From assembly GCF_020171745.1 (NCBI RefSeq), contig NZ_JAIVAH010000013.1, positions 124,001 to 188,000 of the forward strand: DNA of 64,000 nt. Reading direction: 5' to 3'. Positions 1 to 64,000 of the stretch are shown here, in pieces. The notes under the pieces were generated by a model that was not told where the DNA came from, made no database searches, and saw only the letters and a program-made list of their open reading frames with translations. The stretch comes from Prescottella equi. GTDB lineage: Bacteria; Actinomycetota; Actinomycetes; Mycobacteriales; Mycobacteriaceae. Position 1 is the first letter of the stretch. Every line of letters starts with the position of its first letter. Position numbers and translations under genes: made by a program.

Positions 1-3000
1 GCGCACCGTCTTCCCCGAGGCCGACGGCGCTGCGAGCCAGGTGATCCTGCCCGCGGACCGGGTGACCGTCGACCTCGCTGCCGAACCGGTGCGCGAATCC
101 GACGTCGCCGACGCTGTGGCGCAGACGATCTCGCAGGGCTTCGACGTCACCGTGGCCGTCCCGTTCCGGATGCGACTGCTCGCGGTCACGCCCACCGAGC
201 ACGTGCTGGTGGTGGTCGTGCACCACATCAGCGCCGACGGCTTCTCGATGGGTCCGCTCACGCGAGACATCGTCGCCGCGTACGCCGCGCGGTCGGCCGG
301 CGCCGCCCCGGCGTGGACGCCACTCGCGGTCCAGTACGCCGATTACTCGCTGTGGCAGCGCACGGTGCTCGGCAGCGAGGACGATCCGGAGTCGGTCATC
401 GCGCGACAGGTGGAGTTCTGGCGGGACGCGCTTGCGGACCTGCCCGACCGACTCGACCTGCCCGCCGATCGTCCGCGTCCCGCGGTCGTGTCGAACAGCG
501 GTGCATCGCATCGCTTCTCGATCGGCACCGAGACGTCGGGACGCATCGACGCGATCGCTCGCGAGCACGGCGCGTCGACCTTCATGGTGGTGCACGCGGC
601 CCTGTCGGTGCTGCTCGCACGCCTGAGCGGCACCGCCGACATCGCGATCGGCACCCCGGTCGCGGGCCGCGGCGAGGCCGCCCTCGACGACCTCGTCGGC
701 ATGTTCGTCAACACCCTCGTGCTGAGGGCCGACGTCCGCGGCGACCTCCCGTTCGCGGACCTGCTCACCGGTATCCGGGCCACCGACCTCGCGGCGTTCG
801 GCAACGCCGACGTGCCGTTCGAGCGACTGGTCGAGGTGCTGAGCCCGGCCCGCTCGCAGGCCCGGCACCCGCTGTTCCAGGTGGCCCTGTCGTTCCAGAA
901 CATGGACCGCACCGAACTCGCGCTCGGCGACCTGACGGTGTCCGGTGTCGACTTCGACGCCGCCGTCGCGAAATTCGATCTGGCCGTCACGGTCGCCGAG
1001 AGCGATTCGGCGACAGGTGGACTGGACGTGGACCTCACGTACGCGACCGACCTGTTCGACGCGTCGACGATGCGCACGTTCGCGGACCGGTTCGTCCGGG
1101 TGCTCGAGGCCGTCGCCGCCGATGCCTCCGTCGTGGTCGGGGACATCGACCTCCTCGACGCGGCGGAGACGGTCGCACTGACCGCGGCGGCCGGCAATGC
1201 CGGCCCGGCCCCGGTGCTGCTGCCGCAGATCCTGTCCGCCGCCGCGACCTCGGATCCGGCCCGGACGGCACTCGTCTCGGACGACGAGACCGTCACCTAT
1301 CGCGAACTCGACGAGCGGTCGTCCCGTCTGGCGCGCACGCTGATCGCGCGCGGCGCCGGACCCGAGTCGGTGGTCGCGGTTGCGCTCACCCGGTCGATCG
1401 AGTCCGTCGTCGCCCTGTGGGCCGTCGCCAAGAGCGGCGCCGCCTTCGTCCCGGTGGACCCGAACTACCCGGCCGACCGCGTCGCGCACATGGTGTCGGA
1501 TTCGCGGGCGCTCCTGGGTATCACCCGCGCCGAGCACGTCGGCGCCCTGCCCGCCGCGCTGCCGTGGATCGTCCTCGACGACGCGGCGACGGCGGACGAG
1601 GTCGCCGCGCGATCCGCCGACGCCGTGACCGACGCGGACCGCACCGCGCCGCTGCGCGTGACGGACGCCGCCTACGTCATCTACACGTCCGGTTCGACGG
1701 GTGTGCCGAAGGGCGTGGTCGTCACGCACACCGGTCTGGCGGCTTTCGCGGCCGAGCAGGTGGAGCGCTACGGCATCGAGTCCGATTCCCGGACGCTGCA
1801 TTTCGCGTCGCCCAGCTTCGACGCGTCGGTCCTCGAGCTGCTGATGGCGTTCGGTGCGGGTGCGACGATGGTGATCGCGCCGACCTCGATCTACGGCGGC
1901 CACGAGTTGGCCGACCTGCTGCGCACACACCACGTCACGCACGCGTTCGTGACGCCGGCGGCGCTGGCCTCGGTCGACCCGGCCGGCCTGGGTGCGCTGC
2001 AGACCGTCGTCGTCGGCGGTGAGGCCTGCTCGGCCGAACTCGTCGCGCGATGGGCGCCGGGCCGGCGGATGTTCAACGCGTACGGCCCCACCGAGGCGAC
2101 CGTCGCGTCCAACATCTCCGGCGCCCTCGTCCCCGGCGAGCCCGTCACGATCGGCCGGGCCATCCGTGGCGCCGACGCCTTCGTGCTCGACGGCCGCCTG
2201 CGGCCCGTCCCCGCGGGCGTCCCCGGTGAGCTGTACCTCGCCGGAGCCGGTATGGCCCGCGGCTACCTCGGCCGCCCCGCGCTCACCGCGGAACGGTTCG
2301 TGGCCAACCCGTTCGGCGCACCCGGATCACGCCTGTACCGCACCGGCGACGTCGTGCGCACGACCGCCGACCGGGTACTCGAGTACGTCGGCCGCGCCGA
2401 CGACCAGGTGAAGCTGCGCGGCTTCCGGATCGAACTCGGCGAGATCGAATCCGTTCTCGCCGCGCACGACTCGGTCGCCCAGACCGCGGTCGTGGTGGTG
2501 CGCGACCAGCTCGTCGCGTACATCGTGGCCGCCGAAGACCGGTCGATCGACGTGGCCGCACTGAAGGAGTTCGCGGCCCGCGCCATCACGGCGTACATGG
2601 TGCCGTCGGCGTTCGTGGTCCTGGACCGCCTGCCGCTCACCGGCAGCGGCAAGCTGGACCGCAAGGCCCTGCCCGAACCCGAGTTCGAGGCGCGCGAATT
2701 CCGGGCCCCGACCACCCCGGTCGAGGAAGCCGTCGCATCCGTGTTCGCCGACGTCCTCGGCGTCGACCGGGTGGGCCGCGGCGACGACTTCTTCGCGCTC
2801 GGCGGCAACTCGCTGCTGGCCACGCAGGTGGCCGCCCGACTCGGCGTGGCACTGGACACCACGGTGCCCGTGCGGGTGCTGTTCGACGCCTCGACCGTCG
2901 AAGCCCTCGCCGCCCGGGTGTCGGTGTCCACCGCCGGCCGGACGAAGGCGCTGGTCGCCGGTCCGCGTCCGGACCGGATTCCGCTGTCGCTCGCGCAGCA

Positions 3001-6000
3001 GCGCATGTGGTTCCTGAACCGGTTCGAACCTGAATCGGCGGTGAACAACATCCCGCTCGCGATCCGACTGTCGGGTGAGCTCGACGTCGAATCCCTCTCC
3101 GCGGCAATCGGTGACGTCCTGGACCGGCACGAATCGCTGCGCACCCTGTTCCCCGACGTGGACGGTGTCGGCTTCCAGTCGATCCGCCCGGCGTCCGACG
3201 TCGCGGCCCCCGTCGCCGCCGAGGCGGTCGCGGAGGCCGACCTGCCGGTGCTCGTCGAGCAGATGGTCGTGGCCGGCTTCGACCTCACGACCGACATCCC
3301 GGTGCGGATTCGTCTGTTCGCGGTCTCGCCCACCGAGCACGTGCTGGTGCTCGTGGTGCACCACATCGCGGCCGACGGCTTCTCGATGGGCCCGCTGACC
3401 CGCGACGTGATGACCGCGTACTCGGCCCGCTCGGCCGGCACCCTCCCGTCGTGGGCGCCGCTGGCGGTGCAGTACGCCGACTACACGCTGTGGCAGCGTG
3501 ACGTCCTCGGTTCGGAGGACGATCCGGAATCGGCGATGTCGACGCAGCTCGCGCACTGGAAGCGGACCCTCGCCGGCCTGCCCGGTCAGCTCGACCTGCC
3601 GTCCGACCGCCCCCGCCCCGCGGTGGCGTCCAATCACGGTGCCTCGCACAGCTTCACGATCGACGCTGATCTGCACGCGGCCGTCGACGGCACGGCGCGG
3701 GCGCACGGCGCGACGCCGTTCATGGTGCTGCACGCGGCGCTGTCGGTGCTGCTGGCCCGGCTGAGTGGCACCTCCGACATCGCGGTCGGCACCCCGGTCG
3801 CCGGCCGCGGTGAGGCGGCGCTCGACGACCTGGTCGGCATGTTCGTCGGCACCCTCGTGCTGCGATCCGATGTCCGGCCGGACCTGACGTTCGCGCAACT
3901 CCTCGCGGACGTGCGGGCTGCGGATCTCGCGGCCTTCGAGCATGCGGACGTGCCGTTCGAGCGGCTCGTCGAGATCCTCGACGTCGAGCGCTCGCAGTCC
4001 CGGCATCCGCTGTTCCAGGTGATGCTGACGCTGCAGAATCTCGCTCCGGCGTCGCTCGAGCTGCCGGGCCTGTCGGTGTCCGGCGTGGACGTCGACTCTG
4101 TGGCCGCGAAGTTCGATCTGCAGGTGACACTCTCGGAGTCGGCCGACGGATTGTCCGTCGACCTGACGTACGCGACGGACCTGTTCGACGAGTCCACGAT
4201 GCGCGTGTTCGGGGAGCGGTTCCGGCGGGTGCTGGCGGCGGTCACCTCGGACCCGGCCGTCGTGGTCGGCGACGTGGAGCTGCTCGACGAGACCGAGCGC
4301 GTGCAGGTGCTCGAGCGGTGGAATGCGACCGCCCGTCCCGTCGACGACTCCACACTGGTCGATCTGTTCGACGCGCAGGTTGCGGCGACGCCGGATGCGA
4401 CGGCCGTCGCGTCCGGCGTCGAGACCCTGACCTATCGCGAGTTCGCCTCGCGGGTGCGGCGTCTGGCCCGCCAGCTGATCGACGCCGGTGTCAAACCGGA
4501 GTCCCTGGTGGCGGTCGCGATGGGCCGGTCGGTGGAGCAGCTCGTCGCCCTCCACGCCGTGGTCGCGGCGGGTGGCGGCTACGTTCCGCTCGACCCCGAT
4601 CAGCCGGCGGAACGCAACCACTACGTGCTCGAGGTCGCGCGCCCGGCGCTGGTGCTCACCACGACGCGGGACGGCGGAGTTGCGGCCGGGGACATCCCGG
4701 TGATCTCCGTCGACGCCGTCGATCTGTCCGGGCGTTCCGATGCACCGATCGTCGACGCCGAGCGCACCGCTCCGCTGCGTGGCGCCGCGGTGGCCTACGT
4801 GCTGTTCACATCGGGCTCGACGGGCCGGCCCAAGGGTGTCGCCGTCCCGCACGCGGCGGTGACGAATCTGTTCGCGTGGATGCAGACCGAGTACGGCCTG
4901 GGCGCGGACGATCGGGTGCTGCTCAAGACCCCGTTCACGTTCGACGCGTCGGTGTGGGAGCTGTTCTGGCCGTTGCAGACCGGGGCGACGACAGTCGTCG
5001 CGTCGCGGGACGCGCACCGCGATCCCGCGGGTCTGGCACGCGAGATCGCGGACGGGTCGATCACGGTCGCACAGTTCGTGCCGTCGGTGCTCGACGCGAC
5101 GATCGATCACCTCGACCCGGCGGGCGCGGCGTCCCTCTCCCGGGTCTTCTGCGGTGGCGAGGCACTTTCGTCCCGGACGGTGTCGCGACTGCGGTCCGTC
5201 ACGGATGCGTCGGTGCACAACGTGTACGGCCCGACCGAGGTCACGGTGCAGGCGACCCGGCACGAGGTGGGTGCGTCGGATGTGGTCGTGATTCCGATCG
5301 GCGCGCCCGCATCGAACACCCGTGCCTACGTCCTGGATTCGCGTCTGCGTCCGGTTCCGGCCGGTGTCGCGGGTGAGCTGTATCTGGCCGGCGCTCAGGT
5401 GGCCCGCGGCTACCAGGGTCGGGGCGACCTGACCGCGGAGCGATTCGTGGCGAATCCGTTCACCGGCAGCGGTGAACGGATGTACCGCACGGGCGATCTG
5501 GTGAAGTGGACGGTCGGGGCGAGCGAAGCGACGGGGGATTTCCCTGAGGGCGAGCTGGAGTACCTGGGCCGCACGGACTTCCAGGTGAAGCTGCGCGGTC
5601 TGCGCATCGAGCTGGGCGAGATCGAGGCGGCCCTGCTGGCGGCGCCGGAGATCGCGCAGGCCGCGGTGCTGGTCCAGAGTGATCAGCTGGTCGCGTACGT
5701 GGTGGCCGACGGGCCCTTCGATGCCGAGGCCACGAAGGCTGCTCTGGCCAGGAGTCTGGCGTCGTACATGGTGCCGTCGACGTTCGTGGTGCTGGACGAG
5801 TTCCCGCTCAACGCGTCCGGCAAGCTGGATCGGAAGGCGCTGCCGGAGCCGGTGTTCGAGGTGCGCGAGTTCCGGGCGCCGACGACGCCGGTCGAGGAGA
5901 TCGTCGCGGGCGTGTTCGCCGACGTCCTCGGGGCCGCGCGGGTCGGTCTGGACGACGACTTCTTCGCGCTGGGCGGCAATTCGCTGGTCGCGACGCAGGT

Positions 6001-8386
6001 CGTCGCGCGTCTCGGCGCGGCGCTCGACGCCCAGGTGCCGGTACGGGTGCTGTTCGAGGCGTCGACGGTGAGCGCGCTCGCGGCCCGGGCTCAGGCCCTG
6101 GCGGGTGCCGGGGCGCGCAAGGCGCTCGTCGCCGGTCCGCGACCGGAGCGGATTCCGCTCTCGCTGGCCCAGCAGCGCATGTGTTTCCTGAACCGGCTCG
6201 AACCGGAGTCCACCACGTACAACATTCCGCTGGCGATGCAGCTCACCGGAGACTTGGACGTCGCGGCGCTGCGGGCGGCCCTGCAGGACGTCCTCGTCCG
6301 GCACGAGGCGCTGCGCACGTACTACCCGGAGGACGCGGACGGCCCGCACCAGGTGATCGTGCCGGCCGATCGGGTCGAGTTCGATCTCACGCCCGTCCCC
6401 GTCACCGCGGACGACGTGCTCACTCGCGTGGGTGGCCTGCTCGGCCTCGGCTTCGACGTGACCAGCGGAGTTCCGCTGCGGGCCGGGCTGTTCCGGATCG
6501 ACGACCAAACACACGTGTTCGCGTTCGTCGTCCACCACATCGGTGCGGACGGCGTCTCCATGGCGCCGATGGCGCGTGATCTGGTCGCCGCGTATGCCGC
6601 TCGCAGCCAGGGCGCGGCGCCGCAGTGGTCCCCGCTCGCGGTGCAGTACGCGGACTTCGCGCTGTGGCAGCGCGAGGTGGTGGGCTCGGCGGACGAGCCC
6701 GGCACGGTGGCCGCGGAGCAGCTCGAGTACTGGGTGCGGACGTTGTCGGGCGCACCGGATCTGCTCGATCTCCCCACCGACCGGCCACGTCCGGCGGTGG
6801 CGTCGATGAGGGGAGCCGAGACCGGTTTCACGATCCCGGCTGCACTGCACACCGCACTCGACGCACTCGGGCGGGCCGAGGGCGCATCGCTGTTCATGGT
6901 GGCGCACAGTGCGCTGGCCGTGCTGCTGGCGCGGCTCAGCGGAACCTGGGACGTCACGGTCGGCACCCCGATCGCCGGACGCGGGGACGCCGCACTCGAC
7001 GATCTGGTGGGCATGTTCGTCAACACGCTGGCGCTGCGGACGGAACTGACGTCGTCGATGACGTTCACGGATGTCCTCGCGCGGTCGCGGGAGACTGATC
7101 TGGCCGCCTTCGGCAACGCGGACCTGCCGTTCGAGCGCGTCGTCGAGGCCGTCGCGCCGTCTCGCTCGACGGCGCGGCACCCGCTGTTCCAGACGGTGCT
7201 GTCGTTCCAGAACCAGCAGCAGGCCGCACTCGAGCTGCCCGGCCTGACGGTGGGTGCGGTACCGGATCAGGAGCGGGCGGCCAAGTTCGACCTGCAGCTG
7301 ACCCTGATCCCGGCACCGTCCGGAGATCTCGAGGCTCTGCTGACCTACGCGACGGACCTGTTCGACGAGTCGACGGTGGCGACGCTCGGCCGGCGATTCG
7401 TACGGATCCTCGAGGCCGTCGCTGCGGACGCCCGGGTGGTGGTCGGTGACATCGACATCGTGTCCGACGCGGAGCGAGCACAGTTGCAGGGCGCCGCGAC
7501 GTCCGGAGGATCCGCCGACGCCGGGCCGGGCGCGACCGTCGTGCCCAGCGACAGCACCGTGCCGCAGATCCTGGCAGCGGTGGTCGAGGCCGACCCGGAG
7601 GCGCCGGCGATCTCGGACGACGGTGAGGAGATCACCTACGGCGATCTCGACGAGCAGTCGTCGCGACTGGCGCGGCTGCTGATCGGCGAGGGCGTCGGCC
7701 CCGGTCACCACGTGCCGATCGCGCTGCCCCGCTCGGCGGATGCGGTGGTTGCGGCGTGGGCGGTGCTCAAGAGCGGCGCCGCTCTGGTGCCGATCGAGGC
7801 AGCGGAGGGCGACCGGTTGCCGTCCGACATGACGGCCAAGGTCGGCGTAACGACGTCCGCACTCGTCGAGGACCTGCCCGACAGCATCGAATGGGTCGTG
7901 CTGGATCGCGACGCGGACCGGATCCGCATCGACGAGCAGTCCGGCAGGCCGGTCACCTACACCGAGCGGATCCGCCGCCTGGGCTCCGAGGATCCCGCAC
8001 TCGCGGCGGCCGACGGATCTATCTCGCTCACCCACGGATACGTGGTGGCACTCGCCGAGCGCGATCGCGCCCGCTACGACGTCACCTACGAGTCCCGGAC
8101 CGTGTGTACCGAGCCCCTGAGCAGCATCTGGTCGGTCACCGAGCTGCTCGTGGCGTCCACCGCGGGCGCGGTGACCGTCGTCACGGCAGTACCGGAGGGT
8201 AACGTCACCGACCTTCTCGCCGACGAATGGGTGACCCATGCATTCGTGTCGGCGGCCTGCGCGCAGGCCCTCGACGTCGCGGAACTCGAGGATCTCGAGG
8301 TTCTGGTGCTCACCGACGGCGCCCGGCCGGAGGGACGGCCGGACGTCCGGCGGGTCGTCGCCGATGCGGAGGTGTGGTCCGTGTGA
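1..8386 (+). CDS. Nonribosomal peptide synthetase, 5' partial: (C)-A-T-C-A-T-C-A*
   Basis: The reading frame is open through the left edge (codons in phase from base 2) and begins inside a condensation domain. C domains carry intact HHxxxDG motifs at bases 221, 3359 and 6533 (HHISADG, HHIAADG, HHIGADG). Two complete adenylation domains lie at about 1220-2690 and 4330-5860, with YTSGSTG and FTSGSTG loops. Carrier domains have the GGNS phosphopantetheine serine at 2810 and 5981. The third C domain is followed at about 7558 by a shortened A-like segment that runs to the stop and lacks the TSGSTG loop, the FDxS motif and everything after core A4. The second A domain reads approximately D-A-W-Q-F-G-V-V-Q at the Stachelhaus positions, which resembles glutamine codes (tentative). 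The product is unknown. It probably hands its peptide to the synthetase encoded next. Confidence 0.95.
5507..5537 (+). repeat. 31-base motif inserted in a loop of the first synthetase's second A domain (copy 1)
   Basis: The core GGCGAGCGAAGCGACGGGGG lies where other A domains go directly from the W of xxRW to the EYxGR motif. It adds about ten residues ([10 protein letters not shown]...) between cores A7 and A8. The copy at 16061-16091 matches at 28 of 31 bases by eye, and the sequence beyond the motif differs. Confidence 0.6.
7558..8383 (+). other. Degenerate, truncated adenylation-like domain (A*) at the end of the first NRPS
   Basis: After the last C domain the protein resumes normal A-domain sequence (LPQIL-type start, [29 protein letters not shown]). 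Along about 275 residues it still aligns to the N-terminal half of the A domain that opens the next protein. For example, [16 protein letters not shown] matches [16 protein letters not shown]. The ATP-binding loop is replaced by unrelated sequence (ISLTHGYVV region). The FDAS substrate-binding motif has become PLSSIWS, and the chain stops before the YGPTE motif. Frame and length are preserved throughout, so this is not a simple frameshift remnant. Catalysis is not possible. A structural or docking role is inference. Confidence 0.8.
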
Positions 8387-8438
8387 GGCGATAATGATGG
8401 TTTGTCCCGGGCGATGTAGGTGTAAGGAAAGAGTCACT

Positions 8439-8507
8439 GTGGTGCGTTGTGAGATGCCAAGCCGTCGCGTGTCGGCGATCGACACACGAGGTGTTCGGAA
8501 CGCATGA
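8439..8507 (+). CDS. Possible 22-residue leader peptide, translationally coupled to the second NRPS
   Basis: In the 117-base gap between the two NRPS genes, a GTG (8439; a second GTG at 8442) sits eight bases after AAGGAAA (8424-8430). It opens a 22-codon frame whose TGA overlaps the ATG of the next gene (ATGA at 8504-8507). The frame could also begin at ATG 8394 or 8397, adding CPGRCRC just after the first stop codon. No family is recognisable. The good ribosome-binding site and stop/start overlap suggest coupling, but a frame this short could be chance. Confidence 0.3.
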
Positions 8508-11500
8508 GCGAGCAGAGTCGGGAGCTGCACGGGAGTGACGGAGACGAACGCAAGCGCACCAGGCGCCCGCGGCCGGAGCGGCGCGAACGCCCTACGCGGC
8601 GGAGCCGTCCCCGGTCGACGACGCTGCCGCAGCTGCTGGCTGCGGCCGTCGAGCGGGACCCGTCGGCCACCGCGCTCGTGTGCGCCGACCGCTCCCGCAC
8701 CTACGCGGACCTCGACGCGTGGTCCTCGCGCCTCGCCCGGGTCCTGATCGAACGGGGCATCGGGCCGGGCGACTCCGTTGCCGTGGCCGTCCCGCGGTCC
8801 ATCGAATCGGTGTCGGCGGTGTGGGGTGTCGCGAAGTCGGGTGCCGCCTACGTGCCCGTCGACCCGAACTATCCGGCCGACCGCGTCGAGCACATGGTCA
8901 CCGACTCGGGTGTCCTCGTCGGACTGACGACCGCCGAGTCGCGCGACGCGCTCGCGGACTCCGTCGAATGGCTGGTGCTCGACGACGACTTCGAACGCGC
9001 GCTGGCCGATCGGTCCCCGGAACCGATCTCCTTCGCGGACCGCACCCGGACGTTGGCGGACACCGATCCGGCCTACGTGATCTACACGTCGGGTTCGACG
9101 GGGCGGCCCAAGGGCGTCGTGGTCACCCAGGCCGGCCTCGGCGACTTCTGTGCCGAACAGGTCCGGCGGTACGGGCTCACCCCGCAGGCCCGGACGCTGC
9201 ACTTCGCCTCGCCCAGCTTCGACGCCTCGGTGCTCGAGCTGCTGCTCGCGGTGGGCGCCGGTTCGACGATGGTGATCGCGCCGCCCACGGTGTACGGCGG
9301 CGACGACCTCGCCGAACTGATTGCGACGCACCGCGTCACGCACGGATTCGTGACGCCGGCTGCGCTGGCGTCGGTCGACCCGGCCGGGCTGGACACCTTC
9401 CTCGACGTCGTCGTCGGCGGCGAGGCCTGCCCGCCCGACCTGGTGGCGCGCTGGGCCACGTCCGGCCGCAGGTTCTTCAACGGCTACGGCCCCACCGAGA
9501 CCACGATCATGACCGCGATCTCCGATCCGTTGGTCCCCGGTGAACAGATCACGATCGGTGGTCCCACCCAGGGCATGTCGCTCGTGGTGCTCGACGACCG
9601 GTTGCGCCCCACCCCGGTCGGTGTCGCGGGCGAGCTCTACGTGTCGGGCCCGGGTGTCGCGCGCGGCTATCACGGCCGATTCGCGCTCACCGCCGAACGA
9701 TTCGTGGCAAGCCCGTTCGGCGATCCCGGAAACCGGATGTACCGCACCGGAGACGTGGTGCGCTGGAACGCGAACCAGCAGATCGAGTACGTCGGACGCT
9801 CCGACTTCCAGGTCAAGATCCGCGGATTCCGCATCGAGCTGGGCGAGATCGACGCCGCGCTCGGCGAGCACGACGACGTCGACTTCGCCGCCACGGTGGC
9901 CCACGAGGCGACGACGGGCAGCAAGGTCCTCGTCTCCTATGTGCGCCCGGTGGCCGGCCGGCAGATCGACGTGCCCGCACTGCTCGAGTTCGTCGGCCGA
10001 TCGCTGCCCCGGCACATGGTGCCCTCCACGGCCATGGTCCTCGACACGATTCCCCTCACCCCGGTCGGCAAGCTGGACCGTCAGGCGCTGCCGGCTCCGG
10101 TCTTCGAGGCCCGCGAGTTCCGGGCGCCGGTCACCCCGACGGAGGAACTAGTGGCGTCGGTGTTCGCCGACGTGCTCGACGTCCCGCAGGTGGGTCTCGA
10201 CGACGACTTCTTCGAGCTCGGCGGCAACTCGCTGATCGCAACGCAGGTGGTGTCCCGGCTGTCGGCCGCGGTCGCCGCGCAGATCCCGGTGCGTGCGGTG
10301 TTCGAAGCATCCACGGTGGAGGCGCTGGCGGCCCAGGTCGACGCCGCGTCGGGCGGCGACGCTCGCACGGCGCTGACGGCCGGCCCTCGCCCCGAAAGGA
10401 TTCCGCTGGCGCTGGCGCAGCAGCGGATGTGGTTCCTGAACCGCTTCGAACCCGACTCCACCGTCGACAACATTCCGGTCGCGATCCGGCTCTCCGGCAC
10501 GCTCGACGTCGCGGCGCTGCGGGCCGCGGTGAGCGACGTCGTCGACCGCCACGAGTCGCTGCGCACGGTGTTCCCGGACATCGACGGCGTCGGCCACCAG
10601 GTAATTCGCGAGTCGAGTGAGATCGGCGAACTTCTTCCGGTGGAGGATGTTTCGGTCGACGCGATCCTGGACCGGGTCGGCGCCCTGGTCGGTGCGGGTT
10701 TCGAGCTGTCCCGCGACATCCCGGTTCGGGCACGGTTGTTCGCGGTGTCGCCGACCGAGCACGTGCTCGTGTTCGTGGTGCATCACATTGCGGCCGACGG
10801 CTTCTCGATCGGACCGCTGACCCGCGATGTCATGCTCGCGTACGCGGCCCGGTCCGCGGGGACACTGCCCGGCTGGGCTCCGCTCGACGTGCAGTACCCC
10901 GATTACGCGCTGTGGCAGCGTGACGTTCTCGGCTCGGAGGACGACCCGCAGTCGGTGCTGGCGCAGCAGGTCGCCCACTGGACGGCCACGCTGGCCGGGC
11001 TTCCGGACCAGCTGGATCTGCCCGCAGACCGGCCGCGTCCCGCCGTCGCGTCCAACCACGGCGCCACCCACCGGTTCGAACTCGGTGCGGAGCTGTCGAC
11101 GGCGATCGACGAACTGGCCCGTCAGCGCGGCGCCACCCCGTTCATGGTGGTCCATGCGGCGCTGTCGGTGCTGCTCGCGCGGCTCAGCGGAACGTCGGAC
11201 ATCGCGGTCGGCACCCCGGTCGCCGGTCGCGGCGAGCAGGTGCTCGACGACATGATCGGCATGTTCGTCAACACCCTGGTGCTGCGCAGCGATGTGCAGC
11301 CCGCGGCGACCTTCGACGAACTTCTGGTGCAGGTGCGCACCTCCGACCTCGCAGCCTTCGGGCACGCCGACATCCCGTTCGAGCGGCTGGTGGAGATCCT
11401 CGACCCGGCCCGGTCGCAGGCGCGGCATCCGCTGTTCCAGGTGATGCTCAGCTTCCAGAACCTCGGCAGCGCCGACCTCGTACTCGGCGACCTGACGGTG

Positions 11501-14500
11501 TCCGAGGTCGAATTCGATGCGGCCACAGCCAAGTTCGATCTGCAGGTGACGATCCTCGAGTCCGCCGACGCCGGCTACTCGGTGGCACTGACGTATGCCA
11601 CCGATCTGTTCGACGCGTCGACGATGGTGACCTTCGGGAGCCGGTTCGATCAGGTGCTGGGTGCAGTCGTCGACGCCCCGTCGTCGACCGTGGGCGATAT
11701 CGAACTGCTCGAGCCCGCGGAGCGCTCGCTGGTGGTGGGGGAGTGGAACGCCACCGATCACCCGGTTCCGGATGCGACGTTGGTGGATCTGTTCGAGGCG
11801 CAGGTGGCGCGGACGCCGGACGCTGTTGCGGTGGTGTTCGAGGGCGAGTCGTTGACATACGGCGAGTTCGCGGCGCGGGTTCATCGGACGGCGAGGTTCC
11901 TGATCGCGGAGGGTGTCGGTCCGGACTCGTTGGTGGGTCTGGGGATGCGGCGATCACTGGATCTGTTGGTGGGCATGTATGCGGTGCTGACCGCGGGTGC
12001 CGGGTATGTGCCGGTGGATCCGGATCAGCCGGCGGAGCGTAACGGGTACATCCTGGACACGGCTGTTCCGGCGTTGGTGTTGTCGACGTCGCGAGACGGT
12101 TTCGAGGTCGCGGGGGAGAGGTCTGTCTCCGTCGTGCTTCTCGACGAGACGGATGTGTCCGGGTTCTCGGATGCTTCGCTGTCGGATGCGGATCGGGTTG
12201 CCCCGCTGCGTGGTTCGAACACCGCGTATGTGATTTTCACGTCGGGTTCGACGGGTCGTCCGAAGGGTGTGGCGGTCGAGCATGCGGCGATTGTGAATCG
12301 TCTGGTGTGGATGCAGGCCGAGTACGGCCTGGGTTCGGCGGACACGGTTCTGCAGAAGACGCCGTTCACGTTCGATGTGTCGGTGTGGGAGTTCTTCTGG
12401 CCGTTGCAGGTGGGTGCGCGGTTGGTGATCGCCGCCCCGGATGGTCATCGGGATCCGGCGTATTTGGCGCGGGTGATGGTCGAGCGCGGCGTCACCGTGG
12501 CGCATTTCGTGCCGTCGATGCTGGCGGTGTTCGTGGCGGAGCCTGCTGTTGCCGAGGTGGATTCGCTTCGTCTGGTGTTCGCGTCGGGCGAGGCGTTGCC
12601 GGCACAGACGGCTGCGCGGCTGCGTGACGTGGTGCCGGGTGCGGCGCTGCACAACCTGTACGGCCCGACCGAGGCTGCGGTGGATGTGACGTTCCACGAG
12701 GTCACCGCGGATGATGTGGCGTCGGTGTCGATCGGTGCGCCGGTGTGGAACACGCAGCTGTTCGTGCTCGATGGGCGTCTCAACCCGGTACCGGTGGGTG
12801 TTCCGGGTGAGTTGTATCTGGCTGGCGTCCAGCTGGCGCGCGGCTATGTGGGCCGCAGTGATCTGACGGCGGATCGTTTCGTGGCGAACCCGTTCTCCGA
12901 TGGCGGGGAGCGGATGTATCGCACGGGCGACCTGGTGACGTGGACGGCGGGCGGCGAGCTCGACTACATCGGTCGCACGGACTTCCAGGTGAAGTTGCGT
13001 GGTCTGCGGATCGAGCTGGGCGAGATCGAGACCGCGCTGTTGGCGCAGGAGTCGATCGCGCAGTCGGTTGTCCTGGTGAAGTCGGATCAGCTGGTCGCGT
13101 ACGTGGTGCCGGCGGCCGGCGCGACGGTCGACGAGGCCGCGGTGAAGGCAGACGTGGCCAAGAGCCTGGCGTCGTACATGGTTCCGCAGACCTTCGTCGT
13201 GCTGGATGCGTTCCCGTTGAATGCGTCGGGCAAGTTGGATCGGAAGGCGTTGCCGGAGCCGGTGTTCGAGGTCCGTGAGTTCCGGGCGCCGACGACACCG
13301 ATGCAGGAGATCGTCGCGGGTGTGTTCGCCAATGTGCTCGGTGTGGATCGGGTTGGTCTGGACGACGACTTCTTTGCCCTGGGTGGCAACTCGCTGGTGG
13401 CGACGCAGGTCGTGGCCCGGTTGGGCGTCGCGTTCGACACGACGGTTCCGGTGCGGGTGCTGTTCGAGGCGTCGACCGTCGACGCGCTGGCGTCGGCGTT
13501 GCAGTCGCTCGCGGGTGCGGGTGCCCGTAAGGCGCTGGCGGCCGGGGCGCGTCCGGACCGGGTGCCGTTGTCCCTTGCGCAGCAGCGCATGTGGTTCCTC
13601 AACCGTTTCGAGCCGGACTCGGCGGTGAACAACATTCCCCTCGCGATCCGGCTCAGCGGCGCGCTGGACACCGAGGCCCTGCGTGCGGCGGTGCAGGACG
13701 TCCTCGCGCGGCACGAGTCGCTGCGGACGGTGTTCCCCGACACGAACGGTGTGGGCCACCAGTTGATCCGGTCCACCGATGCGGTGGACTTCGGACTCGA
13801 GATCGAACCGGTCACCGACGATGCGCTCGTCGGGCGGATCGAGGAATGGGCGCTCGCAGGCTTCGACCTGACTGTCGAACTCCCCGTACGGGCCCGGGTG
13901 TTCGCGCTGTCGCCGACCGATCACGTTCTGGTCCTGGTGCTGCATCACATCGCGGCCGACGGTTTCTCGATGGGCCCGCTGACCCGCGACGTGATGCTCG
14001 CCTATGCGGCCCGCTCGGCCGGCGAGGTTCCGGGCTGGGCGCCGCTGGACGTCCAATACGCCGACTACGCGCTGTGGCAGCGTGAGGTCCTCGGCAGCGA
14101 GGACGAGCCCGAGTCGCTGATCGCGCAGCAGGTCTCGTACTGGACCGGGCAGCTCGCCGACCTGCCCGAGCAGCTGGATCTGCCGTCGGACCGGCTCCGG
14201 CCGGCCGTGGCCTCCAACAGTGGTGCCACGCACAGGTTCTCGATCGGTGCCGAGCTACAGGACGGCATCGACAACGTCGCTCGAGTGCACGGTGCGACGC
14301 CGTTCATGGTGGTCCATGCGGCGCTGGCGGTGCTGCTCGCACGGCTGAGCGGCACCTCCGACATCGCGATCGGCACCCCGGTCGCGGGCCGCGGCGAGGC
14401 CGCCCTCGACGACGTCGTCGGCATGTTCGTCAACACCCTGGTCCTGCGGACCGAGGTCGACGGCGGACGGTCCTTCGCCGACCTCCTCGCTCAGGTCCGG

Positions 14501-17500
14501 TCCACCGACCTGGCCGCGTTCGAGCACGCGGACCTGCCGTTCGAGCGTCTGGTCGAGATCCTCGACCCGGCGCGCTCGCAGGCCCGGCACCCGCTGTTCC
14601 AGGTGGCGTTGGCCTTCCAGAGCGGGATCGCCCAGCAGTCCCTCGAACTGCCCGGGCTCACGGTGTCGGGAGTCGACTTCGACATCGCACTCGCGAAGTT
14701 CGATCTGCAGGTGACGGTCGCCGAGCGTCTGGTCGAGATGACCTATGCCACCGATCTGTTCGACGAGGCCACGATCCGGGATCTCGGCGACAGGTTCGTC
14801 CGGGTCCTCGAATCGGTGGTGGCGGACGATTCCGCGGCCGTCGGCGACGCCGTCCTGCTCTCCGCGTCCGAACTCGGCACCCTCACCGGTGTCGAGGGGC
14901 CCGGGGTCACCCGCGTCGAGACGCTCACCGCGATCCTCGGACGCCACGTGACGACGAATCCGGCCGCGCCCGCTCTGAGTTGCGGCGCTACGACGCTCAC
15001 CTACCGCGACCTCGACGAGCGGTCGAGTGTGCTTGCCCGTGAACTGATCGCACGCGGGCTCGGCCCGGAGAGCGTTGTCGCGCTGTCGTTCCCGCGTTCC
15101 TGGGAGATGGTGCTGTGCGTGTGGGCGGTCGCGAAGACCGGCGCAGCGTTCGTCCCGGTGGACCCGACGTACCCCGGCGATCGCATCGAGCACATGGTGA
15201 CCGATTCCGCTGCCGTGCTGGGCATCGCGGCCGCCGACGCGATCGACAGCCTGCCGGGCGCCGTCTCGTGGTGGTCGTTGGGTGATCTCGAACGCGCGGC
15301 AGCCGACGCGGGACACCCGGTGACGCCCGTCGGCGACGCCGACCGGACACGTACGCTGCTGCTGGACCACGCCGCCTACGTGATCTACACGTCCGGATCG
15401 ACGGGCAAGCCGAAGGGCGTCGTCGTGACCCACCGCGGACTGTCCGGACTGGTGGACCAGTCGGTCGAGCTGTACGACGTGGACGCGACCGACCGCGTGC
15501 TGCACATCTGCTCGCCGAGCTTCGACCCGTCGGTGTTCGAATGGGCGCTGGCCGCCGCGGCCGGCGCGGAGCTCGTGGTGGTGCCTCCGTCGATCATCGG
15601 CGGCGAGGAATTGCACGCGCTGCTGGCGCAGCGCCGCGTGACCGTCTCGATCATCACCCCGGCCGTGCTGGGATCGATGGATCCCACCGGTCTCGACGAC
15701 CTGCGACTGCTGTCGGTCGGCGGCGATGCGTCGACCACGGAACTGGTGGGACGCTGGGCGCCCGACCGGCAGTTCTTCAACGCCTACGGCCCCACCGAGA
15801 CCACGATCGTGTCGACCCGCGGTGAACTGTTCGCGGGCAAGCCGATCACCGTCGGCGCGCCGGTCGCCGGCGTCGGGGCGCTGATCCTCGACACCCGGCT
15901 GCGGCCCGTTCCGGTGGGCGTCGCGGGTGAGCTGTATCTGTCGGGCGGCGCGCTTGCACGGGGCTACCACGGCCGCGCCGGACTCACTTCGGACCGGTTC
16001 GTCGCGAACCCGTTCGGGGCACCCGGGCAGCGGATGTACCGCACCGGGGATGTCGTGCGGTGGACGGTCTCGGCGAGCGGAGCGACGGGGGGTGTGACCG
16101 ACCTGTCGATCGAGTACGTCGGACGCTCCGACTTCCAGGTCAAGGTGCGGGGCTTCCGCATCGAACTCGGCGAGATCGATTCGGCGCTCACCGATTGCCG
16201 TGGAGTGTCGTTCGCGACCACGATCGGTCACCGGATGCCGTCCGGCCAGACAGCACTCGTCTCGTACGTCCTTGCCGACGACGGCGTGGACGCGGCCACC
16301 ATGATGCGACACGTCGAATCGCTGTTGCCGTCGTACATGGTTCCGGCGTCCATCGTGGTCCTCGACGAGATTCCACTGACGGCGGTCGGCAAGCTGGATC
16401 GTCAGGCCCTGCCCGAGCCGGTCTTCGAGAATCGAGTGTTCCGCGCGCCGGTCACCGCGACGGAACTGCTCGTCGCCGAGGTGTTCGCCGAGGTGCTCGG
16501 TGTCGATCAGGTGGGACTCGACGACGACTTCTTCGACCTCGGTGGAAACTCGCTCGTCGCCACACAGGTGGTGGCCAGGCTCGGTGCCGCCCTCGGCGCC
16601 CGCGTCCCGGTGCGCGACCTGTTCGACAGTTCCACCGTGGAAAGTCTTGCCGCGCAACTTCATACGGAGGTCGATGGCGGCCGCGCCACGCTCGTGGCGA
16701 CGCCGCGGGACGAACGGGTCCCGCTGTCACTCGCGCAGCGGCGCATGTGGTTCCTCAACCGGCTCGAACCCGAGTCGGCCGTCAACAACATCCCGATCGC
16801 GGTGCGCCTGTCGGGGCGGCTCGACGTGGAGGCGCTTCGTCTGGCCGTCGGGGACGTCGTCGGGCGACACGAGTCGCTGCGCACTCGGTATCCGGAAGTC
16901 GACGGAGTCGGCTACCAGTCGGTGCTCCCCGTCGACGCTGCGCTGTCCGGGTGGGATTTCGGTCCCGAGCGGGTGAACGCCGAGGAACTGAGTGCGCGAC
17001 TGTCGGCGCTCGCCTTCACACGATTCGACGTCACGACCGAGGTCCCGCTGCGGATTCGTCTGTTCCAGGTGGTCGAAGCGGACGCGCAGGTCGAGGGCGG
17101 ATCCGAGTACGTCCTCGCCCTGGTGGTGCACCACATCTCGTCCGACGGTGTCTCGGTGGGGCCACTGATCCGGGACGTCATGACCGCATATGTCGCCCGC
17201 TGCGCCGGCGCGGCTCCCGGTTGGGCGCCGTTGGACGTTCAGTATGCGGACTATGCCGTGTGGCAACGGGAAACTCTGGGATCCGAAGACGATACCGAAT
17301 CCCTTGTCTCGCAGCAGATCGCGTTCTGGCGCGACCAGCTGGCCGGTGTGCCCGACCAGCTGGATCTGCCGACCGATCGTCCGCGCCCGGCGGAGCAGTC
17401 GTATGCCGGCTCGACGGTCGGCGCCGGGGTGGACGCGCAGACACACCGCCGGCTCGTCGAACTGGCCCGGGAGCACGGCGCCACGTCGTTCATGGTGATG

Positions 17501-20500
17501 CATGCGGCCCTCGCGGTTCTCCTTGCCCGCCTCTCCCGCTCGGGAGACATCGTCGTCGGCACGCCCATCGCGGGGCGCGGTGAGGCCGCGCTCGACGACC
17601 TGGTCGGAATGTTCGTCAACACCCTCGCACTGCGGGTCGGGGTGGATCTCGCGGAACCGTTCGCGGACCTGCTGGACCGTGTCCGGGGCGCGGACCTGGA
17701 CGCCTTCGCCAACGACGACGTGCCGTTCGAGCGTCTCGTGGAGGTTCTCAACCCGGTGCGGTCGAGGGCCAGGCACCCGCTGTTCCAGGTCGGATTCTCG
17801 TTCCAGAACATGAAGACCGGAGCACTCGAGCTTCCGGACCTCGAGGTCGCCCCGATCGACACCCCGTTCGAGATCGCCAAGTTCGACCTCCACGTGACGG
17901 TCGTCGACGACGTCGACACCGACGGCAACCCGGCCGACTTCACCGTGAACTTCACCTATGCCACGGACCTGTTCACCGAAGACACCGTTCGGCGGTTCGC
18001 CCGGATGTACACGCGGATCCTGCGTGCCGTCGTGGTGAATCCGGCCCTCCCGGTCGGTGATCTCGACATGATCGACTCCGGTGAGCGCGAGCGTGTGCTC
18101 ACCGAATGGAACGACACCGCGCACACGATCGAGCGGACGGGGACGCTCGTCGACCTGTTCGATGCGCAGGTGGCGATTGCACCCGATGCGCCCGCGCTGG
18201 TCGCGGACGGTGGGAACCTGACCTATCGGGAGCTCGACGATCGTGTCAACCGTCTCGCACGCCGGCTGATCGAGCTCGGCGTGGGGCCGGAGTCGCTCGT
18301 CGCGCTGGCGATGCGCCGATCCGTGGAACTGATCGTCGGCATGTACGCCGTCGCGAAGGCCGGTGGCGCGTACGTGCCGATCGATCCGGACCACCCCGCC
18401 GACCGCACCGACTACATCCTCGAGGCGGCGCAGCCGACCTGCGTGCTGTCCACCGAGCGGGACGGTTTCTCGGTCGCCGCCGCTGTTCCGGTGCTGCACG
18501 TCGACACCTTCGACGGCGCGCGGTTCGCAGCCGGTCCGATCGCGGATCGCGAGCGCACGGCACCCCTGCGGGAAGCGAACACCGCGTACGTGATCTTCAC
18601 GTCGGGTTCGACGGGCCGGCCGAAGGGCGTGGCGGTCAGCCACACGGCCGTCGTCAACCAGCTCGAGTGGAAGCGCGCCGAGTACGGACTCGATGCCTCG
18701 GACGCGGCGCTCCTGAAGACGGCCGCCACGTTCGACCTGTCCGTCTGGGAGTTCTGGTCCGCGCTGACCTCGGGCGGACGCCTCGTCGTCGCATCGGCGG
18801 ACGGCCATCGGGATCCGGCCTACCTCAACACGCTGATGCGTCGTGAGGGCGTGACGACCCTGCACGCCGTCCCGTCGATGCTGCAGGCGCTGCTCGTCGA
18901 GTCCGGGGACAGGCTTCCCGGCTCGCTGCGCCGCATCCTCACGATCGGCGAGGTGCTCCCGGTGGACACCGCGGCGCGGATCGTCTCCGGGACAGCAGAA
19001 CTCGTCAACCTCTACGGGCCCACGGAGGCGGCGGTGTCGGTGACGGCGCAGCGCGTCGCCGGTGTCGACGGTGCCGCGGTACCGATCGGCGGCCCCGAGT
19101 GGAACACCCGGCTCCTCGTCCTCGACGACCGGTTGCGTCCGGTGCCGGTCGGCGTGCCCGGGGAGTTGTATCTCGCCGGCTCGCAGCTGGCCCGCGGCTA
19201 CTTCGGACGTCCGGCGCTCACCGCGGACCGGTTCGTGGCCGACCCGTTCGGGCGCGCGGGGGAGCGGATGTACCGCACCGGCGACATCGCGTCCTGGCGG
19301 CCCGACGGCACCCTCGACTACGTCGGGCGCGCCGACTTCCAGGTCAAGGTGCGCGGCTTCCGCATCGAGCTAGGGGAGATCGAAGCCGCGTTGCGAGCGC
19401 TCGACACGGTCGCGGAAGCTGTGGTCACGGTGTGGAGCGACGAGAGGGTGGGCGATCGACTCGTGGCCTACGTCGTGCCGGACGCTGTCTCGGAGTTCGA
19501 CGCGACCGGCATCGAACTCGCTCTCTCCCAGTCGATTCCGTCCTACATGGTGCCGTCGGCCTTCGTCGAGCTCGATGCCTTGCCGCTCAACGTGAACGGG
19601 AAGGTGGACCGCAGGGCACTACCCGATCCGGTGATCGGCGTCCGGGATTTCCGGGAACCCACCACTGCGATCGAACAGGTCGTCGCCGAGGTTTTCGGTG
19701 ACCTGCTGGGCATCGAGCGAGTGGGCCTGGACGACGACTTCTTCGAACTGGGCGGAAACTCGCTGATCGCGACACAGGCCGTGGCACGGATCGGCGCAGC
19801 GGTCGACCTCGATGTTCCGGTGCGGTTGGTGTTCGGGGACTCGACCGTCGCGGCACTCGCCGCGGGCGTGGAGAAGCTCGGCGGGGGTGGACGCCGCATG
19901 GCGCTGGTCGCCCGTGAGCGTCCGGAACGAATCCCGCTGTCCCTTGCGCAACAACGGATGTGGTTCCTCAACCGGTACGACCCGGAGTCTTCGGCGTACC
20001 ACATCCCCATGCTCCTCAGGCTCACCGGCGCGCTCGACGTCGAGGCGTTGCAGGCCGCAATCGAGGACGTCGTGGACCGGCACGAGGTCCTGCGCACCGT
20101 GTACCCGGAGATCGACGGCACCTGCTACCAGCTGGTCCTGGACGGCGGAGCCCCGGACCTGACACCGGTGGACGTCCCCGAGCACGAACTGCTCGGCCGA
20201 CTCGCCGACCTGGTGCACGCGTCGTTCGATGTGACGGCCCAGGTTCCGCTACGGGGAAGCCTGCTCCGGGTCGGCCCGGACGACTTCGTCCTCGCGGTCG
20301 TCGTGCACCACATCGCGGCCGACGGGTTCTCGACGCGACCGCTCGCACGCGACGTCATGTTCGCGTACGCGGCCCGGACTGCAGGCCGCGCTCCCGCGTG
20401 GCAGCCGCTGCAGGTCCAGTTCTCCGATTTTGCGATGTGGCAGAGGGAACTCCTCGGCTCGGAGGACGACCCGGACAGCCTGGTGTCCAAGCAGATCGAA

Positions 20501-23500
20501 TACTGGCGAGATGCGCTCGACGGACTGCCCGACGTGCTCGACCTTCCGGTGGATCGCCCTCGCCCGGCGGTGTCGTCGGGTCGAGGCGGCGCCCACACCG
20601 TTCGGATCGATGCCGATCTGCATACGGGAATCGAGGCGTTGGCGCGGGCGCACCGGGCAACCCCGTTCATGGTCGTGCATGCAGCCCTGGCCGTGTTGAT
20701 GTCCCGGTACAGCGGCAACTCCGACATCGCCGTGGGAACCCCGACGGCCGGTCGCGGCGAGGCAGTTCTCGACGATCTGATCGGTATGTTCGTCGGAACC
20801 TTGGTGCTGCGCACACGGATCGACGACGAGTGGGCGTTCGCCGAGATGATCGCGCACGCTCGGGAAACCGACCTCGCCGCGTTCGACAACGCCGATCTGC
20901 CGTTCGAACGCCTCGTCGAGGTGGTCGATCCCGTTCGTTCACAGTCGTACTCGCCGCTCTTCCAGGTGAGTCTGGCGTTCCAGAACCTCGGACGCACCGA
21001 GTTCTCGCTCGGAGACCTGCACATCTCCACTGTCGATGCGTCGTCCGCCACAACGCAGTTCGATCTCGACTTCGCGTGTGCCGACAATCGGGACAGCAAT
21101 GGCCGTCCGGCCGGAATCGACGTCCACCTGACCTATTCGACGGACATCTTCGACGACGCCACTGCACATCGGCTCGTCGACGGGTTGGTGCGGATCCTGC
21201 ACCAGGTGGTTGCCGCGCCCGACACCCGGATCGGTCTGCTCGACGTCGCGGATCCCACGGAGCACCGCGAGCTGGTCGGAGGATCGAATTCCACTGCGCG
21301 CGTCGTGGTGCCGGAGACGCTGGCCGATCTCGTCGACTCCAGTGTCCGGGTGCGGCCGGACGCCGCGGCGGTGTCGTTCGAGCGCGTCACGCTCACCTAC
21401 CGGGAGTTCGACGCCCGCGTCAATCGGCTGGCTCGTCACCTGATCGCGCACGGCGTCGGTCCCGAGGCCCTCGTCGGGCTTGCCCTCGACCGGTCGCTCG
21501 ACATGCTCGTGGCGATGTACGCGATCGTGAAGGCCGGCGGAGCGTACGTGCCGATCGATCCGGAGCATCCGGGTGAGCGAATCCGGTACGTCCTCGACGT
21601 CGCGGCGCCGGAGCTGGTGCTGACGACGTCGGCCCGGGCGCGGGTGCTCCCGGAGGGGGTGCGCCGGTTCGAGGTGGACGCGCTGGATCTGTCGGCGTAC
21701 GACGACACCCCCGTCACGGATTCCGAACGACTGCTTCCCCTACGACCCTCCAACACCGCGTACGTGATCTTCACGTCGGGTTCGACGGGACGCCCGAAGG
21801 GCGTGTCCGTCAGCCACGGGGCGATCGTCAATCAGTTGCGCTGGCTGGCAGACGAATACGACATCACTGCCGACGACCGCATCATGCAGCGCGCACCGTT
21901 CACCTTCGACGTGTCGGTGTGGGAGTGTTTCCTGCCGCTGGCCGTCGGTGCCCTGCTCGTGATTACCCGTGCCGGCGGTCATCGGGAGCTCGACTATCTG
22001 GCATCGGTGATGCGCGACAACCGGATCACGGTCGCCGAGTTCGTGCCTTCGGTGCTCGCGACGCTCCTTGCGGAGGGGGAGGGCGACGCCCTGAGTACTC
22101 TCCGGCATCTGTTCGCCGGAGGTGAGGAGCTGACGGCGGAGCTCGCCGAGGAACTGGGCGAATTCTGCGTCGGTACGCTGCACAACACGTACGGCCCGAC
22201 CGAAGCCGCGATCACGACGACGTTCCACGAACTCGCCGGTCCTTCCGCGGCACATGTTCCGATCGGGCGGCCGGTGTGGAACACCCGCGCGTACGTGCTC
22301 GACGACCGGCTTCGTCAGGTCCCCGTCGGCGTCGCCGGGGAGCTCTATCTCGCGGGCGACCAGCTGGCGCGCGGCTACCACGGCCGAGTGGATCTGTCCG
22401 CCGACCGGTTCGTCGCGAGCCCTCACGACGTCGGCGGACGGATGTATCGCACCGGAGACCTCGTGCGGTGGGACAACAACGGAGAACTGGTGTATCTCGG
22501 CCGCACCGATTTCCAGGTGAAGATTCGCGGCCTGCGAATCGAGCTGGGGGAGATCGAGGCGGTGATCCTCGCTCAGGAGTCCATCGCGCAGGCGGCGGTC
22601 GAGGTCAGAAGCGACCGGCTGGTGGCCTACGTGGTGCCGGTTCGAGGCGAGGCGATCGACACGACGGCGTTGCGTGCCGCGACCGCCGACAACCTCGCGT
22701 CCTACATGGTGCCGACGGCCTTCGTCGTCCTGGACGAGTTCCCGCTGTCGGGTTCGGGCAAGCTCGACCGCAGGGCACTGCCCGAACCTGCCTTCGAGGC
22801 CCGCGAGTTCCGCGCCCCGGACACCGCGACCGAGATCGCGGTGGCCTCGGCCTTCGCCGCTGTGCTCGACGTCGATCGCGTGGGATTGGATGACGACTTC
22901 TTCTCGCTGGGTGGCAATTCGCTCGTCGCGGTGAAGGTGGTTTCAGCGCTGCGGGACGAGCACCGCATCGACGTCGCCCTGCAGTGGCTCTTCGTTGCGC
23001 CGACCGTCGAGGGCCTGGCCGCACGCATCGATCTCGAGAACGTGGGCAGCCCGGGGGACACCGCCTTCGGAGTCGTGGTTCCGCTGCGTGTCGCCGAGAA
23101 CGACGGTCCCGCCGGAGATGCGCCGGCTCCGCTGTGGTGCATCCACCCCGTCACGGGCCTCGCGTGGGGTTTCGCGGGGCTGGCCGGACACCTGGATCCG
23201 AACCGCCCGATCTACGGGCTGCAGTCGCCCGCCCTGAGCGGCGACAGCGACCTGCCTGCCACCATCGAGGACTGGGCGACCCGGTACATCGCCGAGATCC
23301 GACGGATTCAGCCGAGCGGCCCCTACCACCTCATCGGCTGGTCGATGGGTGGTTCGATCGCGCACGCCATGGCTCTGCAACTGTCCGCGGCCGGCGACGA
23401 GGTGGGCACCCTGGCGATGCTCGACAGCCACATCGCGGCCGACGATGCAGAGCAGAGCGCGGGGGAGGAAGCCTCATTGGCGGATCTGCTGGGCGGACTC

Positions 23501-23875
23501 GGTGCCGGCCTCGACGAGAATCCGTTGCTCGGCGAGCTCACCGTCGACGGTGCTGTCGAAGCACTGCAGGGCCTGGCCACACCGTTCGGTCAGTTCGACC
23601 GTGATCGAATCGCGGCACTGGTGTCCGGTGTCGTGCACGCGTCCGCCGTGACCGACGAGTACCGCCCGACGGAACGCTTCGTGGGTGACCTGCTCTACTT
23701 CAGCGCCGATCTGGACGGCACACGCGGCGTCGAGGCCTGGCGTGGTGTCGTCGCCGGTGACGTCGAACTCGTACCCGTTGCGGCAACGCACTGGGACATG
23801 ACGTCGGCCGAGGCACTTGGGACGATTGCGCCCGTTCTGTCCCGACACCTCGAGCGTCGAGACCGGGTGAGCTGA
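8504..23875 (+). CDS. Nonribosomal peptide synthetase, five modules with terminal thioesterase (A-T-C-A-T-C-A-T-C-A-T-C-A-T-TE)
   Basis: The protein has 5,123 residues. It opens with an unusual Arg-rich tail (12 Arg in residues 16-37) and then an A domain (about 40-530) without a preceding C domain. Carrier serines lie at residues 576, 1630, 2683, 3753 and 4806. C domains have HHxxxDG at about 760, 1814, 2876 and 3935. A domains carry (Y/F)TSGSTG(R/K)PKG loops near 190, 1243, 2292, 3363 and 4421. The second A domain reads D-V-W-H-F-S-L-V-D from Asp1291, the EntF-type serine code. The last carrier ([11 protein letters not shown], residues 4800-4870) differs from the others and feeds an alpha/beta-hydrolase thioesterase with GWSMGG (Ser4947) and a late His in ATHWDM, which should release the peptide. 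No epimerisation or methylation domain is visible. The first A domain probably pairs with the C domain ending the upstream protein; a loading role is the alternative. Confidence 0.96.
16061..16091 (+). repeat. 31-base motif inserted in the third A domain of the second synthetase (copy 2)
   Basis: This is the same motif as at 5507-5537 with three mismatches. It encodes [10 protein letters not shown] and lengthens the same A7-A8 loop. The two host A domains belong to different sequence groups (FTSGSTG versus YTSGSTG type), so simple module duplication does not obviously explain the shared insertion. Confidence 0.6.
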
Positions 23876-23883
23876 GCGCGTGA

Positions 23884-23920
23884 GAAGGGGACGGGACCTC
23901 GGTGAGGTCCCGTCCCCTTC
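23884..23920. terminator. Bidirectional terminator hairpin between the NRPS and the lipase gene
   Basis: A perfect 16-bp inverted repeat (GAAGGGGACGGGACCT with its complement at 23905-23920) encloses a five-base loop. It begins nine bases after the NRPS stop and ends 25 bases before the stop of the convergent lipase gene. The right arm is followed by TTCG rather than a T-run, which is common in high-GC actinobacteria. Confidence 0.85.
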
Positions 23921-23945
23921 TTCGTCGAGGCCGACGGTCACACGA

Positions 23946-24917
23946 TCAGCAGGGTGCCGAGGTGAGCTTCCCGTAGGACGGGTCGAGGGCAGCCTGCACC
24001 AGGAACACCGCGCGCGGATCGTTCAGTAGGTCGAGATGCGACAGCTGAGCCCCGGGGCAGACGTCGTGCATCCAGATGTTGCGCACCGACGAACCGGGAT
24101 CGGGCACGAGGAAGGACCCGGCGGGCGGAGTGACGATCTGGTCCGCCATCGACGCGATGACGGTGTAGTCGACGCCGGGCATGGTCTCGTGCCCGGCGTT
24201 GAGCTGCTCGAGGAACTTCGATCCGACGAACTGCTGGTAGGACGCGAGACCGAAGGTGAACTCGGCGAGCCGCTCGTTGGTCGCGTCGTCGGTCAGTCGC
24301 AAGGCGGTGAACGGATCGACCAGTCCTTGCAGTCCGTTGAAAGTGGTGCCGTGTGTCGTGGGTCCGAGCATGACGAGGCTGTGGACCTTGTTCCGCGACG
24401 GGTCGGCCGGATCGGCGCCACCATCGAAACGCAGGTACTGACGCGTCATCGTGCCGCCCTGGGAATGTCCGACGACATCCACCTGAGCGGAGCCCGAATG
24501 CGCGCGGACAGCGTCGATGAAAGAGGCCAGTTCGTCGGCCGACCTGCGAATGTCGCCGCTGCCCCAGGACTGCGCGGCGGCTCCGTAGTTGAGCGCGTAA
24601 ACGCAGTAGCCGGCGTCCCGCAGAGCAGCGGACACCGTAGTCCAGGTCTGCGTCATGCTCATCCCGGTACCGTGCACCAGAACGACGGGACGAGGGTGCT
24701 GAGGCGAAGGACGGCATGCCCAGTCGTTCGCCCCCGCGGGTGCCGAGCCCATGGAGGAGATCGTCGTCACCAACGACGTGAAGGCCGGCGGTATCTCGAT
24801 TCCGGCGGGTCCGGGATCGGCCGAGGCCGTACCGGAGGTCGACGACAAGAGCGTTCCGCAGAGAACCATCGTCACGGCTGCCAGAAGTCTCGTCGTGACG
24901 CGTCGTCGCTGGGTCAT
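23946..24917 (-). CDS. Secreted triacylglycerol lipase/esterase (alpha/beta hydrolase, lipase class 2 type)
   Basis: The 323-residue protein has a Sec signal peptide: basic start, hydrophobic core at residues 11-30, and an ASA-DPG cleavage site near 33/34. The mature enzyme shows the VLVHGTG oxyanion segment (79-85) and the nucleophile elbow GHSQGG with Ser152. Plausible triad partners are Asp259 (SMADQ) and His294 (LSHLD). Known relatives hydrolyse acyl esters outside the cell. The ATG at 24917 is preceded by AGGAG with an eight-base spacer. It lies downstream of the exporter genes on the same strand, but a 147-base gap allows a separate promoter. A role in processing or releasing the neighbouring peptide product is only a possibility. 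Confidence 0.85.
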   Translation of the reverse strand: MTQRRRVTTRLLAAVTMVLCGTLLSSTSGTASADPGPAGIEIPPAFTSLVTTISSMGSAPAGANDWACRPSPQHPRPVVLVHGTGMSMTQTWTTVSAALRDAGYCVYALNYGAAAQSWGSGDIRRSADELASFIDAVRAHSGSAQVDVVGHSQGGTMTRQYLRFDGGADPADPSRNKVHSLVMLGPTTHGTTFNGLQGLVDPFTALRLTDDATNERLAEFTFGLASYQQFVGSKFLEQLNAGHETMPGVDYTVIASMADQIVTPPAGSFLVPDPGSSVRNIWMHDVCPGAQLSHLDLLNDPRAVFLVQAALDPSYGKLTSAPC

Positions 24918-25064
24918 GCTCGGTACTCCTGAAGGTTCTGGCTCCGCTGAATCGCAGCATTCATATCAGAAACAAGCGACCGGACCCCGGCGAAGCAGGC
25001 AAACTTCCGGTGTCTGGGACACATGCGGGAGCCCGGACCGATACAGACCCCCATCGGGCCTGGC

Positions 25065-25940
25065 TCAGCCTCCGGTTGCTGCCGCGCGCCGGTAGCCTCT
25101 GATCGCCGGGTAGGCGAACAGCGCCATCATCCCGAACGACCACGCCAGCGTCTGAAGTACGGGTTCCAGGACCGGCCCGCCGAGCGCGAGGCCACGCATC
25201 GCATCCACGGCGCACGACATCGGCTGGGCGGCGACCACCGGCTGTAGCCATGTCGGGTACGCCATCACCGGCACGAATCCCGAGTTGAAGAACATCAGGA
25301 GCGTGCAGCCGATCGACACGAGCTCGACGAGCGGCGCATCGCCGGACACCGTTGCGAGAGCGGTCACCATCATGGCGAAACCCATGCCGAAGAGAATCGG
25401 CAGGACGAGCAACATGATGCTGGGGAGGAGGCCCTGAGTGAGCCGGAATCCGAGCATGATCCCCACCACGAGGATCACGATGGTCGTCACGAGCACGCGC
25501 ACGGCCTCGGCCATCATCCGCCCGACGAGTCCCGCCGCACGGTGAATCGGCAGTGTCCAGAATCGTGACAGCAGTCCCGTCGTGCGTTCGTGCCGCAATC
25601 CGACCGCGCTGACGATCGAGCCGAACATCGCGCCGATCAGGATGATCATCGGAACCTGGCCGTAGATGGCGGGCTGTCCCGTCGCCGCGGTCACCGTGTT
25701 ACCGATGACGATCCGGAACATCACGAGTGTCAGGGCCGGGTACAGCAGGGCCTGGATCATCGTGGACGGATCCCGCGACCAGCGCATGAGGAGGCGTTTG
25801 CACTGGACCCAGCTGTGCACCCACAGCGCCTTCGGCGACGACTCCGGCCAGGTCTCGGTGGGCCGCGGGAAATCGATCGACGAGACAGAGGCCCGCGCCG
25901 AGCGAGCCGACGTCATCGTGTTCTCCGGGGACTCACTCAT
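25065..25940 (-). CDS. ABC-2 type exporter permease (DrrC-like)
   Basis: This 291-residue integral membrane protein has about six hydrophobic segments spread between residues 65 and 285 and a long polar N-terminus. It is of the ABC-2 family that includes the daunorubicin exporter permeases. The chosen ATG at 25940 overlaps the stop of the upstream permease (ATGA), although the frame stays open further upstream. It is the last gene of a three-gene transporter operon and probably forms a heterodimeric channel with the preceding permease. The substrate is not shown by sequence. Proximity to the NRPS suggests a lipopeptide, siderophore or similar peptide. Confidence 0.85.
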   Translation of the reverse strand: MSESPENTMTSARSARASVSSIDFPRPTETWPESSPKALWVHSWVQCKRLLMRWSRDPSTMIQALLYPALTLVMFRIVIGNTVTAATGQPAIYGQVPMIILIGAMFGSIVSAVGLRHERTTGLLSRFWTLPIHRAAGLVGRMMAEAVRVLVTTIVILVVGIMLGFRLTQGLLPSIMLLVLPILFGMGFAMMVTALATVSGDAPLVELVSIGCTLLMFFNSGFVPVMAYPTWLQPVVAAQPMSCAVDAMRGLALGGPVLEPVLQTLAWSFGMMALFAYPAIRGYRRAAATGG

Positions 25941-26796
25941 TTGCGCCTCATACTTGCCCACACGGCCAGCGGTGCGAAGACCACGACCAGACCCACACAC
26001 CACGCGACCGCCGGAAACAGCGTCGACGCGGTGACCCCGCCGGCTGCCATGTCTCGCATTGCATACGAGAACTGGGAGATCGGCTGATTACGCACGAACG
26101 GCCGGATCCACTCGGGGAATCCGGTCTCCGGGACGAAACCGCACGACAGCATGCCGAGGATCAGCTGCGGCAGTGCCAGTGCCTGTGACGTGGCCTCGGG
26201 GGATTTCGCCAGCGTGCCGATCGCGTCTGCGCCCAGTGACAAGGCGACACTGATCGCCAGCGCAAGGGCGCAGAACAGTGCGGCCTGCGTCACGCCCGCG
26301 TTGAACCGGAAGCCGATGGCATAGCCGTACACCAACGCCGCAGCGAGGGTGATCACCGACCGCACCAGGGCGCGGGTCATGCGTGACAGGAGCGGCACCG
26401 GGCCCGAGACCGGCATCGTCTTGAGTCTGGTCGTGAGACCGTGCAGGGCCTCGACGGAGGCAACCTGAGACGCCGAGATCGCCGTGAAGGCCATCGCCTG
26501 CAGCACGATGATCGGCATGAGGAACTGCGCGTAGTCGATGCCCTGGAGCTTCATCACGAACCGCAGCGGTAGGTAGAAGCCGACGGTGAAGATCAGCGGC
26601 GCGACGACGGCGACCGCGAGCTCACCGGTCTTCACCATCGTCTTGAGGCTCCGGCCCGTGAGCGCGAGCCACTGGTGGAACCCGTTCGGGTCCGGCCGCC
26701 GGTGCGATCCGGCGCGCTTGGCGGGCACGGCGACCGAGGCGCGCTTGGACGCCGCGGACATCGCCAGTCCCTTCGCGGCGCTGTTCGTGCTGGAGG

Positions 26797-26800
<4 letters not shown>
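25937..26800 (-). CDS. ABC-2 type exporter permease (DrrB-like)
   Basis: The 287-residue membrane protein has a 40-residue basic N-terminus and six predicted membrane spans. The first (about 62-80) is followed by a conserved-looking loop, RLKTMPVSG (125-133). It contains the FVPETGFPEWIRPFVRNQP segment typical of DrrB/ABC-2 permeases between its last spans. The ATG at 26800 overlaps the stop of the ATPase gene, and its own stop overlaps the next permease start, so the three are translationally coupled. It should form the membrane half of an efflux pump with the neighbouring gene. Confidence 0.87.
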
Positions 26801-27771
<971 letters not shown>

Positions 27772-27967
27772 CGACACTCCGCCTAGTTCACCTGGGTTGG
27801 ATGGCTGACCGCCCCTCGGGGCCACGAGTCCATCCATCGTCGACGTGTATTCCCGCCGCTGTCGCAGAATGTTACCCGCGTGGCCTCCGACACAAGCTCG
27901 TCGACGACCGACGGAGCTTCGGGGATCGGGACCGTGCGGCCCCTCCCGGAAGGTACCGACCGAACGG

Positions 27968-28654
27968 TCAGTCCCAGATCCCGATCGTCTCGAGGTGCCG
28001 CACCAGGCGCTTCGCGCCGTCGTCGAAATGTGCTCGTGTCTCGGCGGCGACGCCGGCGTGGTCTCGGGCGGCCAGTGCCGCGACGAGCCGCGCGTGGCTG
28101 GCCACGGCCTCGTCGCCCCACTCTCGATCCGCCGAATAGAAGTGGACCGGGGTGTAACGGGTCGCACCGAGCAGGAACCACGACAGCTTCCGGGCCCCGG
28201 CCAGGCGATTGATGATCCGGTGGAAGCCGAACTCGAGTTCCTCGATCCGGACGGCGTCCGCGAGTTCGACGGCACGCCGCAGCTGATCGTTGATCGCAGT
28301 CAATTCGGCGAGTGCCTCGTCGTCCACGTGGTCGACGGCCCGTCCGGCCAGCTCCTCGGCGATTCGCCCCTGCAGCCAGAAGACGTCGTTGACGTCGTCG
28401 CGACTCAGGGCGGCAACGACATAGCCGCGGTGGGGGACCAGCTCCACTAGTCCCTCGCCCCGCAGTGTCAGCAGTGCCTCACGCACGGGGGTGACGCTCA
28501 CGCCCAGCTCGGCGGCAGTCTCGTCGAGGCGGATGAACTCACCCGGACGCACCCCACCCGACATGATCACGTTGCGCACGTGCACGGCAACGTCATCGGA
28601 CAACTGCGGTCGGCGTCGAAGGTTTCCGGTCGACCGGGTTGCGGGCGGGGCCAT
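27968..28654 (-). CDS. GntR family transcriptional regulator, FadR/FCD type
   Basis: The protein has 228 residues. The N-terminal winged helix (about 20-85) includes FIRLDETAAELGVSVTPVREAL, the classical GntR recognition segment. The all-helical C-terminal ligand-binding domain contains a histidine-rich FCD pattern (H145, H187 and H209 regions). The ATG at 28654 follows GAGGAG with five bases between; longer upstream frames lack family similarity. It is encoded upstream of the exporter on the same strand and may control it or the DUF4442 gene. FCD regulators usually sense small organic acids. The actual target is unknown. Confidence 0.88.
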   Translation of the reverse strand: MAPPATRSTGNLRRRPQLSDDVAVHVRNVIMSGGVRPGEFIRLDETAAELGVSVTPVREALLTLRGEGLVELVPHRGYVVAALSRDDVNDVFWLQGRIAEELAGRAVDHVDDEALAELTAINDQLRRAVELADAVRIEELEFGFHRIINRLAGARKLSWFLLGATRYTPVHFYSADREWGDEAVASHARLVAALAARDHAGVAAETRAHFDDGAKRLVRHLETIGIWD

Positions 28655-28809
28655 GACTACTCCTCGGCAGGACGCGTGTGCCCGCCTCGTTCGCGGGTGC
28701 CCGATCGGACAGTGATCCTCGGGACCCATTGGTGTGATGCGTGCAACAAATCGGGATCGGATCAAATATATCGGCTCCGAGTCCGGTCGGCGTCGCGGCC
28801 GGCGCTCGG

Positions 28810-29298
28810 TCAGGCGCGAGTCACCCAGACGGTGATGTCGGCGTGGACGACCTCGGTCCCCGCTCTGTCGGCGACCGAGACGGGGATGGTGAGTTCGATG
28901 CCCGCGTCGCCGTCGGTGGCCGAGGAGAAGTCCGGGATCGGGCCCAGGGTCGCGGTCGCCCGCAGGCGAGACTGCGCTTTTGCGAGGTAGCGCACGTTCA
29001 TCGCCTTGGGAATCCAGCGATGGCTCGCCGGCACGGTTGCCTCGGCGAGCATGCCCATCGCTGCTTCGGCGAGGTTGCAGGCCGCGATCGCGTGGAACGT
29101 TCCGATGTGGTTGTGCACACCCCACCATTTCGGGGCGGTCACCTCGCAGTGGCCGGGCTCGAGACGCTCGACGGTAGGGAGCACTGTCGCGAAGTACGGC
29201 ACCCGCGCGCACATGCCGAGTGAGAACAGTGCGCGCCCGAATCCGTTGGCGGGCAACTTCTGCCAGCTTCGGTACGTGGCGGTCGGGGCAGTCGTCAT
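28810..29298 (-). CDS. DUF4442 hotdog-fold protein (PaaI-like thioesterase superfamily)
   Basis: This 162-residue cytoplasmic protein matches DUF4442 in length and pattern: an N-terminal helix (SWQKLPANGFGRALFS), the WWGVHNHIGTFHAIAACNLAE segment containing the hotdog central helix (58-78), and a RYLAKAQSRLRATA strand. Hotdog proteins of this kind bind or hydrolyse acyl-CoA or acyl-carrier thioesters. Activity has not been established for most DUF4442 members. It is transcribed away from the ribosomal operon, so the 485-base gap upstream must carry promoters in both directions. Confidence 0.75.
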   Translation of the reverse strand: MTTAPTATYRSWQKLPANGFGRALFSLGMCARVPYFATVLPTVERLEPGHCEVTAPKWWGVHNHIGTFHAIAACNLAEAAMGMLAEATVPASHRWIPKAMNVRYLAKAQSRLRATATLGPIPDFSSATDGDAGIELTIPVSVADRAGTEVVHADITVWVTRA

Positions 29299-29783
29299 GG
29301 CGGCAACCTTACTCTTCGGTAAGTTCGATGGGTCCGATTTGGCCGCTGACCTCGCATGTCGGGGGGACTGCGATTTGATCTCTGGGGTCCGCTACGGCAT
29401 ACTGATCGGGTTGCCTTGACTGGGACGCGCTCCGTTGCGACCCGAGTCAGGCTGGATGAAAGTCGAGTATCGGGACGAAGTGCCTGGTCACGACGATGCA
29501 AGACGGAAGCAGTACCCGAAGTTTGCGCCCCTCGCGGGCGCATCCGGTGCGGTTCTCGCGGCTCCTGGAAAGGGATTTCCGGGGCCCGGGAATGGGCGAC
29601 AGGGCGACACGCCCGACCGCGTGGACCGGAGAACCATGACACATGAACAGCGGCAGCGGATCGAGTGATGTCTCGATCGCGAGTGTGTGTTGTTCGTGTC
29701 GTGTTTCAGCCGAGGGCTGTGCAGACGAGGTAGTCCCCGGCTCGTTCGGGTTCTACGAAACGCGGCAAGAAAAGGACACAAGC
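29299..29783. other. 485-base gene-free leader upstream of the S10 operon
   Basis: No protein family is visible. The gap holds a candidate promoter at 29375-29403 and a 7-bp hairpin with a five-base loop at 29524-29542 (TGCGCCC/GGGCGCA). It also holds a GGAAA/TTTCC hairpin near 29566-29580 and the rpsJ ribosome-binding site (AAAAGGA, about 29770). The frame of rpsJ is open back to 29643 but without S10 similarity, so I treat it as untranslated leader. Confidence 0.6.
29375..29403 (+). promoter_or_regulatory. Candidate sigma-70-type promoter for the S10 operon
   Basis: TTGATC (29375-29380) and CATACT (29398-29403) are separated by exactly 17 bases. This would give a leader of roughly 375 bases before rpsJ. 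The boxes match the consensus only partly, and no other candidate in the gap is clearly better. Confidence 0.4.
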
Positions 29784-30089
29784 GTGGCGGGACAGAAGAT
29801 CCGCATCAGGCTCAAGGCCTATGACCACGAGGCGATCGACGCATCAGCGCGCAAGATCGTCGAGACGGTGACCCGTACCGGGGCCCGTGTGGTCGGCCCG
29901 GTGCCGTTGCCTACCGAGAAGAACGTGTACTGCGTCATCCGCTCGCCGCACAAGTACAAGGACTCGCGCGAGCACTTCGAGATGCGTACTCACAAGCGGC
30001 TGATCGACATCCTCGACCCGACGCCGAAGACGGTCGACGCGCTCATGCGCATCGACCTTCCGGCCAGCGTCGACGTGAACATCCAGTGA
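29784..30089 (+). CDS. rpsJ: 30S ribosomal protein S10
   Basis: The 101-residue protein ([18 protein letters not shown] at the start, [11 protein letters not shown] at the end) is full-length S10, a 30S head protein also used as NusE in antitermination. The start is GTG at 29784, preceded by AAAAGGA; the frame runs further upstream without S10 similarity. It is the first gene of the S10 operon, 28 bases before rplC. Confidence 0.97.
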
Positions 30090-30117
30090 GCTTGGGAAGA
30101 CGCAGCGGAGATATCAA

Positions 30118-30771
30118 ATGACTAATCAGATCAAGGGAATCCTGGGCACCAAGCTCGGCATGACCCAGGTCTTCGACGAGAACAACCGGGTCGTTCCGGT
30201 CACCGTCGTCAAGGCTGGGCCGAACGTCGTCACCCAGATCCGTACGGAAGAGCGTGACGGCTACAGCGCCGTGCAGCTGGCGTTCGGCGCCATCGACCCG
30301 CGCAAGGTGAACAAGCCCACCTCGGGCCAGTTCGCCAAGGCCGGCGTCACCCCGCGTCGCCACGTCGTCGAGTTCCGCGTCGCCGACACCTCCGAGTACG
30401 AGGTGGGCCAGGAGCTGACGGCCGAGGTCTTCGAGGACGGCGCATACGTCGACGTCACCGGCACCAGCAAGGGCAAGGGCTTCGCCGGCACCATGAAGCG
30501 TCACGGCTTCGCCGGCCAGGGCGCCTCCCACGGTGCGCAGGCCGTCCACCGTCGTCCGGGTTCCATCGGTGGCTGTGCCACCCCCGGTCGCGTTTTCAAG
30601 GGCATGCGCATGTCGGGCCGTATGGGCTCCGACCGCATCACGACGCAGAACCTCTCGGTCCACAAGGTGGATGCCGAGAACGGTCTGCTGCTGATCAAGG
30701 GTGCGATCCCCGGCCGCAAGGGCGGCCTCGTGATCGTCAAGACCGCAGTGAAGGGTGGTGCTTCGGCATGA
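30118..30771 (+). CDS. rplC: 50S ribosomal protein L3
   Basis: The 217-residue protein has the L3 start ([15 protein letters not shown]) and the conserved loop rich in H-G-S/Q-A-V-H-R-R around residues 135-155 that reaches toward the peptidyl-transferase centre. L3 is an early 50S assembly protein. The TGA overlaps the ATG of rplD (ATGA), indicating coupled translation. Confidence 0.97.
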
Positions 30772-31433
30772 CCGAGACCGCAACCAAGCTGACCCTCGAC
30801 GTCAAGGCTGCCGGTGGCAAGACCAACGGCACCGTCGATCTCCCCTCCGAGATCTTCGACGCGACCGCGAACATCGCTCTGATGCACCAGGTCGTCGTCG
30901 CGCAGCTCGCTGCGGCACGTCAGGGCACGCACTCCACCAAGACCCGCGGCGAGGTCCGCGGTGGTGGCAAGAAGCCGTACCGCCAGAAGGGCACCGGCCG
31001 CGCACGTCAGGGCTCGACCCGTGCGCCGCAGTTCGCCGGCGGTGGCGTCGTCCACGGCCCGCAGCCGCGTGACTACTCGCAGCGCACCCCCAAGAAGATG
31101 ATTGCTGCCGCTCTCCGTGGCGCACTCTCGGATCGGGCTCGCAGCGAGCGCATCCACGTCATCACCGAGCTGGTCGCCGGGCAGACCCCGTCCACCAAGA
31201 CGGCGAAGTCGTTCCTGGGCGAGCTGTCCGACCGCAAGAAGTTCCTGCTGGTCGTCGGCCGCGAGGACATCGCTGCGTGGAAGAGCGTCCAGAACCTGGA
31301 AGGCGTGCACCCCATCGCACCCGACCAGCTCAACACCTACGACGTGCTCAACAGCGATGAGGTCGTGTTCAGCCTCGAGGCTCTGAACACCTTCATCGCG
31401 GGCCCGGCCAAGAACGAGGAGGAGAGCAAGTGA
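30768..31433 (+). CDS. rplD: 50S ribosomal protein L4
   Basis: The 221-residue protein carries the basic internal extension of L4 ([18 protein letters not shown], about 65-82) that lines the exit tunnel, followed by the [17 protein letters not shown] segment. In E. coli, L4 also represses its own operon; whether that holds here is not known. The gene overlaps rplC and rplW by four bases each. Confidence 0.97.
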
Positions 31434-31735
31434 CCACCATCGCCGACCCCCGCGACATCTTGCTGGCCCCGGTCATCTCCGAGAAGTCCTACGGACTGAT
31501 CGAGGAAGGCACCTACACCTTCCTGGTGCACCCGGACTCGAACAAGACGCAGATCAAGATTGCCGTCGAGAAGGTCTTCGGCGTCACCGTGACCAGCGTC
31601 AACACCGCCAACCGTCAGGGCAAGCGCAAGCGGACCCGCTTCGGTTACGGCAAGCGCAAGGACACCAAGCGTGCGCTCGTGACCCTCTCGGCCGACAGCA
31701 AGCCCATCGAGATCTTCGGAGGCCCGGTCGCGTAA
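31430..31735 (+). CDS. rplW: 50S ribosomal protein L23
   Basis: The 101-residue L23 begins at GTG 31430, overlapping the rplD stop (GTGA). The [15 protein letters not shown] start and the [18 protein letters not shown] basic stretch (about 65-82) are diagnostic. L23 sits at the tunnel exit and docks trigger factor and SRP. The gene is followed by a 40-base gap to rplB. Confidence 0.96.
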
Positions 31736-31775
31736 GCGTCTGGGACTTGACGAGATATAGAGGACGAGAAGACTC

Positions 31776-32609
31776 ATGGCAATCCGTAAGTACAAGCCGA
31801 CTACGCCGGGCCGCCGCGGCTCGAGCGTCTCGGACTTCGCCGAGATCACTCGGTCGACGCCCGAGAAGTCGCTCATTCGCCCGCTGCACGGTCGCGGTGG
31901 TCGTAACGCACACGGTCGTATCACCACCCGTCACAAGGGTGGCGGTCACAAGCGCGCCTACCGCTTGATCGACTTCCGTCGTAACGACAAGGACGGCGTG
32001 CCGGCCAAGGTCGCTCACATCGAGTACGACCCCAACCGCACCGCTCGCATCGCTCTCCTGCACTATGCGGACGGCGAGAAGCGCTACATCATCGCCCCCA
32101 AGGGCCTGGTGCAGGGCGCCCCGATCGAGTCCGGCGCAGGCGCCGACATCAAGCCGGGCAACAACCTGCCGCTGCGCAACATCCCCACCGGTACGACGAT
32201 CCACGCTGTGGAGCTGCGTCCGGGCGGCGGTGCCAAGATGGCCCGCTCCGCCGGCGCCAGCATCCAGCTGCTGGGCAAGGAAGGCACCTACGCCACGCTG
32301 CGTATGCCGTCCGGTGAAATCCGTCGCGTCGACGTGCGCTGCCGCGCCACCGTCGGCGAGGTCGGCAACGCCGAGCAGTCGAACATCAACTGGGGCAAGG
32401 CCGGCCGCATGCGCTGGAAGGGCGTCCGCCCGACCGTCCGCGGTGTGGTCATGAACCCGGTCGACCACCCGCACGGTGGTGGTGAGGGTAAGACCTCCGG
32501 TGGTCGCCACCCGGTCAGCCCCTGGGGCAAGCCCGAGGGCCGCACCCGCAAGAACAAGGCGAGCGACAAGCTCATCGTCCGTCGTCGCCGTACCGGCAAG
32601 AAGCGCTAG
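31776..32609 (+). CDS. rplB: 50S ribosomal protein L2
   Basis: The full-length 277-residue L2 includes RNA-binding segments such as [19 protein letters not shown] (about 44-62) and the conserved C-terminal [14 protein letters not shown] (about 225-238), whose histidine lies near the peptidyl-transferase centre. L2 is needed for subunit association. The ATG at 31776 follows a GAGGACGAGA stretch. Confidence 0.97.
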
Positions 32610-32627
32610 TCAAGGAGGGAGTGAAGG

Positions 32628-32905
32628 ATGCCACGCAGCCTTAAGAAGGGCCCGTTCGTCGATGACCACCTCCTTGCGAAGGTGGACGTGCAGAACGAGA
32701 AGGGCACCAAGCAGGTCATCAAGACCTGGAGCCGTCGTTCCACGATCATTCCGGACTTCATCGGTCACACGTTTGCCGTCCACGACGGACGCAAGCACGT
32801 TCCGGTGTTCGTTTCGGATTCGATGGTTGGCCACAAGCTCGGAGAGTTTGCACCGACCAGGACGTTCAAGGGCCACATCAAGGACGACCGGAAGAGCAAG
32901 CGTCG

Positions 32906-32909
<4 letters not shown>
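32628..32909 (+). CDS. rpsS: 30S ribosomal protein S19
   Basis: The 93-residue protein with [15 protein letters not shown] start and [18 protein letters not shown] core is S19, a 30S head protein near the A-site finger. The start at 32628 is preceded by AAGGAGGGAG. The TGA overlaps the ATG of rplV. Confidence 0.97.
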
Positions 32910-34107
<1,198 letters not shown>

Positions 34108-34110
34108 CGC

Positions 34111-34527
34111 ATGTTGATCCCGCGCCGGGTCAAGCACCGCAAGCAGCACCACCCGAGCCGTTCGGGTGCCGCCAAGGGCGGTACCCAGGTGGCATTCGGT
34201 GAGTACGGCATCCAGGCTCTCGAGCCCGCCTACATCACCAACCGGCAGATCGAGTCCGCTCGTATCGCCATGACTCGCCACATCAAGCGTGGCGGCAAGA
34301 TCTGGATCAACATCTTCCCGGATCGCCCGCTCACCAAGAAGCCTGCCGAGACCCGCATGGGTTCCGGTAAGGGTTCGCCGGAGTGGTGGGTCGCGAACAT
34401 CAAGCCCGGACGGGTCATGTTCGAGATGAGCTACCCGAACGAGGAGATCGCCCGCGAGGCCCTGCGCCGCGCGATGCACAAGCTCCCGTGCAAGTGCCGG
34501 ATCGTGACGAGGGAGGAGCAGTTCTGA
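34111..34527 (+). CDS. rplP: 50S ribosomal protein L16
   Basis: The 138-residue L16 begins [14 protein letters not shown] and includes the conserved [13 protein letters not shown] segment (about 82-94) near the A-site tRNA elbow. It lies three bases after rpsC. Its TGA overlaps the next gene's ATG (TGATG). Confidence 0.97.
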
Positions 34528-34763
34528 TGGCAACCACCAGCCCTGCTGCAGAGCTCCGCGAGCTGACCGAGGAAGAATTGGTCACCAAGCTCCGCGAGGC
34601 GAAGGAAGAACTGTTCAACCTTCGTTTCCAGATGGCCACCGGCCAGCTGGACAACAACCGCCGGCTGCGCACGGTCCGTCACGAGATTGCGCGCATCTAC
34701 ACCGTCCTGCGTGAGCGTGAGCTCGGCCTGGCCGCTGGTCCGGACGCAGGTGACGCGGCATGA
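34527..34763 (+). CDS. rpmC: 50S ribosomal protein L29
   Basis: The 78-residue L29 includes [25 protein letters not shown] and the [23 protein letters not shown] helix pair, with a short Gly/Ala/Asp-rich tail. The ATG at 34527 overlaps the rplP stop; the frame is open further upstream, but that part lies inside rplP. L29 is next to L23 at the tunnel exit. Confidence 0.95.
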
Positions 34764-35050
34764 GTGAGGATAAGGCAGTGAGCACCAACAGCACCGAAGA
34801 GCGCGGCAGCCGCAAGGTCCGCACCGGTTACGTGGTCTCCGACAAGATGGAGAAGACCATCGTGGTCGAGCTGGAGGACCGGGTCAAGCACCCGCTCTAC
34901 GGCAAGATCATCCGTCGGACCACGAAGGTCAAGGCGCACGACGAGAACGGCACCGCCGGCATCGGCGACCGCGTGCAGCTGATGGAGACCCGTCCGTTGT
35001 CGGCCACCAAGCGCTGGCGTCTGGTCGAGGTCCTCGAGAAGGCCAAGTAA
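34760..35050 (+). CDS. rpsQ: 30S ribosomal protein S17
   Basis: The 96-residue S17 has an OB fold with [31 protein letters not shown] and the [21 protein letters not shown]-terminal half, plus an acidic N-terminal extension of about 18 residues. It overlaps rpmC by four bases and ends the first block; a 171-base gap with a large inverted repeat follows. Confidence 0.96.
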
Positions 35051-35072
35051 GAGCCGAAGAGTGTATCCAGTA

Positions 35073-35117
35073 CGATGGTGGGGTTGCCCTGTGAAAGCAG
35101 TGGTGGCCCCACCATCG
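35073..35117 (+). promoter_or_regulatory. 11-bp inverted repeat in the rpsQ-rplN gap (attenuator or regulatory stem)
   Basis: CGATGGTGGGG (35073-35083) is perfectly complementary to CCCCACCATCG (35107-35117) across a 23-base loop. It sits in the 171-base gap between rpsQ and rplN and overlaps TACGAT (35071-35076), which resembles a -10 element. It may be a partial terminator, a ribosomal protein binding site, or the start of a new transcript for rplN-rplX-rplE-rpsN. Confidence 0.5.
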
Positions 35118-35221
35118 GCGGGTACGGACCGCGCGCGTCGGGTCGGAAATCTGCCGCGCACGATCAGCACGAGCCGTCGCGGTTCGCACTGGTCGAAACA
35201 AGCCAGGTCAAGGAGAAGTAA

Positions 35222-35590
35222 GTGATTCAGCAGGAGTCGCGACTGCGCGTCGCCGACAACACGGGTGCCAAGGAGATTCTCTGCATCCGCGTTCTCGGTG
35301 GCTCGTCTCGTCGCTACGCCGGGATCGGCGACATCATCGTCGCCACCGTCAAGGACGCAACCCCGGGTGGAAACGTGAAGAAGGGCGACGTGGTCAAGGC
35401 CGTCGTCGTCCGCACCGCCAAGGAGCGCCGTCGTCCGGACGGTTCCTACATCAAGTTCGACGAGAACGCTGCCGTCATCATCAAGGCGGACAACGATCCT
35501 CGCGGCACCCGCATCTTCGGCCCCGTCGGCCGTGAGCTGCGCGAGAAGAAGTTCATGAAGATCGTCTCGCTCGCCCCGGAGGTGCTGTGA
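35222..35590 (+). CDS. rplN: 50S ribosomal protein L14
   Basis: The 122-residue L14 has [18 protein letters not shown] and the highly conserved [27 protein letters not shown] region. The start is GTG 35222 with AAGGAGAAGTAA just upstream. It contacts L19 and 16S rRNA at the subunit bridge. It opens the second ribosomal block. Confidence 0.97.
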
Positions 35591-35907
35591 TGAAGGTGCA
35601 CAAGGGTGACACCGTGCTGGTCATCGCCGGCAAGGACAAGGGCGCGAAGGGCAAGGTCATCCAGGCCTACCCCGCGACCGGCAAGGTCCTCGTCGAGGGC
35701 GTTAACCGCATCAAGAAGCACACCGCGGTCTCCGCGAACGAGCGTGGCGCCTCCTCGGGCGGCATCGTGACGCAGGAAGCTCCGATCAACGTCTCGAACG
35801 TCATGGTCGTCGACTCGGACGGAAACCCGACCCGCGTCGGTTACCGCACTGACGAGGAGACCGGCAAGCGCGTTCGCATTTCCCGGAAGAACGGGAAGGA
35901 CATCTGA
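35590..35907 (+). CDS. rplX: 50S ribosomal protein L24
   Basis: The 105-residue protein starts with [21 protein letters not shown], the KOW motif of L24, an assembly initiator at the tunnel exit. I chose ATG 35590 (GGAGG seven bases upstream); a GTG directly before it at 35587 is an alternative that adds one residue. It overlaps the rplN stop. Confidence 0.95.
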
Positions 35908-35908
35908 C

Positions 35909-36475
35909 ATGACCTCCACCGAGAACAAGACCCAGCCGCGCCTGAAGGCCCGCTACCGTGCGGAAATCAAGGACGCGCTGAACGCTGAGTTCGATTACGC
36001 GAACGTCATGCAGATCCCCGGCCTGGTCAAGGTTGTCGTGAACATGGGTGTCGGCGACGCCGCCCGTGACGCCAAGCTGATCAACGGTGCGGTCGCCGAC
36101 CTCACGCTGATCACCGGCCAGAAGCCCGAGATCCGCAAGGCCCGCAAGTCCATCGCGCAGTTCAAGCTGCGTGAGGGCATGCCGATCGGCGCGCGCGTGA
36201 CGCTGCGTGGCGACCGCATGTGGGAGTTCCTGGACCGTCTGGTGTCCATCGCGCTGCCCCGTATCCGCGACTTCCGCGGCCTCTCGGGCAACCAGTTCGA
36301 CGGCAACGGCAACTACACGTTCGGCCTCAACGAGCAGTCGATGTTCCACGAGATCGACGTGGACAAGATCGATCGTCCGCGCGGTATGGACATCACCGTC
36401 GTGACCACCGCCACCAACAACGAAGAAGGCCGTGCGCTGCTCAAGCACCTCGGCTTCCCGTTCAAGGAGAACTGA
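35909..36475 (+). CDS. rplE: 50S ribosomal protein L5
   Basis: The 188-residue L5 includes [21 protein letters not shown], the [21 protein letters not shown] region and the [19 protein letters not shown] segment. It binds 5S rRNA with L18 and contacts the P-site tRNA. The ATG follows the rplX stop by one base. Confidence 0.97.
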
Positions 36476-36479
36476 GCCC

Positions 36480-36665
36480 ATGGCTAAGAAGGCACTGGTC
36501 AACAAGGCCAACAAGAAGCCGAAGTTCGCGGTGCGCGCGTACACCCGCTGCCAGAAGTGCGGCCGTCCGCACTCCGTGTTCCGCAAGTTCGGTCTGTGCC
36601 GAATCTGCGTTCGCGAGATGGCACACGCCGGCGAGCTGCCGGGCGTTCACAAGAGCTCCTGGTAA
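36480..36665 (+). CDS. rpsN: 30S ribosomal protein S14, zinc-binding type (S14Z)
   Basis: The 61-residue protein has Cys24-x2-Cys27 and Cys40-x2-Cys43, the zinc ribbon of the short S14 form. Zinc-free paralogues in actinobacteria are longer and induced by zinc starvation, so this is the zinc-replete copy. The ATG at 36480 is five bases after the rplE stop; the longer upstream frame overlaps rplE and lacks similarity. Confidence 0.96.
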
Positions 36666-36745
36666 GCGAACCGAAGAAGACTTCCGTCCCGCATCCGCGG
36701 GAACGGTGAAGTAAAGAACCACTTCGTTGTAGGCCCACGATCGGG

Positions 36746-36785
36746 CCGGTCCCGCTCCTCCGAGTGATCGGGGGAGCGGGACCGG
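36746..36785 (+). terminator. 13-bp hairpin between rpsN and rpsH
   Basis: CCGGTCCCGCTCC (36746-36758) pairs perfectly with 36773-36785 around a 14-base loop. No T-run follows. In the 170-base gap it could be an attenuator or partial terminator separating two ribosomal transcripts. Confidence 0.5.
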
Positions 36786-36835
36786 ACTCCGGTGTTGCAT
36801 GGGAACCCCAACGAGAAAGGTGCACAGGTCAACTC

Positions 36836-37234
36836 ATGACCATGACTGATCCGATCGCAGACTTCTTGACGCGTCTGCGTAATGCCAACTCGGCGTACCA
36901 CGATGAGGTGAAGCTGCCGCACTCGAAGATCAAGGCGAACATCGCCGAGATCCTCAAGCGCGAGGGCTACATCGCCGACTACCGCACCGAGGATGCCGAG
37001 GTCGGCAAGACGCTGATCGTCGACCTCAAGTACGGCCCGAGCCGCGAGCGTAGCCTCGCCGGCCTGCGTCGTGTCTCGAAGCCCGGTCTGCGCGTGTACG
37101 CGAAGTCCACCAACCTGCCCAAGGTCCTGGGCGGCCTCGGCGTGGCCATCATTTCCACGTCGTCCGGTCTGCTCACGGATCGTCAGGCGGCCAATCAGGG
37201 AGTGGGCGGGGAAGTCCTCGCCTACGTCTGGTAA
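36836..37234 (+). CDS. rpsH: 30S ribosomal protein S8
   Basis: The 132-residue S8 begins [17 protein letters not shown] and ends with the [26 protein letters not shown] signature. S8 organises the 16S central domain and represses the spc operon in E. coli. The ATG at 36836 has AGAAAGG upstream; a second ATG two codons later is possible. Confidence 0.96.
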
Positions 37235-37248
37235 GGGAGGCCACCAGA

Positions 37249-37788
37249 ATGTCGCGTATTGGAAAGATTCCGGTTGCCGTCCCCGCGGGCGTCGACGTGA
37301 CCATCACCGGCCAGGATGTCGCGGTCAAGGGGCCCAAGGGCTCGCTGTCGCTGACCATCGCCGAGCCGATCTCGGTCGCAAAGGGTGAGGACGGTGCCCT
37401 CGAGGTCACCCGTCCCGACGACGAGCGTCGCAGCCGCGCGCTGCACGGTCTGTCGCGCACCCTCGTGCAGAACATGATCGTCGGTGTGACCGCTGGTTAC
37501 ACCACCAAGATGGAGATCCACGGTGTCGGTTACCGTGTGGCGCTGAAGGGGCAGGACCTCGAGTTCGCTCTCGGCTACAGCCACCCGGTCCCGATCGAGG
37601 CTCCGGAGGGCATCACCTTCGCTGTCGAGTCGCCGACCCGATTCTCGATCACCGGCATCGATAAGCAGAAGGTCGGCCAGATCGCGGCCAACATCCGCCG
37701 CCTGCGGAAGTCCGACCCGTACAAGGGCAAGGGCATCCGCTACGAGGGTGAGCAGGTCCGTCGCAAGGTCGGAAAGACGGGTAAGTGA
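37249..37788 (+). CDS. rplF: 50S ribosomal protein L6
   Basis: The 179-residue L6 has two related domains ([41 protein letters not shown]) and the C-terminal [33 protein letters not shown] signature. It lies near the sarcin-ricin loop and the factor-binding site. The gap to rpsH is 14 bases, within the same transcript. Confidence 0.97.
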
Positions 37789-37789
37789 T

Positions 37790-38197
37790 ATGAGCCAGAC
37801 TGCAAACCAGAAAGCCAAGCGGATTCCGCTGGGCAAGGACGCGTCCACGACGCGTCGTCTGTCGAAGGCGCGTCGTCACTTCCGTCTCCGCAAGAAGGTC
37901 TCCGGCACCCCGGAGCGTCCCCGTCTGGTGGTGAACCGCTCCGCGCGGCACATCCACGTGCAGCTGGTGGACGACCTGGCAGGCAAGACCCTGGCGGCTG
38001 CGTCGACCATCGAGGCCGACGTGCGTGCGCTGGAGGGCGACAAGAGCGCCCGTGGCGCCAAGGTCGGTCAGCTGATCGCCGAGCGCGCCAAGGCTGCCGG
38101 CGTGGAGGCCGTGGTCTTCGACCGCGGTGGCCACACCTACAGCGGCCGCATCGCGGCCCTGGCGGATGCCGCTCGCGAAGGCGGGTTGAAGTTCTGA
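37790..38197 (+). CDS. rplR: 50S ribosomal protein L18
   Basis: The 135-residue L18 contains [25 protein letters not shown] and ends with [28 protein letters not shown]. It binds 5S rRNA together with L5. The ATG at 37790 sits one base after the rplF stop. Confidence 0.96.
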
Positions 38198-38228
38198 TGA
38201 CCAACATTACTAACGGAAGGAATGCCTG

Positions 38229-38870
38229 ATGCCGGGACGTCAAAGGCGTGACGGCGGAAGCGGACCCGCCGGACAGAATGGCCCGAACCAGGGCGACAAC
38301 CGCGGTGGCCGTGATCGTCGGGACAACCGTCGTGACAACGCCGCCGAGAAGTCGAACCACATCGAGCGCGTTGTCTCCATCAACCGCGTTTCGAAGGTCG
38401 TCAAGGGTGGTCGTCGCTTCAGCTTCACCGCTCTCGTGATCGTCGGCGACGGCAACGGCCTCGTCGGTGTCGGCTACGGCAAGGCCAAGGAAGTTCCCGC
38501 GGCCATCCAGAAGGGCGTCGAGGAAGCTCGCAAGAACTTCTTCCGCGTGCCGCTGATCGGTACCACCGTCACTCACCCCGTCCAGGGTGAAGCGGCTGCC
38601 GGCGTCGTCATGCTGCGTCCGGCCAGCCCCGGTACCGGTGTCATCGCCGGTGGCGCGGTGCGTGCCGTGCTGGAGTGCGCGGGTGTCTCCGACATCCTCG
38701 CCAAGTCGCTCGGTAGCGACAACGCCATCAATGTTGTGCACGCGACGGTTGCCGCCCTCAAGGGTCTGCAGCGTCCGGAAGAGGTTGCAGCCCGTCGTGG
38801 CCTGCCCCTCGAGGATGTTGCCCCGGCCGGCATGCTCCGCGCTCGTGCACAGGCTGGGAGCGTGAAGTAA
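38229..38870 (+). CDS. rpsE: 30S ribosomal protein S5
   Basis: The 213-residue S5 has a disordered, Gly/Asn/Arg-rich N-terminal extension of about 35 residues. It is followed by the double-stranded RNA-binding domain ([29 protein letters not shown]-like, about 41-68) and the [23 protein letters not shown] region. S5 affects decoding accuracy. An AAGGA stretch precedes the ATG. Confidence 0.97.
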
Positions 38871-39049
38871 TGGCACAGCTCAAGGTCACCCAGGTCAAGA
38901 GCACCATCGGCACCAAGCAGAACCAGCGGGACAGCATGCGCACCCTCGGACTGAAGGGCATTCGCCAGTCGGTCCTCCGTGAGGACAACGCGCAGAACCG
39001 TGGTCTGATCAACGTGGTGCGCCACCTCGTCACGGTTGAGGAGGTCTAA
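38870..39049 (+). CDS. rpmD: 50S ribosomal protein L30
   Basis: This 59-residue protein ([19 protein letters not shown] ... [14 protein letters not shown]) is L30. It starts at ATG 38870, overlapping the rpsE stop by one base, and ends three bases before rplO. It is a small non-universal 50S protein. Confidence 0.95.
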
Positions 39050-39051
39050 CC

Positions 39052-39492
39052 ATGACCATCAAGTTGCACCACCTGCGTCCTGCTCCCGGCGCCAAGACCG
39101 AAAAGACTCGCGTCGGTCGCGGTGAGGGTTCGAAGGGCAAGACCGCTGGTCGCGGTACCAAGGGCACCAAGGCCCGCAAGAACGTGTCGGCCGCCTTCGA
39201 GGGTGGACAGATGCCGCTTCACATGCGTCTGCCCAAGCTCAAGGGCTTCAAGAACGCGTTCCGCACCGAGTACCAGGTCGTGAACGTCGGCGACATCGCT
39301 CGTCTGTTCCCCGAGGGTGGACAGATCGGCGTTGCCGAGCTCGTGGCCGCGGGCGCGGTTCGCAAGAACCAGCTCGTGAAGGTGCTCGCCGAGGGCGACA
39401 TCGCGGTTGCCGTCCAGGTCACCGCGAACAAGTTCTCGGGCGCTGCCAAGGAGAAGATCGCCGCTGCCGGTGGTACCACCACCGAGCTGTGA
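39052..39492 (+). CDS. rplO: 50S ribosomal protein L15
   Basis: The 146-residue L15 has the Gly/Lys-rich N-terminal extension ([19 protein letters not shown], about 20-38) that winds through 23S rRNA, and the [20 protein letters not shown] motif. It ends the spc block; a terminator-like hairpin follows. Confidence 0.97.
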
Positions 39493-39514
39493 TCTGGCTC
39501 GTCTGATCGCAAGC

Positions 39515-39554
39515 ATGGCCGCAACACCGTCCCTCGGGGTGGTGTTGCGGCCAT
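39515..39554 (+). terminator. Terminator-like hairpin after rplO
   Basis: ATGGCCGCAACACC (39515-39528) pairs with GGTGTTGCGGCCAT (39541-39554), a perfect 14-bp stem with a 12-base loop. TCTTCGTTC follows. It lies 22 bases after rplO and well before secY, so it probably ends most ribosomal transcripts. A weak promoter for secY may lie between it and 39700. Confidence 0.75.
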
Positions 39555-39712
39555 TCTTCGTTCAGCGGTCTTCCCAGCGAGGCATACTGGTGACCGGACA
39601 GCCCGGGACTGGGCTGTAATTTCATGTGTCACTGTTAGAGTTCTAGAGTTCTGCAATCCACCGGACGGACCAATAGGTTCGCTTCCCTGTCAGTCGTGCG
39701 CCAGGAGGATCT

Positions 39713-41035
39713 TTGCTTTCCGCCTTTGTCTCGGCCCTCAGGACGGTAGACCTGAGGCGGAAGATCCTCTTCACACTCGGTCTGGTCGCCCTGTATCGCC
39801 TCGGCGCGACGCTGCCGTCTCCGGGTGTCGACTACGGAAACGTCCGTGCCTGTATCGACCAGGTCTCCGGCGGCGAGTCGGCCGGCATCTACTCGCTGAT
39901 CAACCTGTTCTCCGGCGGCGCGCTCCTGCAGCTGTCGGTCTTCGCGATCGGCATCATGCCGTACATCACGGCGAGCATCATCGTTCAGCTCCTCACCGTC
40001 GTCATCCCGAAGTTCGAGGAACTCCGCAAGGAGGGCCAGTCGGGCCAGGCGAAGATGACGCAGTACACGCGTTATCTCTCGATCGCGCTCGCGATCCTGC
40101 AGTCGACCGGCATCGTGGCGCTCGCTGCGCGCGGTCAGCTACTGCAGGGCTGTAGCCAGCCGATCATTGCGGACGAGAGCGTGTTCGGACTGATCATCAT
40201 CGTGCTGGTGATGACGGCTGGTGCCGCGCTCGTCATGTGGTTCGGTGAGCTCATCACCGAACGTGGTGTCGGCAACGGCATGTCGCTGCTCATCTTCGCG
40301 GGTATCGCCTCGCGCATCCCGTCCGAGGGCAAGGCCATCCTCGACAGCCGAGGCGGCCTGACCTTCGCGCTCGTGTGTGTCGCGGCGCTGGCGATCATCG
40401 CGGGTGTCGTGTTCGTCGAGCAGGGCCAGCGCCGTATCCCGGTGCAGTACGCCAAGCGCATGGTCGGCCGCCGCATGTACGGCGGATCGTCGACGTACCT
40501 GCCGCTCAAGGTCAACCAGGCCGGCGTCATCCCGGTGATCTTCGCGTCGTCGCTGCTGTACCTGCCGAACCTCATCGCGCAGCTCACCGGTGCCAACACG
40601 AGCACGGATCCGAGCTGGTGGCAGCGGTTCATCAACGAGTACCTGGTGAACCCGGCCAACCCGGTCTACATCCTGATCTACTTCGGCATGATCGTCTTCT
40701 TCACCTACTTCTACGTCGCGATCACCTTCAACCCGGAGGAACGCGCGGACGAGATGAAGAAGTTCGGCGGCTTCATCCCGGGCATCCGTCCGGGGCGGCC
40801 GACTGCCGACTACCTGAACTACGTACTGAGCCGTATCACCTTGCCGGGTGCCATCTACCTCGGCACCATCGCGGTCCTGCCGAATCTGTTCCTCGACATC
40901 GGCAATTCGGGCGGTGTGCAGAACCTGCCGTTCGGCGGCACCGCGGTGCTGATTATGGTCAGTGTGGGCCTCGATACTGTGAAGCAGATCGAGAGCCAGC
41001 TTATGCAGCGAAACTATGAAGGGTTCCTCAAGTGA
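39713..41035 (+). CDS. secY: Protein translocase subunit SecY
   Basis: The 440-residue multispanning channel of the Sec translocon has ten predicted helices. It contains the plug-helix region after TM1, [15 protein letters not shown] (cytosolic loop, about 240-254) and [22 protein letters not shown], all close to mycobacterial SecY. The start is TTG 39713 behind a strong AGGAGG (39703-39708); no ATG in this frame lies near the expected N-terminus. Its stop overlaps adk, giving a secY-adk-map operon. Confidence 0.96.
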
Positions 41036-41577
41036 GACTTGTCCTCCTTGGTCCTCCCGGTGCCGGTAAGGGCACCCAGGCCGCGATTCTGTCGGAGAAG
41101 TTGGGCGTTCCGCACATCTCCACCGGAGACCTCTTCCGTGCGAACATCGGACAGGAGACGCCGCTGGGGCTCGAGGCCAAGAAGTACCTCGATGCTGGCG
41201 ACCTCGTCCCGAGTGAGATCACGAACAACATGGTGAAGGCCCGCGTGGCCGAGCCGGACGCCGCCAACGGTTTCCTTCTGGACGGGTTCCCGCGCACGGT
41301 CGATCAGGCGAAGGCGCTCGAGGGCATCCTCGAGGGTCTCGGTGCCAAGCTCGACGGCGTGCTGGCGTTCGACGTCGACGACGAGGTCGTGGTGGAGCGG
41401 ATGCTCTCCCGCGGTCGCGCCGACGACACCGAGGACGTCATCCGCAACCGTATGCGCGTCTACCGCGAGGAGACGGCACCGCTGCTGGACTACTACGCCG
41501 GCCAGATCGTCACCGTCGACGCTGTCGGCGCTGTCGAAGAGGTCAACGCCCGCGCCCTGGCCGCGCTGGGGAAGTAA
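41032..41577 (+). CDS. adk: Adenylate kinase, short-lid type
   Basis: The 181-residue enzyme converts ATP plus AMP to two ADP. The P-loop GPPGAGKGT is at residues 7-15, followed by the AMP site [10 protein letters not shown] (about 31-40) and the DGFPRT motif (about 84-89). The LID region is short and has no zinc cysteines, as in other actinobacteria. It begins at GTG 41032, overlapping the secY stop, and overlaps map by one base. Confidence 0.97.
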
Positions 41578-42380
41578 TGGCGTTCGGCCGCAAGCGCAAG
41601 GTCGTACCGTTCCGCACGGCGGGTGAGCTCGACGCCATGGCGGCGGCGGGCGCGATCGTCGGCGCCGCCCTCGTGGCGGTGCGGGACGCGGCCAAGCCCG
41701 GTGTCAGCACCCTCGAGTTGGACCGAGTCGCCGAATCGGTGATCCGGGACGCCGGCGCAGTGCCGTCGTTCCTCGGCTACCACGGTTTCAGTGGCTCGAT
41801 CTGCTCGTCGGTCAACGATCGGGTCGTGCACGGCATCCCCTCGGCGGACGACATCCTGGTCGAGGGTGATCTGGTGTCGATCGACTGCGGTGCCATCCTC
41901 GACGGCTGGCACGGCGACTCGGCGTGGACGTTCGGTGTCGGTGAACTCGGCGAGGCGGATGCTCAGCTGAGCGAGGCGACACGGCTGTCGATGGAGGCGG
42001 GGATCGCGGCGATGGTCGAGGGCAATCGCCTCACCGACGTTTCCCACGCCATCGAGTTGGGCACGCATGCCGCGGAGAAGCTGCACGGCAGGTCCTACGG
42101 GATCGTCGACGGCTACGGCGGGCACGCGATCGGCCGCGAGATGCACATGGATCCGTTCCTTCCGAACGAGGGAGCACCCGGCAAGGGTCCGCACCTCGTC
42201 ATCGGGTCGGTCCTCGCGATCGAGCCGATGCTCACCCTCGGGACGTACGAGACCGAGGTGCTCGGCGACGATTGGACCGTGGTGACCACGGACGGCAGTC
42301 GTGCCGCCCATTGGGAGCACACGGTCGCCGTCACCGAGGACGGTCCGCGGATCCTCACGCTCCGTCCCGGCGACAACTGA
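41577..42380 (+). CDS. map: Methionine aminopeptidase, type I
   Basis: The 267-residue metallopeptidase removes the initiator methionine. All five metal ligands expected from the E. coli enzyme are present: Asp103, Asp114, His183, Glu216 and Glu247. It lacks the N-terminal SH3-binding extension seen in some mycobacterial paralogues. The ATG overlaps the adk stop. Confidence 0.95.
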
Positions 42381-42393
42381 GCAGAATTACCCG

Positions 42394-42439
42394 GAAACCC
42401 CGGGCGGGCAGTGACCGATCACTGCCCGCCCGGGGTTTC
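42394..42439. terminator. Strong bidirectional terminator between map and dtd
   Basis: A perfect 21-bp inverted repeat (42394-42414 with 42419-42439) with a four-base loop CCGA begins GAAACCCCGGGCGGGC. The T-rich TTTC end on the plus strand and its mirror image suit termination from both convergent genes. Confidence 0.9.
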
Positions 42440-42457
42440 TGCGTCGAGCGGTGCGCC

Positions 42458-42895
42458 TCAGCCCTCGAGCAGCACCGTGACCGGCCCGTCGTTGACGAGG
42501 CTCACCCGCATGTGTTCGCCGAATCGGCCGACCTCGACGGTGGCGCCGAGTTCACGCAGGGCGGCACCGAACGCGTCGACGAGCGGTTCGGCAACGGGGC
42601 GCGGTGCGGCCGCCGACCACGACGGCCGTCGGCTCTTGCGGGTGTCGGCCATCAGGGTGAACTGGCTGACGACGAGAATCGGTGCGTCGACGTCGGACGC
42701 GGACTTCTCGCCGTCGAGGATGCGCAGGCGCCACACCCGTCGGGCGAGGTTCGCGGCGCCGATCGGATCGTCGTCGTGTCCCACGCCGACGAGGACGAGC
42801 AGTCCCTGTCCGCCCTCGGGCGGGGAGATCCGGGCGACTTCGTCGCCGTCGACCGCGACGGCCGCCGATGTGACTCGCTGGACGAGGGCACGCAT
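42458..42895 (-). CDS. dtd: D-aminoacyl-tRNA deacylase
   Basis: The 145-residue enzyme ([17 protein letters not shown] start) removes D-amino acids and glycine mischarged on tRNA. The two active-site motifs of the family are present: SQFTL (77-81) and NDGPVT (135-140; usually NxGPVT). It is encoded alone and antisense to the ribosomal genes, with its start facing the infA promoter region. Confidence 0.95.
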
Positions 42896-42946
42896 GCGAG
42901 GGGTTCACTCCTTCGGTTGGGGGACCGTTGCGACACGGGGTCGCAT

Positions 42947-42975
42947 TTGGCCTGGTCGGCAAATGCCGGTAGGAT
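42947..42975 (+). promoter_or_regulatory. Candidate promoter for infA-rpmJ
   Basis: TTGGCC (42947-42952) and TAGGAT (42970-42975) are 17 bases apart. The leader to infA would be about 145 bases. It lies between the divergent dtd and infA genes. Confidence 0.5.
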
Positions 42976-43126
42976 GGAAAAACGGTGCGCCCTGCGTATC
43001 GGTTGTTTGCGTGTCCGACCTGGTGTCGGAGTGGCGTTCTCGGCCGGCAACTGGAGCCACCGCTGTAGCGGATACCGGTGACGGTAACCGATGCACCCAT
43101 ACGCCACTCAACGGATCGCGGAGGAC

Positions 43127-43348
43127 ATGGCTAAGAAGGACGGGGCCATCGAGGTCGAGGGACGAGTTGTCGAGCCGCTGCCCAATGCGATGTTTCGCAT
43201 TGAGCTGGAAAACGGCCACAAGGTCCTCGCACACATCAGCGGCAAGATGCGTCAGCACTACATTCGCATCCTTCCCGAGGACCGCGTCGTCGTGGAGCTT
43301 TCGCCCTACGACCTGTCGCGTGGACGCATCGTTTACCGCTACAAGTAA
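43127..43348 (+). CDS. infA: Translation initiation factor IF-1
   Basis: This is full-length 73-residue IF-1 ([22 protein letters not shown] ... [15 protein letters not shown]), an S1-like OB fold that occupies the 30S A site during initiation. The ATG at 43127 has GGAGGA immediately upstream; an in-frame ATG at 43091 would add 12 residues without family similarity. It leads the infA-rpmJ-rpsM group. Confidence 0.97.
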
Positions 43349-43353
43349 AAGCT

Positions 43354-43377
43354 TCCCCGGCCACACCCGGCCGGGGA
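43354..43377 (+). terminator. 9-bp GC-rich hairpin just after infA
   Basis: TCCCCGGCC (43354-43362) pairs with GGCCGGGGA (43369-43377) around a six-base loop, five bases past the infA stop. It probably causes partial termination or stabilises the infA mRNA end before rpmJ. Confidence 0.55.
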
Positions 43378-43425
43378 GAACTATGTCTGCCCTCGGGTGG
43401 ACAGACAACAGGAGATCAGACGCAC

Positions 43426-43539
43426 GTGAAGGTTCAGCCTAGCGTCAAGAAGATCTGCGAGAAGTGCAAGGTGATCCGCCGTAACGGGCGCGTCATGGTG
43501 ATCTGCGAGAACCTGCGTCACAAGCAGCGTCAGGGCTAG
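43426..43539 (+). CDS. rpmJ: 50S ribosomal protein L36, zinc-binding form
   Basis: The 37-residue L36 begins at GTG 43426 ([20 protein letters not shown]). The zinc ribbon ligands Cys11, Cys14, Cys27 and His32 are all present, so this is the zinc-containing form. CAGGAGAT precedes the start. Confidence 0.95.
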
Positions 43540-43604
43540 TCCCAGCAGCACAGCTTCTTCGAAGATCTGCTTGGCAACAAGCAAAAGAAGACCTCTCAGC
43601 ACCA

Positions 43605-43669
43605 ACCGGTACCCGGGCTCAGCACGTTCACGGGCAGGTACCGGTCCACCCCCGGCACGGAGGCCGGGG
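43605..43669 (+). promoter_or_regulatory. Tandem stem-loops in the rpmJ-rpsM gap
   Basis: ACCGGTACC (43605-43613) pairs with GGTACCGGT (43637-43645), and CCCCGGC (43650-43656) with GCCGGGG (43663-43669). Both lie in the 211-base space before rpsM. They could form a terminator/attenuator pair or a leader bound by a ribosomal protein. Confidence 0.45.
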
Positions 43670-43750
43670 CCCCACTGCGATCGGAACGCAGAGTCTTATG
43701 CGCAGGGGACGGACTGGGAGCAGACCTCCGCACACCGATAGGAATGCCAA

Positions 43751-44119
43751 ATGGCACGTCTCGCAGGTGTCGATCTTCCTCGCGAAAAGCGCATGGAGAT
43801 CGCACTGACCTACATCTACGGCATCGGCCGTACCACCTCCAAGGAGATCCTGACTGCCACGGGTGTCAACCCGGACCTGCGCAGCAAGGACCTCACGGAC
43901 GAGGATCTCGCCAAGCTCCGCGAGTACATCGAGGAGTCGGTGAAGGTCGAGGGTGACCTGCGCCGCGAGGTGCAGGCGGACATCCGCCGCAAGATCGAGA
44001 TCGGCTGCTACCAGGGCCTGCGCCACCGCCGTGGTCTGCCCGTGCGTGGACAGCGCACCAAGACCAACGCTCGCACCCGTAAGGGTCCGAAGCGCACCGT
44101 CGCAGGAAAGAAGAAGTAA
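43751..44119 (+). CDS. rpsM: 30S ribosomal protein S13
   Basis: The 122-residue S13 includes [25 protein letters not shown] and the tail [25 protein letters not shown], which contacts tRNA and the B1 bridges. It overlaps rpsK by one base (TAATG) and starts the alpha-operon part. Confidence 0.97.
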
Positions 44120-44532
44120 TGCCTCCCAAGTCACGTAGCACCGGTCCGAAGAAGACCCAGAAGGCGCGTCGCAGGGACAAGAAGAACGTCCCGCACGGTG
44201 CCGCTCACATCAAGAGCACCTTCAACAACACGATCGTGTCGATCACCGACCCGGCCGGCAACGTCATCTCCTGGGCGTCGTCGGGCCACGTGGGCTTCAA
44301 GGGCTCGCGCAAGTCGACGCCGTTCGCTGCTCAGCTCGCCGCTGAGAACGCTGCCCGCAAGGCGCAGGAGCACGGCGTCAAGAAGGTCGACGTCTTCGTG
44401 AAGGGCCCGGGCTCGGGCCGCGAGACCGCGATCCGCTCGCTGCAGGCTGCAGGCCTCGAGGTCGGCACCATCTCCGATGTCACCCCCCAGCCGCACAACG
44501 GCTGCCGTCCGCCCAAGCGGCGTCGGGTTTAA
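44119..44532 (+). CDS. rpsK: 30S ribosomal protein S11
   Basis: The 137-residue S11 has a basic N-terminal tail and the core [27 protein letters not shown], and ends [18 protein letters not shown]. It forms the 30S platform with S6 and S18. Confidence 0.97.
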
Positions 44533-44558
44533 GTAGCGGGAAGGATAGGTAAAAGAAC

Positions 44559-45164
44559 ATGGCACGTTATACCGGACCCATCACCCGCAAGTCGCGTCGT
44601 CTGCGCGTCGACCTCGTCGGAGGCGACCAGGCGTTCGAGCGGCGTCCTTACCCGCCGGGCCAGCACGGCCGCGCGCGCATCAAGGAGAGCGAGTACCTGC
44701 TCCAGCTGCAGGAGAAGCAGAAGGCTCGCTTCACCTACGGCGTCATGGAGAAGCAGTTCCGTCGCTACTACCAGGAGGCGGTCACCCGCCCCGGTAAGAC
44801 CGGCGAGAACCTGCTCCAGATCCTGGAGTCGCGTCTCGACAACGTCGTGTACCGCGCAGGCCTCGCTCGCACCCGCCGTCAGGCGCGCCAGCTGGTCACG
44901 CACGGTCACCTTCTCGTGAACAACAAGAAGGTCGACATCCCCAGCTACCGCGTCTCGCAGTACGACATCATCGATGTCCGCGAGAAGTCGCTGGCGACCC
45001 TGCCGTTCCAGGTTGCTCGTGAGACCCAGGGCGATCGCCCGATCCCGGGCTGGCTGCAGGTCGTCGGTGGACGCCTCCGCATCCTGGTGCACCAGCTCCC
45101 CGAGCGTGCACAGATCGAGGTTCCGCTGCAGGAACAGCTGATCGTCGAGTACTACTCGAAGTAA
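44559..45164 (+). CDS. rpsD: 30S ribosomal protein S4
   Basis: The 201-residue S4 has GPITRKSRRLRVDL at the start and the S4 RNA-binding domain (RLDNVVYRAGLARTRRQARQLVTHGHLLVNNKKVDIPSY, about 90-130). It lacks the zinc cysteines of some bacterial S4 proteins. S4 nucleates 30S assembly and represses the alpha operon in E. coli. Confidence 0.97.
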   Translation: MARYTGPITRKSRRLRVDLVGGDQAFERRPYPPGQHGRARIKESEYLLQLQEKQKARFTYGVMEKQFRRYYQEAVTRPGKTGENLLQILESRLDNVVYRAGLARTRRQARQLVTHGHLLVNNKKVDIPSYRVSQYDIIDVREKSLATLPFQVARETQGDRPIPGWLQVVGGRLRILVHQLPERAQIEVPLQEQLIVEYYSK

Positions 45165-45173
45165 GGCGTGATA

Positions 45174-45205
45174 CCTGGGAGCGGTCGGTAACGGCCGCTC
45201 CCGGG
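45174..45205 (+). promoter_or_regulatory. Hairpin in the rpsD-rpoA gap
   Basis: CCTGGGAGCGG (45174-45184) pairs with CCGCTCCCGGG (45195-45205) with one G-U pair and a ten-base loop. It starts ten bases after rpsD. It may adjust how much transcription reaches rpoA, or be an S4 target. This is inferred from position only. Confidence 0.45.
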
Positions 45206-45264
45206 TCCCAAGCCTTTCCCATCGTGGGTGTCATATGGCGGACGCCCGTACAGGAGGAAATCCA

Positions 45265-46329
45265 ATGCTCATTTCTCAGCGACCCACGCTGACCGAAGAG
45301 GTCATCGCTGAAAACCGCTCGAAGTTCGTCATCGAGCCCCTCGAGCCAGGCTTCGGGTACACCCTCGGCAATTCGCTGCGCCGCACCCTGCTGTCGTCGA
45401 TCCCCGGCGCTGCTGTCACCAGCATCCGCATCGACGGCGTCCTGCACGAGTTCACCACCGTTCCCGGCGTGAAGGAAGATGTCACCGACATCATCCTGAA
45501 CCTCAAGGGCCTGGTCGTGAGCTCCGAAGAGGACGAGCCGGTCACCATGTACGTCCGCAAGCAGGGCCCCGGGGTCGTGACTGCGGGTGACATCGTTCCG
45601 CCGGCAGGCGTCACGGTCAACAACCCGGATCTGCACATCGCCACCCTGAACGACAAGGGAAAGCTGGAGATCGAGCTCGTCGTCGAGCGCGGTCGCGGCT
45701 ATGTCCCCGCCGTCCAGAACAAGGCGTCCGGCGCCGAGATCGGCCGTATCCCGGTCGACTCGATCTACTCGCCGGTGCTCAAGGTCACCTACAAGGTGGA
45801 GGCGACTCGCGTCGAGCAGCGCACCGACTTCGATCGGCTGATTCTCGACGTGGAGACCAAGAACTCCATCACCGCACGGGACGCGCTCGCTTCGGCGGGC
45901 AAGACCCTGGTTGAGCTCTTCGGCCTGGCCCGTGAGCTGAACGTCGAAGCAGAAGGCATCGAGATCGGACCCTCGCCCGCCGAGGCCGATCACATCGCTT
46001 CCTTCGGACTCCCCATCGAGGATCTGGACCTGACGGTCCGTTCCTACAACTGCCTCAAGCGCGAGGGTGTTCACACCGTCGGCGAGCTGGTTGGTCGTAC
46101 CGAGTCCGATCTGCTGGACATCCGCAATTTCGGACAGAAGTCCATCGACGAGGTGAAGGTCAAGCTGCATTCGCTCGGCCTCGCCCTCAAGGACAGCCCT
46201 GCGTCCTTCGATCCCACCACCGTTGCCGGCTACGACGCCGCCACCGGTACGTGGAGCGACACGGATGCCGGTTCCTTCAGCGACGCTGACGGTACCGAGC
46301 AGGACTACGCCGAGACCGAACAGCTGTAA
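45265..46329 (+). CDS. rpoA: DNA-directed RNA polymerase subunit alpha
   Basis: The 354-residue protein has an N-terminal assembly domain ([25 protein letters not shown], about 28-52). The C-terminal domain ([24 protein letters not shown], from about 254) binds UP-elements and activators, and an acidic Thr/Asp-rich tail follows. The start is ATG 45265 with AGGAGG seven bases before; an ATG at 45235 would add ten non-conserved residues. Confidence 0.97.
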
Positions 46330-46384
46330 CCCGTATCACCCGGCACATGGGCAAATGTGCTGGGCGAGCCCCAGAGGAGCTCCA

Positions 46385-46927
46385 ATGCCCAAGCCCAAGA
46401 AGGGTGCCCGCTTCGGCGGGTCGGCGTCGCACCAGAAGGCGATCTTCGCCAACCTGGCGACTGCTCTCTTCGAGCACGGCCGAATCACCACCACGGAGGC
46501 CAAGGCCAAGGCCCTGCGTCCGTACGCCGAGAAGCTCGTGACCAAGGCCAAGGGTGGAACCCTTGCCGACCGTCGTGAGGTTCTCAAGGTCATCCGCAAC
46601 AAGGACGTCGTGCACGGCCTGTTCGCGGAGATCGGCCCGTTCTACGCCGACCGCGACGGCGGTTACACCCGCATCATCAAGACGGTCCCCCGCAAGGGTG
46701 ACAACGCTCCGATGGCGATCATCGAGCTCGTCAAGGAGAAGACTGTCACCTCCGAGGCGGACCGCGCTCGCCGCGTCGCTGCTTCGCAGGCTGCCGAGGA
46801 GAACGTGGTGGAGGCTGTCGAGGCCGACGCCACCGAAGCCGAGGTCGAGAACGCAGAGGCCGTCGTCGAGGGTGTCGAGAACGAGACCGCGACTGCAGCT
46901 GACGCCGACGAGGCCAAGAAGGACTAG
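46385..46927 (+). CDS. rplQ: 50S ribosomal protein L17
   Basis: Residues 1-120 are standard L17 ([33 protein letters not shown]). The last 60 residues are a long acidic Glu/Ala/Val/Asp-rich tail, making the protein 180 residues instead of the usual 120-130, a known actinobacterial variation. The ATG at 46385 follows AGAGGAG. Confidence 0.96.
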
Positions 46928-46932
46928 TCCAC

Positions 46933-47823
46933 TTGGTTTCGGCACATGCTGAATCGAACGAACCCGCCGCTCCCTCCGGGGACGGCGGGTTCGTTCGATT
47001 GCGGCTCGATATTTCCTACGACGGCACCGACTTCTCGGGCTGGGCGCGTCAGCCCGGCCGTCGCACGGTGTGCGGTGAGATCGAGGAGAAGCTGAGCGCG
47101 ATCGTCCGCACCCCGGTGCTGCTGACGGTCGCCGGACGGACCGACGCCGGTGTCCACGCGAGTGGTCAGGTGGCGCACGTCGACGTCCCGGCGGACATGA
47201 TTCCCGAGGATCCGTCGCGGCTGGTCCGCAGACTCGCCCGGTTCCTGCCCAGAGATGTTCGGGTCAAGGATGTCTCGTTCGCGCCCGAGCATTTCGACGC
47301 GCGGTTCTCGGCGATTCGCCGGCACTACGAGTACCGGCTGACCACGGCGCGGTACGGTGTCGAGCCGTTGCGTGCCCGGGACACCGTCGCGTGGCCCAAG
47401 GACGTCGACGTCGAGGCGATGCGGGAGGCGTCGTCGCGGCTTCTGGGTCTGCACGATTTCGCGGCGTTCTGCAAGCGTCGCGAGGGCGCGACGACGGTCC
47501 GCGAACTGCAGCGGTTCGAGTGGGAGCAGGTCGGCGACGAACTGACGGCGTTCGTGAGTGCCGACGCCTTCTGCTGGTCGATGGTCCGGAGCCTGGTCGG
47601 TGCTGCGCTCGCGGTCGGCGAGGGTCGCCGCACCGTCGAATGGATGGCAGGCCTGCTCGCCGAGCGCGAGCGTGCGAGTGCAGTCGCCGTCGCTCCGGCA
47701 CACGGGCTTTCACTGGTCCGCGTCGACTACCCGGCGGACGAGGACCTGGCTGCCCGCAACGAAGCCACCCGGGAGACGCGCACTTCGATCGAACCGGGCG
47801 GCTCCGGCTGCTGCGGGGACTGA
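46933..47823 (+). CDS. truA: tRNA pseudouridine(38-40) synthase
   Basis: TruA isomerises uridines in the anticodon arm of tRNA. The catalytic Asp lies in [13 protein letters not shown] (Asp71 from TTG 46933), with the RRHYEYRL and [15 protein letters not shown]-like motifs of the family. The start is uncertain. TTG 46933 gives 296 residues with a 20-residue low-complexity leader that coincides with a large hairpin. TTG 46999 gives 275 residues starting directly at [14 protein letters not shown], where other TruA proteins begin. No good ribosome-binding site favours either. Confidence 0.93.
46952..47000 (+). terminator. 18-bp hairpin between rplQ and truA, overlapping the possible truA start
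   Basis: AATCGAACGAACCCGCCG (46952-46969) is perfectly complementary to 46983-47000, with a 13-base loop. It begins 24 bases after the rplQ stop, as expected for an operon terminator. It lies inside the longest truA frame, so the long start at 46933 would be translated through the stem. Confidence 0.75.
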
Positions 47824-47829
47824 CGTCCG

Positions 47830-48972
<1,143 letters not shown>

Positions 48973-49009
48973 GGCGGTCTCCTCGCGGATTGACGAGCTT
49001 CGAAAAGTA

Positions 49010-49033
49010 GTACTGAAAGCGATACTGCAGTAC
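49010..49033. promoter_or_regulatory. Candidate TetR operator between the acyl-CoA dehydrogenase and tetR genes
   Basis: GTACTG (49010-49015) and CAGTAC (49028-49033) form inverted half-sites 12 bases apart, with a further ATACTGCA between them. They lie in the 71-base divergent gap, ten bases before the regulator start. Repeated TACTG elements of this kind fit a dimeric TetR site. Confidence 0.45.
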
Positions 49034-49043
49034 CGTCTGGCGT

Positions 49044-49613
49044 ATGGCAACCCCGGTGAAGATGACGGCTCGACGTATCGCGCTGTTCGACGCGCTCGTG
49101 ACCCTGATTCTCGACGAGGGATTCGCGCACCTCACCCTGGACGACCTGGCGGCGCGGCTGCACTGCTCGAAGTCCACGCTGTACCGCCTCGCGGACAGCA
49201 AGGAACAGTTGGTCCGGGCGGCCACGGTGCACTTCTTCCGTGGGGCCACCGAGCAGGTCGAGGCGAGCGTGGCAGGTGCGGTGGACGCGCGTGACCGCAT
49301 CCGCAGGTATCTCGAGGCGGTGGGCGAGCAGTTGCGGCCGGCGTCGGCGCGGTTCATGGAGGATCTCGCGGCCGATCCCGCGGCCCGCGAGGTGTACGAG
49401 CGCAACACCCGGTTCGCGGCGAGACGGGTGCAGGAACTCATCACCGAAGGGGTCGAGGCGGGGGAGCTGAGGGACGCGCATGCTGCGTTCGTCGGAGACA
49501 TCGCCGCCGCGGCGATGGTGCGGATCCAGCAGCGGCAGGTGGCGGCGTCGACCGGACTCGACGACGCCGAGGCATACCAGGAACTGGCGGTTCTCCTGAC
49601 CCGCGGACTCTGA
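49044..49613 (+). CDS. TetR family transcriptional regulator
   Basis: In this 189-residue protein the N-terminal helix-turn-helix spans about 31-50 (TLDDLAARLHCSKSTLYRLA), followed by a helical ligand-binding domain. It is divergently paired with the acyl-CoA dehydrogenase, so it probably represses that gene and itself in response to an acyl-CoA or fatty acid. That is inference from the arrangement and operator-like repeat. Confidence 0.9.
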   Translation: MATPVKMTARRIALFDALVTLILDEGFAHLTLDDLAARLHCSKSTLYRLADSKEQLVRAATVHFFRGATEQVEASVAGAVDARDRIRRYLEAVGEQLRPASARFMEDLAADPAAREVYERNTRFAARRVQELITEGVEAGELRDAHAAFVGDIAAAAMVRIQQRQVAASTGLDDAEAYQELAVLLTRGL

Positions 49614-49651
49614 TCCGGCGCTCTACGATCGGACTCGGAAGGGAGTGGCCG

Positions 49652-50206
49652 ATGGAGCTGGATCGACCGTTGCGACTCGAGGTGATCGTCGGCAGCGTCC
49701 GTGTGAAGCGGTTCGCGCCCGTCGTCGTCGACTGGTTCGTGGAACGGGCCGGTGCACGCGACGAGTTCGACACCGCGGTCCTCGACCTCGCCGACGCGTC
49801 TCTGCCGCAGGATCTTTCGCATTCTCCTGAGGTCGACGCCTTCACCGAACGTATCGGGCACGCGGACGCCTTCGTCGTCGTGACGAGCGAGTACAACCAC
49901 GGCTATCCGGCGGCGCTCAAGACAGCACTCGATACCGTCAAGTACGAGTGGCGTGCCAAGCCCGTCGGTTTCGTCGCGTACGGAGGGATGTCGGGAGGGC
50001 TGCGGGCGGTGGAGCAACTGCGCCAGGTCGTCGCGGAACTGCACATGGTCTCGATCCGGGAGTCCGTCAGTTTTCACCAGGCGCGCAAGCGCTTCGACCC
50101 GGCGGACGGCGCCGCGAACGACGCCGCCGGGCGGATTCTCACGCAGTTGGCGTGGTGGGGCGACGCCCTGCGGACACAACGCGAGCACGCGCCCTATCCG
50201 GGCTGA
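49652..50206 (+). CDS. NAD(P)H-dependent FMN reductase family protein
   Basis: This 184-residue flavodoxin-fold protein has the phosphate-binding start VIVGSVRVKRFAP, the conserved SEYNHGYPAALKTALD segment (about 79-94) and YGGMSGG. Family members reduce FMN, quinones, chromate or azo dyes, so the substrate cannot be read from sequence. AAGGGAG precedes the ATG at 49652. It follows tetR by 38 bases and may be cotranscribed with it. Confidence 0.88.
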   Translation: MELDRPLRLEVIVGSVRVKRFAPVVVDWFVERAGARDEFDTAVLDLADASLPQDLSHSPEVDAFTERIGHADAFVVVTSEYNHGYPAALKTALDTVKYEWRAKPVGFVAYGGMSGGLRAVEQLRQVVAELHMVSIRESVSFHQARKRFDPADGAANDAAGRILTQLAWWGDALRTQREHAPYPG

Positions 50207-50209
50207 GGC

Positions 50210-51850
50210 TCAGTGGGTGCCGACGAGTCGCGACTGGCGCGGACGTCCGAGGAAGGCGGTCTCCGACGAAATCGTCACGAGCGCCAATTCGATGCTGTGT
50301 CCTCCCGTCGTGAGGATCACGCGGTCGCCGGACGCCCCGGGCTGAAGTATCGAGACGGCGACCGTCGCCGACGCGGGCACAGCAGTGGGCTGGACATGGA
50401 CGGTCGTCACGCCCGGCCGGGCCGGCGGCGCCGGAGGCCCGTCGACGACGAGCGTGTCGAATCCTGTCTCGGACCAAGAGGATCCGTGTGCGATTCGGAG
50501 TCGTGACGGTGCGCCGATCGCCTCCACCAGCGTCGTCCACGCATGGGGCCGGTCGGTGTGGACCAGCACCCGTGCGCCGGTTCCGACGGCCCGGAACACC
50601 ACCTGCTGGGCGAGGTACAGCTCGCCGCCGACCAGCACGTCACGCACTCCGGGGCCGGACAGTCGGGTTGTGACGGCGTGGCCTCGAGCGTCGGATCCGA
50701 CGAGTTGCCCACAACCGGCTACCGGCAGGTGCAGGCCGTCGAGGAGGTCCGGGGAGGTCGCGCGCAGGGGTGTGAGGGCGTCGAGGTCGGGTGACGAGAC
50801 GGGCAGGTGCGCGACGAGAGCGGCACGGTGCCGGCCCTGCATCGAGATCCGGCCCCGGTGCCGCAGACCTCGTGACGGCACGGCTCGGGTGGTGGTCCGG
50901 TACGCGGCCCCGACGAGTACCGAGTCCTTGTCCGCGCCGGGACGCAGACGCACCGTGACCGTCGTCCCGACGCCGGGCTGCGCCCACACCGCGGTGAGCA
51001 GCTCGCGGCTGAGATGTCGGGGATCGATCGCGTTGCCGGTGTTGCACATGCCCTGGAGTGGTACATGGGACCAGTGCTGGTCCATCGTGTCGGGGTGGAC
51101 GCCGCGGCAGATGAGGGCGGCGGCCGACTCCACGTCGGCCGCCGGCAGGATGCGCGCGGCGCAGCCAGTGTCGGCGAGGGCCCGGACGACTCGTCGTGCC
51201 GCGACCGCGACGGTGCGTGCGGCGCCCTCCTCGCCGCCGCCGCGGCGCGCGACGGAAGCGCCGTTCGCGGCGCCGTCGAACCGGAGCGCCACCCACACGG
51301 TGCGCCGGGCGATGGCGGGAAGGGGGCCGACCAGGCTGTCGTAGACGTCGGCGGCGGGGGTCCCGGTGACGGCGCGACTGCCGTGGGCCACGATGTCGAT
51401 GCCGCCGAGGGTGACGTCGTGCTGATTCAGGCACGCGGCGAGCGCCGCGACGGGAACGTGGTCGGGGGAGTCGACGTGCTCAGGCGTCACCCGGGTCCAA
51501 TGTCCGAGCGGTGGAAGCAGTTCGACGACCGCGACGACCTGTCCGTCGATCCAGTGCAGGCCGACGGTCTCGCCGGGCGCGTGGAAGTCGGTGGTGCGCC
51601 CGATCCCCGGTCTGCGGTCGCCGAGCGAGCGCAGCGCCGTCTCGGCCCACGCCACAGCGAACCGGCCACCGACGCGGGTGAACAGTGCGCCGCCGAATAC
51701 CGCGGCCACGACGACCGCAGCCCACAGCGGCAGCCCGGCGAGCAGCGCGAGCAGACACACGGCTGCGCCGACCAACTGTGCGACGACGACGGTCGTCACC
51801 AGTGCTGCGGCAGCCGTGTTCGGACGGCGTCCGGCACGGAAATGGTCCAC
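50210..51850 (-). CDS. eccE4: Type VII secretion protein EccE
   Basis: In this 546-residue protein two membrane spans near the N-terminus (about 14-36 and 39-58) are followed by a large soluble region with the EccE pattern (HWIDGQVVAVVELLPP; SPDHVPVAALAACLNQHDVTL; GIDIVAHGSR). EccE sits at the edge of the ESX membrane complex with EccB, EccC and EccD. The GTG at 51850 has GGAGGA four bases upstream. M. tuberculosis ESX-4 lacks eccE; its presence here suggests a more complete ESX-4 apparatus. Confidence 0.85.
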   Translation of the reverse strand: MDHFRAGRRPNTAAAALVTTVVVAQLVGAAVCLLALLAGLPLWAAVVVAAVFGGALFTRVGGRFAVAWAETALRSLGDRRPGIGRTTDFHAPGETVGLHWIDGQVVAVVELLPPLGHWTRVTPEHVDSPDHVPVAALAACLNQHDVTLGGIDIVAHGSRAVTGTPAADVYDSLVGPLPAIARRTVWVALRFDGAANGASVARRGGGEEGAARTVAVAARRVVRALADTGCAARILPAADVESAAALICRGVHPDTMDQHWSHVPLQGMCNTGNAIDPRHLSRELLTAVWAQPGVGTTVTVRLRPGADKDSVLVGAAYRTTTRAVPSRGLRHRGRISMQGRHRAALVAHLPVSSPDLDALTPLRATSPDLLDGLHLPVAGCGQLVGSDARGHAVTTRLSGPGVRDVLVGGELYLAQQVVFRAVGTGARVLVHTDRPHAWTTLVEAIGAPSRLRIAHGSSWSETGFDTLVVDGPPAPPARPGVTTVHVQPTAVPASATVAVSILQPGASGDRVILTTGGHSIELALVTISSETAFLGRPRQSRLVGTH

Positions 51851-51962
51851 GGTTCCTCCCCGATACCTGAACCAGACGGAGCGAGCAGTCGTCCGCCGAA
51901 GAGTGCTTTCGAGCGAACTGTACTGTGTGGATCCGAAGCGTGCGCCTCTTGGGGGAGGGAAC

Positions 51963-53435
51963 ATGGCTGCACAGCCGACGACTCGATGGCAGGTGAGCGG
52001 ATACCGATTCCTGGTCCGCCGTATGGAGCATGCGCTCGTCCGCAAGGACGTGCGCATGCTGAGCGATCCGATGCGGTCGCAGTCGCGCGCCCTGGGGGTG
52101 GGGATCGTCGTGGCGTGTCTGGTGCTGGCGGGGTCCGCGGCGCTGGCGCTGTTCCGTCCGCAGGACAAGATCGGCAACGCGACGATCGTCGTCGGAAAAG
52201 ACTCGGGCGCAATGTTCGTCGTGATGAACGACGCGCTCCATCCCGTGCTCAACCTTGCGTCCGCGCGACTGATCGTCGGGGAGGCGGCGAAGCCGGTGAC
52301 GGTATCGGGATCGGAGATCGAGTCCCGGCCACGCGGCGCGCTGGTCGGCATCCCGGGCGCCCCGTCGGCGCTTCCTGCGGGTTCGACCGGCGGCCGGCCG
52401 TGGACGGTGTGCGACACGGTCGCCTCCGACGGAACCGATTCCGTCACAACCACGGTGGTCGTCGGTGAGCCGTCATGGAGTGATCGCATCGGTCCGCTCG
52501 ACTCCGATCGTGCGCTGCTCGTCTCGCACGGCGCCGACACCTATCTCGTGTACGACGGCCATCGGGCGCAGATCGATCTCCGGGACCGGGCGGTGACCCG
52601 TGCACTGGGACTCGAAGGCGCGCAGCCGCGTCCGATCGGGCGCGGACTGCTCAATGCGATCCCGGAGACGCTTCCGATCACGCCGCCGCAGATCGAGTCC
52701 CGGGGATCCGCGCCGACCTATCAGATCGCCGGGCGGACCGTCGGATCCGTCGTCAAGCTGATGCGCGGCGACGACGTCCGCTACTACGTGGTGCTCCGGG
52801 ACGGCGTGCAGGAGATCAGCGCCGCCACAGCGCTTCTCATCCAGTTCGCCGATTCGCAGGGACAGTCGGAGATGGCGACGGTCAGCCCCGACGCGCTGGC
52901 CCAGGCGCCGTTGGCGGACGTACTCGACGTGGCGACCTTCCCGGCCGTCCCGCCGCGGCTCGCGGACCCGTCCGACGAGCCGGTCGGTTGCCTGACCTGG
53001 ACACCGCAGGGCACGGCGCAGGGCGACGACTCCGGATCCGTCGACGCGGCGCTCACGGTGGCGGCCGGGCGTTCGCTGCCGATCCCGGACGATGCGCGCT
53101 CGGTTCGCCTGGCGCAGGCCGACGGCTCCGGCGACCACGCGGATTTCGCCTACGTGCGTCCGGGCGCCGGCGGTTTCGTGCAGACGACGGGCGTCGAGTC
53201 CGGCAGCGCCCGCAAGGGTGGCTTGTTCTTCGTCGCCGACACCGGCGTCCTGTACGGGGTCGAGAACGCCGACGCGGCGAAGGCTCTGGGGTTCGAGGTG
53301 CCGGGTGCACCGGCGCCGTGGCGGATCGTCGAATTGCTCGCTCCCGGGCCGACTCTCGGTAGGGCGGCGGCGCTGGTCGCGCACGACGGCGTGTCTCCCG
53401 ATGCCGATCCGGCGCCGGTGGCAGCGGGCAACTAG
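51963..53435 (+). CDS. eccB4: Type VII secretion protein EccB
   Basis: The 490-residue protein begins with the conserved TTRWQVSGYRFLVRRMEHALVR segment, then one membrane span (about 44-64) and a large extracytoplasmic domain with Cys residues in TVCDTV and GCLTWTP that may pair. EccB is the periplasm-facing core subunit of the ESX channel. The ATG at 51963 follows GGGGGAGGG. Its TAG and that of the convergent mycP share the four bases CTAG. Confidence 0.93.
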   Translation: MAAQPTTRWQVSGYRFLVRRMEHALVRKDVRMLSDPMRSQSRALGVGIVVACLVLAGSAALALFRPQDKIGNATIVVGKDSGAMFVVMNDALHPVLNLASARLIVGEAAKPVTVSGSEIESRPRGALVGIPGAPSALPAGSTGGRPWTVCDTVASDGTDSVTTTVVVGEPSWSDRIGPLDSDRALLVSHGADTYLVYDGHRAQIDLRDRAVTRALGLEGAQPRPIGRGLLNAIPETLPITPPQIESRGSAPTYQIAGRTVGSVVKLMRGDDVRYYVVLRDGVQEISAATALLIQFADSQGQSEMATVSPDALAQAPLADVLDVATFPAVPPRLADPSDEPVGCLTWTPQGTAQGDDSGSVDAALTVAAGRSLPIPDDARSVRLAQADGSGDHADFAYVRPGAGGFVQTTGVESGSARKGGLFFVADTGVLYGVENADAAKALGFEVPGAPAPWRIVELLAPGPTLGRAAALVAHDGVSPDADPAPVAAGN

Positions 53436-54826
53436 TCGCGTCGTGACGCCGCTCGACGGCGCAGCGGCAGCGACGCCAGGACGCCGAGAAGTGCGAGCGT
53501 GACGATTCCTCCGGTCGCGGCCAGTGCCACCGTGCGGGGCCGGGTGTCCGGTGGTGGGGGCGGGTGCGGAGTCGGAAGCTGCGCCGACGCGAACGTCGGC
53601 GCCGCGACGTCGGCGTCGGGCAGATCCGCCGTGACGGCGGCCACGGGATCGACGACGCCGCGGCCGACGAACGGGTTCCACCCCTCGGCCGGTGCGTGCG
53701 CCGTGGCCTCGATCCGGGCGATCACCTGCTGCGCGCTCAACTGCGGAAACCTGGCGCGCACCAGCGCCACCGTCGCGGACACGAGAGGAGCCGCGAAACT
53801 CGTTCCGACGAAGGGCATCTGCTGTCCCTGACCATTCAGCCAGCTGCGAGTCTCGCCGGTGCCGTCGGGCGCGAGCGAGACGATGCCGGTGCCCGGTGCC
53901 GCCACGTCCACCCACGGGCCGCCGAGACTGAATTCGGATGCCGCGCCGTCCGGATCGACGGATCCGACGGTGAGCACGTAGTCGTCGTACCACGCGGGAG
54001 TTGCGATGGTGGCCACCGAATCCCAGGGGTCCGCGCCCGGGTCGAGGGGGTCGATCCCCGGGTTCTGGGCCATGCAACCGCCGGAGCGGAAGTTTCCCGC
54101 TGCGGCGACGACCACTGCGTTCTTCACGGTGGCGGCATAGTGCACAGCGGCTCCGAGCGACTGGTCGGCGATGCCGTCGGAGGCCGACCGGCACGCCACC
54201 TCGGAGATGTTGACGACCGTGGCGCCGTTGTCGACGGCCTGACGGATCGCCATCGCCATCGTCTGGGTGTTGCCGTAGCCGGAGGTGTTCTGGACGTCGT
54301 TCGGATCGTCCCGCCGGCGGGTCTCCGAGAAGTTGGCGCTGGACTGGCGGATCGTCACGATCCGCGCGTCGGGAGCCCCGCCGGCGAATCCTGACGTCGG
54401 CACGGGTGCCGCGGCGATGAGACCTGCGACGATGGTGCCGTGCGCGTCGCAGTCGCCGGTGCCGTCGCCCGTCGAGACGTAGTCACCGCCGGGAATCAGG
54501 CCGGGCAGGCGGGGATGACGGGCCACGCCGGTGTCGATCACCGCGACGATCTGGCCGGCCCCGCGGGTGAGCGGCCACGCCGATTCGAAGTCCATCGTGC
54601 GCTGCGGAAGAGGAGTGCTCGGTTCGTCGGCCGACGACAGCGCCACCGCACATGCGTTGCGCTGCTCGGTGGGCGCGAGGGGGGCGGGACGGGCGGGCCC
54701 CGGCAGCCTGCCGGGGTCGATGGGCGACGGGACGACCGCGGACCCGAGTCCGCCGAGGGACAGCGTCGTCGCGACGGTGAGGAGCGAGACGATCGCTGCC
54801 GACCGTGCGGTGGGGCGCATGCGCAT
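53432..54826 (-). CDS. mycP4: Mycosin, type VII secretion-associated subtilisin-like serine protease
   Basis: The 464-residue secreted, membrane-anchored protease has a signal peptide (about 1-31), catalytic Asp98 (VIDTG), His129 (DAHGT), oxyanion Asn245 (AAAGN) and Ser343 (VGTSFAAP). A proline-rich linker and a C-terminal anchor (about 430-452, then RRRAASRR) follow. Mycosins stabilise ESX complexes and process substrates. The ATG overlaps the eccD stop by one base, so it is coupled to eccD. Confidence 0.94.
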   Translation of the reverse strand: MRMRPTARSAAIVSLLTVATTLSLGGLGSAVVPSPIDPGRLPGPARPAPLAPTEQRNACAVALSSADEPSTPLPQRTMDFESAWPLTRGAGQIVAVIDTGVARHPRLPGLIPGGDYVSTGDGTGDCDAHGTIVAGLIAAAPVPTSGFAGGAPDARIVTIRQSSANFSETRRRDDPNDVQNTSGYGNTQTMAMAIRQAVDNGATVVNISEVACRSASDGIADQSLGAAVHYAATVKNAVVVAAAGNFRSGGCMAQNPGIDPLDPGADPWDSVATIATPAWYDDYVLTVGSVDPDGAASEFSLGGPWVDVAAPGTGIVSLAPDGTGETRSWLNGQGQQMPFVGTSFAAPLVSATVALVRARFPQLSAQQVIARIEATAHAPAEGWNPFVGRGVVDPVAAVTADLPDADVAAPTFASAQLPTPHPPPPPDTRPRTVALAATGGIVTLALLGVLASLPLRRRAASRRD

Positions 54827-56310
54827 CACAGCCCGCGCACGGCGAGGAACAGCCCGGACACCCAGCACGCGAGAGGTACGACGGCGGCGATCGCCGCGTA
54901 GTCGACGATCTCGGCGGCGCGGCGCTGCACCGGCGAGAACGTCCGTTGCGGGACGACGACTCCGAGGACGAGGGCCGCGATGACGAGCAGTGCGGTGACC
55001 GCGAACAACGCGAGGGCGGCGCTCGGGACCACCACTGCTGTCGCGACCGACAGCAGCATCAGCACGGCGCTGCCGCCGGCGATGAGCGGGACGGCCTGCT
55101 CGGCGGAACTGTAGGTCCGTCCGCGGAACATCAACACTGCCGCCGCTGCCACGGCCAGAGCTGTTCCCGGCCAGTAGATTCCGTCGGACGCGCTCGGCGT
55201 CGCTGCCAGGAGTGCGCCGGTCGCGGTCAGCAGGGTGGAACCCGCGATCAGTCCGGTGAGATAGCGCCGGGCGTGCTCGGCGCGTCGTTCGACCGTCGCG
55301 AACGACGGCATGCTCCGGGCGTTGTCGAGATCGTCGGCGTCGTCCTCGGCGGGGTCGAGCGACGTGCCGGGCGCAGGCACCGGGGGCAGTGGGAGCTTCG
55401 CGAGCATCATCGCGATCCGGGCTGCGAAGACGAGTCCGAACAGCGCGCAGCCGACGAGTATCGCGCCGACCGATCGCGTGGACTGCTCGGTGAGGACCGC
55501 GACGAGCGCGGCGAGTGATCCGAGCAGGGAGATCGACGCGGCTGTGGTGAACACGGCGTGCCCGACGCCGCCGGCGCGCAGGGCCAGCACCGCGCAGGCA
55601 CCGACCATCACGAGCCCGAGCAACGTGTCCGGTGGCAGGTCGTCGCCGGGGACGATCAGCGCGCCCGACGCGAACGCGATCGGCAGCGCTGCCGTGCCGA
55701 GCGTGAGTGCCGCGCCGGCGTCGTCGTACACCCGGTTGGCGACCGCTCCCGCGACGAGAAGGGCCACGACGACGGCGAAGGCGCCGGCGGCTCCGAACAC
55801 CGATGCGGTGGCTCCCTCGGTACGGAGCAGCACGAACGCCGCGGCCGCGGAAGCGGCGACGGCGATCGCGGAGCCCGTGAGGCGTGCGATCCGCGGAGTC
55901 CAGGGGTGCGCGTGTCCGGTGTCGGCGACCGCCACGTTGTACATGACGTCGTCGAACAGGGGCGGGGGCGGGCTCGCCTCCACACTGTCGAAGACGAGGA
56001 GTTCGCCGTCGAGAACACCGTGTTCCTGCAGACTCGACGCCGGTGACAGCGCAGGTCGGCCCACCCGGGACAGCACCCATCGTGTCGGCTGGAGACGATC
56101 GCCGGTGACGTCGAAGTCGTTGGCAGCGCTGTGCTTCTCGACCAGATCGGCAATTCCGGGTATCAGTAGGTCGACCGGCACCGAATTCGGAAGCGCGAGG
56201 TCGATCTGACTGTGCGGCGTGAGAATCGTCAGTCGGCACAGGTCGGCAGCGCCACGTGGTCGGGCGCCGGTCGTACCGCCGGTCGTCTGGTCGGCGCGCA
56301 GCACTGTCAC
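54826..56310 (-). CDS. eccD4: Type VII secretion integral membrane protein EccD
   Basis: The 494-residue protein has an N-terminal ubiquitin-like domain (about 20-110: LCRLTILTPHSQIDLALP) followed by about eleven membrane helices from residue 135 on. EccD forms the pore-lining part of ESX complexes. I chose GTG 56310, preceded by GGGGGGAA; GTG 56304 is also possible. It is cotranscribed with mycP on the minus strand and divergent from eccC. Confidence 0.92.
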   Translation of the reverse strand: MTVLRADQTTGGTTGARPRGAADLCRLTILTPHSQIDLALPNSVPVDLLIPGIADLVEKHSAANDFDVTGDRLQPTRWVLSRVGRPALSPASSLQEHGVLDGELLVFDSVEASPPPPLFDDVMYNVAVADTGHAHPWTPRIARLTGSAIAVAASAAAAFVLLRTEGATASVFGAAGAFAVVVALLVAGAVANRVYDDAGAALTLGTAALPIAFASGALIVPGDDLPPDTLLGLVMVGACAVLALRAGGVGHAVFTTAASISLLGSLAALVAVLTEQSTRSVGAILVGCALFGLVFAARIAMMLAKLPLPPVPAPGTSLDPAEDDADDLDNARSMPSFATVERRAEHARRYLTGLIAGSTLLTATGALLAATPSASDGIYWPGTALAVAAAAVLMFRGRTYSSAEQAVPLIAGGSAVLMLLSVATAVVVPSAALALFAVTALLVIAALVLGVVVPQRTFSPVQRRAAEIVDYAAIAAVVPLACWVSGLFLAVRGL

Positions 56311-56537
56311 GATCGTTCCCCCCGGAATCTGCGATTCGGATCCCCATCCGAACAGCTGTTTTCGCAAACACCCGCACTGTACCGGGTAGGCCGGACCTGC
56401 TCGACCACACCTCTGCGACACCTGTCGGGGGAGTGCGGTAGTTTCCTGTTCGCGAGTCCGGAGCCCGTGGGGGGTGACTCGGTGCGGTGGAAGCGTCGCG
56501 CCGGGCGGGGGATTCGCGGTCTTCTAGGGGTGGAAGC

Positions 56538-59500
56538 ATGGGCACTGTGCGTTTCGTGCGCAAGGCGCGACGGGAGTCGCCGCGCACACCCGGAGGCGAG
56601 GTGAGCCTGCAGACGCCCCCCGAGATTCCCCGGGCCACTCCTGGCAACCTGATGACCAAGCTGCTGCCGCTGGTCATGGTCGCCGCGATGGTCGGGATGG
56701 TGGCCCTGATGTTCACGTCGGGCATGGCGGCGAGTCCGATGTCGCTGTTGTTCCCGGTGATGATGCTGGTCTCGACGCTGGGCATGCTCGCCGGATCCGG
56801 CCGGGGCGGCGGTGCGAAAGCCGGTGAGACCAACGAGGACCGCAAGGACTATCTGCGCTACCTCGATCAGTTGCGGCGCGACGCCCTCGACACCGGAAGA
56901 CAGCAGCGTCAGGCGCTCGAATGGAGCCATCCCGATCCGGACACGCTCTGGACGCTGTCGGGTGCCTCGCGGATGTGGGAGCGCAGGATTGCCGACACGG
57001 ACTTCTGCCACGTACGGGTGGGACGCGGCAGCCAGCGGTTGGCGACGCGTCTGATCCCGCCGGAGACGGGGCCGGTCGAGGATCTCGAGCCGGTCTCCGC
57101 TGTCGCGCTGAGGCGGTTCGTGCGGGCCCACTCTGTCGTTGCCGAGTTGCCGACCGCGGTGTCACTGCGCGGCTTCGCGGCAATCGGAATCGACGGCGAC
57201 CGAGAGGTGGCGCGAGGTCTCGCGCGCGCGATGCTGCTGCAGCTGTGCACCTTCCACGGTCCCGATCTGCTGCAGGTCGCGGTCGTGTGCGGGCCCGACA
57301 CCCGTAGCGAGTGGGACTGGGTGAAGTGGCTGCCACACGCGCAGCACCCCGACAGTGTCGACGGGCTGGGGCCGGCCCGCATGATCTACGGCTCCGTCCT
57401 GGAACTCGACGCCGCCCTCGGCGGTCTGTTGGCGATGCGCGGACGGTTCTCCCGGACCACGTCCCCGCTCCAAGGCGTCCCCCAGGTCGTCGTGGTGGTC
57501 GACGGCGGCATCCTCGCCGGTGACATCGCGATGGTGGCCGACGGCGGGCTCGACTCGGTGACGCTGCTCGACCTCAGCGAGTACTGCCCGCGACTGACCG
57601 CGACGCGCGGACTGCAGCTGGTGGTGCAGGACGGCGCATTGGGCGCCCGCAGCGCGGCCGGCGTCGAGACGTTCGCGGTCGCGGACGCACTCACCGTTCG
57701 TGAGGCGCTGTCCGCTGCGCGGCGCCTCGCGCCCTATCGTCTCGCGGACGCCGCAGCGGCGGATGCGAGCGCGGACAGCGACGGTCCGGTCGCGGCCGGA
57801 TGGAGCCAGCTGCTCGGGCTCGGCGACGTGGGTCGATTCGATCCCGCGCGGGCCTGGGTGCCCCGTCAGGGACGGGACCGCCTCCGCGTGCCGATCGGTG
57901 TCGGAGTGGACGGCAGCCCCGTCGAACTCGACCTCAAGGAGGCCGCCCAGAACGGAATGGGCCCGCACGGATTGTGCATCGGCGCAACAGGGTCGGGCAA
58001 GTCCGAGTTCCTGCGCACGCTCGTGCTGGGCCTGCTAGCGACACACTCGCCGGAGGCTCTGAACCTGGTCCTCGTCGATTTCAAGGGCGGTGCCACCTTC
58101 CTCGGACTGGACCAGGCCCCGCATGTCGCCGCGGTCATCACGAACCTCTCCGAGGAGATCGCGATGGTCGACCGGATGCGGGACGCACTCGCGGGCGAGA
58201 TGAACCGCCGACAGGAATTGTTGCGGGCCGCCGGCAATTTCGCGAACGTCACCGACTACGAGAAGGCCCGCGCCGCCGGTGCCGACCTGGCTCCGCTGCC
58301 GGCCCTGTTCATCGTCGTCGACGAGTTCTCCGAGTTGCTGAGCCAGCAACCCGAGTTCGCCGACCTCTTCGTCGCCATCGGTCGACTCGGGCGGTCCCTG
58401 CAGATGCATCTGCTGCTCGCGAGTCAGCGGCTCGAGGAGGGCAAGCTCCGCGGCCTGGACAGTCACCTGTCGTACCGCATCGGTCTGAAGACGTTCTCGG
58501 CCAACGAGTCCCGAACCGTTCTGGGTGTCCCCGACGCGTACCACCTGCCGGCGTCGCCGGGCGCCGGTTACCTCAAGTGCGACTCCGCGGAGATCGTGCG
58601 GTTCCAGGCGTCGTACGTCTCCGGACCGTACGAGAGGGAGCGGGCGCGCGGTACGACCAGCGCGGCGACTCCGACCGCTGATCTCCGACCCCGATTGTTC
58701 ACCGCGGAACCGGTCGCGCTGCCCGCCCCCGACGAACCGATCGCCCCGAGTGTCCCGGACGTGTTGCCCGAGGCGGAGTCCGACGCTCGATCGCTGCTCG
58801 AGGTGCTCGTCGACCGGATCCGGGACTGCGGGCCGGCCGCGCACGAGGTGTGGCTGCCGCCGCTCGCCACGTCGCCGACGCTCGACCGGTTGCTGCCACA
58901 CACCGAGTCGGGGCTCCCGGCGCCCGCGCCCGAGCCGCTGCGCGCACCGATCGGCGTGATCGACCGTCCGTTCGACCAACGCCGCGACGTACTGCTCGCC
59001 GACCTCGCCGGGGCCACGGGCAACGTCGCGGTCGTCGGCGGGCCGCAGTCGGGCAAGTCGACGGTGCTCAGGACCTTGATCTTGTCGATGGCCGCGACAC
59101 ATTCGCCGCGCGAGGTGCAGTTCTACTGCCTGGATTTCGGTGGTGGCACGCTGGCCGGACTGTCCGGCCTGCCGCACGTCGGGTCCGTGGCGAACCGCCT
59201 CGATGTGGACCTCGTGCGGCGCACCGTCGCCGAGATCGCCACCGTGGTCCGCCGACGGGAACGCCGGTTCCGCGAACTGGGCATCGAGTCGATGGCGGAA
59301 TTCCGGCGTCGGCGCAGGGACCACAGCGACGGTGCCGCCGGAGTCTCGCAGGATCCGTTCGGGGATGTCTTCCTCGTCGTGGACGGCTGGCCGAGCATCC
59401 GCCAGGACTTCGAGACGCTCGAGGCGCAGATCGCCGCGCTCGCGGGGCAGGGGCTGTCTTTCGGAGTTCACGTCGTCCTCGCAACGCCGCGGTGGGCCGA

Positions 59501-60533
59501 CATCAGACCGGCACTCAAGGATCAGCTCGGCACGAGGATCGAACTGCGTCTGGGCGATCCGACGGATTCCGACATCGGTCGGGCGAAGGCCGTGCTGGTT
59601 CCCTCCGGACGTCCGGGACGGGGAATGACGCGCGACGGGCTGCACCTGCTGTCGGCGCTGCCGCGGCTGGACGGGGTGGCCCGCAGCGACGACCTCGGTG
59701 CGGGTGTCGCCGACGCGGTGGCACGGATCCGGGCGCTGCATCCCGGCGAGTCGGCTCCGCCGGTCCGGATGCTGCCGGAACGGGTTCCCCGTACGGACCT
59801 GCTCTCCGCGCTGGCCGGACGGTGGCCCGAGGAGGGACCGTGCCTGTCCGTGCCGATCGGCATCGACGAAGCCGAACTGGCTCCGGTCCGTCTCGATCTC
59901 TCCGACCAACCACACTTCCTGGTGTTCGGCGACAGTTCGTGCGGCAAGACCACGCTGCTGCGCGGAATCTGCCTCGGACTGATGGAGTCGAACAGCCCGC
60001 AGCAGGCGAAGCTGATCATCGGCGACTACCGCCGCACGCTCCTCGGTGTCGTGGAAGGCGATCATCTGGCGGGGTACGCCGCTTCCGCAACGACTTTCAC
60101 CACGATGATGAACGACCTGGCAGGAATCCTCGCCAGTCGGATGCCCGGCCCGGAGACCACGCAGCAACAGTTGCGTGAACGGTCGTGGTGGTCGGGTCCG
60201 GAGATCTATGTCGTGGTCGACGACTACGACCTCGTCGCGACGTCGAGCGGAAATCCGCTCACGCCGCTGATCGACTACCTCGCGCACGCGAAGGACCTCG
60301 GGTTGCACGTGATCATCGCGCGTCGATCCGGCGGTGCGTCCCGGGCACTGTACGAACCGGTCATCGCCCGGATCCGGGACCTGGTACCGGCGGGCATCGT
60401 CATGAGCGGAAACCGCGACGAGGGCAACCTCGTCGGTGCGGTACGACCTTCCGAGATGCCGTCCGGTCGTGGGACGTACGTGACCCGTGGTGGGACCTCG
60501 CTCGTCCAGGTCGCATGGTTGCCCCCGTTGTGA
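56538..60533 (+). CDS. eccC4: Type VII secretion ATPase EccC (FtsK/SpoIIIE type, three ATPase domains)
   Basis: The 1,331-residue protein has two membrane spans (about 38-87) and then three FtsK/SpoIIIE-like domains. Walker A motifs are GATGSGKS (482-489), GGPQSGKS (834-841) and GDSSCGKT (1131-1138). The first domain keeps a complete Walker B (FIVVDEF). The second and third have VVDGW and VVDDYD without the catalytic Glu, as usual in EccC. It is a single chain, not split into EccCa/EccCb. It recognises WXG100 substrates and drives export. The ATG at 56538 was chosen; a GTG at 56487 is possible. Confidence 0.95.
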   Translation: MGTVRFVRKARRESPRTPGGEVSLQTPPEIPRATPGNLMTKLLPLVMVAAMVGMVALMFTSGMAASPMSLLFPVMMLVSTLGMLAGSGRGGGAKAGETNEDRKDYLRYLDQLRRDALDTGRQQRQALEWSHPDPDTLWTLSGASRMWERRIADTDFCHVRVGRGSQRLATRLIPPETGPVEDLEPVSAVALRRFVRAHSVVAELPTAVSLRGFAAIGIDGDREVARGLARAMLLQLCTFHGPDLLQVAVVCGPDTRSEWDWVKWLPHAQHPDSVDGLGPARMIYGSVLELDAALGGLLAMRGRFSRTTSPLQGVPQVVVVVDGGILAGDIAMVADGGLDSVTLLDLSEYCPRLTATRGLQLVVQDGALGARSAAGVETFAVADALTVREALSAARRLAPYRLADAAAADASADSDGPVAAGWSQLLGLGDVGRFDPARAWVPRQGRDRLRVPIGVGVDGSPVELDLKEAAQNGMGPHGLCIGATGSGKSEFLRTLVLGLLATHSPEALNLVLVDFKGGATFLGLDQAPHVAAVITNLSEEIAMVDRMRDALAGEMNRRQELLRAAGNFANVTDYEKARAAGADLAPLPALFIVVDEFSELLSQQPEFADLFVAIGRLGRSLQMHLLLASQRLEEGKLRGLDSHLSYRIGLKTFSANESRTVLGVPDAYHLPASPGAGYLKCDSAEIVRFQASYVSGPYERERARGTTSAATPTADLRPRLFTAEPVALPAPDEPIAPSVPDVLPEAESDARSLLEVLVDRIRDCGPAAHEVWLPPLATSPTLDRLLPHTESGLPAPAPEPLRAPIGVIDRPFDQRRDVLLADLAGATGNVAVVGGPQSGKSTVLRTLILSMAATHSPREVQFYCLDFGGGTLAGLSGLPHVGSVANRLDVDLVRRTVAEIATVVRRRERRFRELGIESMAEFRRRRRDHSDGAAGVSQDPFGDVFLVVDGWPSIRQDFETLEAQIAALAGQGLSFGVHVVLATPRWADIRPALKDQLGTRIELRLGDPTDSDIGRAKAVLVPSGRPGRGMTRDGLHLLSALPRLDGVARSDDLGAGVADAVARIRALHPGESAPPVRMLPERVPRTDLLSALAGRWPEEGPCLSVPIGIDEAELAPVRLDLSDQPHFLVFGDSSCGKTTLLRGICLGLMESNSPQQAKLIIGDYRRTLLGVVEGDHLAGYAASATTFTTMMNDLAGILASRMPGPETTQQQLRERSWWSGPEIYVVVDDYDLVATSSGNPLTPLIDYLAHAKDLGLHVIIARRSGGASRALYEPVIARIRDLVPAGIVMSGNRDEGNLVGAVRPSEMPSGRGTYVTRGGTSLVQVAWLPPL

Positions 60534-61837
60534 CCTCGCGGTCGGTCGTGGTCCACCTCGCGGCCGACGCCGTGTGGGTGGGGGCGACGACCGGTGTCGT
60601 CGCGTCCCCGGACTCGGCGCTGCGCGACTGCCTGGACGGGATCGACGACGAGTTCGTCTACTCGGCGCAGCACGTTCGACCGACCGTCGAGATGCTCGCG
60701 TCCGTCATCGGTCGAGCCGTCGGAAACGGTTCGGGACGAGCCGGTTTCGTCGATGTGATGACGGTTCTCCATCCGTCGCACTGGGGGCATTCGCGCCGCG
60801 CCGTTCTGGGTGCCGCGGCACGGCGGTCCGCGAACGATGTGGAGACCGTGCCGATCGCGCTCGCGGTTCCCACACCGGCGGATACGGGCGGATGGATCGT
60901 CGTCGAGTGCGCCGAGACGTCGACCACCGTCGTGGCCGTCCGCCCGGGCCCGCAGGGCGCGCGGGCGATCGCGGCCTGCGCAATTGCGCCACGCACCGGA
61001 ACCCTCGACGTCGAGGCCGATTCCGCGCGAATCTCGGTGGTGGACGCACTGATCGACGAGGTGAGTGCGGGTGGGTCCTTCGGGACCGTCTGCGTCGTCG
61101 GGTCGTCCGCCGATGCGGTTGCCCGTCTGCTGTCGACGAGCTGCGGCCGGGACGTGCGGGTGGTGCCACCGGAGGCGCTCGTCGCCTGTCGCGCCGCGCC
61201 GTCCGAATCGAGCTCGGGCGCAGTCGTATCCGAGCCGGACCGGAGATCGTGGGTCGATCAGGTCTCGGCGCCTGCGCCGGTGCGCACGACCGGGAGGTCC
61301 GTCGTGATCGGCGCGGCGGTGGCAGCGGTGGCACTGCTGATCGCGGCGGTGTCGGTGATCGCCGTCCGGCACACGGGTGGATCGGATCGAGCGTCTGCGG
61401 CGGCCCCGCTGCAGCGCGTCGAGATCGGCAGGGCGAGTACCGAACTGCCCGACACGTGGCAGGTTCGCGGCGACCAACCGGGCCGGCTGGACCTGGTACC
61501 GGACGACGGCCGTGGCGGGCGGATCGTGGTCCTGCCCACCGAACTTGCCGTCGGCTCGGGGTGGGATCCGGTGGTGCGCGGGCTCGAACGCAAGATCGGT
61601 GAGCGCGGGGCCGCGGGGCCGTTCTCCGATTTCACCCCCGACCTCGAGTTCGGCGGACGACGGTCCGTCGGGTACGTCGAGTCACCTGCAGACGGATCGC
61701 GGGTGCGGTGGTTCGTGCTGGTGGAGGACGACGTGCAGGTGAGCGTGGGGTGCCAGTACCGGGACGTCGGGTGGGAGGCGATCGCAGCCGACTGCGAGCA
61801 GGCAGTTCGCGCCGTGACGGTCGGTCCCGCCCGGTGA
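60515..61837 (+). CDS. Type VII secretion-associated protein, Rv3446c family
   Basis: In this 440-residue protein residues 1-255 form a soluble domain with an actin/Hsp70-like feel (VVVHLAADAVWVGATTG; GGWIVVECAETSTTVVAV). One membrane span follows (about 262-284), then an extracytoplasmic domain (ELPDTWQV ... VGCQYRDVGWEAIAADCEQAV). The order is that of the Rv3446c-type proteins found in ESX-4 loci. The function is unknown. ATG 60515 overlaps eccC by 19 bases; GTG 60530 would give a GTGA overlap. Confidence 0.8.
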   Translation: MVAPVVTSRSVVVHLAADAVWVGATTGVVASPDSALRDCLDGIDDEFVYSAQHVRPTVEMLASVIGRAVGNGSGRAGFVDVMTVLHPSHWGHSRRAVLGAAARRSANDVETVPIALAVPTPADTGGWIVVECAETSTTVVAVRPGPQGARAIAACAIAPRTGTLDVEADSARISVVDALIDEVSAGGSFGTVCVVGSSADAVARLLSTSCGRDVRVVPPEALVACRAAPSESSSGAVVSEPDRRSWVDQVSAPAPVRTTGRSVVIGAAVAAVALLIAAVSVIAVRHTGGSDRASAAAPLQRVEIGRASTELPDTWQVRGDQPGRLDLVPDDGRGGRIVVLPTELAVGSGWDPVVRGLERKIGERGAAGPFSDFTPDLEFGGRRSVGYVESPADGSRVRWFVLVEDDVQVSVGCQYRDVGWEAIAADCEQAVRAVTVGPAR

Positions 61838-62017
61838 ATCCGCGTCCGGCGAAGACCTCCGAAAAAGTCTCGGGACGAATGGAACCGAATCCACCTGTCG
61901 CTGCGTCGAACCATATGTAGGCGCGAACTGGTAGAGCCGAGGCCGGCTGTGGCTGTTTCACGGGGGGCTGACTCGGGCCGGGACGCGGAACGCGAAAACG
62001 ATTCCCAAGGAGTCAGA

Positions 62018-62332
62018 GTGAGCGATCAGATGAAGACCACAGTCTCGACGATGGAGGACACGTCGCGTCGCGTCAGCGACGTCCGTGAGGAGATCGCCGG
62101 ACTGCTCGGGAACCTCCGGTCCGAGGTGGACGGCATTCGCGGGGCGTGGGAGGGATCGGCTGCGATCGCTTTCCACAGCCTCATGGAGCGCTGGGACGGT
62201 AGTGCCAAGAAGCTCAACGACGCCCTCCAGTCGATCGGCGAGAACATCAAGTCCAACAGCGTGACGTTCGATACCACGCAGCAGGACCACACGTCGTCGC
62301 TCAACAACGTCGCAAGCAGCCTGAACATCTGA
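62018..62332 (+). CDS. esxU: WXG100 family ESX secretion substrate (EsxU-like)
   Basis: This 104-residue helical-hairpin protein has W-E-G in GIRGAWEGSAAIAF at the turn. It starts at GTG 62018 with AAGGAG five bases before. It is the first of a tandem WXG100 pair, which normally forms a heterodimer exported by the ESX machine. The symbol rests on ESX-4 gene order, not on detailed similarity. A 180-base gap precedes it, in which I see no gene. Confidence 0.8.
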   Translation: MSDQMKTTVSTMEDTSRRVSDVREEIAGLLGNLRSEVDGIRGAWEGSAAIAFHSLMERWDGSAKKLNDALQSIGENIKSNSVTFDTTQQDHTSSLNNVASSLNI

Positions 62333-62411
62333 TTTCGATCCCCGGATCACCCACCGGGATCCCGGACAACAATCCCGATCCCGGACCACAGTCACAGAGG
62401 AGCAGCAGCAC

Positions 62412-62693
62412 ATGATGCGTTATTCGTTCGGTCAGATCGAGGCGCTCCAGCTTCGAATCGATGCCCTCCAGAAGGAAATGAACGGGAAGCTGAGTGATCT
62501 CAAGACCTCGATCGCCCCGATGGTCGCGGAGTGGGACGGCGCGGCGTCCGCAGCGTATCAGGAGCATCAGGCCAAGTGGGATGCGGCCGCCGACGAGCTC
62601 AACCAGATCCTCGACGCCGTGGGCCGTGTAGTCGGTCAGGGCAACGCGGACATGCAGCAGGTGAACACCGCCGCTGCCAACAGCTGGGCGTAG
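62412..62693 (+). CDS. esxT: WXG100 family ESX secretion substrate (EsxT-like)
   Basis: This 93-residue protein has W-D-G in MVAEWDGAASAAYQEHQAKWD between two helices. It partners the preceding WXG100 gene across a 79-base gap that holds two GATCCCGGA direct repeats. The start is ATG 62412 (or 62415); GAGGAG lies about ten bases upstream. The symbol is by position in the ESX-4 order. Confidence 0.8.
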   Translation: MMRYSFGQIEALQLRIDALQKEMNGKLSDLKTSIAPMVAEWDGAASAAYQEHQAKWDAAADELNQILDAVGRVVGQGNADMQQVNTAAANSWA

Positions 62694-62713
62694 CCTCCGC
62701 ACTACGCCTGAAA

Positions 62714-62750
62714 CGTGTGCCCCGACGTAGGAGAGACGTCGGGGCACACG
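62714..62750 (+). terminator. Terminator hairpin after the ESX-4 locus
   Basis: CGTGTGCCCCGACGT (62714-62728) pairs perfectly with 62736-62750, a 15-bp stem with a seven-base loop AGGAGAG. It starts 21 bases after the last WXG100 gene and separates it from rocD. Confidence 0.85.
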
Positions 62751-62859
62751 TGTGTCCGCGGCGCCTTCCGGTCGAGAACGATTGCCGCCGAGCGCCGGTC
62801 GGCGGATACTGACGTGATCCGAATGCGGTGGTGCCTCGTGCCGGACCGGGAGGCGGATC

Positions 62860-64000
62860 ATGACGGTGGGACGACAGCCCGAAGCCGATCTCGTGTCGGT
62901 GACGGAGCAGACACGGGCGGAGCTCGCGCGGGCCGACGCGCACAGCGCCCACAACTACAGCCCGCTCCCGGTGGTGATCGAATCCGGTTCGGGAGCCTGG
63001 GTGCGGGGTGTCGACGGTGTCGAGTACCTCGACGTGCTGGCGGGGTATTCGGCGTTGAACTTCGGGCACGCGCATCCCGCGCTCGTCGCGGTGGCCCGTG
63101 AGCAGCTCGGCCGGCTCACACTCACCAGCCGCGCGTTCCAGCACGATCGGTTCGCCGATTTCTGTGCCGATGTCGCGCGCCTGTGCAACAAGGACGCGGT
63201 CCTGCCGATGAACACCGGCGCGGAGGCCGTCGAGACGGCGCTCAAGCTCGCACGCAAGTGGGGTTACGACGTCAAGGGCGTCGAGCACGACCGAGCGGAG
63301 ATCATCACGTTTCGCGGCAACTTCCACGGCCGCACGATCGGGATCGTCGGATTCTCGACCGATCCCGACGCGCGCGACGGTTTCGGGCCGTTCCCTCCGG
63401 GGTTTCCCTCGGTCGAGTACGGCAGCATCGCGGCACTGGCGGACGCGATCACCGAGAACACCGTCGCGGTCCTCGTGGAGCCGATCCAGGGCGAGGCCGG
63501 CGTGCTGGTCCCACCCGACGGCTACCTGGCCGCGGTCCGGAAGCTGTGCGACGAGCACGGCCTGCTGATGATCGCCGACGAGATCCAGAGCGGCCTGGGC
63601 CGGACGGGCGAGACGTTCGCGTGCGAGCACGAGTCGGTGGTGCCGGACGTCTACGTGCTCGGCAAGGCCCTCGGCGGCGGAATCGTGCCGGTGTCCGCGG
63701 TCGCCGCGAACTGGGACGTCATGGGGGTCATCCACCCGGGGCAGCACGGCAGCACATTCGGTGGCAACGCACTCGCATGCGCGGTCGGCAGCGCTGTGGT
63801 GCGGCTACTCGAGACCGGGGAGTATCAGCAACGCAGCCGGGAACTGGGGGAGTACCTGCACCGGCTGCTGTCGGAGCTACCCGCGGACCGGGTGTCCGAG
63901 GTGCGTGGACGTGGGCTGTGGGCCGGTGTGCAGTTGGCCCCGGGGCAGCCGTCCGCGCGCGTGATCTGCGAACGTCTGCTGGCCCGGCGGGTGCTGGCGA
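62860..64000 (+). CDS. rocD: Ornithine aminotransferase, 3' partial
   Basis: 380 codons are visible and the frame runs off the right edge; the family is about 400-410 residues. This class III PLP-dependent aminotransferase converts ornithine and 2-oxoglutarate to glutamate semialdehyde and glutamate. It shows NYSPLPVVIESGSGAWV, the MNTGAEAVETALKLARKWGY cofactor segment, VEPIQGEAGV, ADEIQSGLGRTG, and the PLP lysine Lys269 in VLGKALGGG. The ATG at 62860 has GGAGG six bases upstream. Acetylornithine aminotransferase is a less likely alternative, since the NTGAEAVETA pattern fits RocD best. Confidence 0.92.
   Translation, partial: MTVGRQPEADLVSVTEQTRAELARADAHSAHNYSPLPVVIESGSGAWVRGVDGVEYLDVLAGYSALNFGHAHPALVAVAREQLGRLTLTSRAFQHDRFADFCADVARLCNKDAVLPMNTGAEAVETALKLARKWGYDVKGVEHDRAEIITFRGNFHGRTIGIVGFSTDPDARDGFGPFPPGFPSVEYGSIAALADAITENTVAVLVEPIQGEAGVLVPPDGYLAAVRKLCDEHGLLMIADEIQSGLGRTGETFACEHESVVPDVYVLGKALGGGIVPVSAVAANWDVMGVIHPGQHGSTFGGNALACAVGSAVVRLLETGEYQQRSRELGEYLHRLLSELPADRVSEVRGRGLWAGVQLAPGQPSARVICERLLARRVLA

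Follow-up and report, generated by a model that had tools for sequence, protein, structure and literature searches.

A pseudo-adenylation half-domain as a putative docking domain at NRPS modules cut between C and A in Prescottella equi and related bacteria

Why would an NRPS assembly line keep half of an adenylation (A) domain that appears to be catalytically dead? The question is posed by a Prescottella equi locus in which one module is divided between two proteins. The window, by which we mean the whole 64,000-nucleotide stretch of DNA analysed, covers positions 124001-188000 of a 517-kb contig (C13) and holds part of a line of three adjacent synthetases, NRPS1, NRPS2 and NRPS3, with frames of 6925, 3593 and 5140 aa. 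Its 5' end falls inside NRPS2, whose 3593-aa frame (C13 121605-132386) reaches into the window as positions 2-8386, and NRPS3 follows at 8504-23875. The first-pass annotation had read a split module here, with C-A* closing one protein and A-T without a C domain opening the next, and both the frames and Pfam bear this out. In window 6026-8383, Pfam finds Condensation (313.8 bits for the protein) and then an AMP-binding match that is only partial; in window 8504-10900 AMP-binding is complete (3-384 of 384) and is joined by AMP-binding_C and PP-binding, and nothing ahead of the first A domain of NRPS3 matches Condensation. The NRPS2 C-terminal order is therefore C-A*, and NRPS3 starts with a complete A-T. 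The parts of the junction, all on the + strand, are as follows.

6149..7486, +, last C domain of NRPS2, motif HHIGADG (PF00668 at residues 42-487 of window 6026-8383; motif read)
7487..7555, +, C-to-A* linker, predicted to be partly disordered (model residues 451-464 have pLDDT <50)
7556..8383, +, A*, C-terminal pseudo-adenylation half-domain of 276 aa, predicted to be folded (Pfam, alignment, AlphaFold)
8216..8242, +, LADEWVTHA, a signature particular to A* and covering its residues 221-229 (W225 occurs in 97% of 30 A* rows and in 0% of 74 complete A rows)
8384..8503, +, NRPS2 stop codon (8384-8386) and intergenic gap (sequence)
8504..8623, +, basic N-terminal tail of NRPS3, rich in Arg and Pro, 40 aa (sequence, charge count)
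8642..10072, +, partner A domain of NRPS3, complete, AMP-binding plus AMP-binding_C (Pfam)
10148..10336, +, T domain (PP-binding) belonging to the split module (Pfam)

Over NRPS1 to NRPS3, C domains and complete A domains are equal in number, 14 of each. This makes A* surplus, and the line needs no A* to be colinear, provided, as we infer, that the first A domain of NRPS3 serves the last C domain of NRPS2. After the line, window 25065-32606 encodes an ABC exporter pair (ABC2_membrane, DrrA-like) and then the S10, L3 and L2 ribosomal proteins.

The half-domain and the protein that follows it

A* was thought to be about 275 residues long and to align over its whole length with the first half of the next A domain. 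It measures 276 residues, and the match to an N-terminal half stands, with the alignment itself running over A* residues 5-260 at 42% identity to the NRPS3 domain. Searched alone, A* matches only the N-terminal part of AMP-binding (PF00501, Pfam; E 2.6e-22). TIGR01733 matches 30 of 30 A* members, the first of them far under its cut-off, and neither Pfam nor NCBIfam has a dedicated model for A* or for the short element described below. As had been noticed at first pass, A* has no TSGSTG/K loop, no FDxS and ends before YGPTE, all three of which are found in the A domain of NRPS3: the P-loop is deleted, FDxS is replaced, and the protein stops ahead of YGPTE and so is without the C-terminal subdomain. 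Nor are these losses peculiar to one strain, as the P-loop and GPTE (by pattern) and FDxS (by eye) are kept in 0 of 59 A* rows, duplicates included. Judged by its sequence, A* retains the homology and predicted fold of the N-terminal core and is without the features of functional adenylation (the A3 P-loop, A4 FDxS, A5 YGPTE and the C-terminal subdomain).

A* also has residues of its own. Among the positions fixed in it and rare in 74 complete A domains are P17, R131, Y135, E179, D223, W225 and E245, with frequencies in A* versus complete A domains of 0.97 versus 0.00 for W225, 0.83 versus 0.08 for D223, 0.93 versus 0.09 for E179 and 0.83 versus 0.04 for R131. The A-domain consensus LRRERVTH reads LADEWVTH in A*, at a place where many active A domains have arginines. 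Mean net charge is -24.7 for A* (n=71 loci, some genomes being counted twice) versus -11.8 for partner A N-terminal halves (n=69) and -11.2 for internal ones (n=40), which makes A* about twice as acidic as normal A N-terminal halves.

The partner protein begins with a basic tail that the first-pass annotation missed. Its net charge is +4 to +12 over the 32 aa before the A domain at 34 of 34 junctions, and +2 to +11 in 69 tails when the window of counting is shifted. N-termini at the C|A junctions of the short, or mini, type have a mean of +1.0 (range -4 to +5, 24 cases), and the tail charges of the two kinds of junction overlap at the low end. Two styles of tail recur: rhodococcal lines have RERPxRRxR, and Nocardia has TRPARVRPTRTRRPR. 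What follows the junction differs as well: in one Prescottella genome (G002) it is two modules and a TE, and in the window it is five modules, which indicates that the junction moves as a unit and is portable.

Structure prediction for C-A* (AlphaFold2, 40 rows; mean pLDDT 85.9, pTM 0.57) gives an A* that is ordered save at its end, joined to C by a disordered linker. Compared with solved C-A pairs, the two domains in the model are shifted (rmsd about 21 Å over some 700 residues), and we rejected an ordinary C-A platform as a description of C-A*, the orientation being both not confident at this pTM and unlike the solved pairs. A readthrough fusion of A*, gap, tail and A reached a pTM of 0.78 despite 87 disordered inter-domain residues, which hints at a preferred A*:A arrangement in the model, with the caveats that this is a pTM from 11 rows without an error matrix and that the homology of A* and A may mislead the predictor. 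This fusion leaves the Arg tail without order, at a block pLDDT of about 25-55, and tail binding was not seen in it. Fold comparison aligned the fusion mostly through its complete A domain, and an A-A pair is neither shown nor excluded by it.

Distribution, selection and origin

If A* were debris, one might expect relatives with a full A-T at this end of the protein, or frames that are broken and under relaxed selection. Within the genus we saw no full A-T in this position. Among the Prescottella genomes, A* is C-terminal with an intact frame in the genome studied and in 11 of 13 others (65-87% identity); the remaining two (G005, G006), without A*, seem to be without the whole line, since their best matches to it reach only 57-63%. 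In a named collection 80 loci matched, and 29 of them show a junction with an A-first protein, 26 with A*; two of the remaining three are preceded by a TE-ended gene and one by a longer pseudo-A. The genera with an A* junction in this collection are Prescottella, Rhodococcus, Rhodococcoides, Nocardia, Aldersonia and Antrihabitans. An A* profile search of 301 family genomes finds 132 at E<=1e-60, a level that complete A domains also reach; at E<=1e-75 the count is 67 genomes from 7 genera, of which only part was individually classified.

For 71 census places we assigned A* with two competing profiles (A* versus the complete A N-terminal half); these are a non-random sample of 30 top loci, 20 chosen lower ones, 18 more and 3 from giant genes. 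A* stands right after C at the protein end in 71 of 71. An A-first ORF with a basic tail begins within 0.6 kb downstream in 62 of them and about 3.2 kb away in one, the fetched stretch has no A-first NRPS in seven (Nocardia giants), and one lies at a contig end. All classified A* frames run to a normal stop. Apparent internal stops in three A* matches (G154/G294, G187, G250) were rejected, the match having overrun the normal stop of A*. In P. defluvii CP121458 (L043, L097) the NRPS genes lie in many short frames, probably through sequencing errors, and A* is intact.

The rule is not universal. At two Hoyosella loci (L056, L028) a longer C-terminal pseudo-A of 385 aa follows C and includes part of the second half, and the next NRPS is A-first with no Arg tail; we kept L056 outside the A* set, and regard these loci as an intermediate or an independent case. 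At two further loci (L085, L117; also L202, L201) an Arg-tail A-first synthetase comes after a gene that ends in TE and not in A*; in that line A* lies one gene further upstream, ahead of another A-first protein.

Among ten Prescottella genomes (10 of the 12 genus loci, with L017 and L023 omitted), the median dN/dS of A* is 0.31 and 45 of 45 pairs lie below 0.41. The median values beside it are 0.209 for C, 0.115 for the partner A N-terminal half and 0.267 for the tail (42 of 45 pairs usable, limited to dS <1.5). A* is thus under purifying selection that is weaker than on its catalytic neighbour domains. The earlier view of an intact, retained frame holds across many lines and several genera.

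Phylogeny places A* in one clade. With loop columns removed, 25 of 25 rows fall on one side of a branch supported at 100/100, and in a larger quick tree A* keeps together in 28 of 28 (SH-aLRT 99); of 34 locus pairs, the quick tree omits six and the careful tree nine, these being near-copies and, in the careful tree, also the long row L079. In the quick tree the partner A domains, mixed with four internal ones, adjoin A* (support 88). Since A* and the partner A domains lie near each other, A* may have begun as a partly duplicated copy of the A domain that belongs to the split module. We offer this as a suggestion only, because partner and internal A domains are only partly ordered in the careful tree.

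What A* might do

We think that A* is probably a former adenylation domain that has become a docking domain, serving NRPS lines in which the cut falls between C and A. A* would stay with its own C domain and contact the incoming protein via its A domain (a pseudo-pair A*:A), via the Arg tail on an acidic face, or both. Such contact would bring the right A-T beside the last C domain and so rebuild the split module. Our confidence is slightly reduced by the nine of 71 census places at which an A-first neighbour is not seen close by. It also counts against docking that most co-occurrence of A* and partner concerns adjacent genes, which would be co-inherited anyway, and the four partner-type A domains that lie inside uncut proteins are a possible counter-case.

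It is also possible that A* never touches the next protein. C and the A N-core normally form a platform, and a terminal C domain could need an A-like body on its C-lobe for folding or solubility; that A* directly follows C in all 71 places, even where no NRPS adjoins, is what such a structural cap would lead one to expect. We consider it unlikely, as a cap leaves the regular Arg tail of the partner, the acid shift and the gained W225 unexplained, and the model does not place A* on C with confidence (pTM 0.57). A domains also bind MbtH-like proteins. A* could thus recruit one of these, a tailoring enzyme or a regulator, with the downstream NRPS docking in some other way, and there is a precedent in the inactive C-type X domains described in PMC8949500; structures with Oxy partners have been solved for such domains. 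Both MbtH matches of the genome lie on other contigs, which speaks against this proposal, and we find it improbable.

Two further explanations seem weaker still. Lost active-site motifs and a dN/dS above that of the catalytic domains are what one would predict for a decaying leftover of gene fission or duplication; a single clade across genera, intact frames, purifying selection and new invariant residues are not, and we regard decay as very improbable. We give almost no credence to the idea of an artefactual split, or of one that frameshift or readthrough bridges so that A* lies inside a single long protein: in the window NRPS2 and NRPS3 are in the same frame, but over 39 junctions the frame relation is 0, 1 or 2 in 12, 14 and 13 cases, four in-frame stops separate the genes in the window, and the tail start position is conserved among relatives. 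Putative docking, then, is the reading that we carry forward. Of the first-pass view, a conserved half-domain between C and a mostly A-first protein survives; besides the partner's tail, it had missed the recurrence in many lines and a second A-derived pair at the neighbouring split.

That second pair lies upstream of the window (C13:121317-122000; L010, L122), where NRPS1 and NRPS2 are also cut between C and A. Elements of about 90 aa at the end of NRPS1 and the start of NRPS2 are homologous to each other and also to the start of A* (60 columns, hhalign probability 95, E 2e-8). Of 121 family genomes, 51 match the NRPS2 element at E<=0.001, in part weakly, and 23 of 24 A-first proteins with the short element are preceded by a protein with the partner element. 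It also occurs within single synthetases of about 11.3 kaa (L156, L159, L146-L151), where it separates C from A and looks like a docking joint closed by fusion, and nearly alone in separate ORFs of 118-186 codons in one genus (L152-L155). Both kinds of C|A cut in this family carry ends that, by homology, are A-derived.

Pairing in trans and relation to known systems

Several Nocardia giants, with open frames of about 12-17 kaa, end in a short A* with the signature GEVTHWF or GEVSHWF and have no NRPS in the next few kb; the giants in which no NRPS adjoins A* are L203, L204, L249, L252, L258, L260, L263, L264 and L265. The type of tail and A domain to look for as their partner was defined on a locus of N. 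amamiensis (L079), where 420 bases separate the partner from A*, here a frame of only 269 aa that no C domain precedes. In five genomes (G152, G156, G157, G196, G223) an Arg-tail A-first protein with 60-65% identity to that partner is encoded elsewhere in the genome. One of them, G157, has two 2.4-kaa proteins that start with this partner type and end in different A* subtypes, with a different tail subtype after each, and both downstream pairings are repeated in G280 and G324 (the loci are L247, L248 and L249 in G157, L253 in G280 and L250-L252 in G324). This is how a docking code would be expected to look, and it would permit a line to branch, which we consider possible from the subtype pattern. 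Tentatively, and as a proposal that we consider less likely than not, A-derived pseudoenzyme domains may form a portable, subtype-specific docking code for C|A cuts of NRPS lines in this bacterial family, comprising the long A* with its Arg-tail partner and the short pair of about 90 aa at both ends, in which a Nocardia giant (about 14.7 kaa) would hand over to alternative synthetases encoded elsewhere as a natural branching line.

The X domain of glycopeptide lines recruits P450s. It is a catalytically inactive NRPS domain used for recruitment, as A* may be (PMC8949500 for the X domain); the X domain is C-derived, whereas A* is A-derived and sits C-terminally ahead of an A-first synthetase. 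Dead or missing A domains that are served by the A-T of another protein, as would be the case at the junction here, are described in the same part of that source for albicidin, cystobactamid, ramoplanin and SyrB1 [A-T] (PMC8949500), but those helpers are stand-alone [A-T] proteins, and here the A-first protein carries the rest of the line. Corallorazine Crz1/Crz2, in the portion of PMC11342130 that describes them, likewise place A-domain material on two proteins; their pieces make one active A domain with its small subdomain on Crz2, whereas here the partner A domain lacks nothing and A* comes in addition to it, as a dead half. Complementation of the corallorazine type was excluded for A* because the partner A domain is complete (PF00501 3-384 of 384 plus AMP-binding_C).

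The NRPS docking classes set out in the docking passages of PMC9113145 are COM (helix-hand), PAX and beta-hairpin, with junctions at SrfAB-SrfAC (COM), PCP to C (PAX) and PCP/C (beta-hairpin). Like A* as we read it, these are terminal elements that order NRPS subunits; they are short, whereas A* measures 276 aa, derives from an A domain, lies where a module is cut at C|A and fits none of the classes in those passages (PMC9113145). In searches of the open-licence PMC literature we recognised no description of a C-terminal pseudo-A docking domain, and a term search of two surveys of Nocardia and Rhodococcus clusters (PMC4035055, PMC5550956) returned no passage on the A* arrangement.

If A* is indeed a connector, it would add a docking class and a C|A cut site beyond those named in these passages of PMC9113145. 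Engineering of NRPSs wants clean cut points and orthogonal connectors, and connectors of the A* type would come from many lines and genera and, within one genome, in subtypes. A* as a connector would also be a case of an NRPS catalytic domain reused as a scaffold, in parallel to the X domain and, if true, would help to explain how the very long rhodococcal and nocardial lines are ordered.
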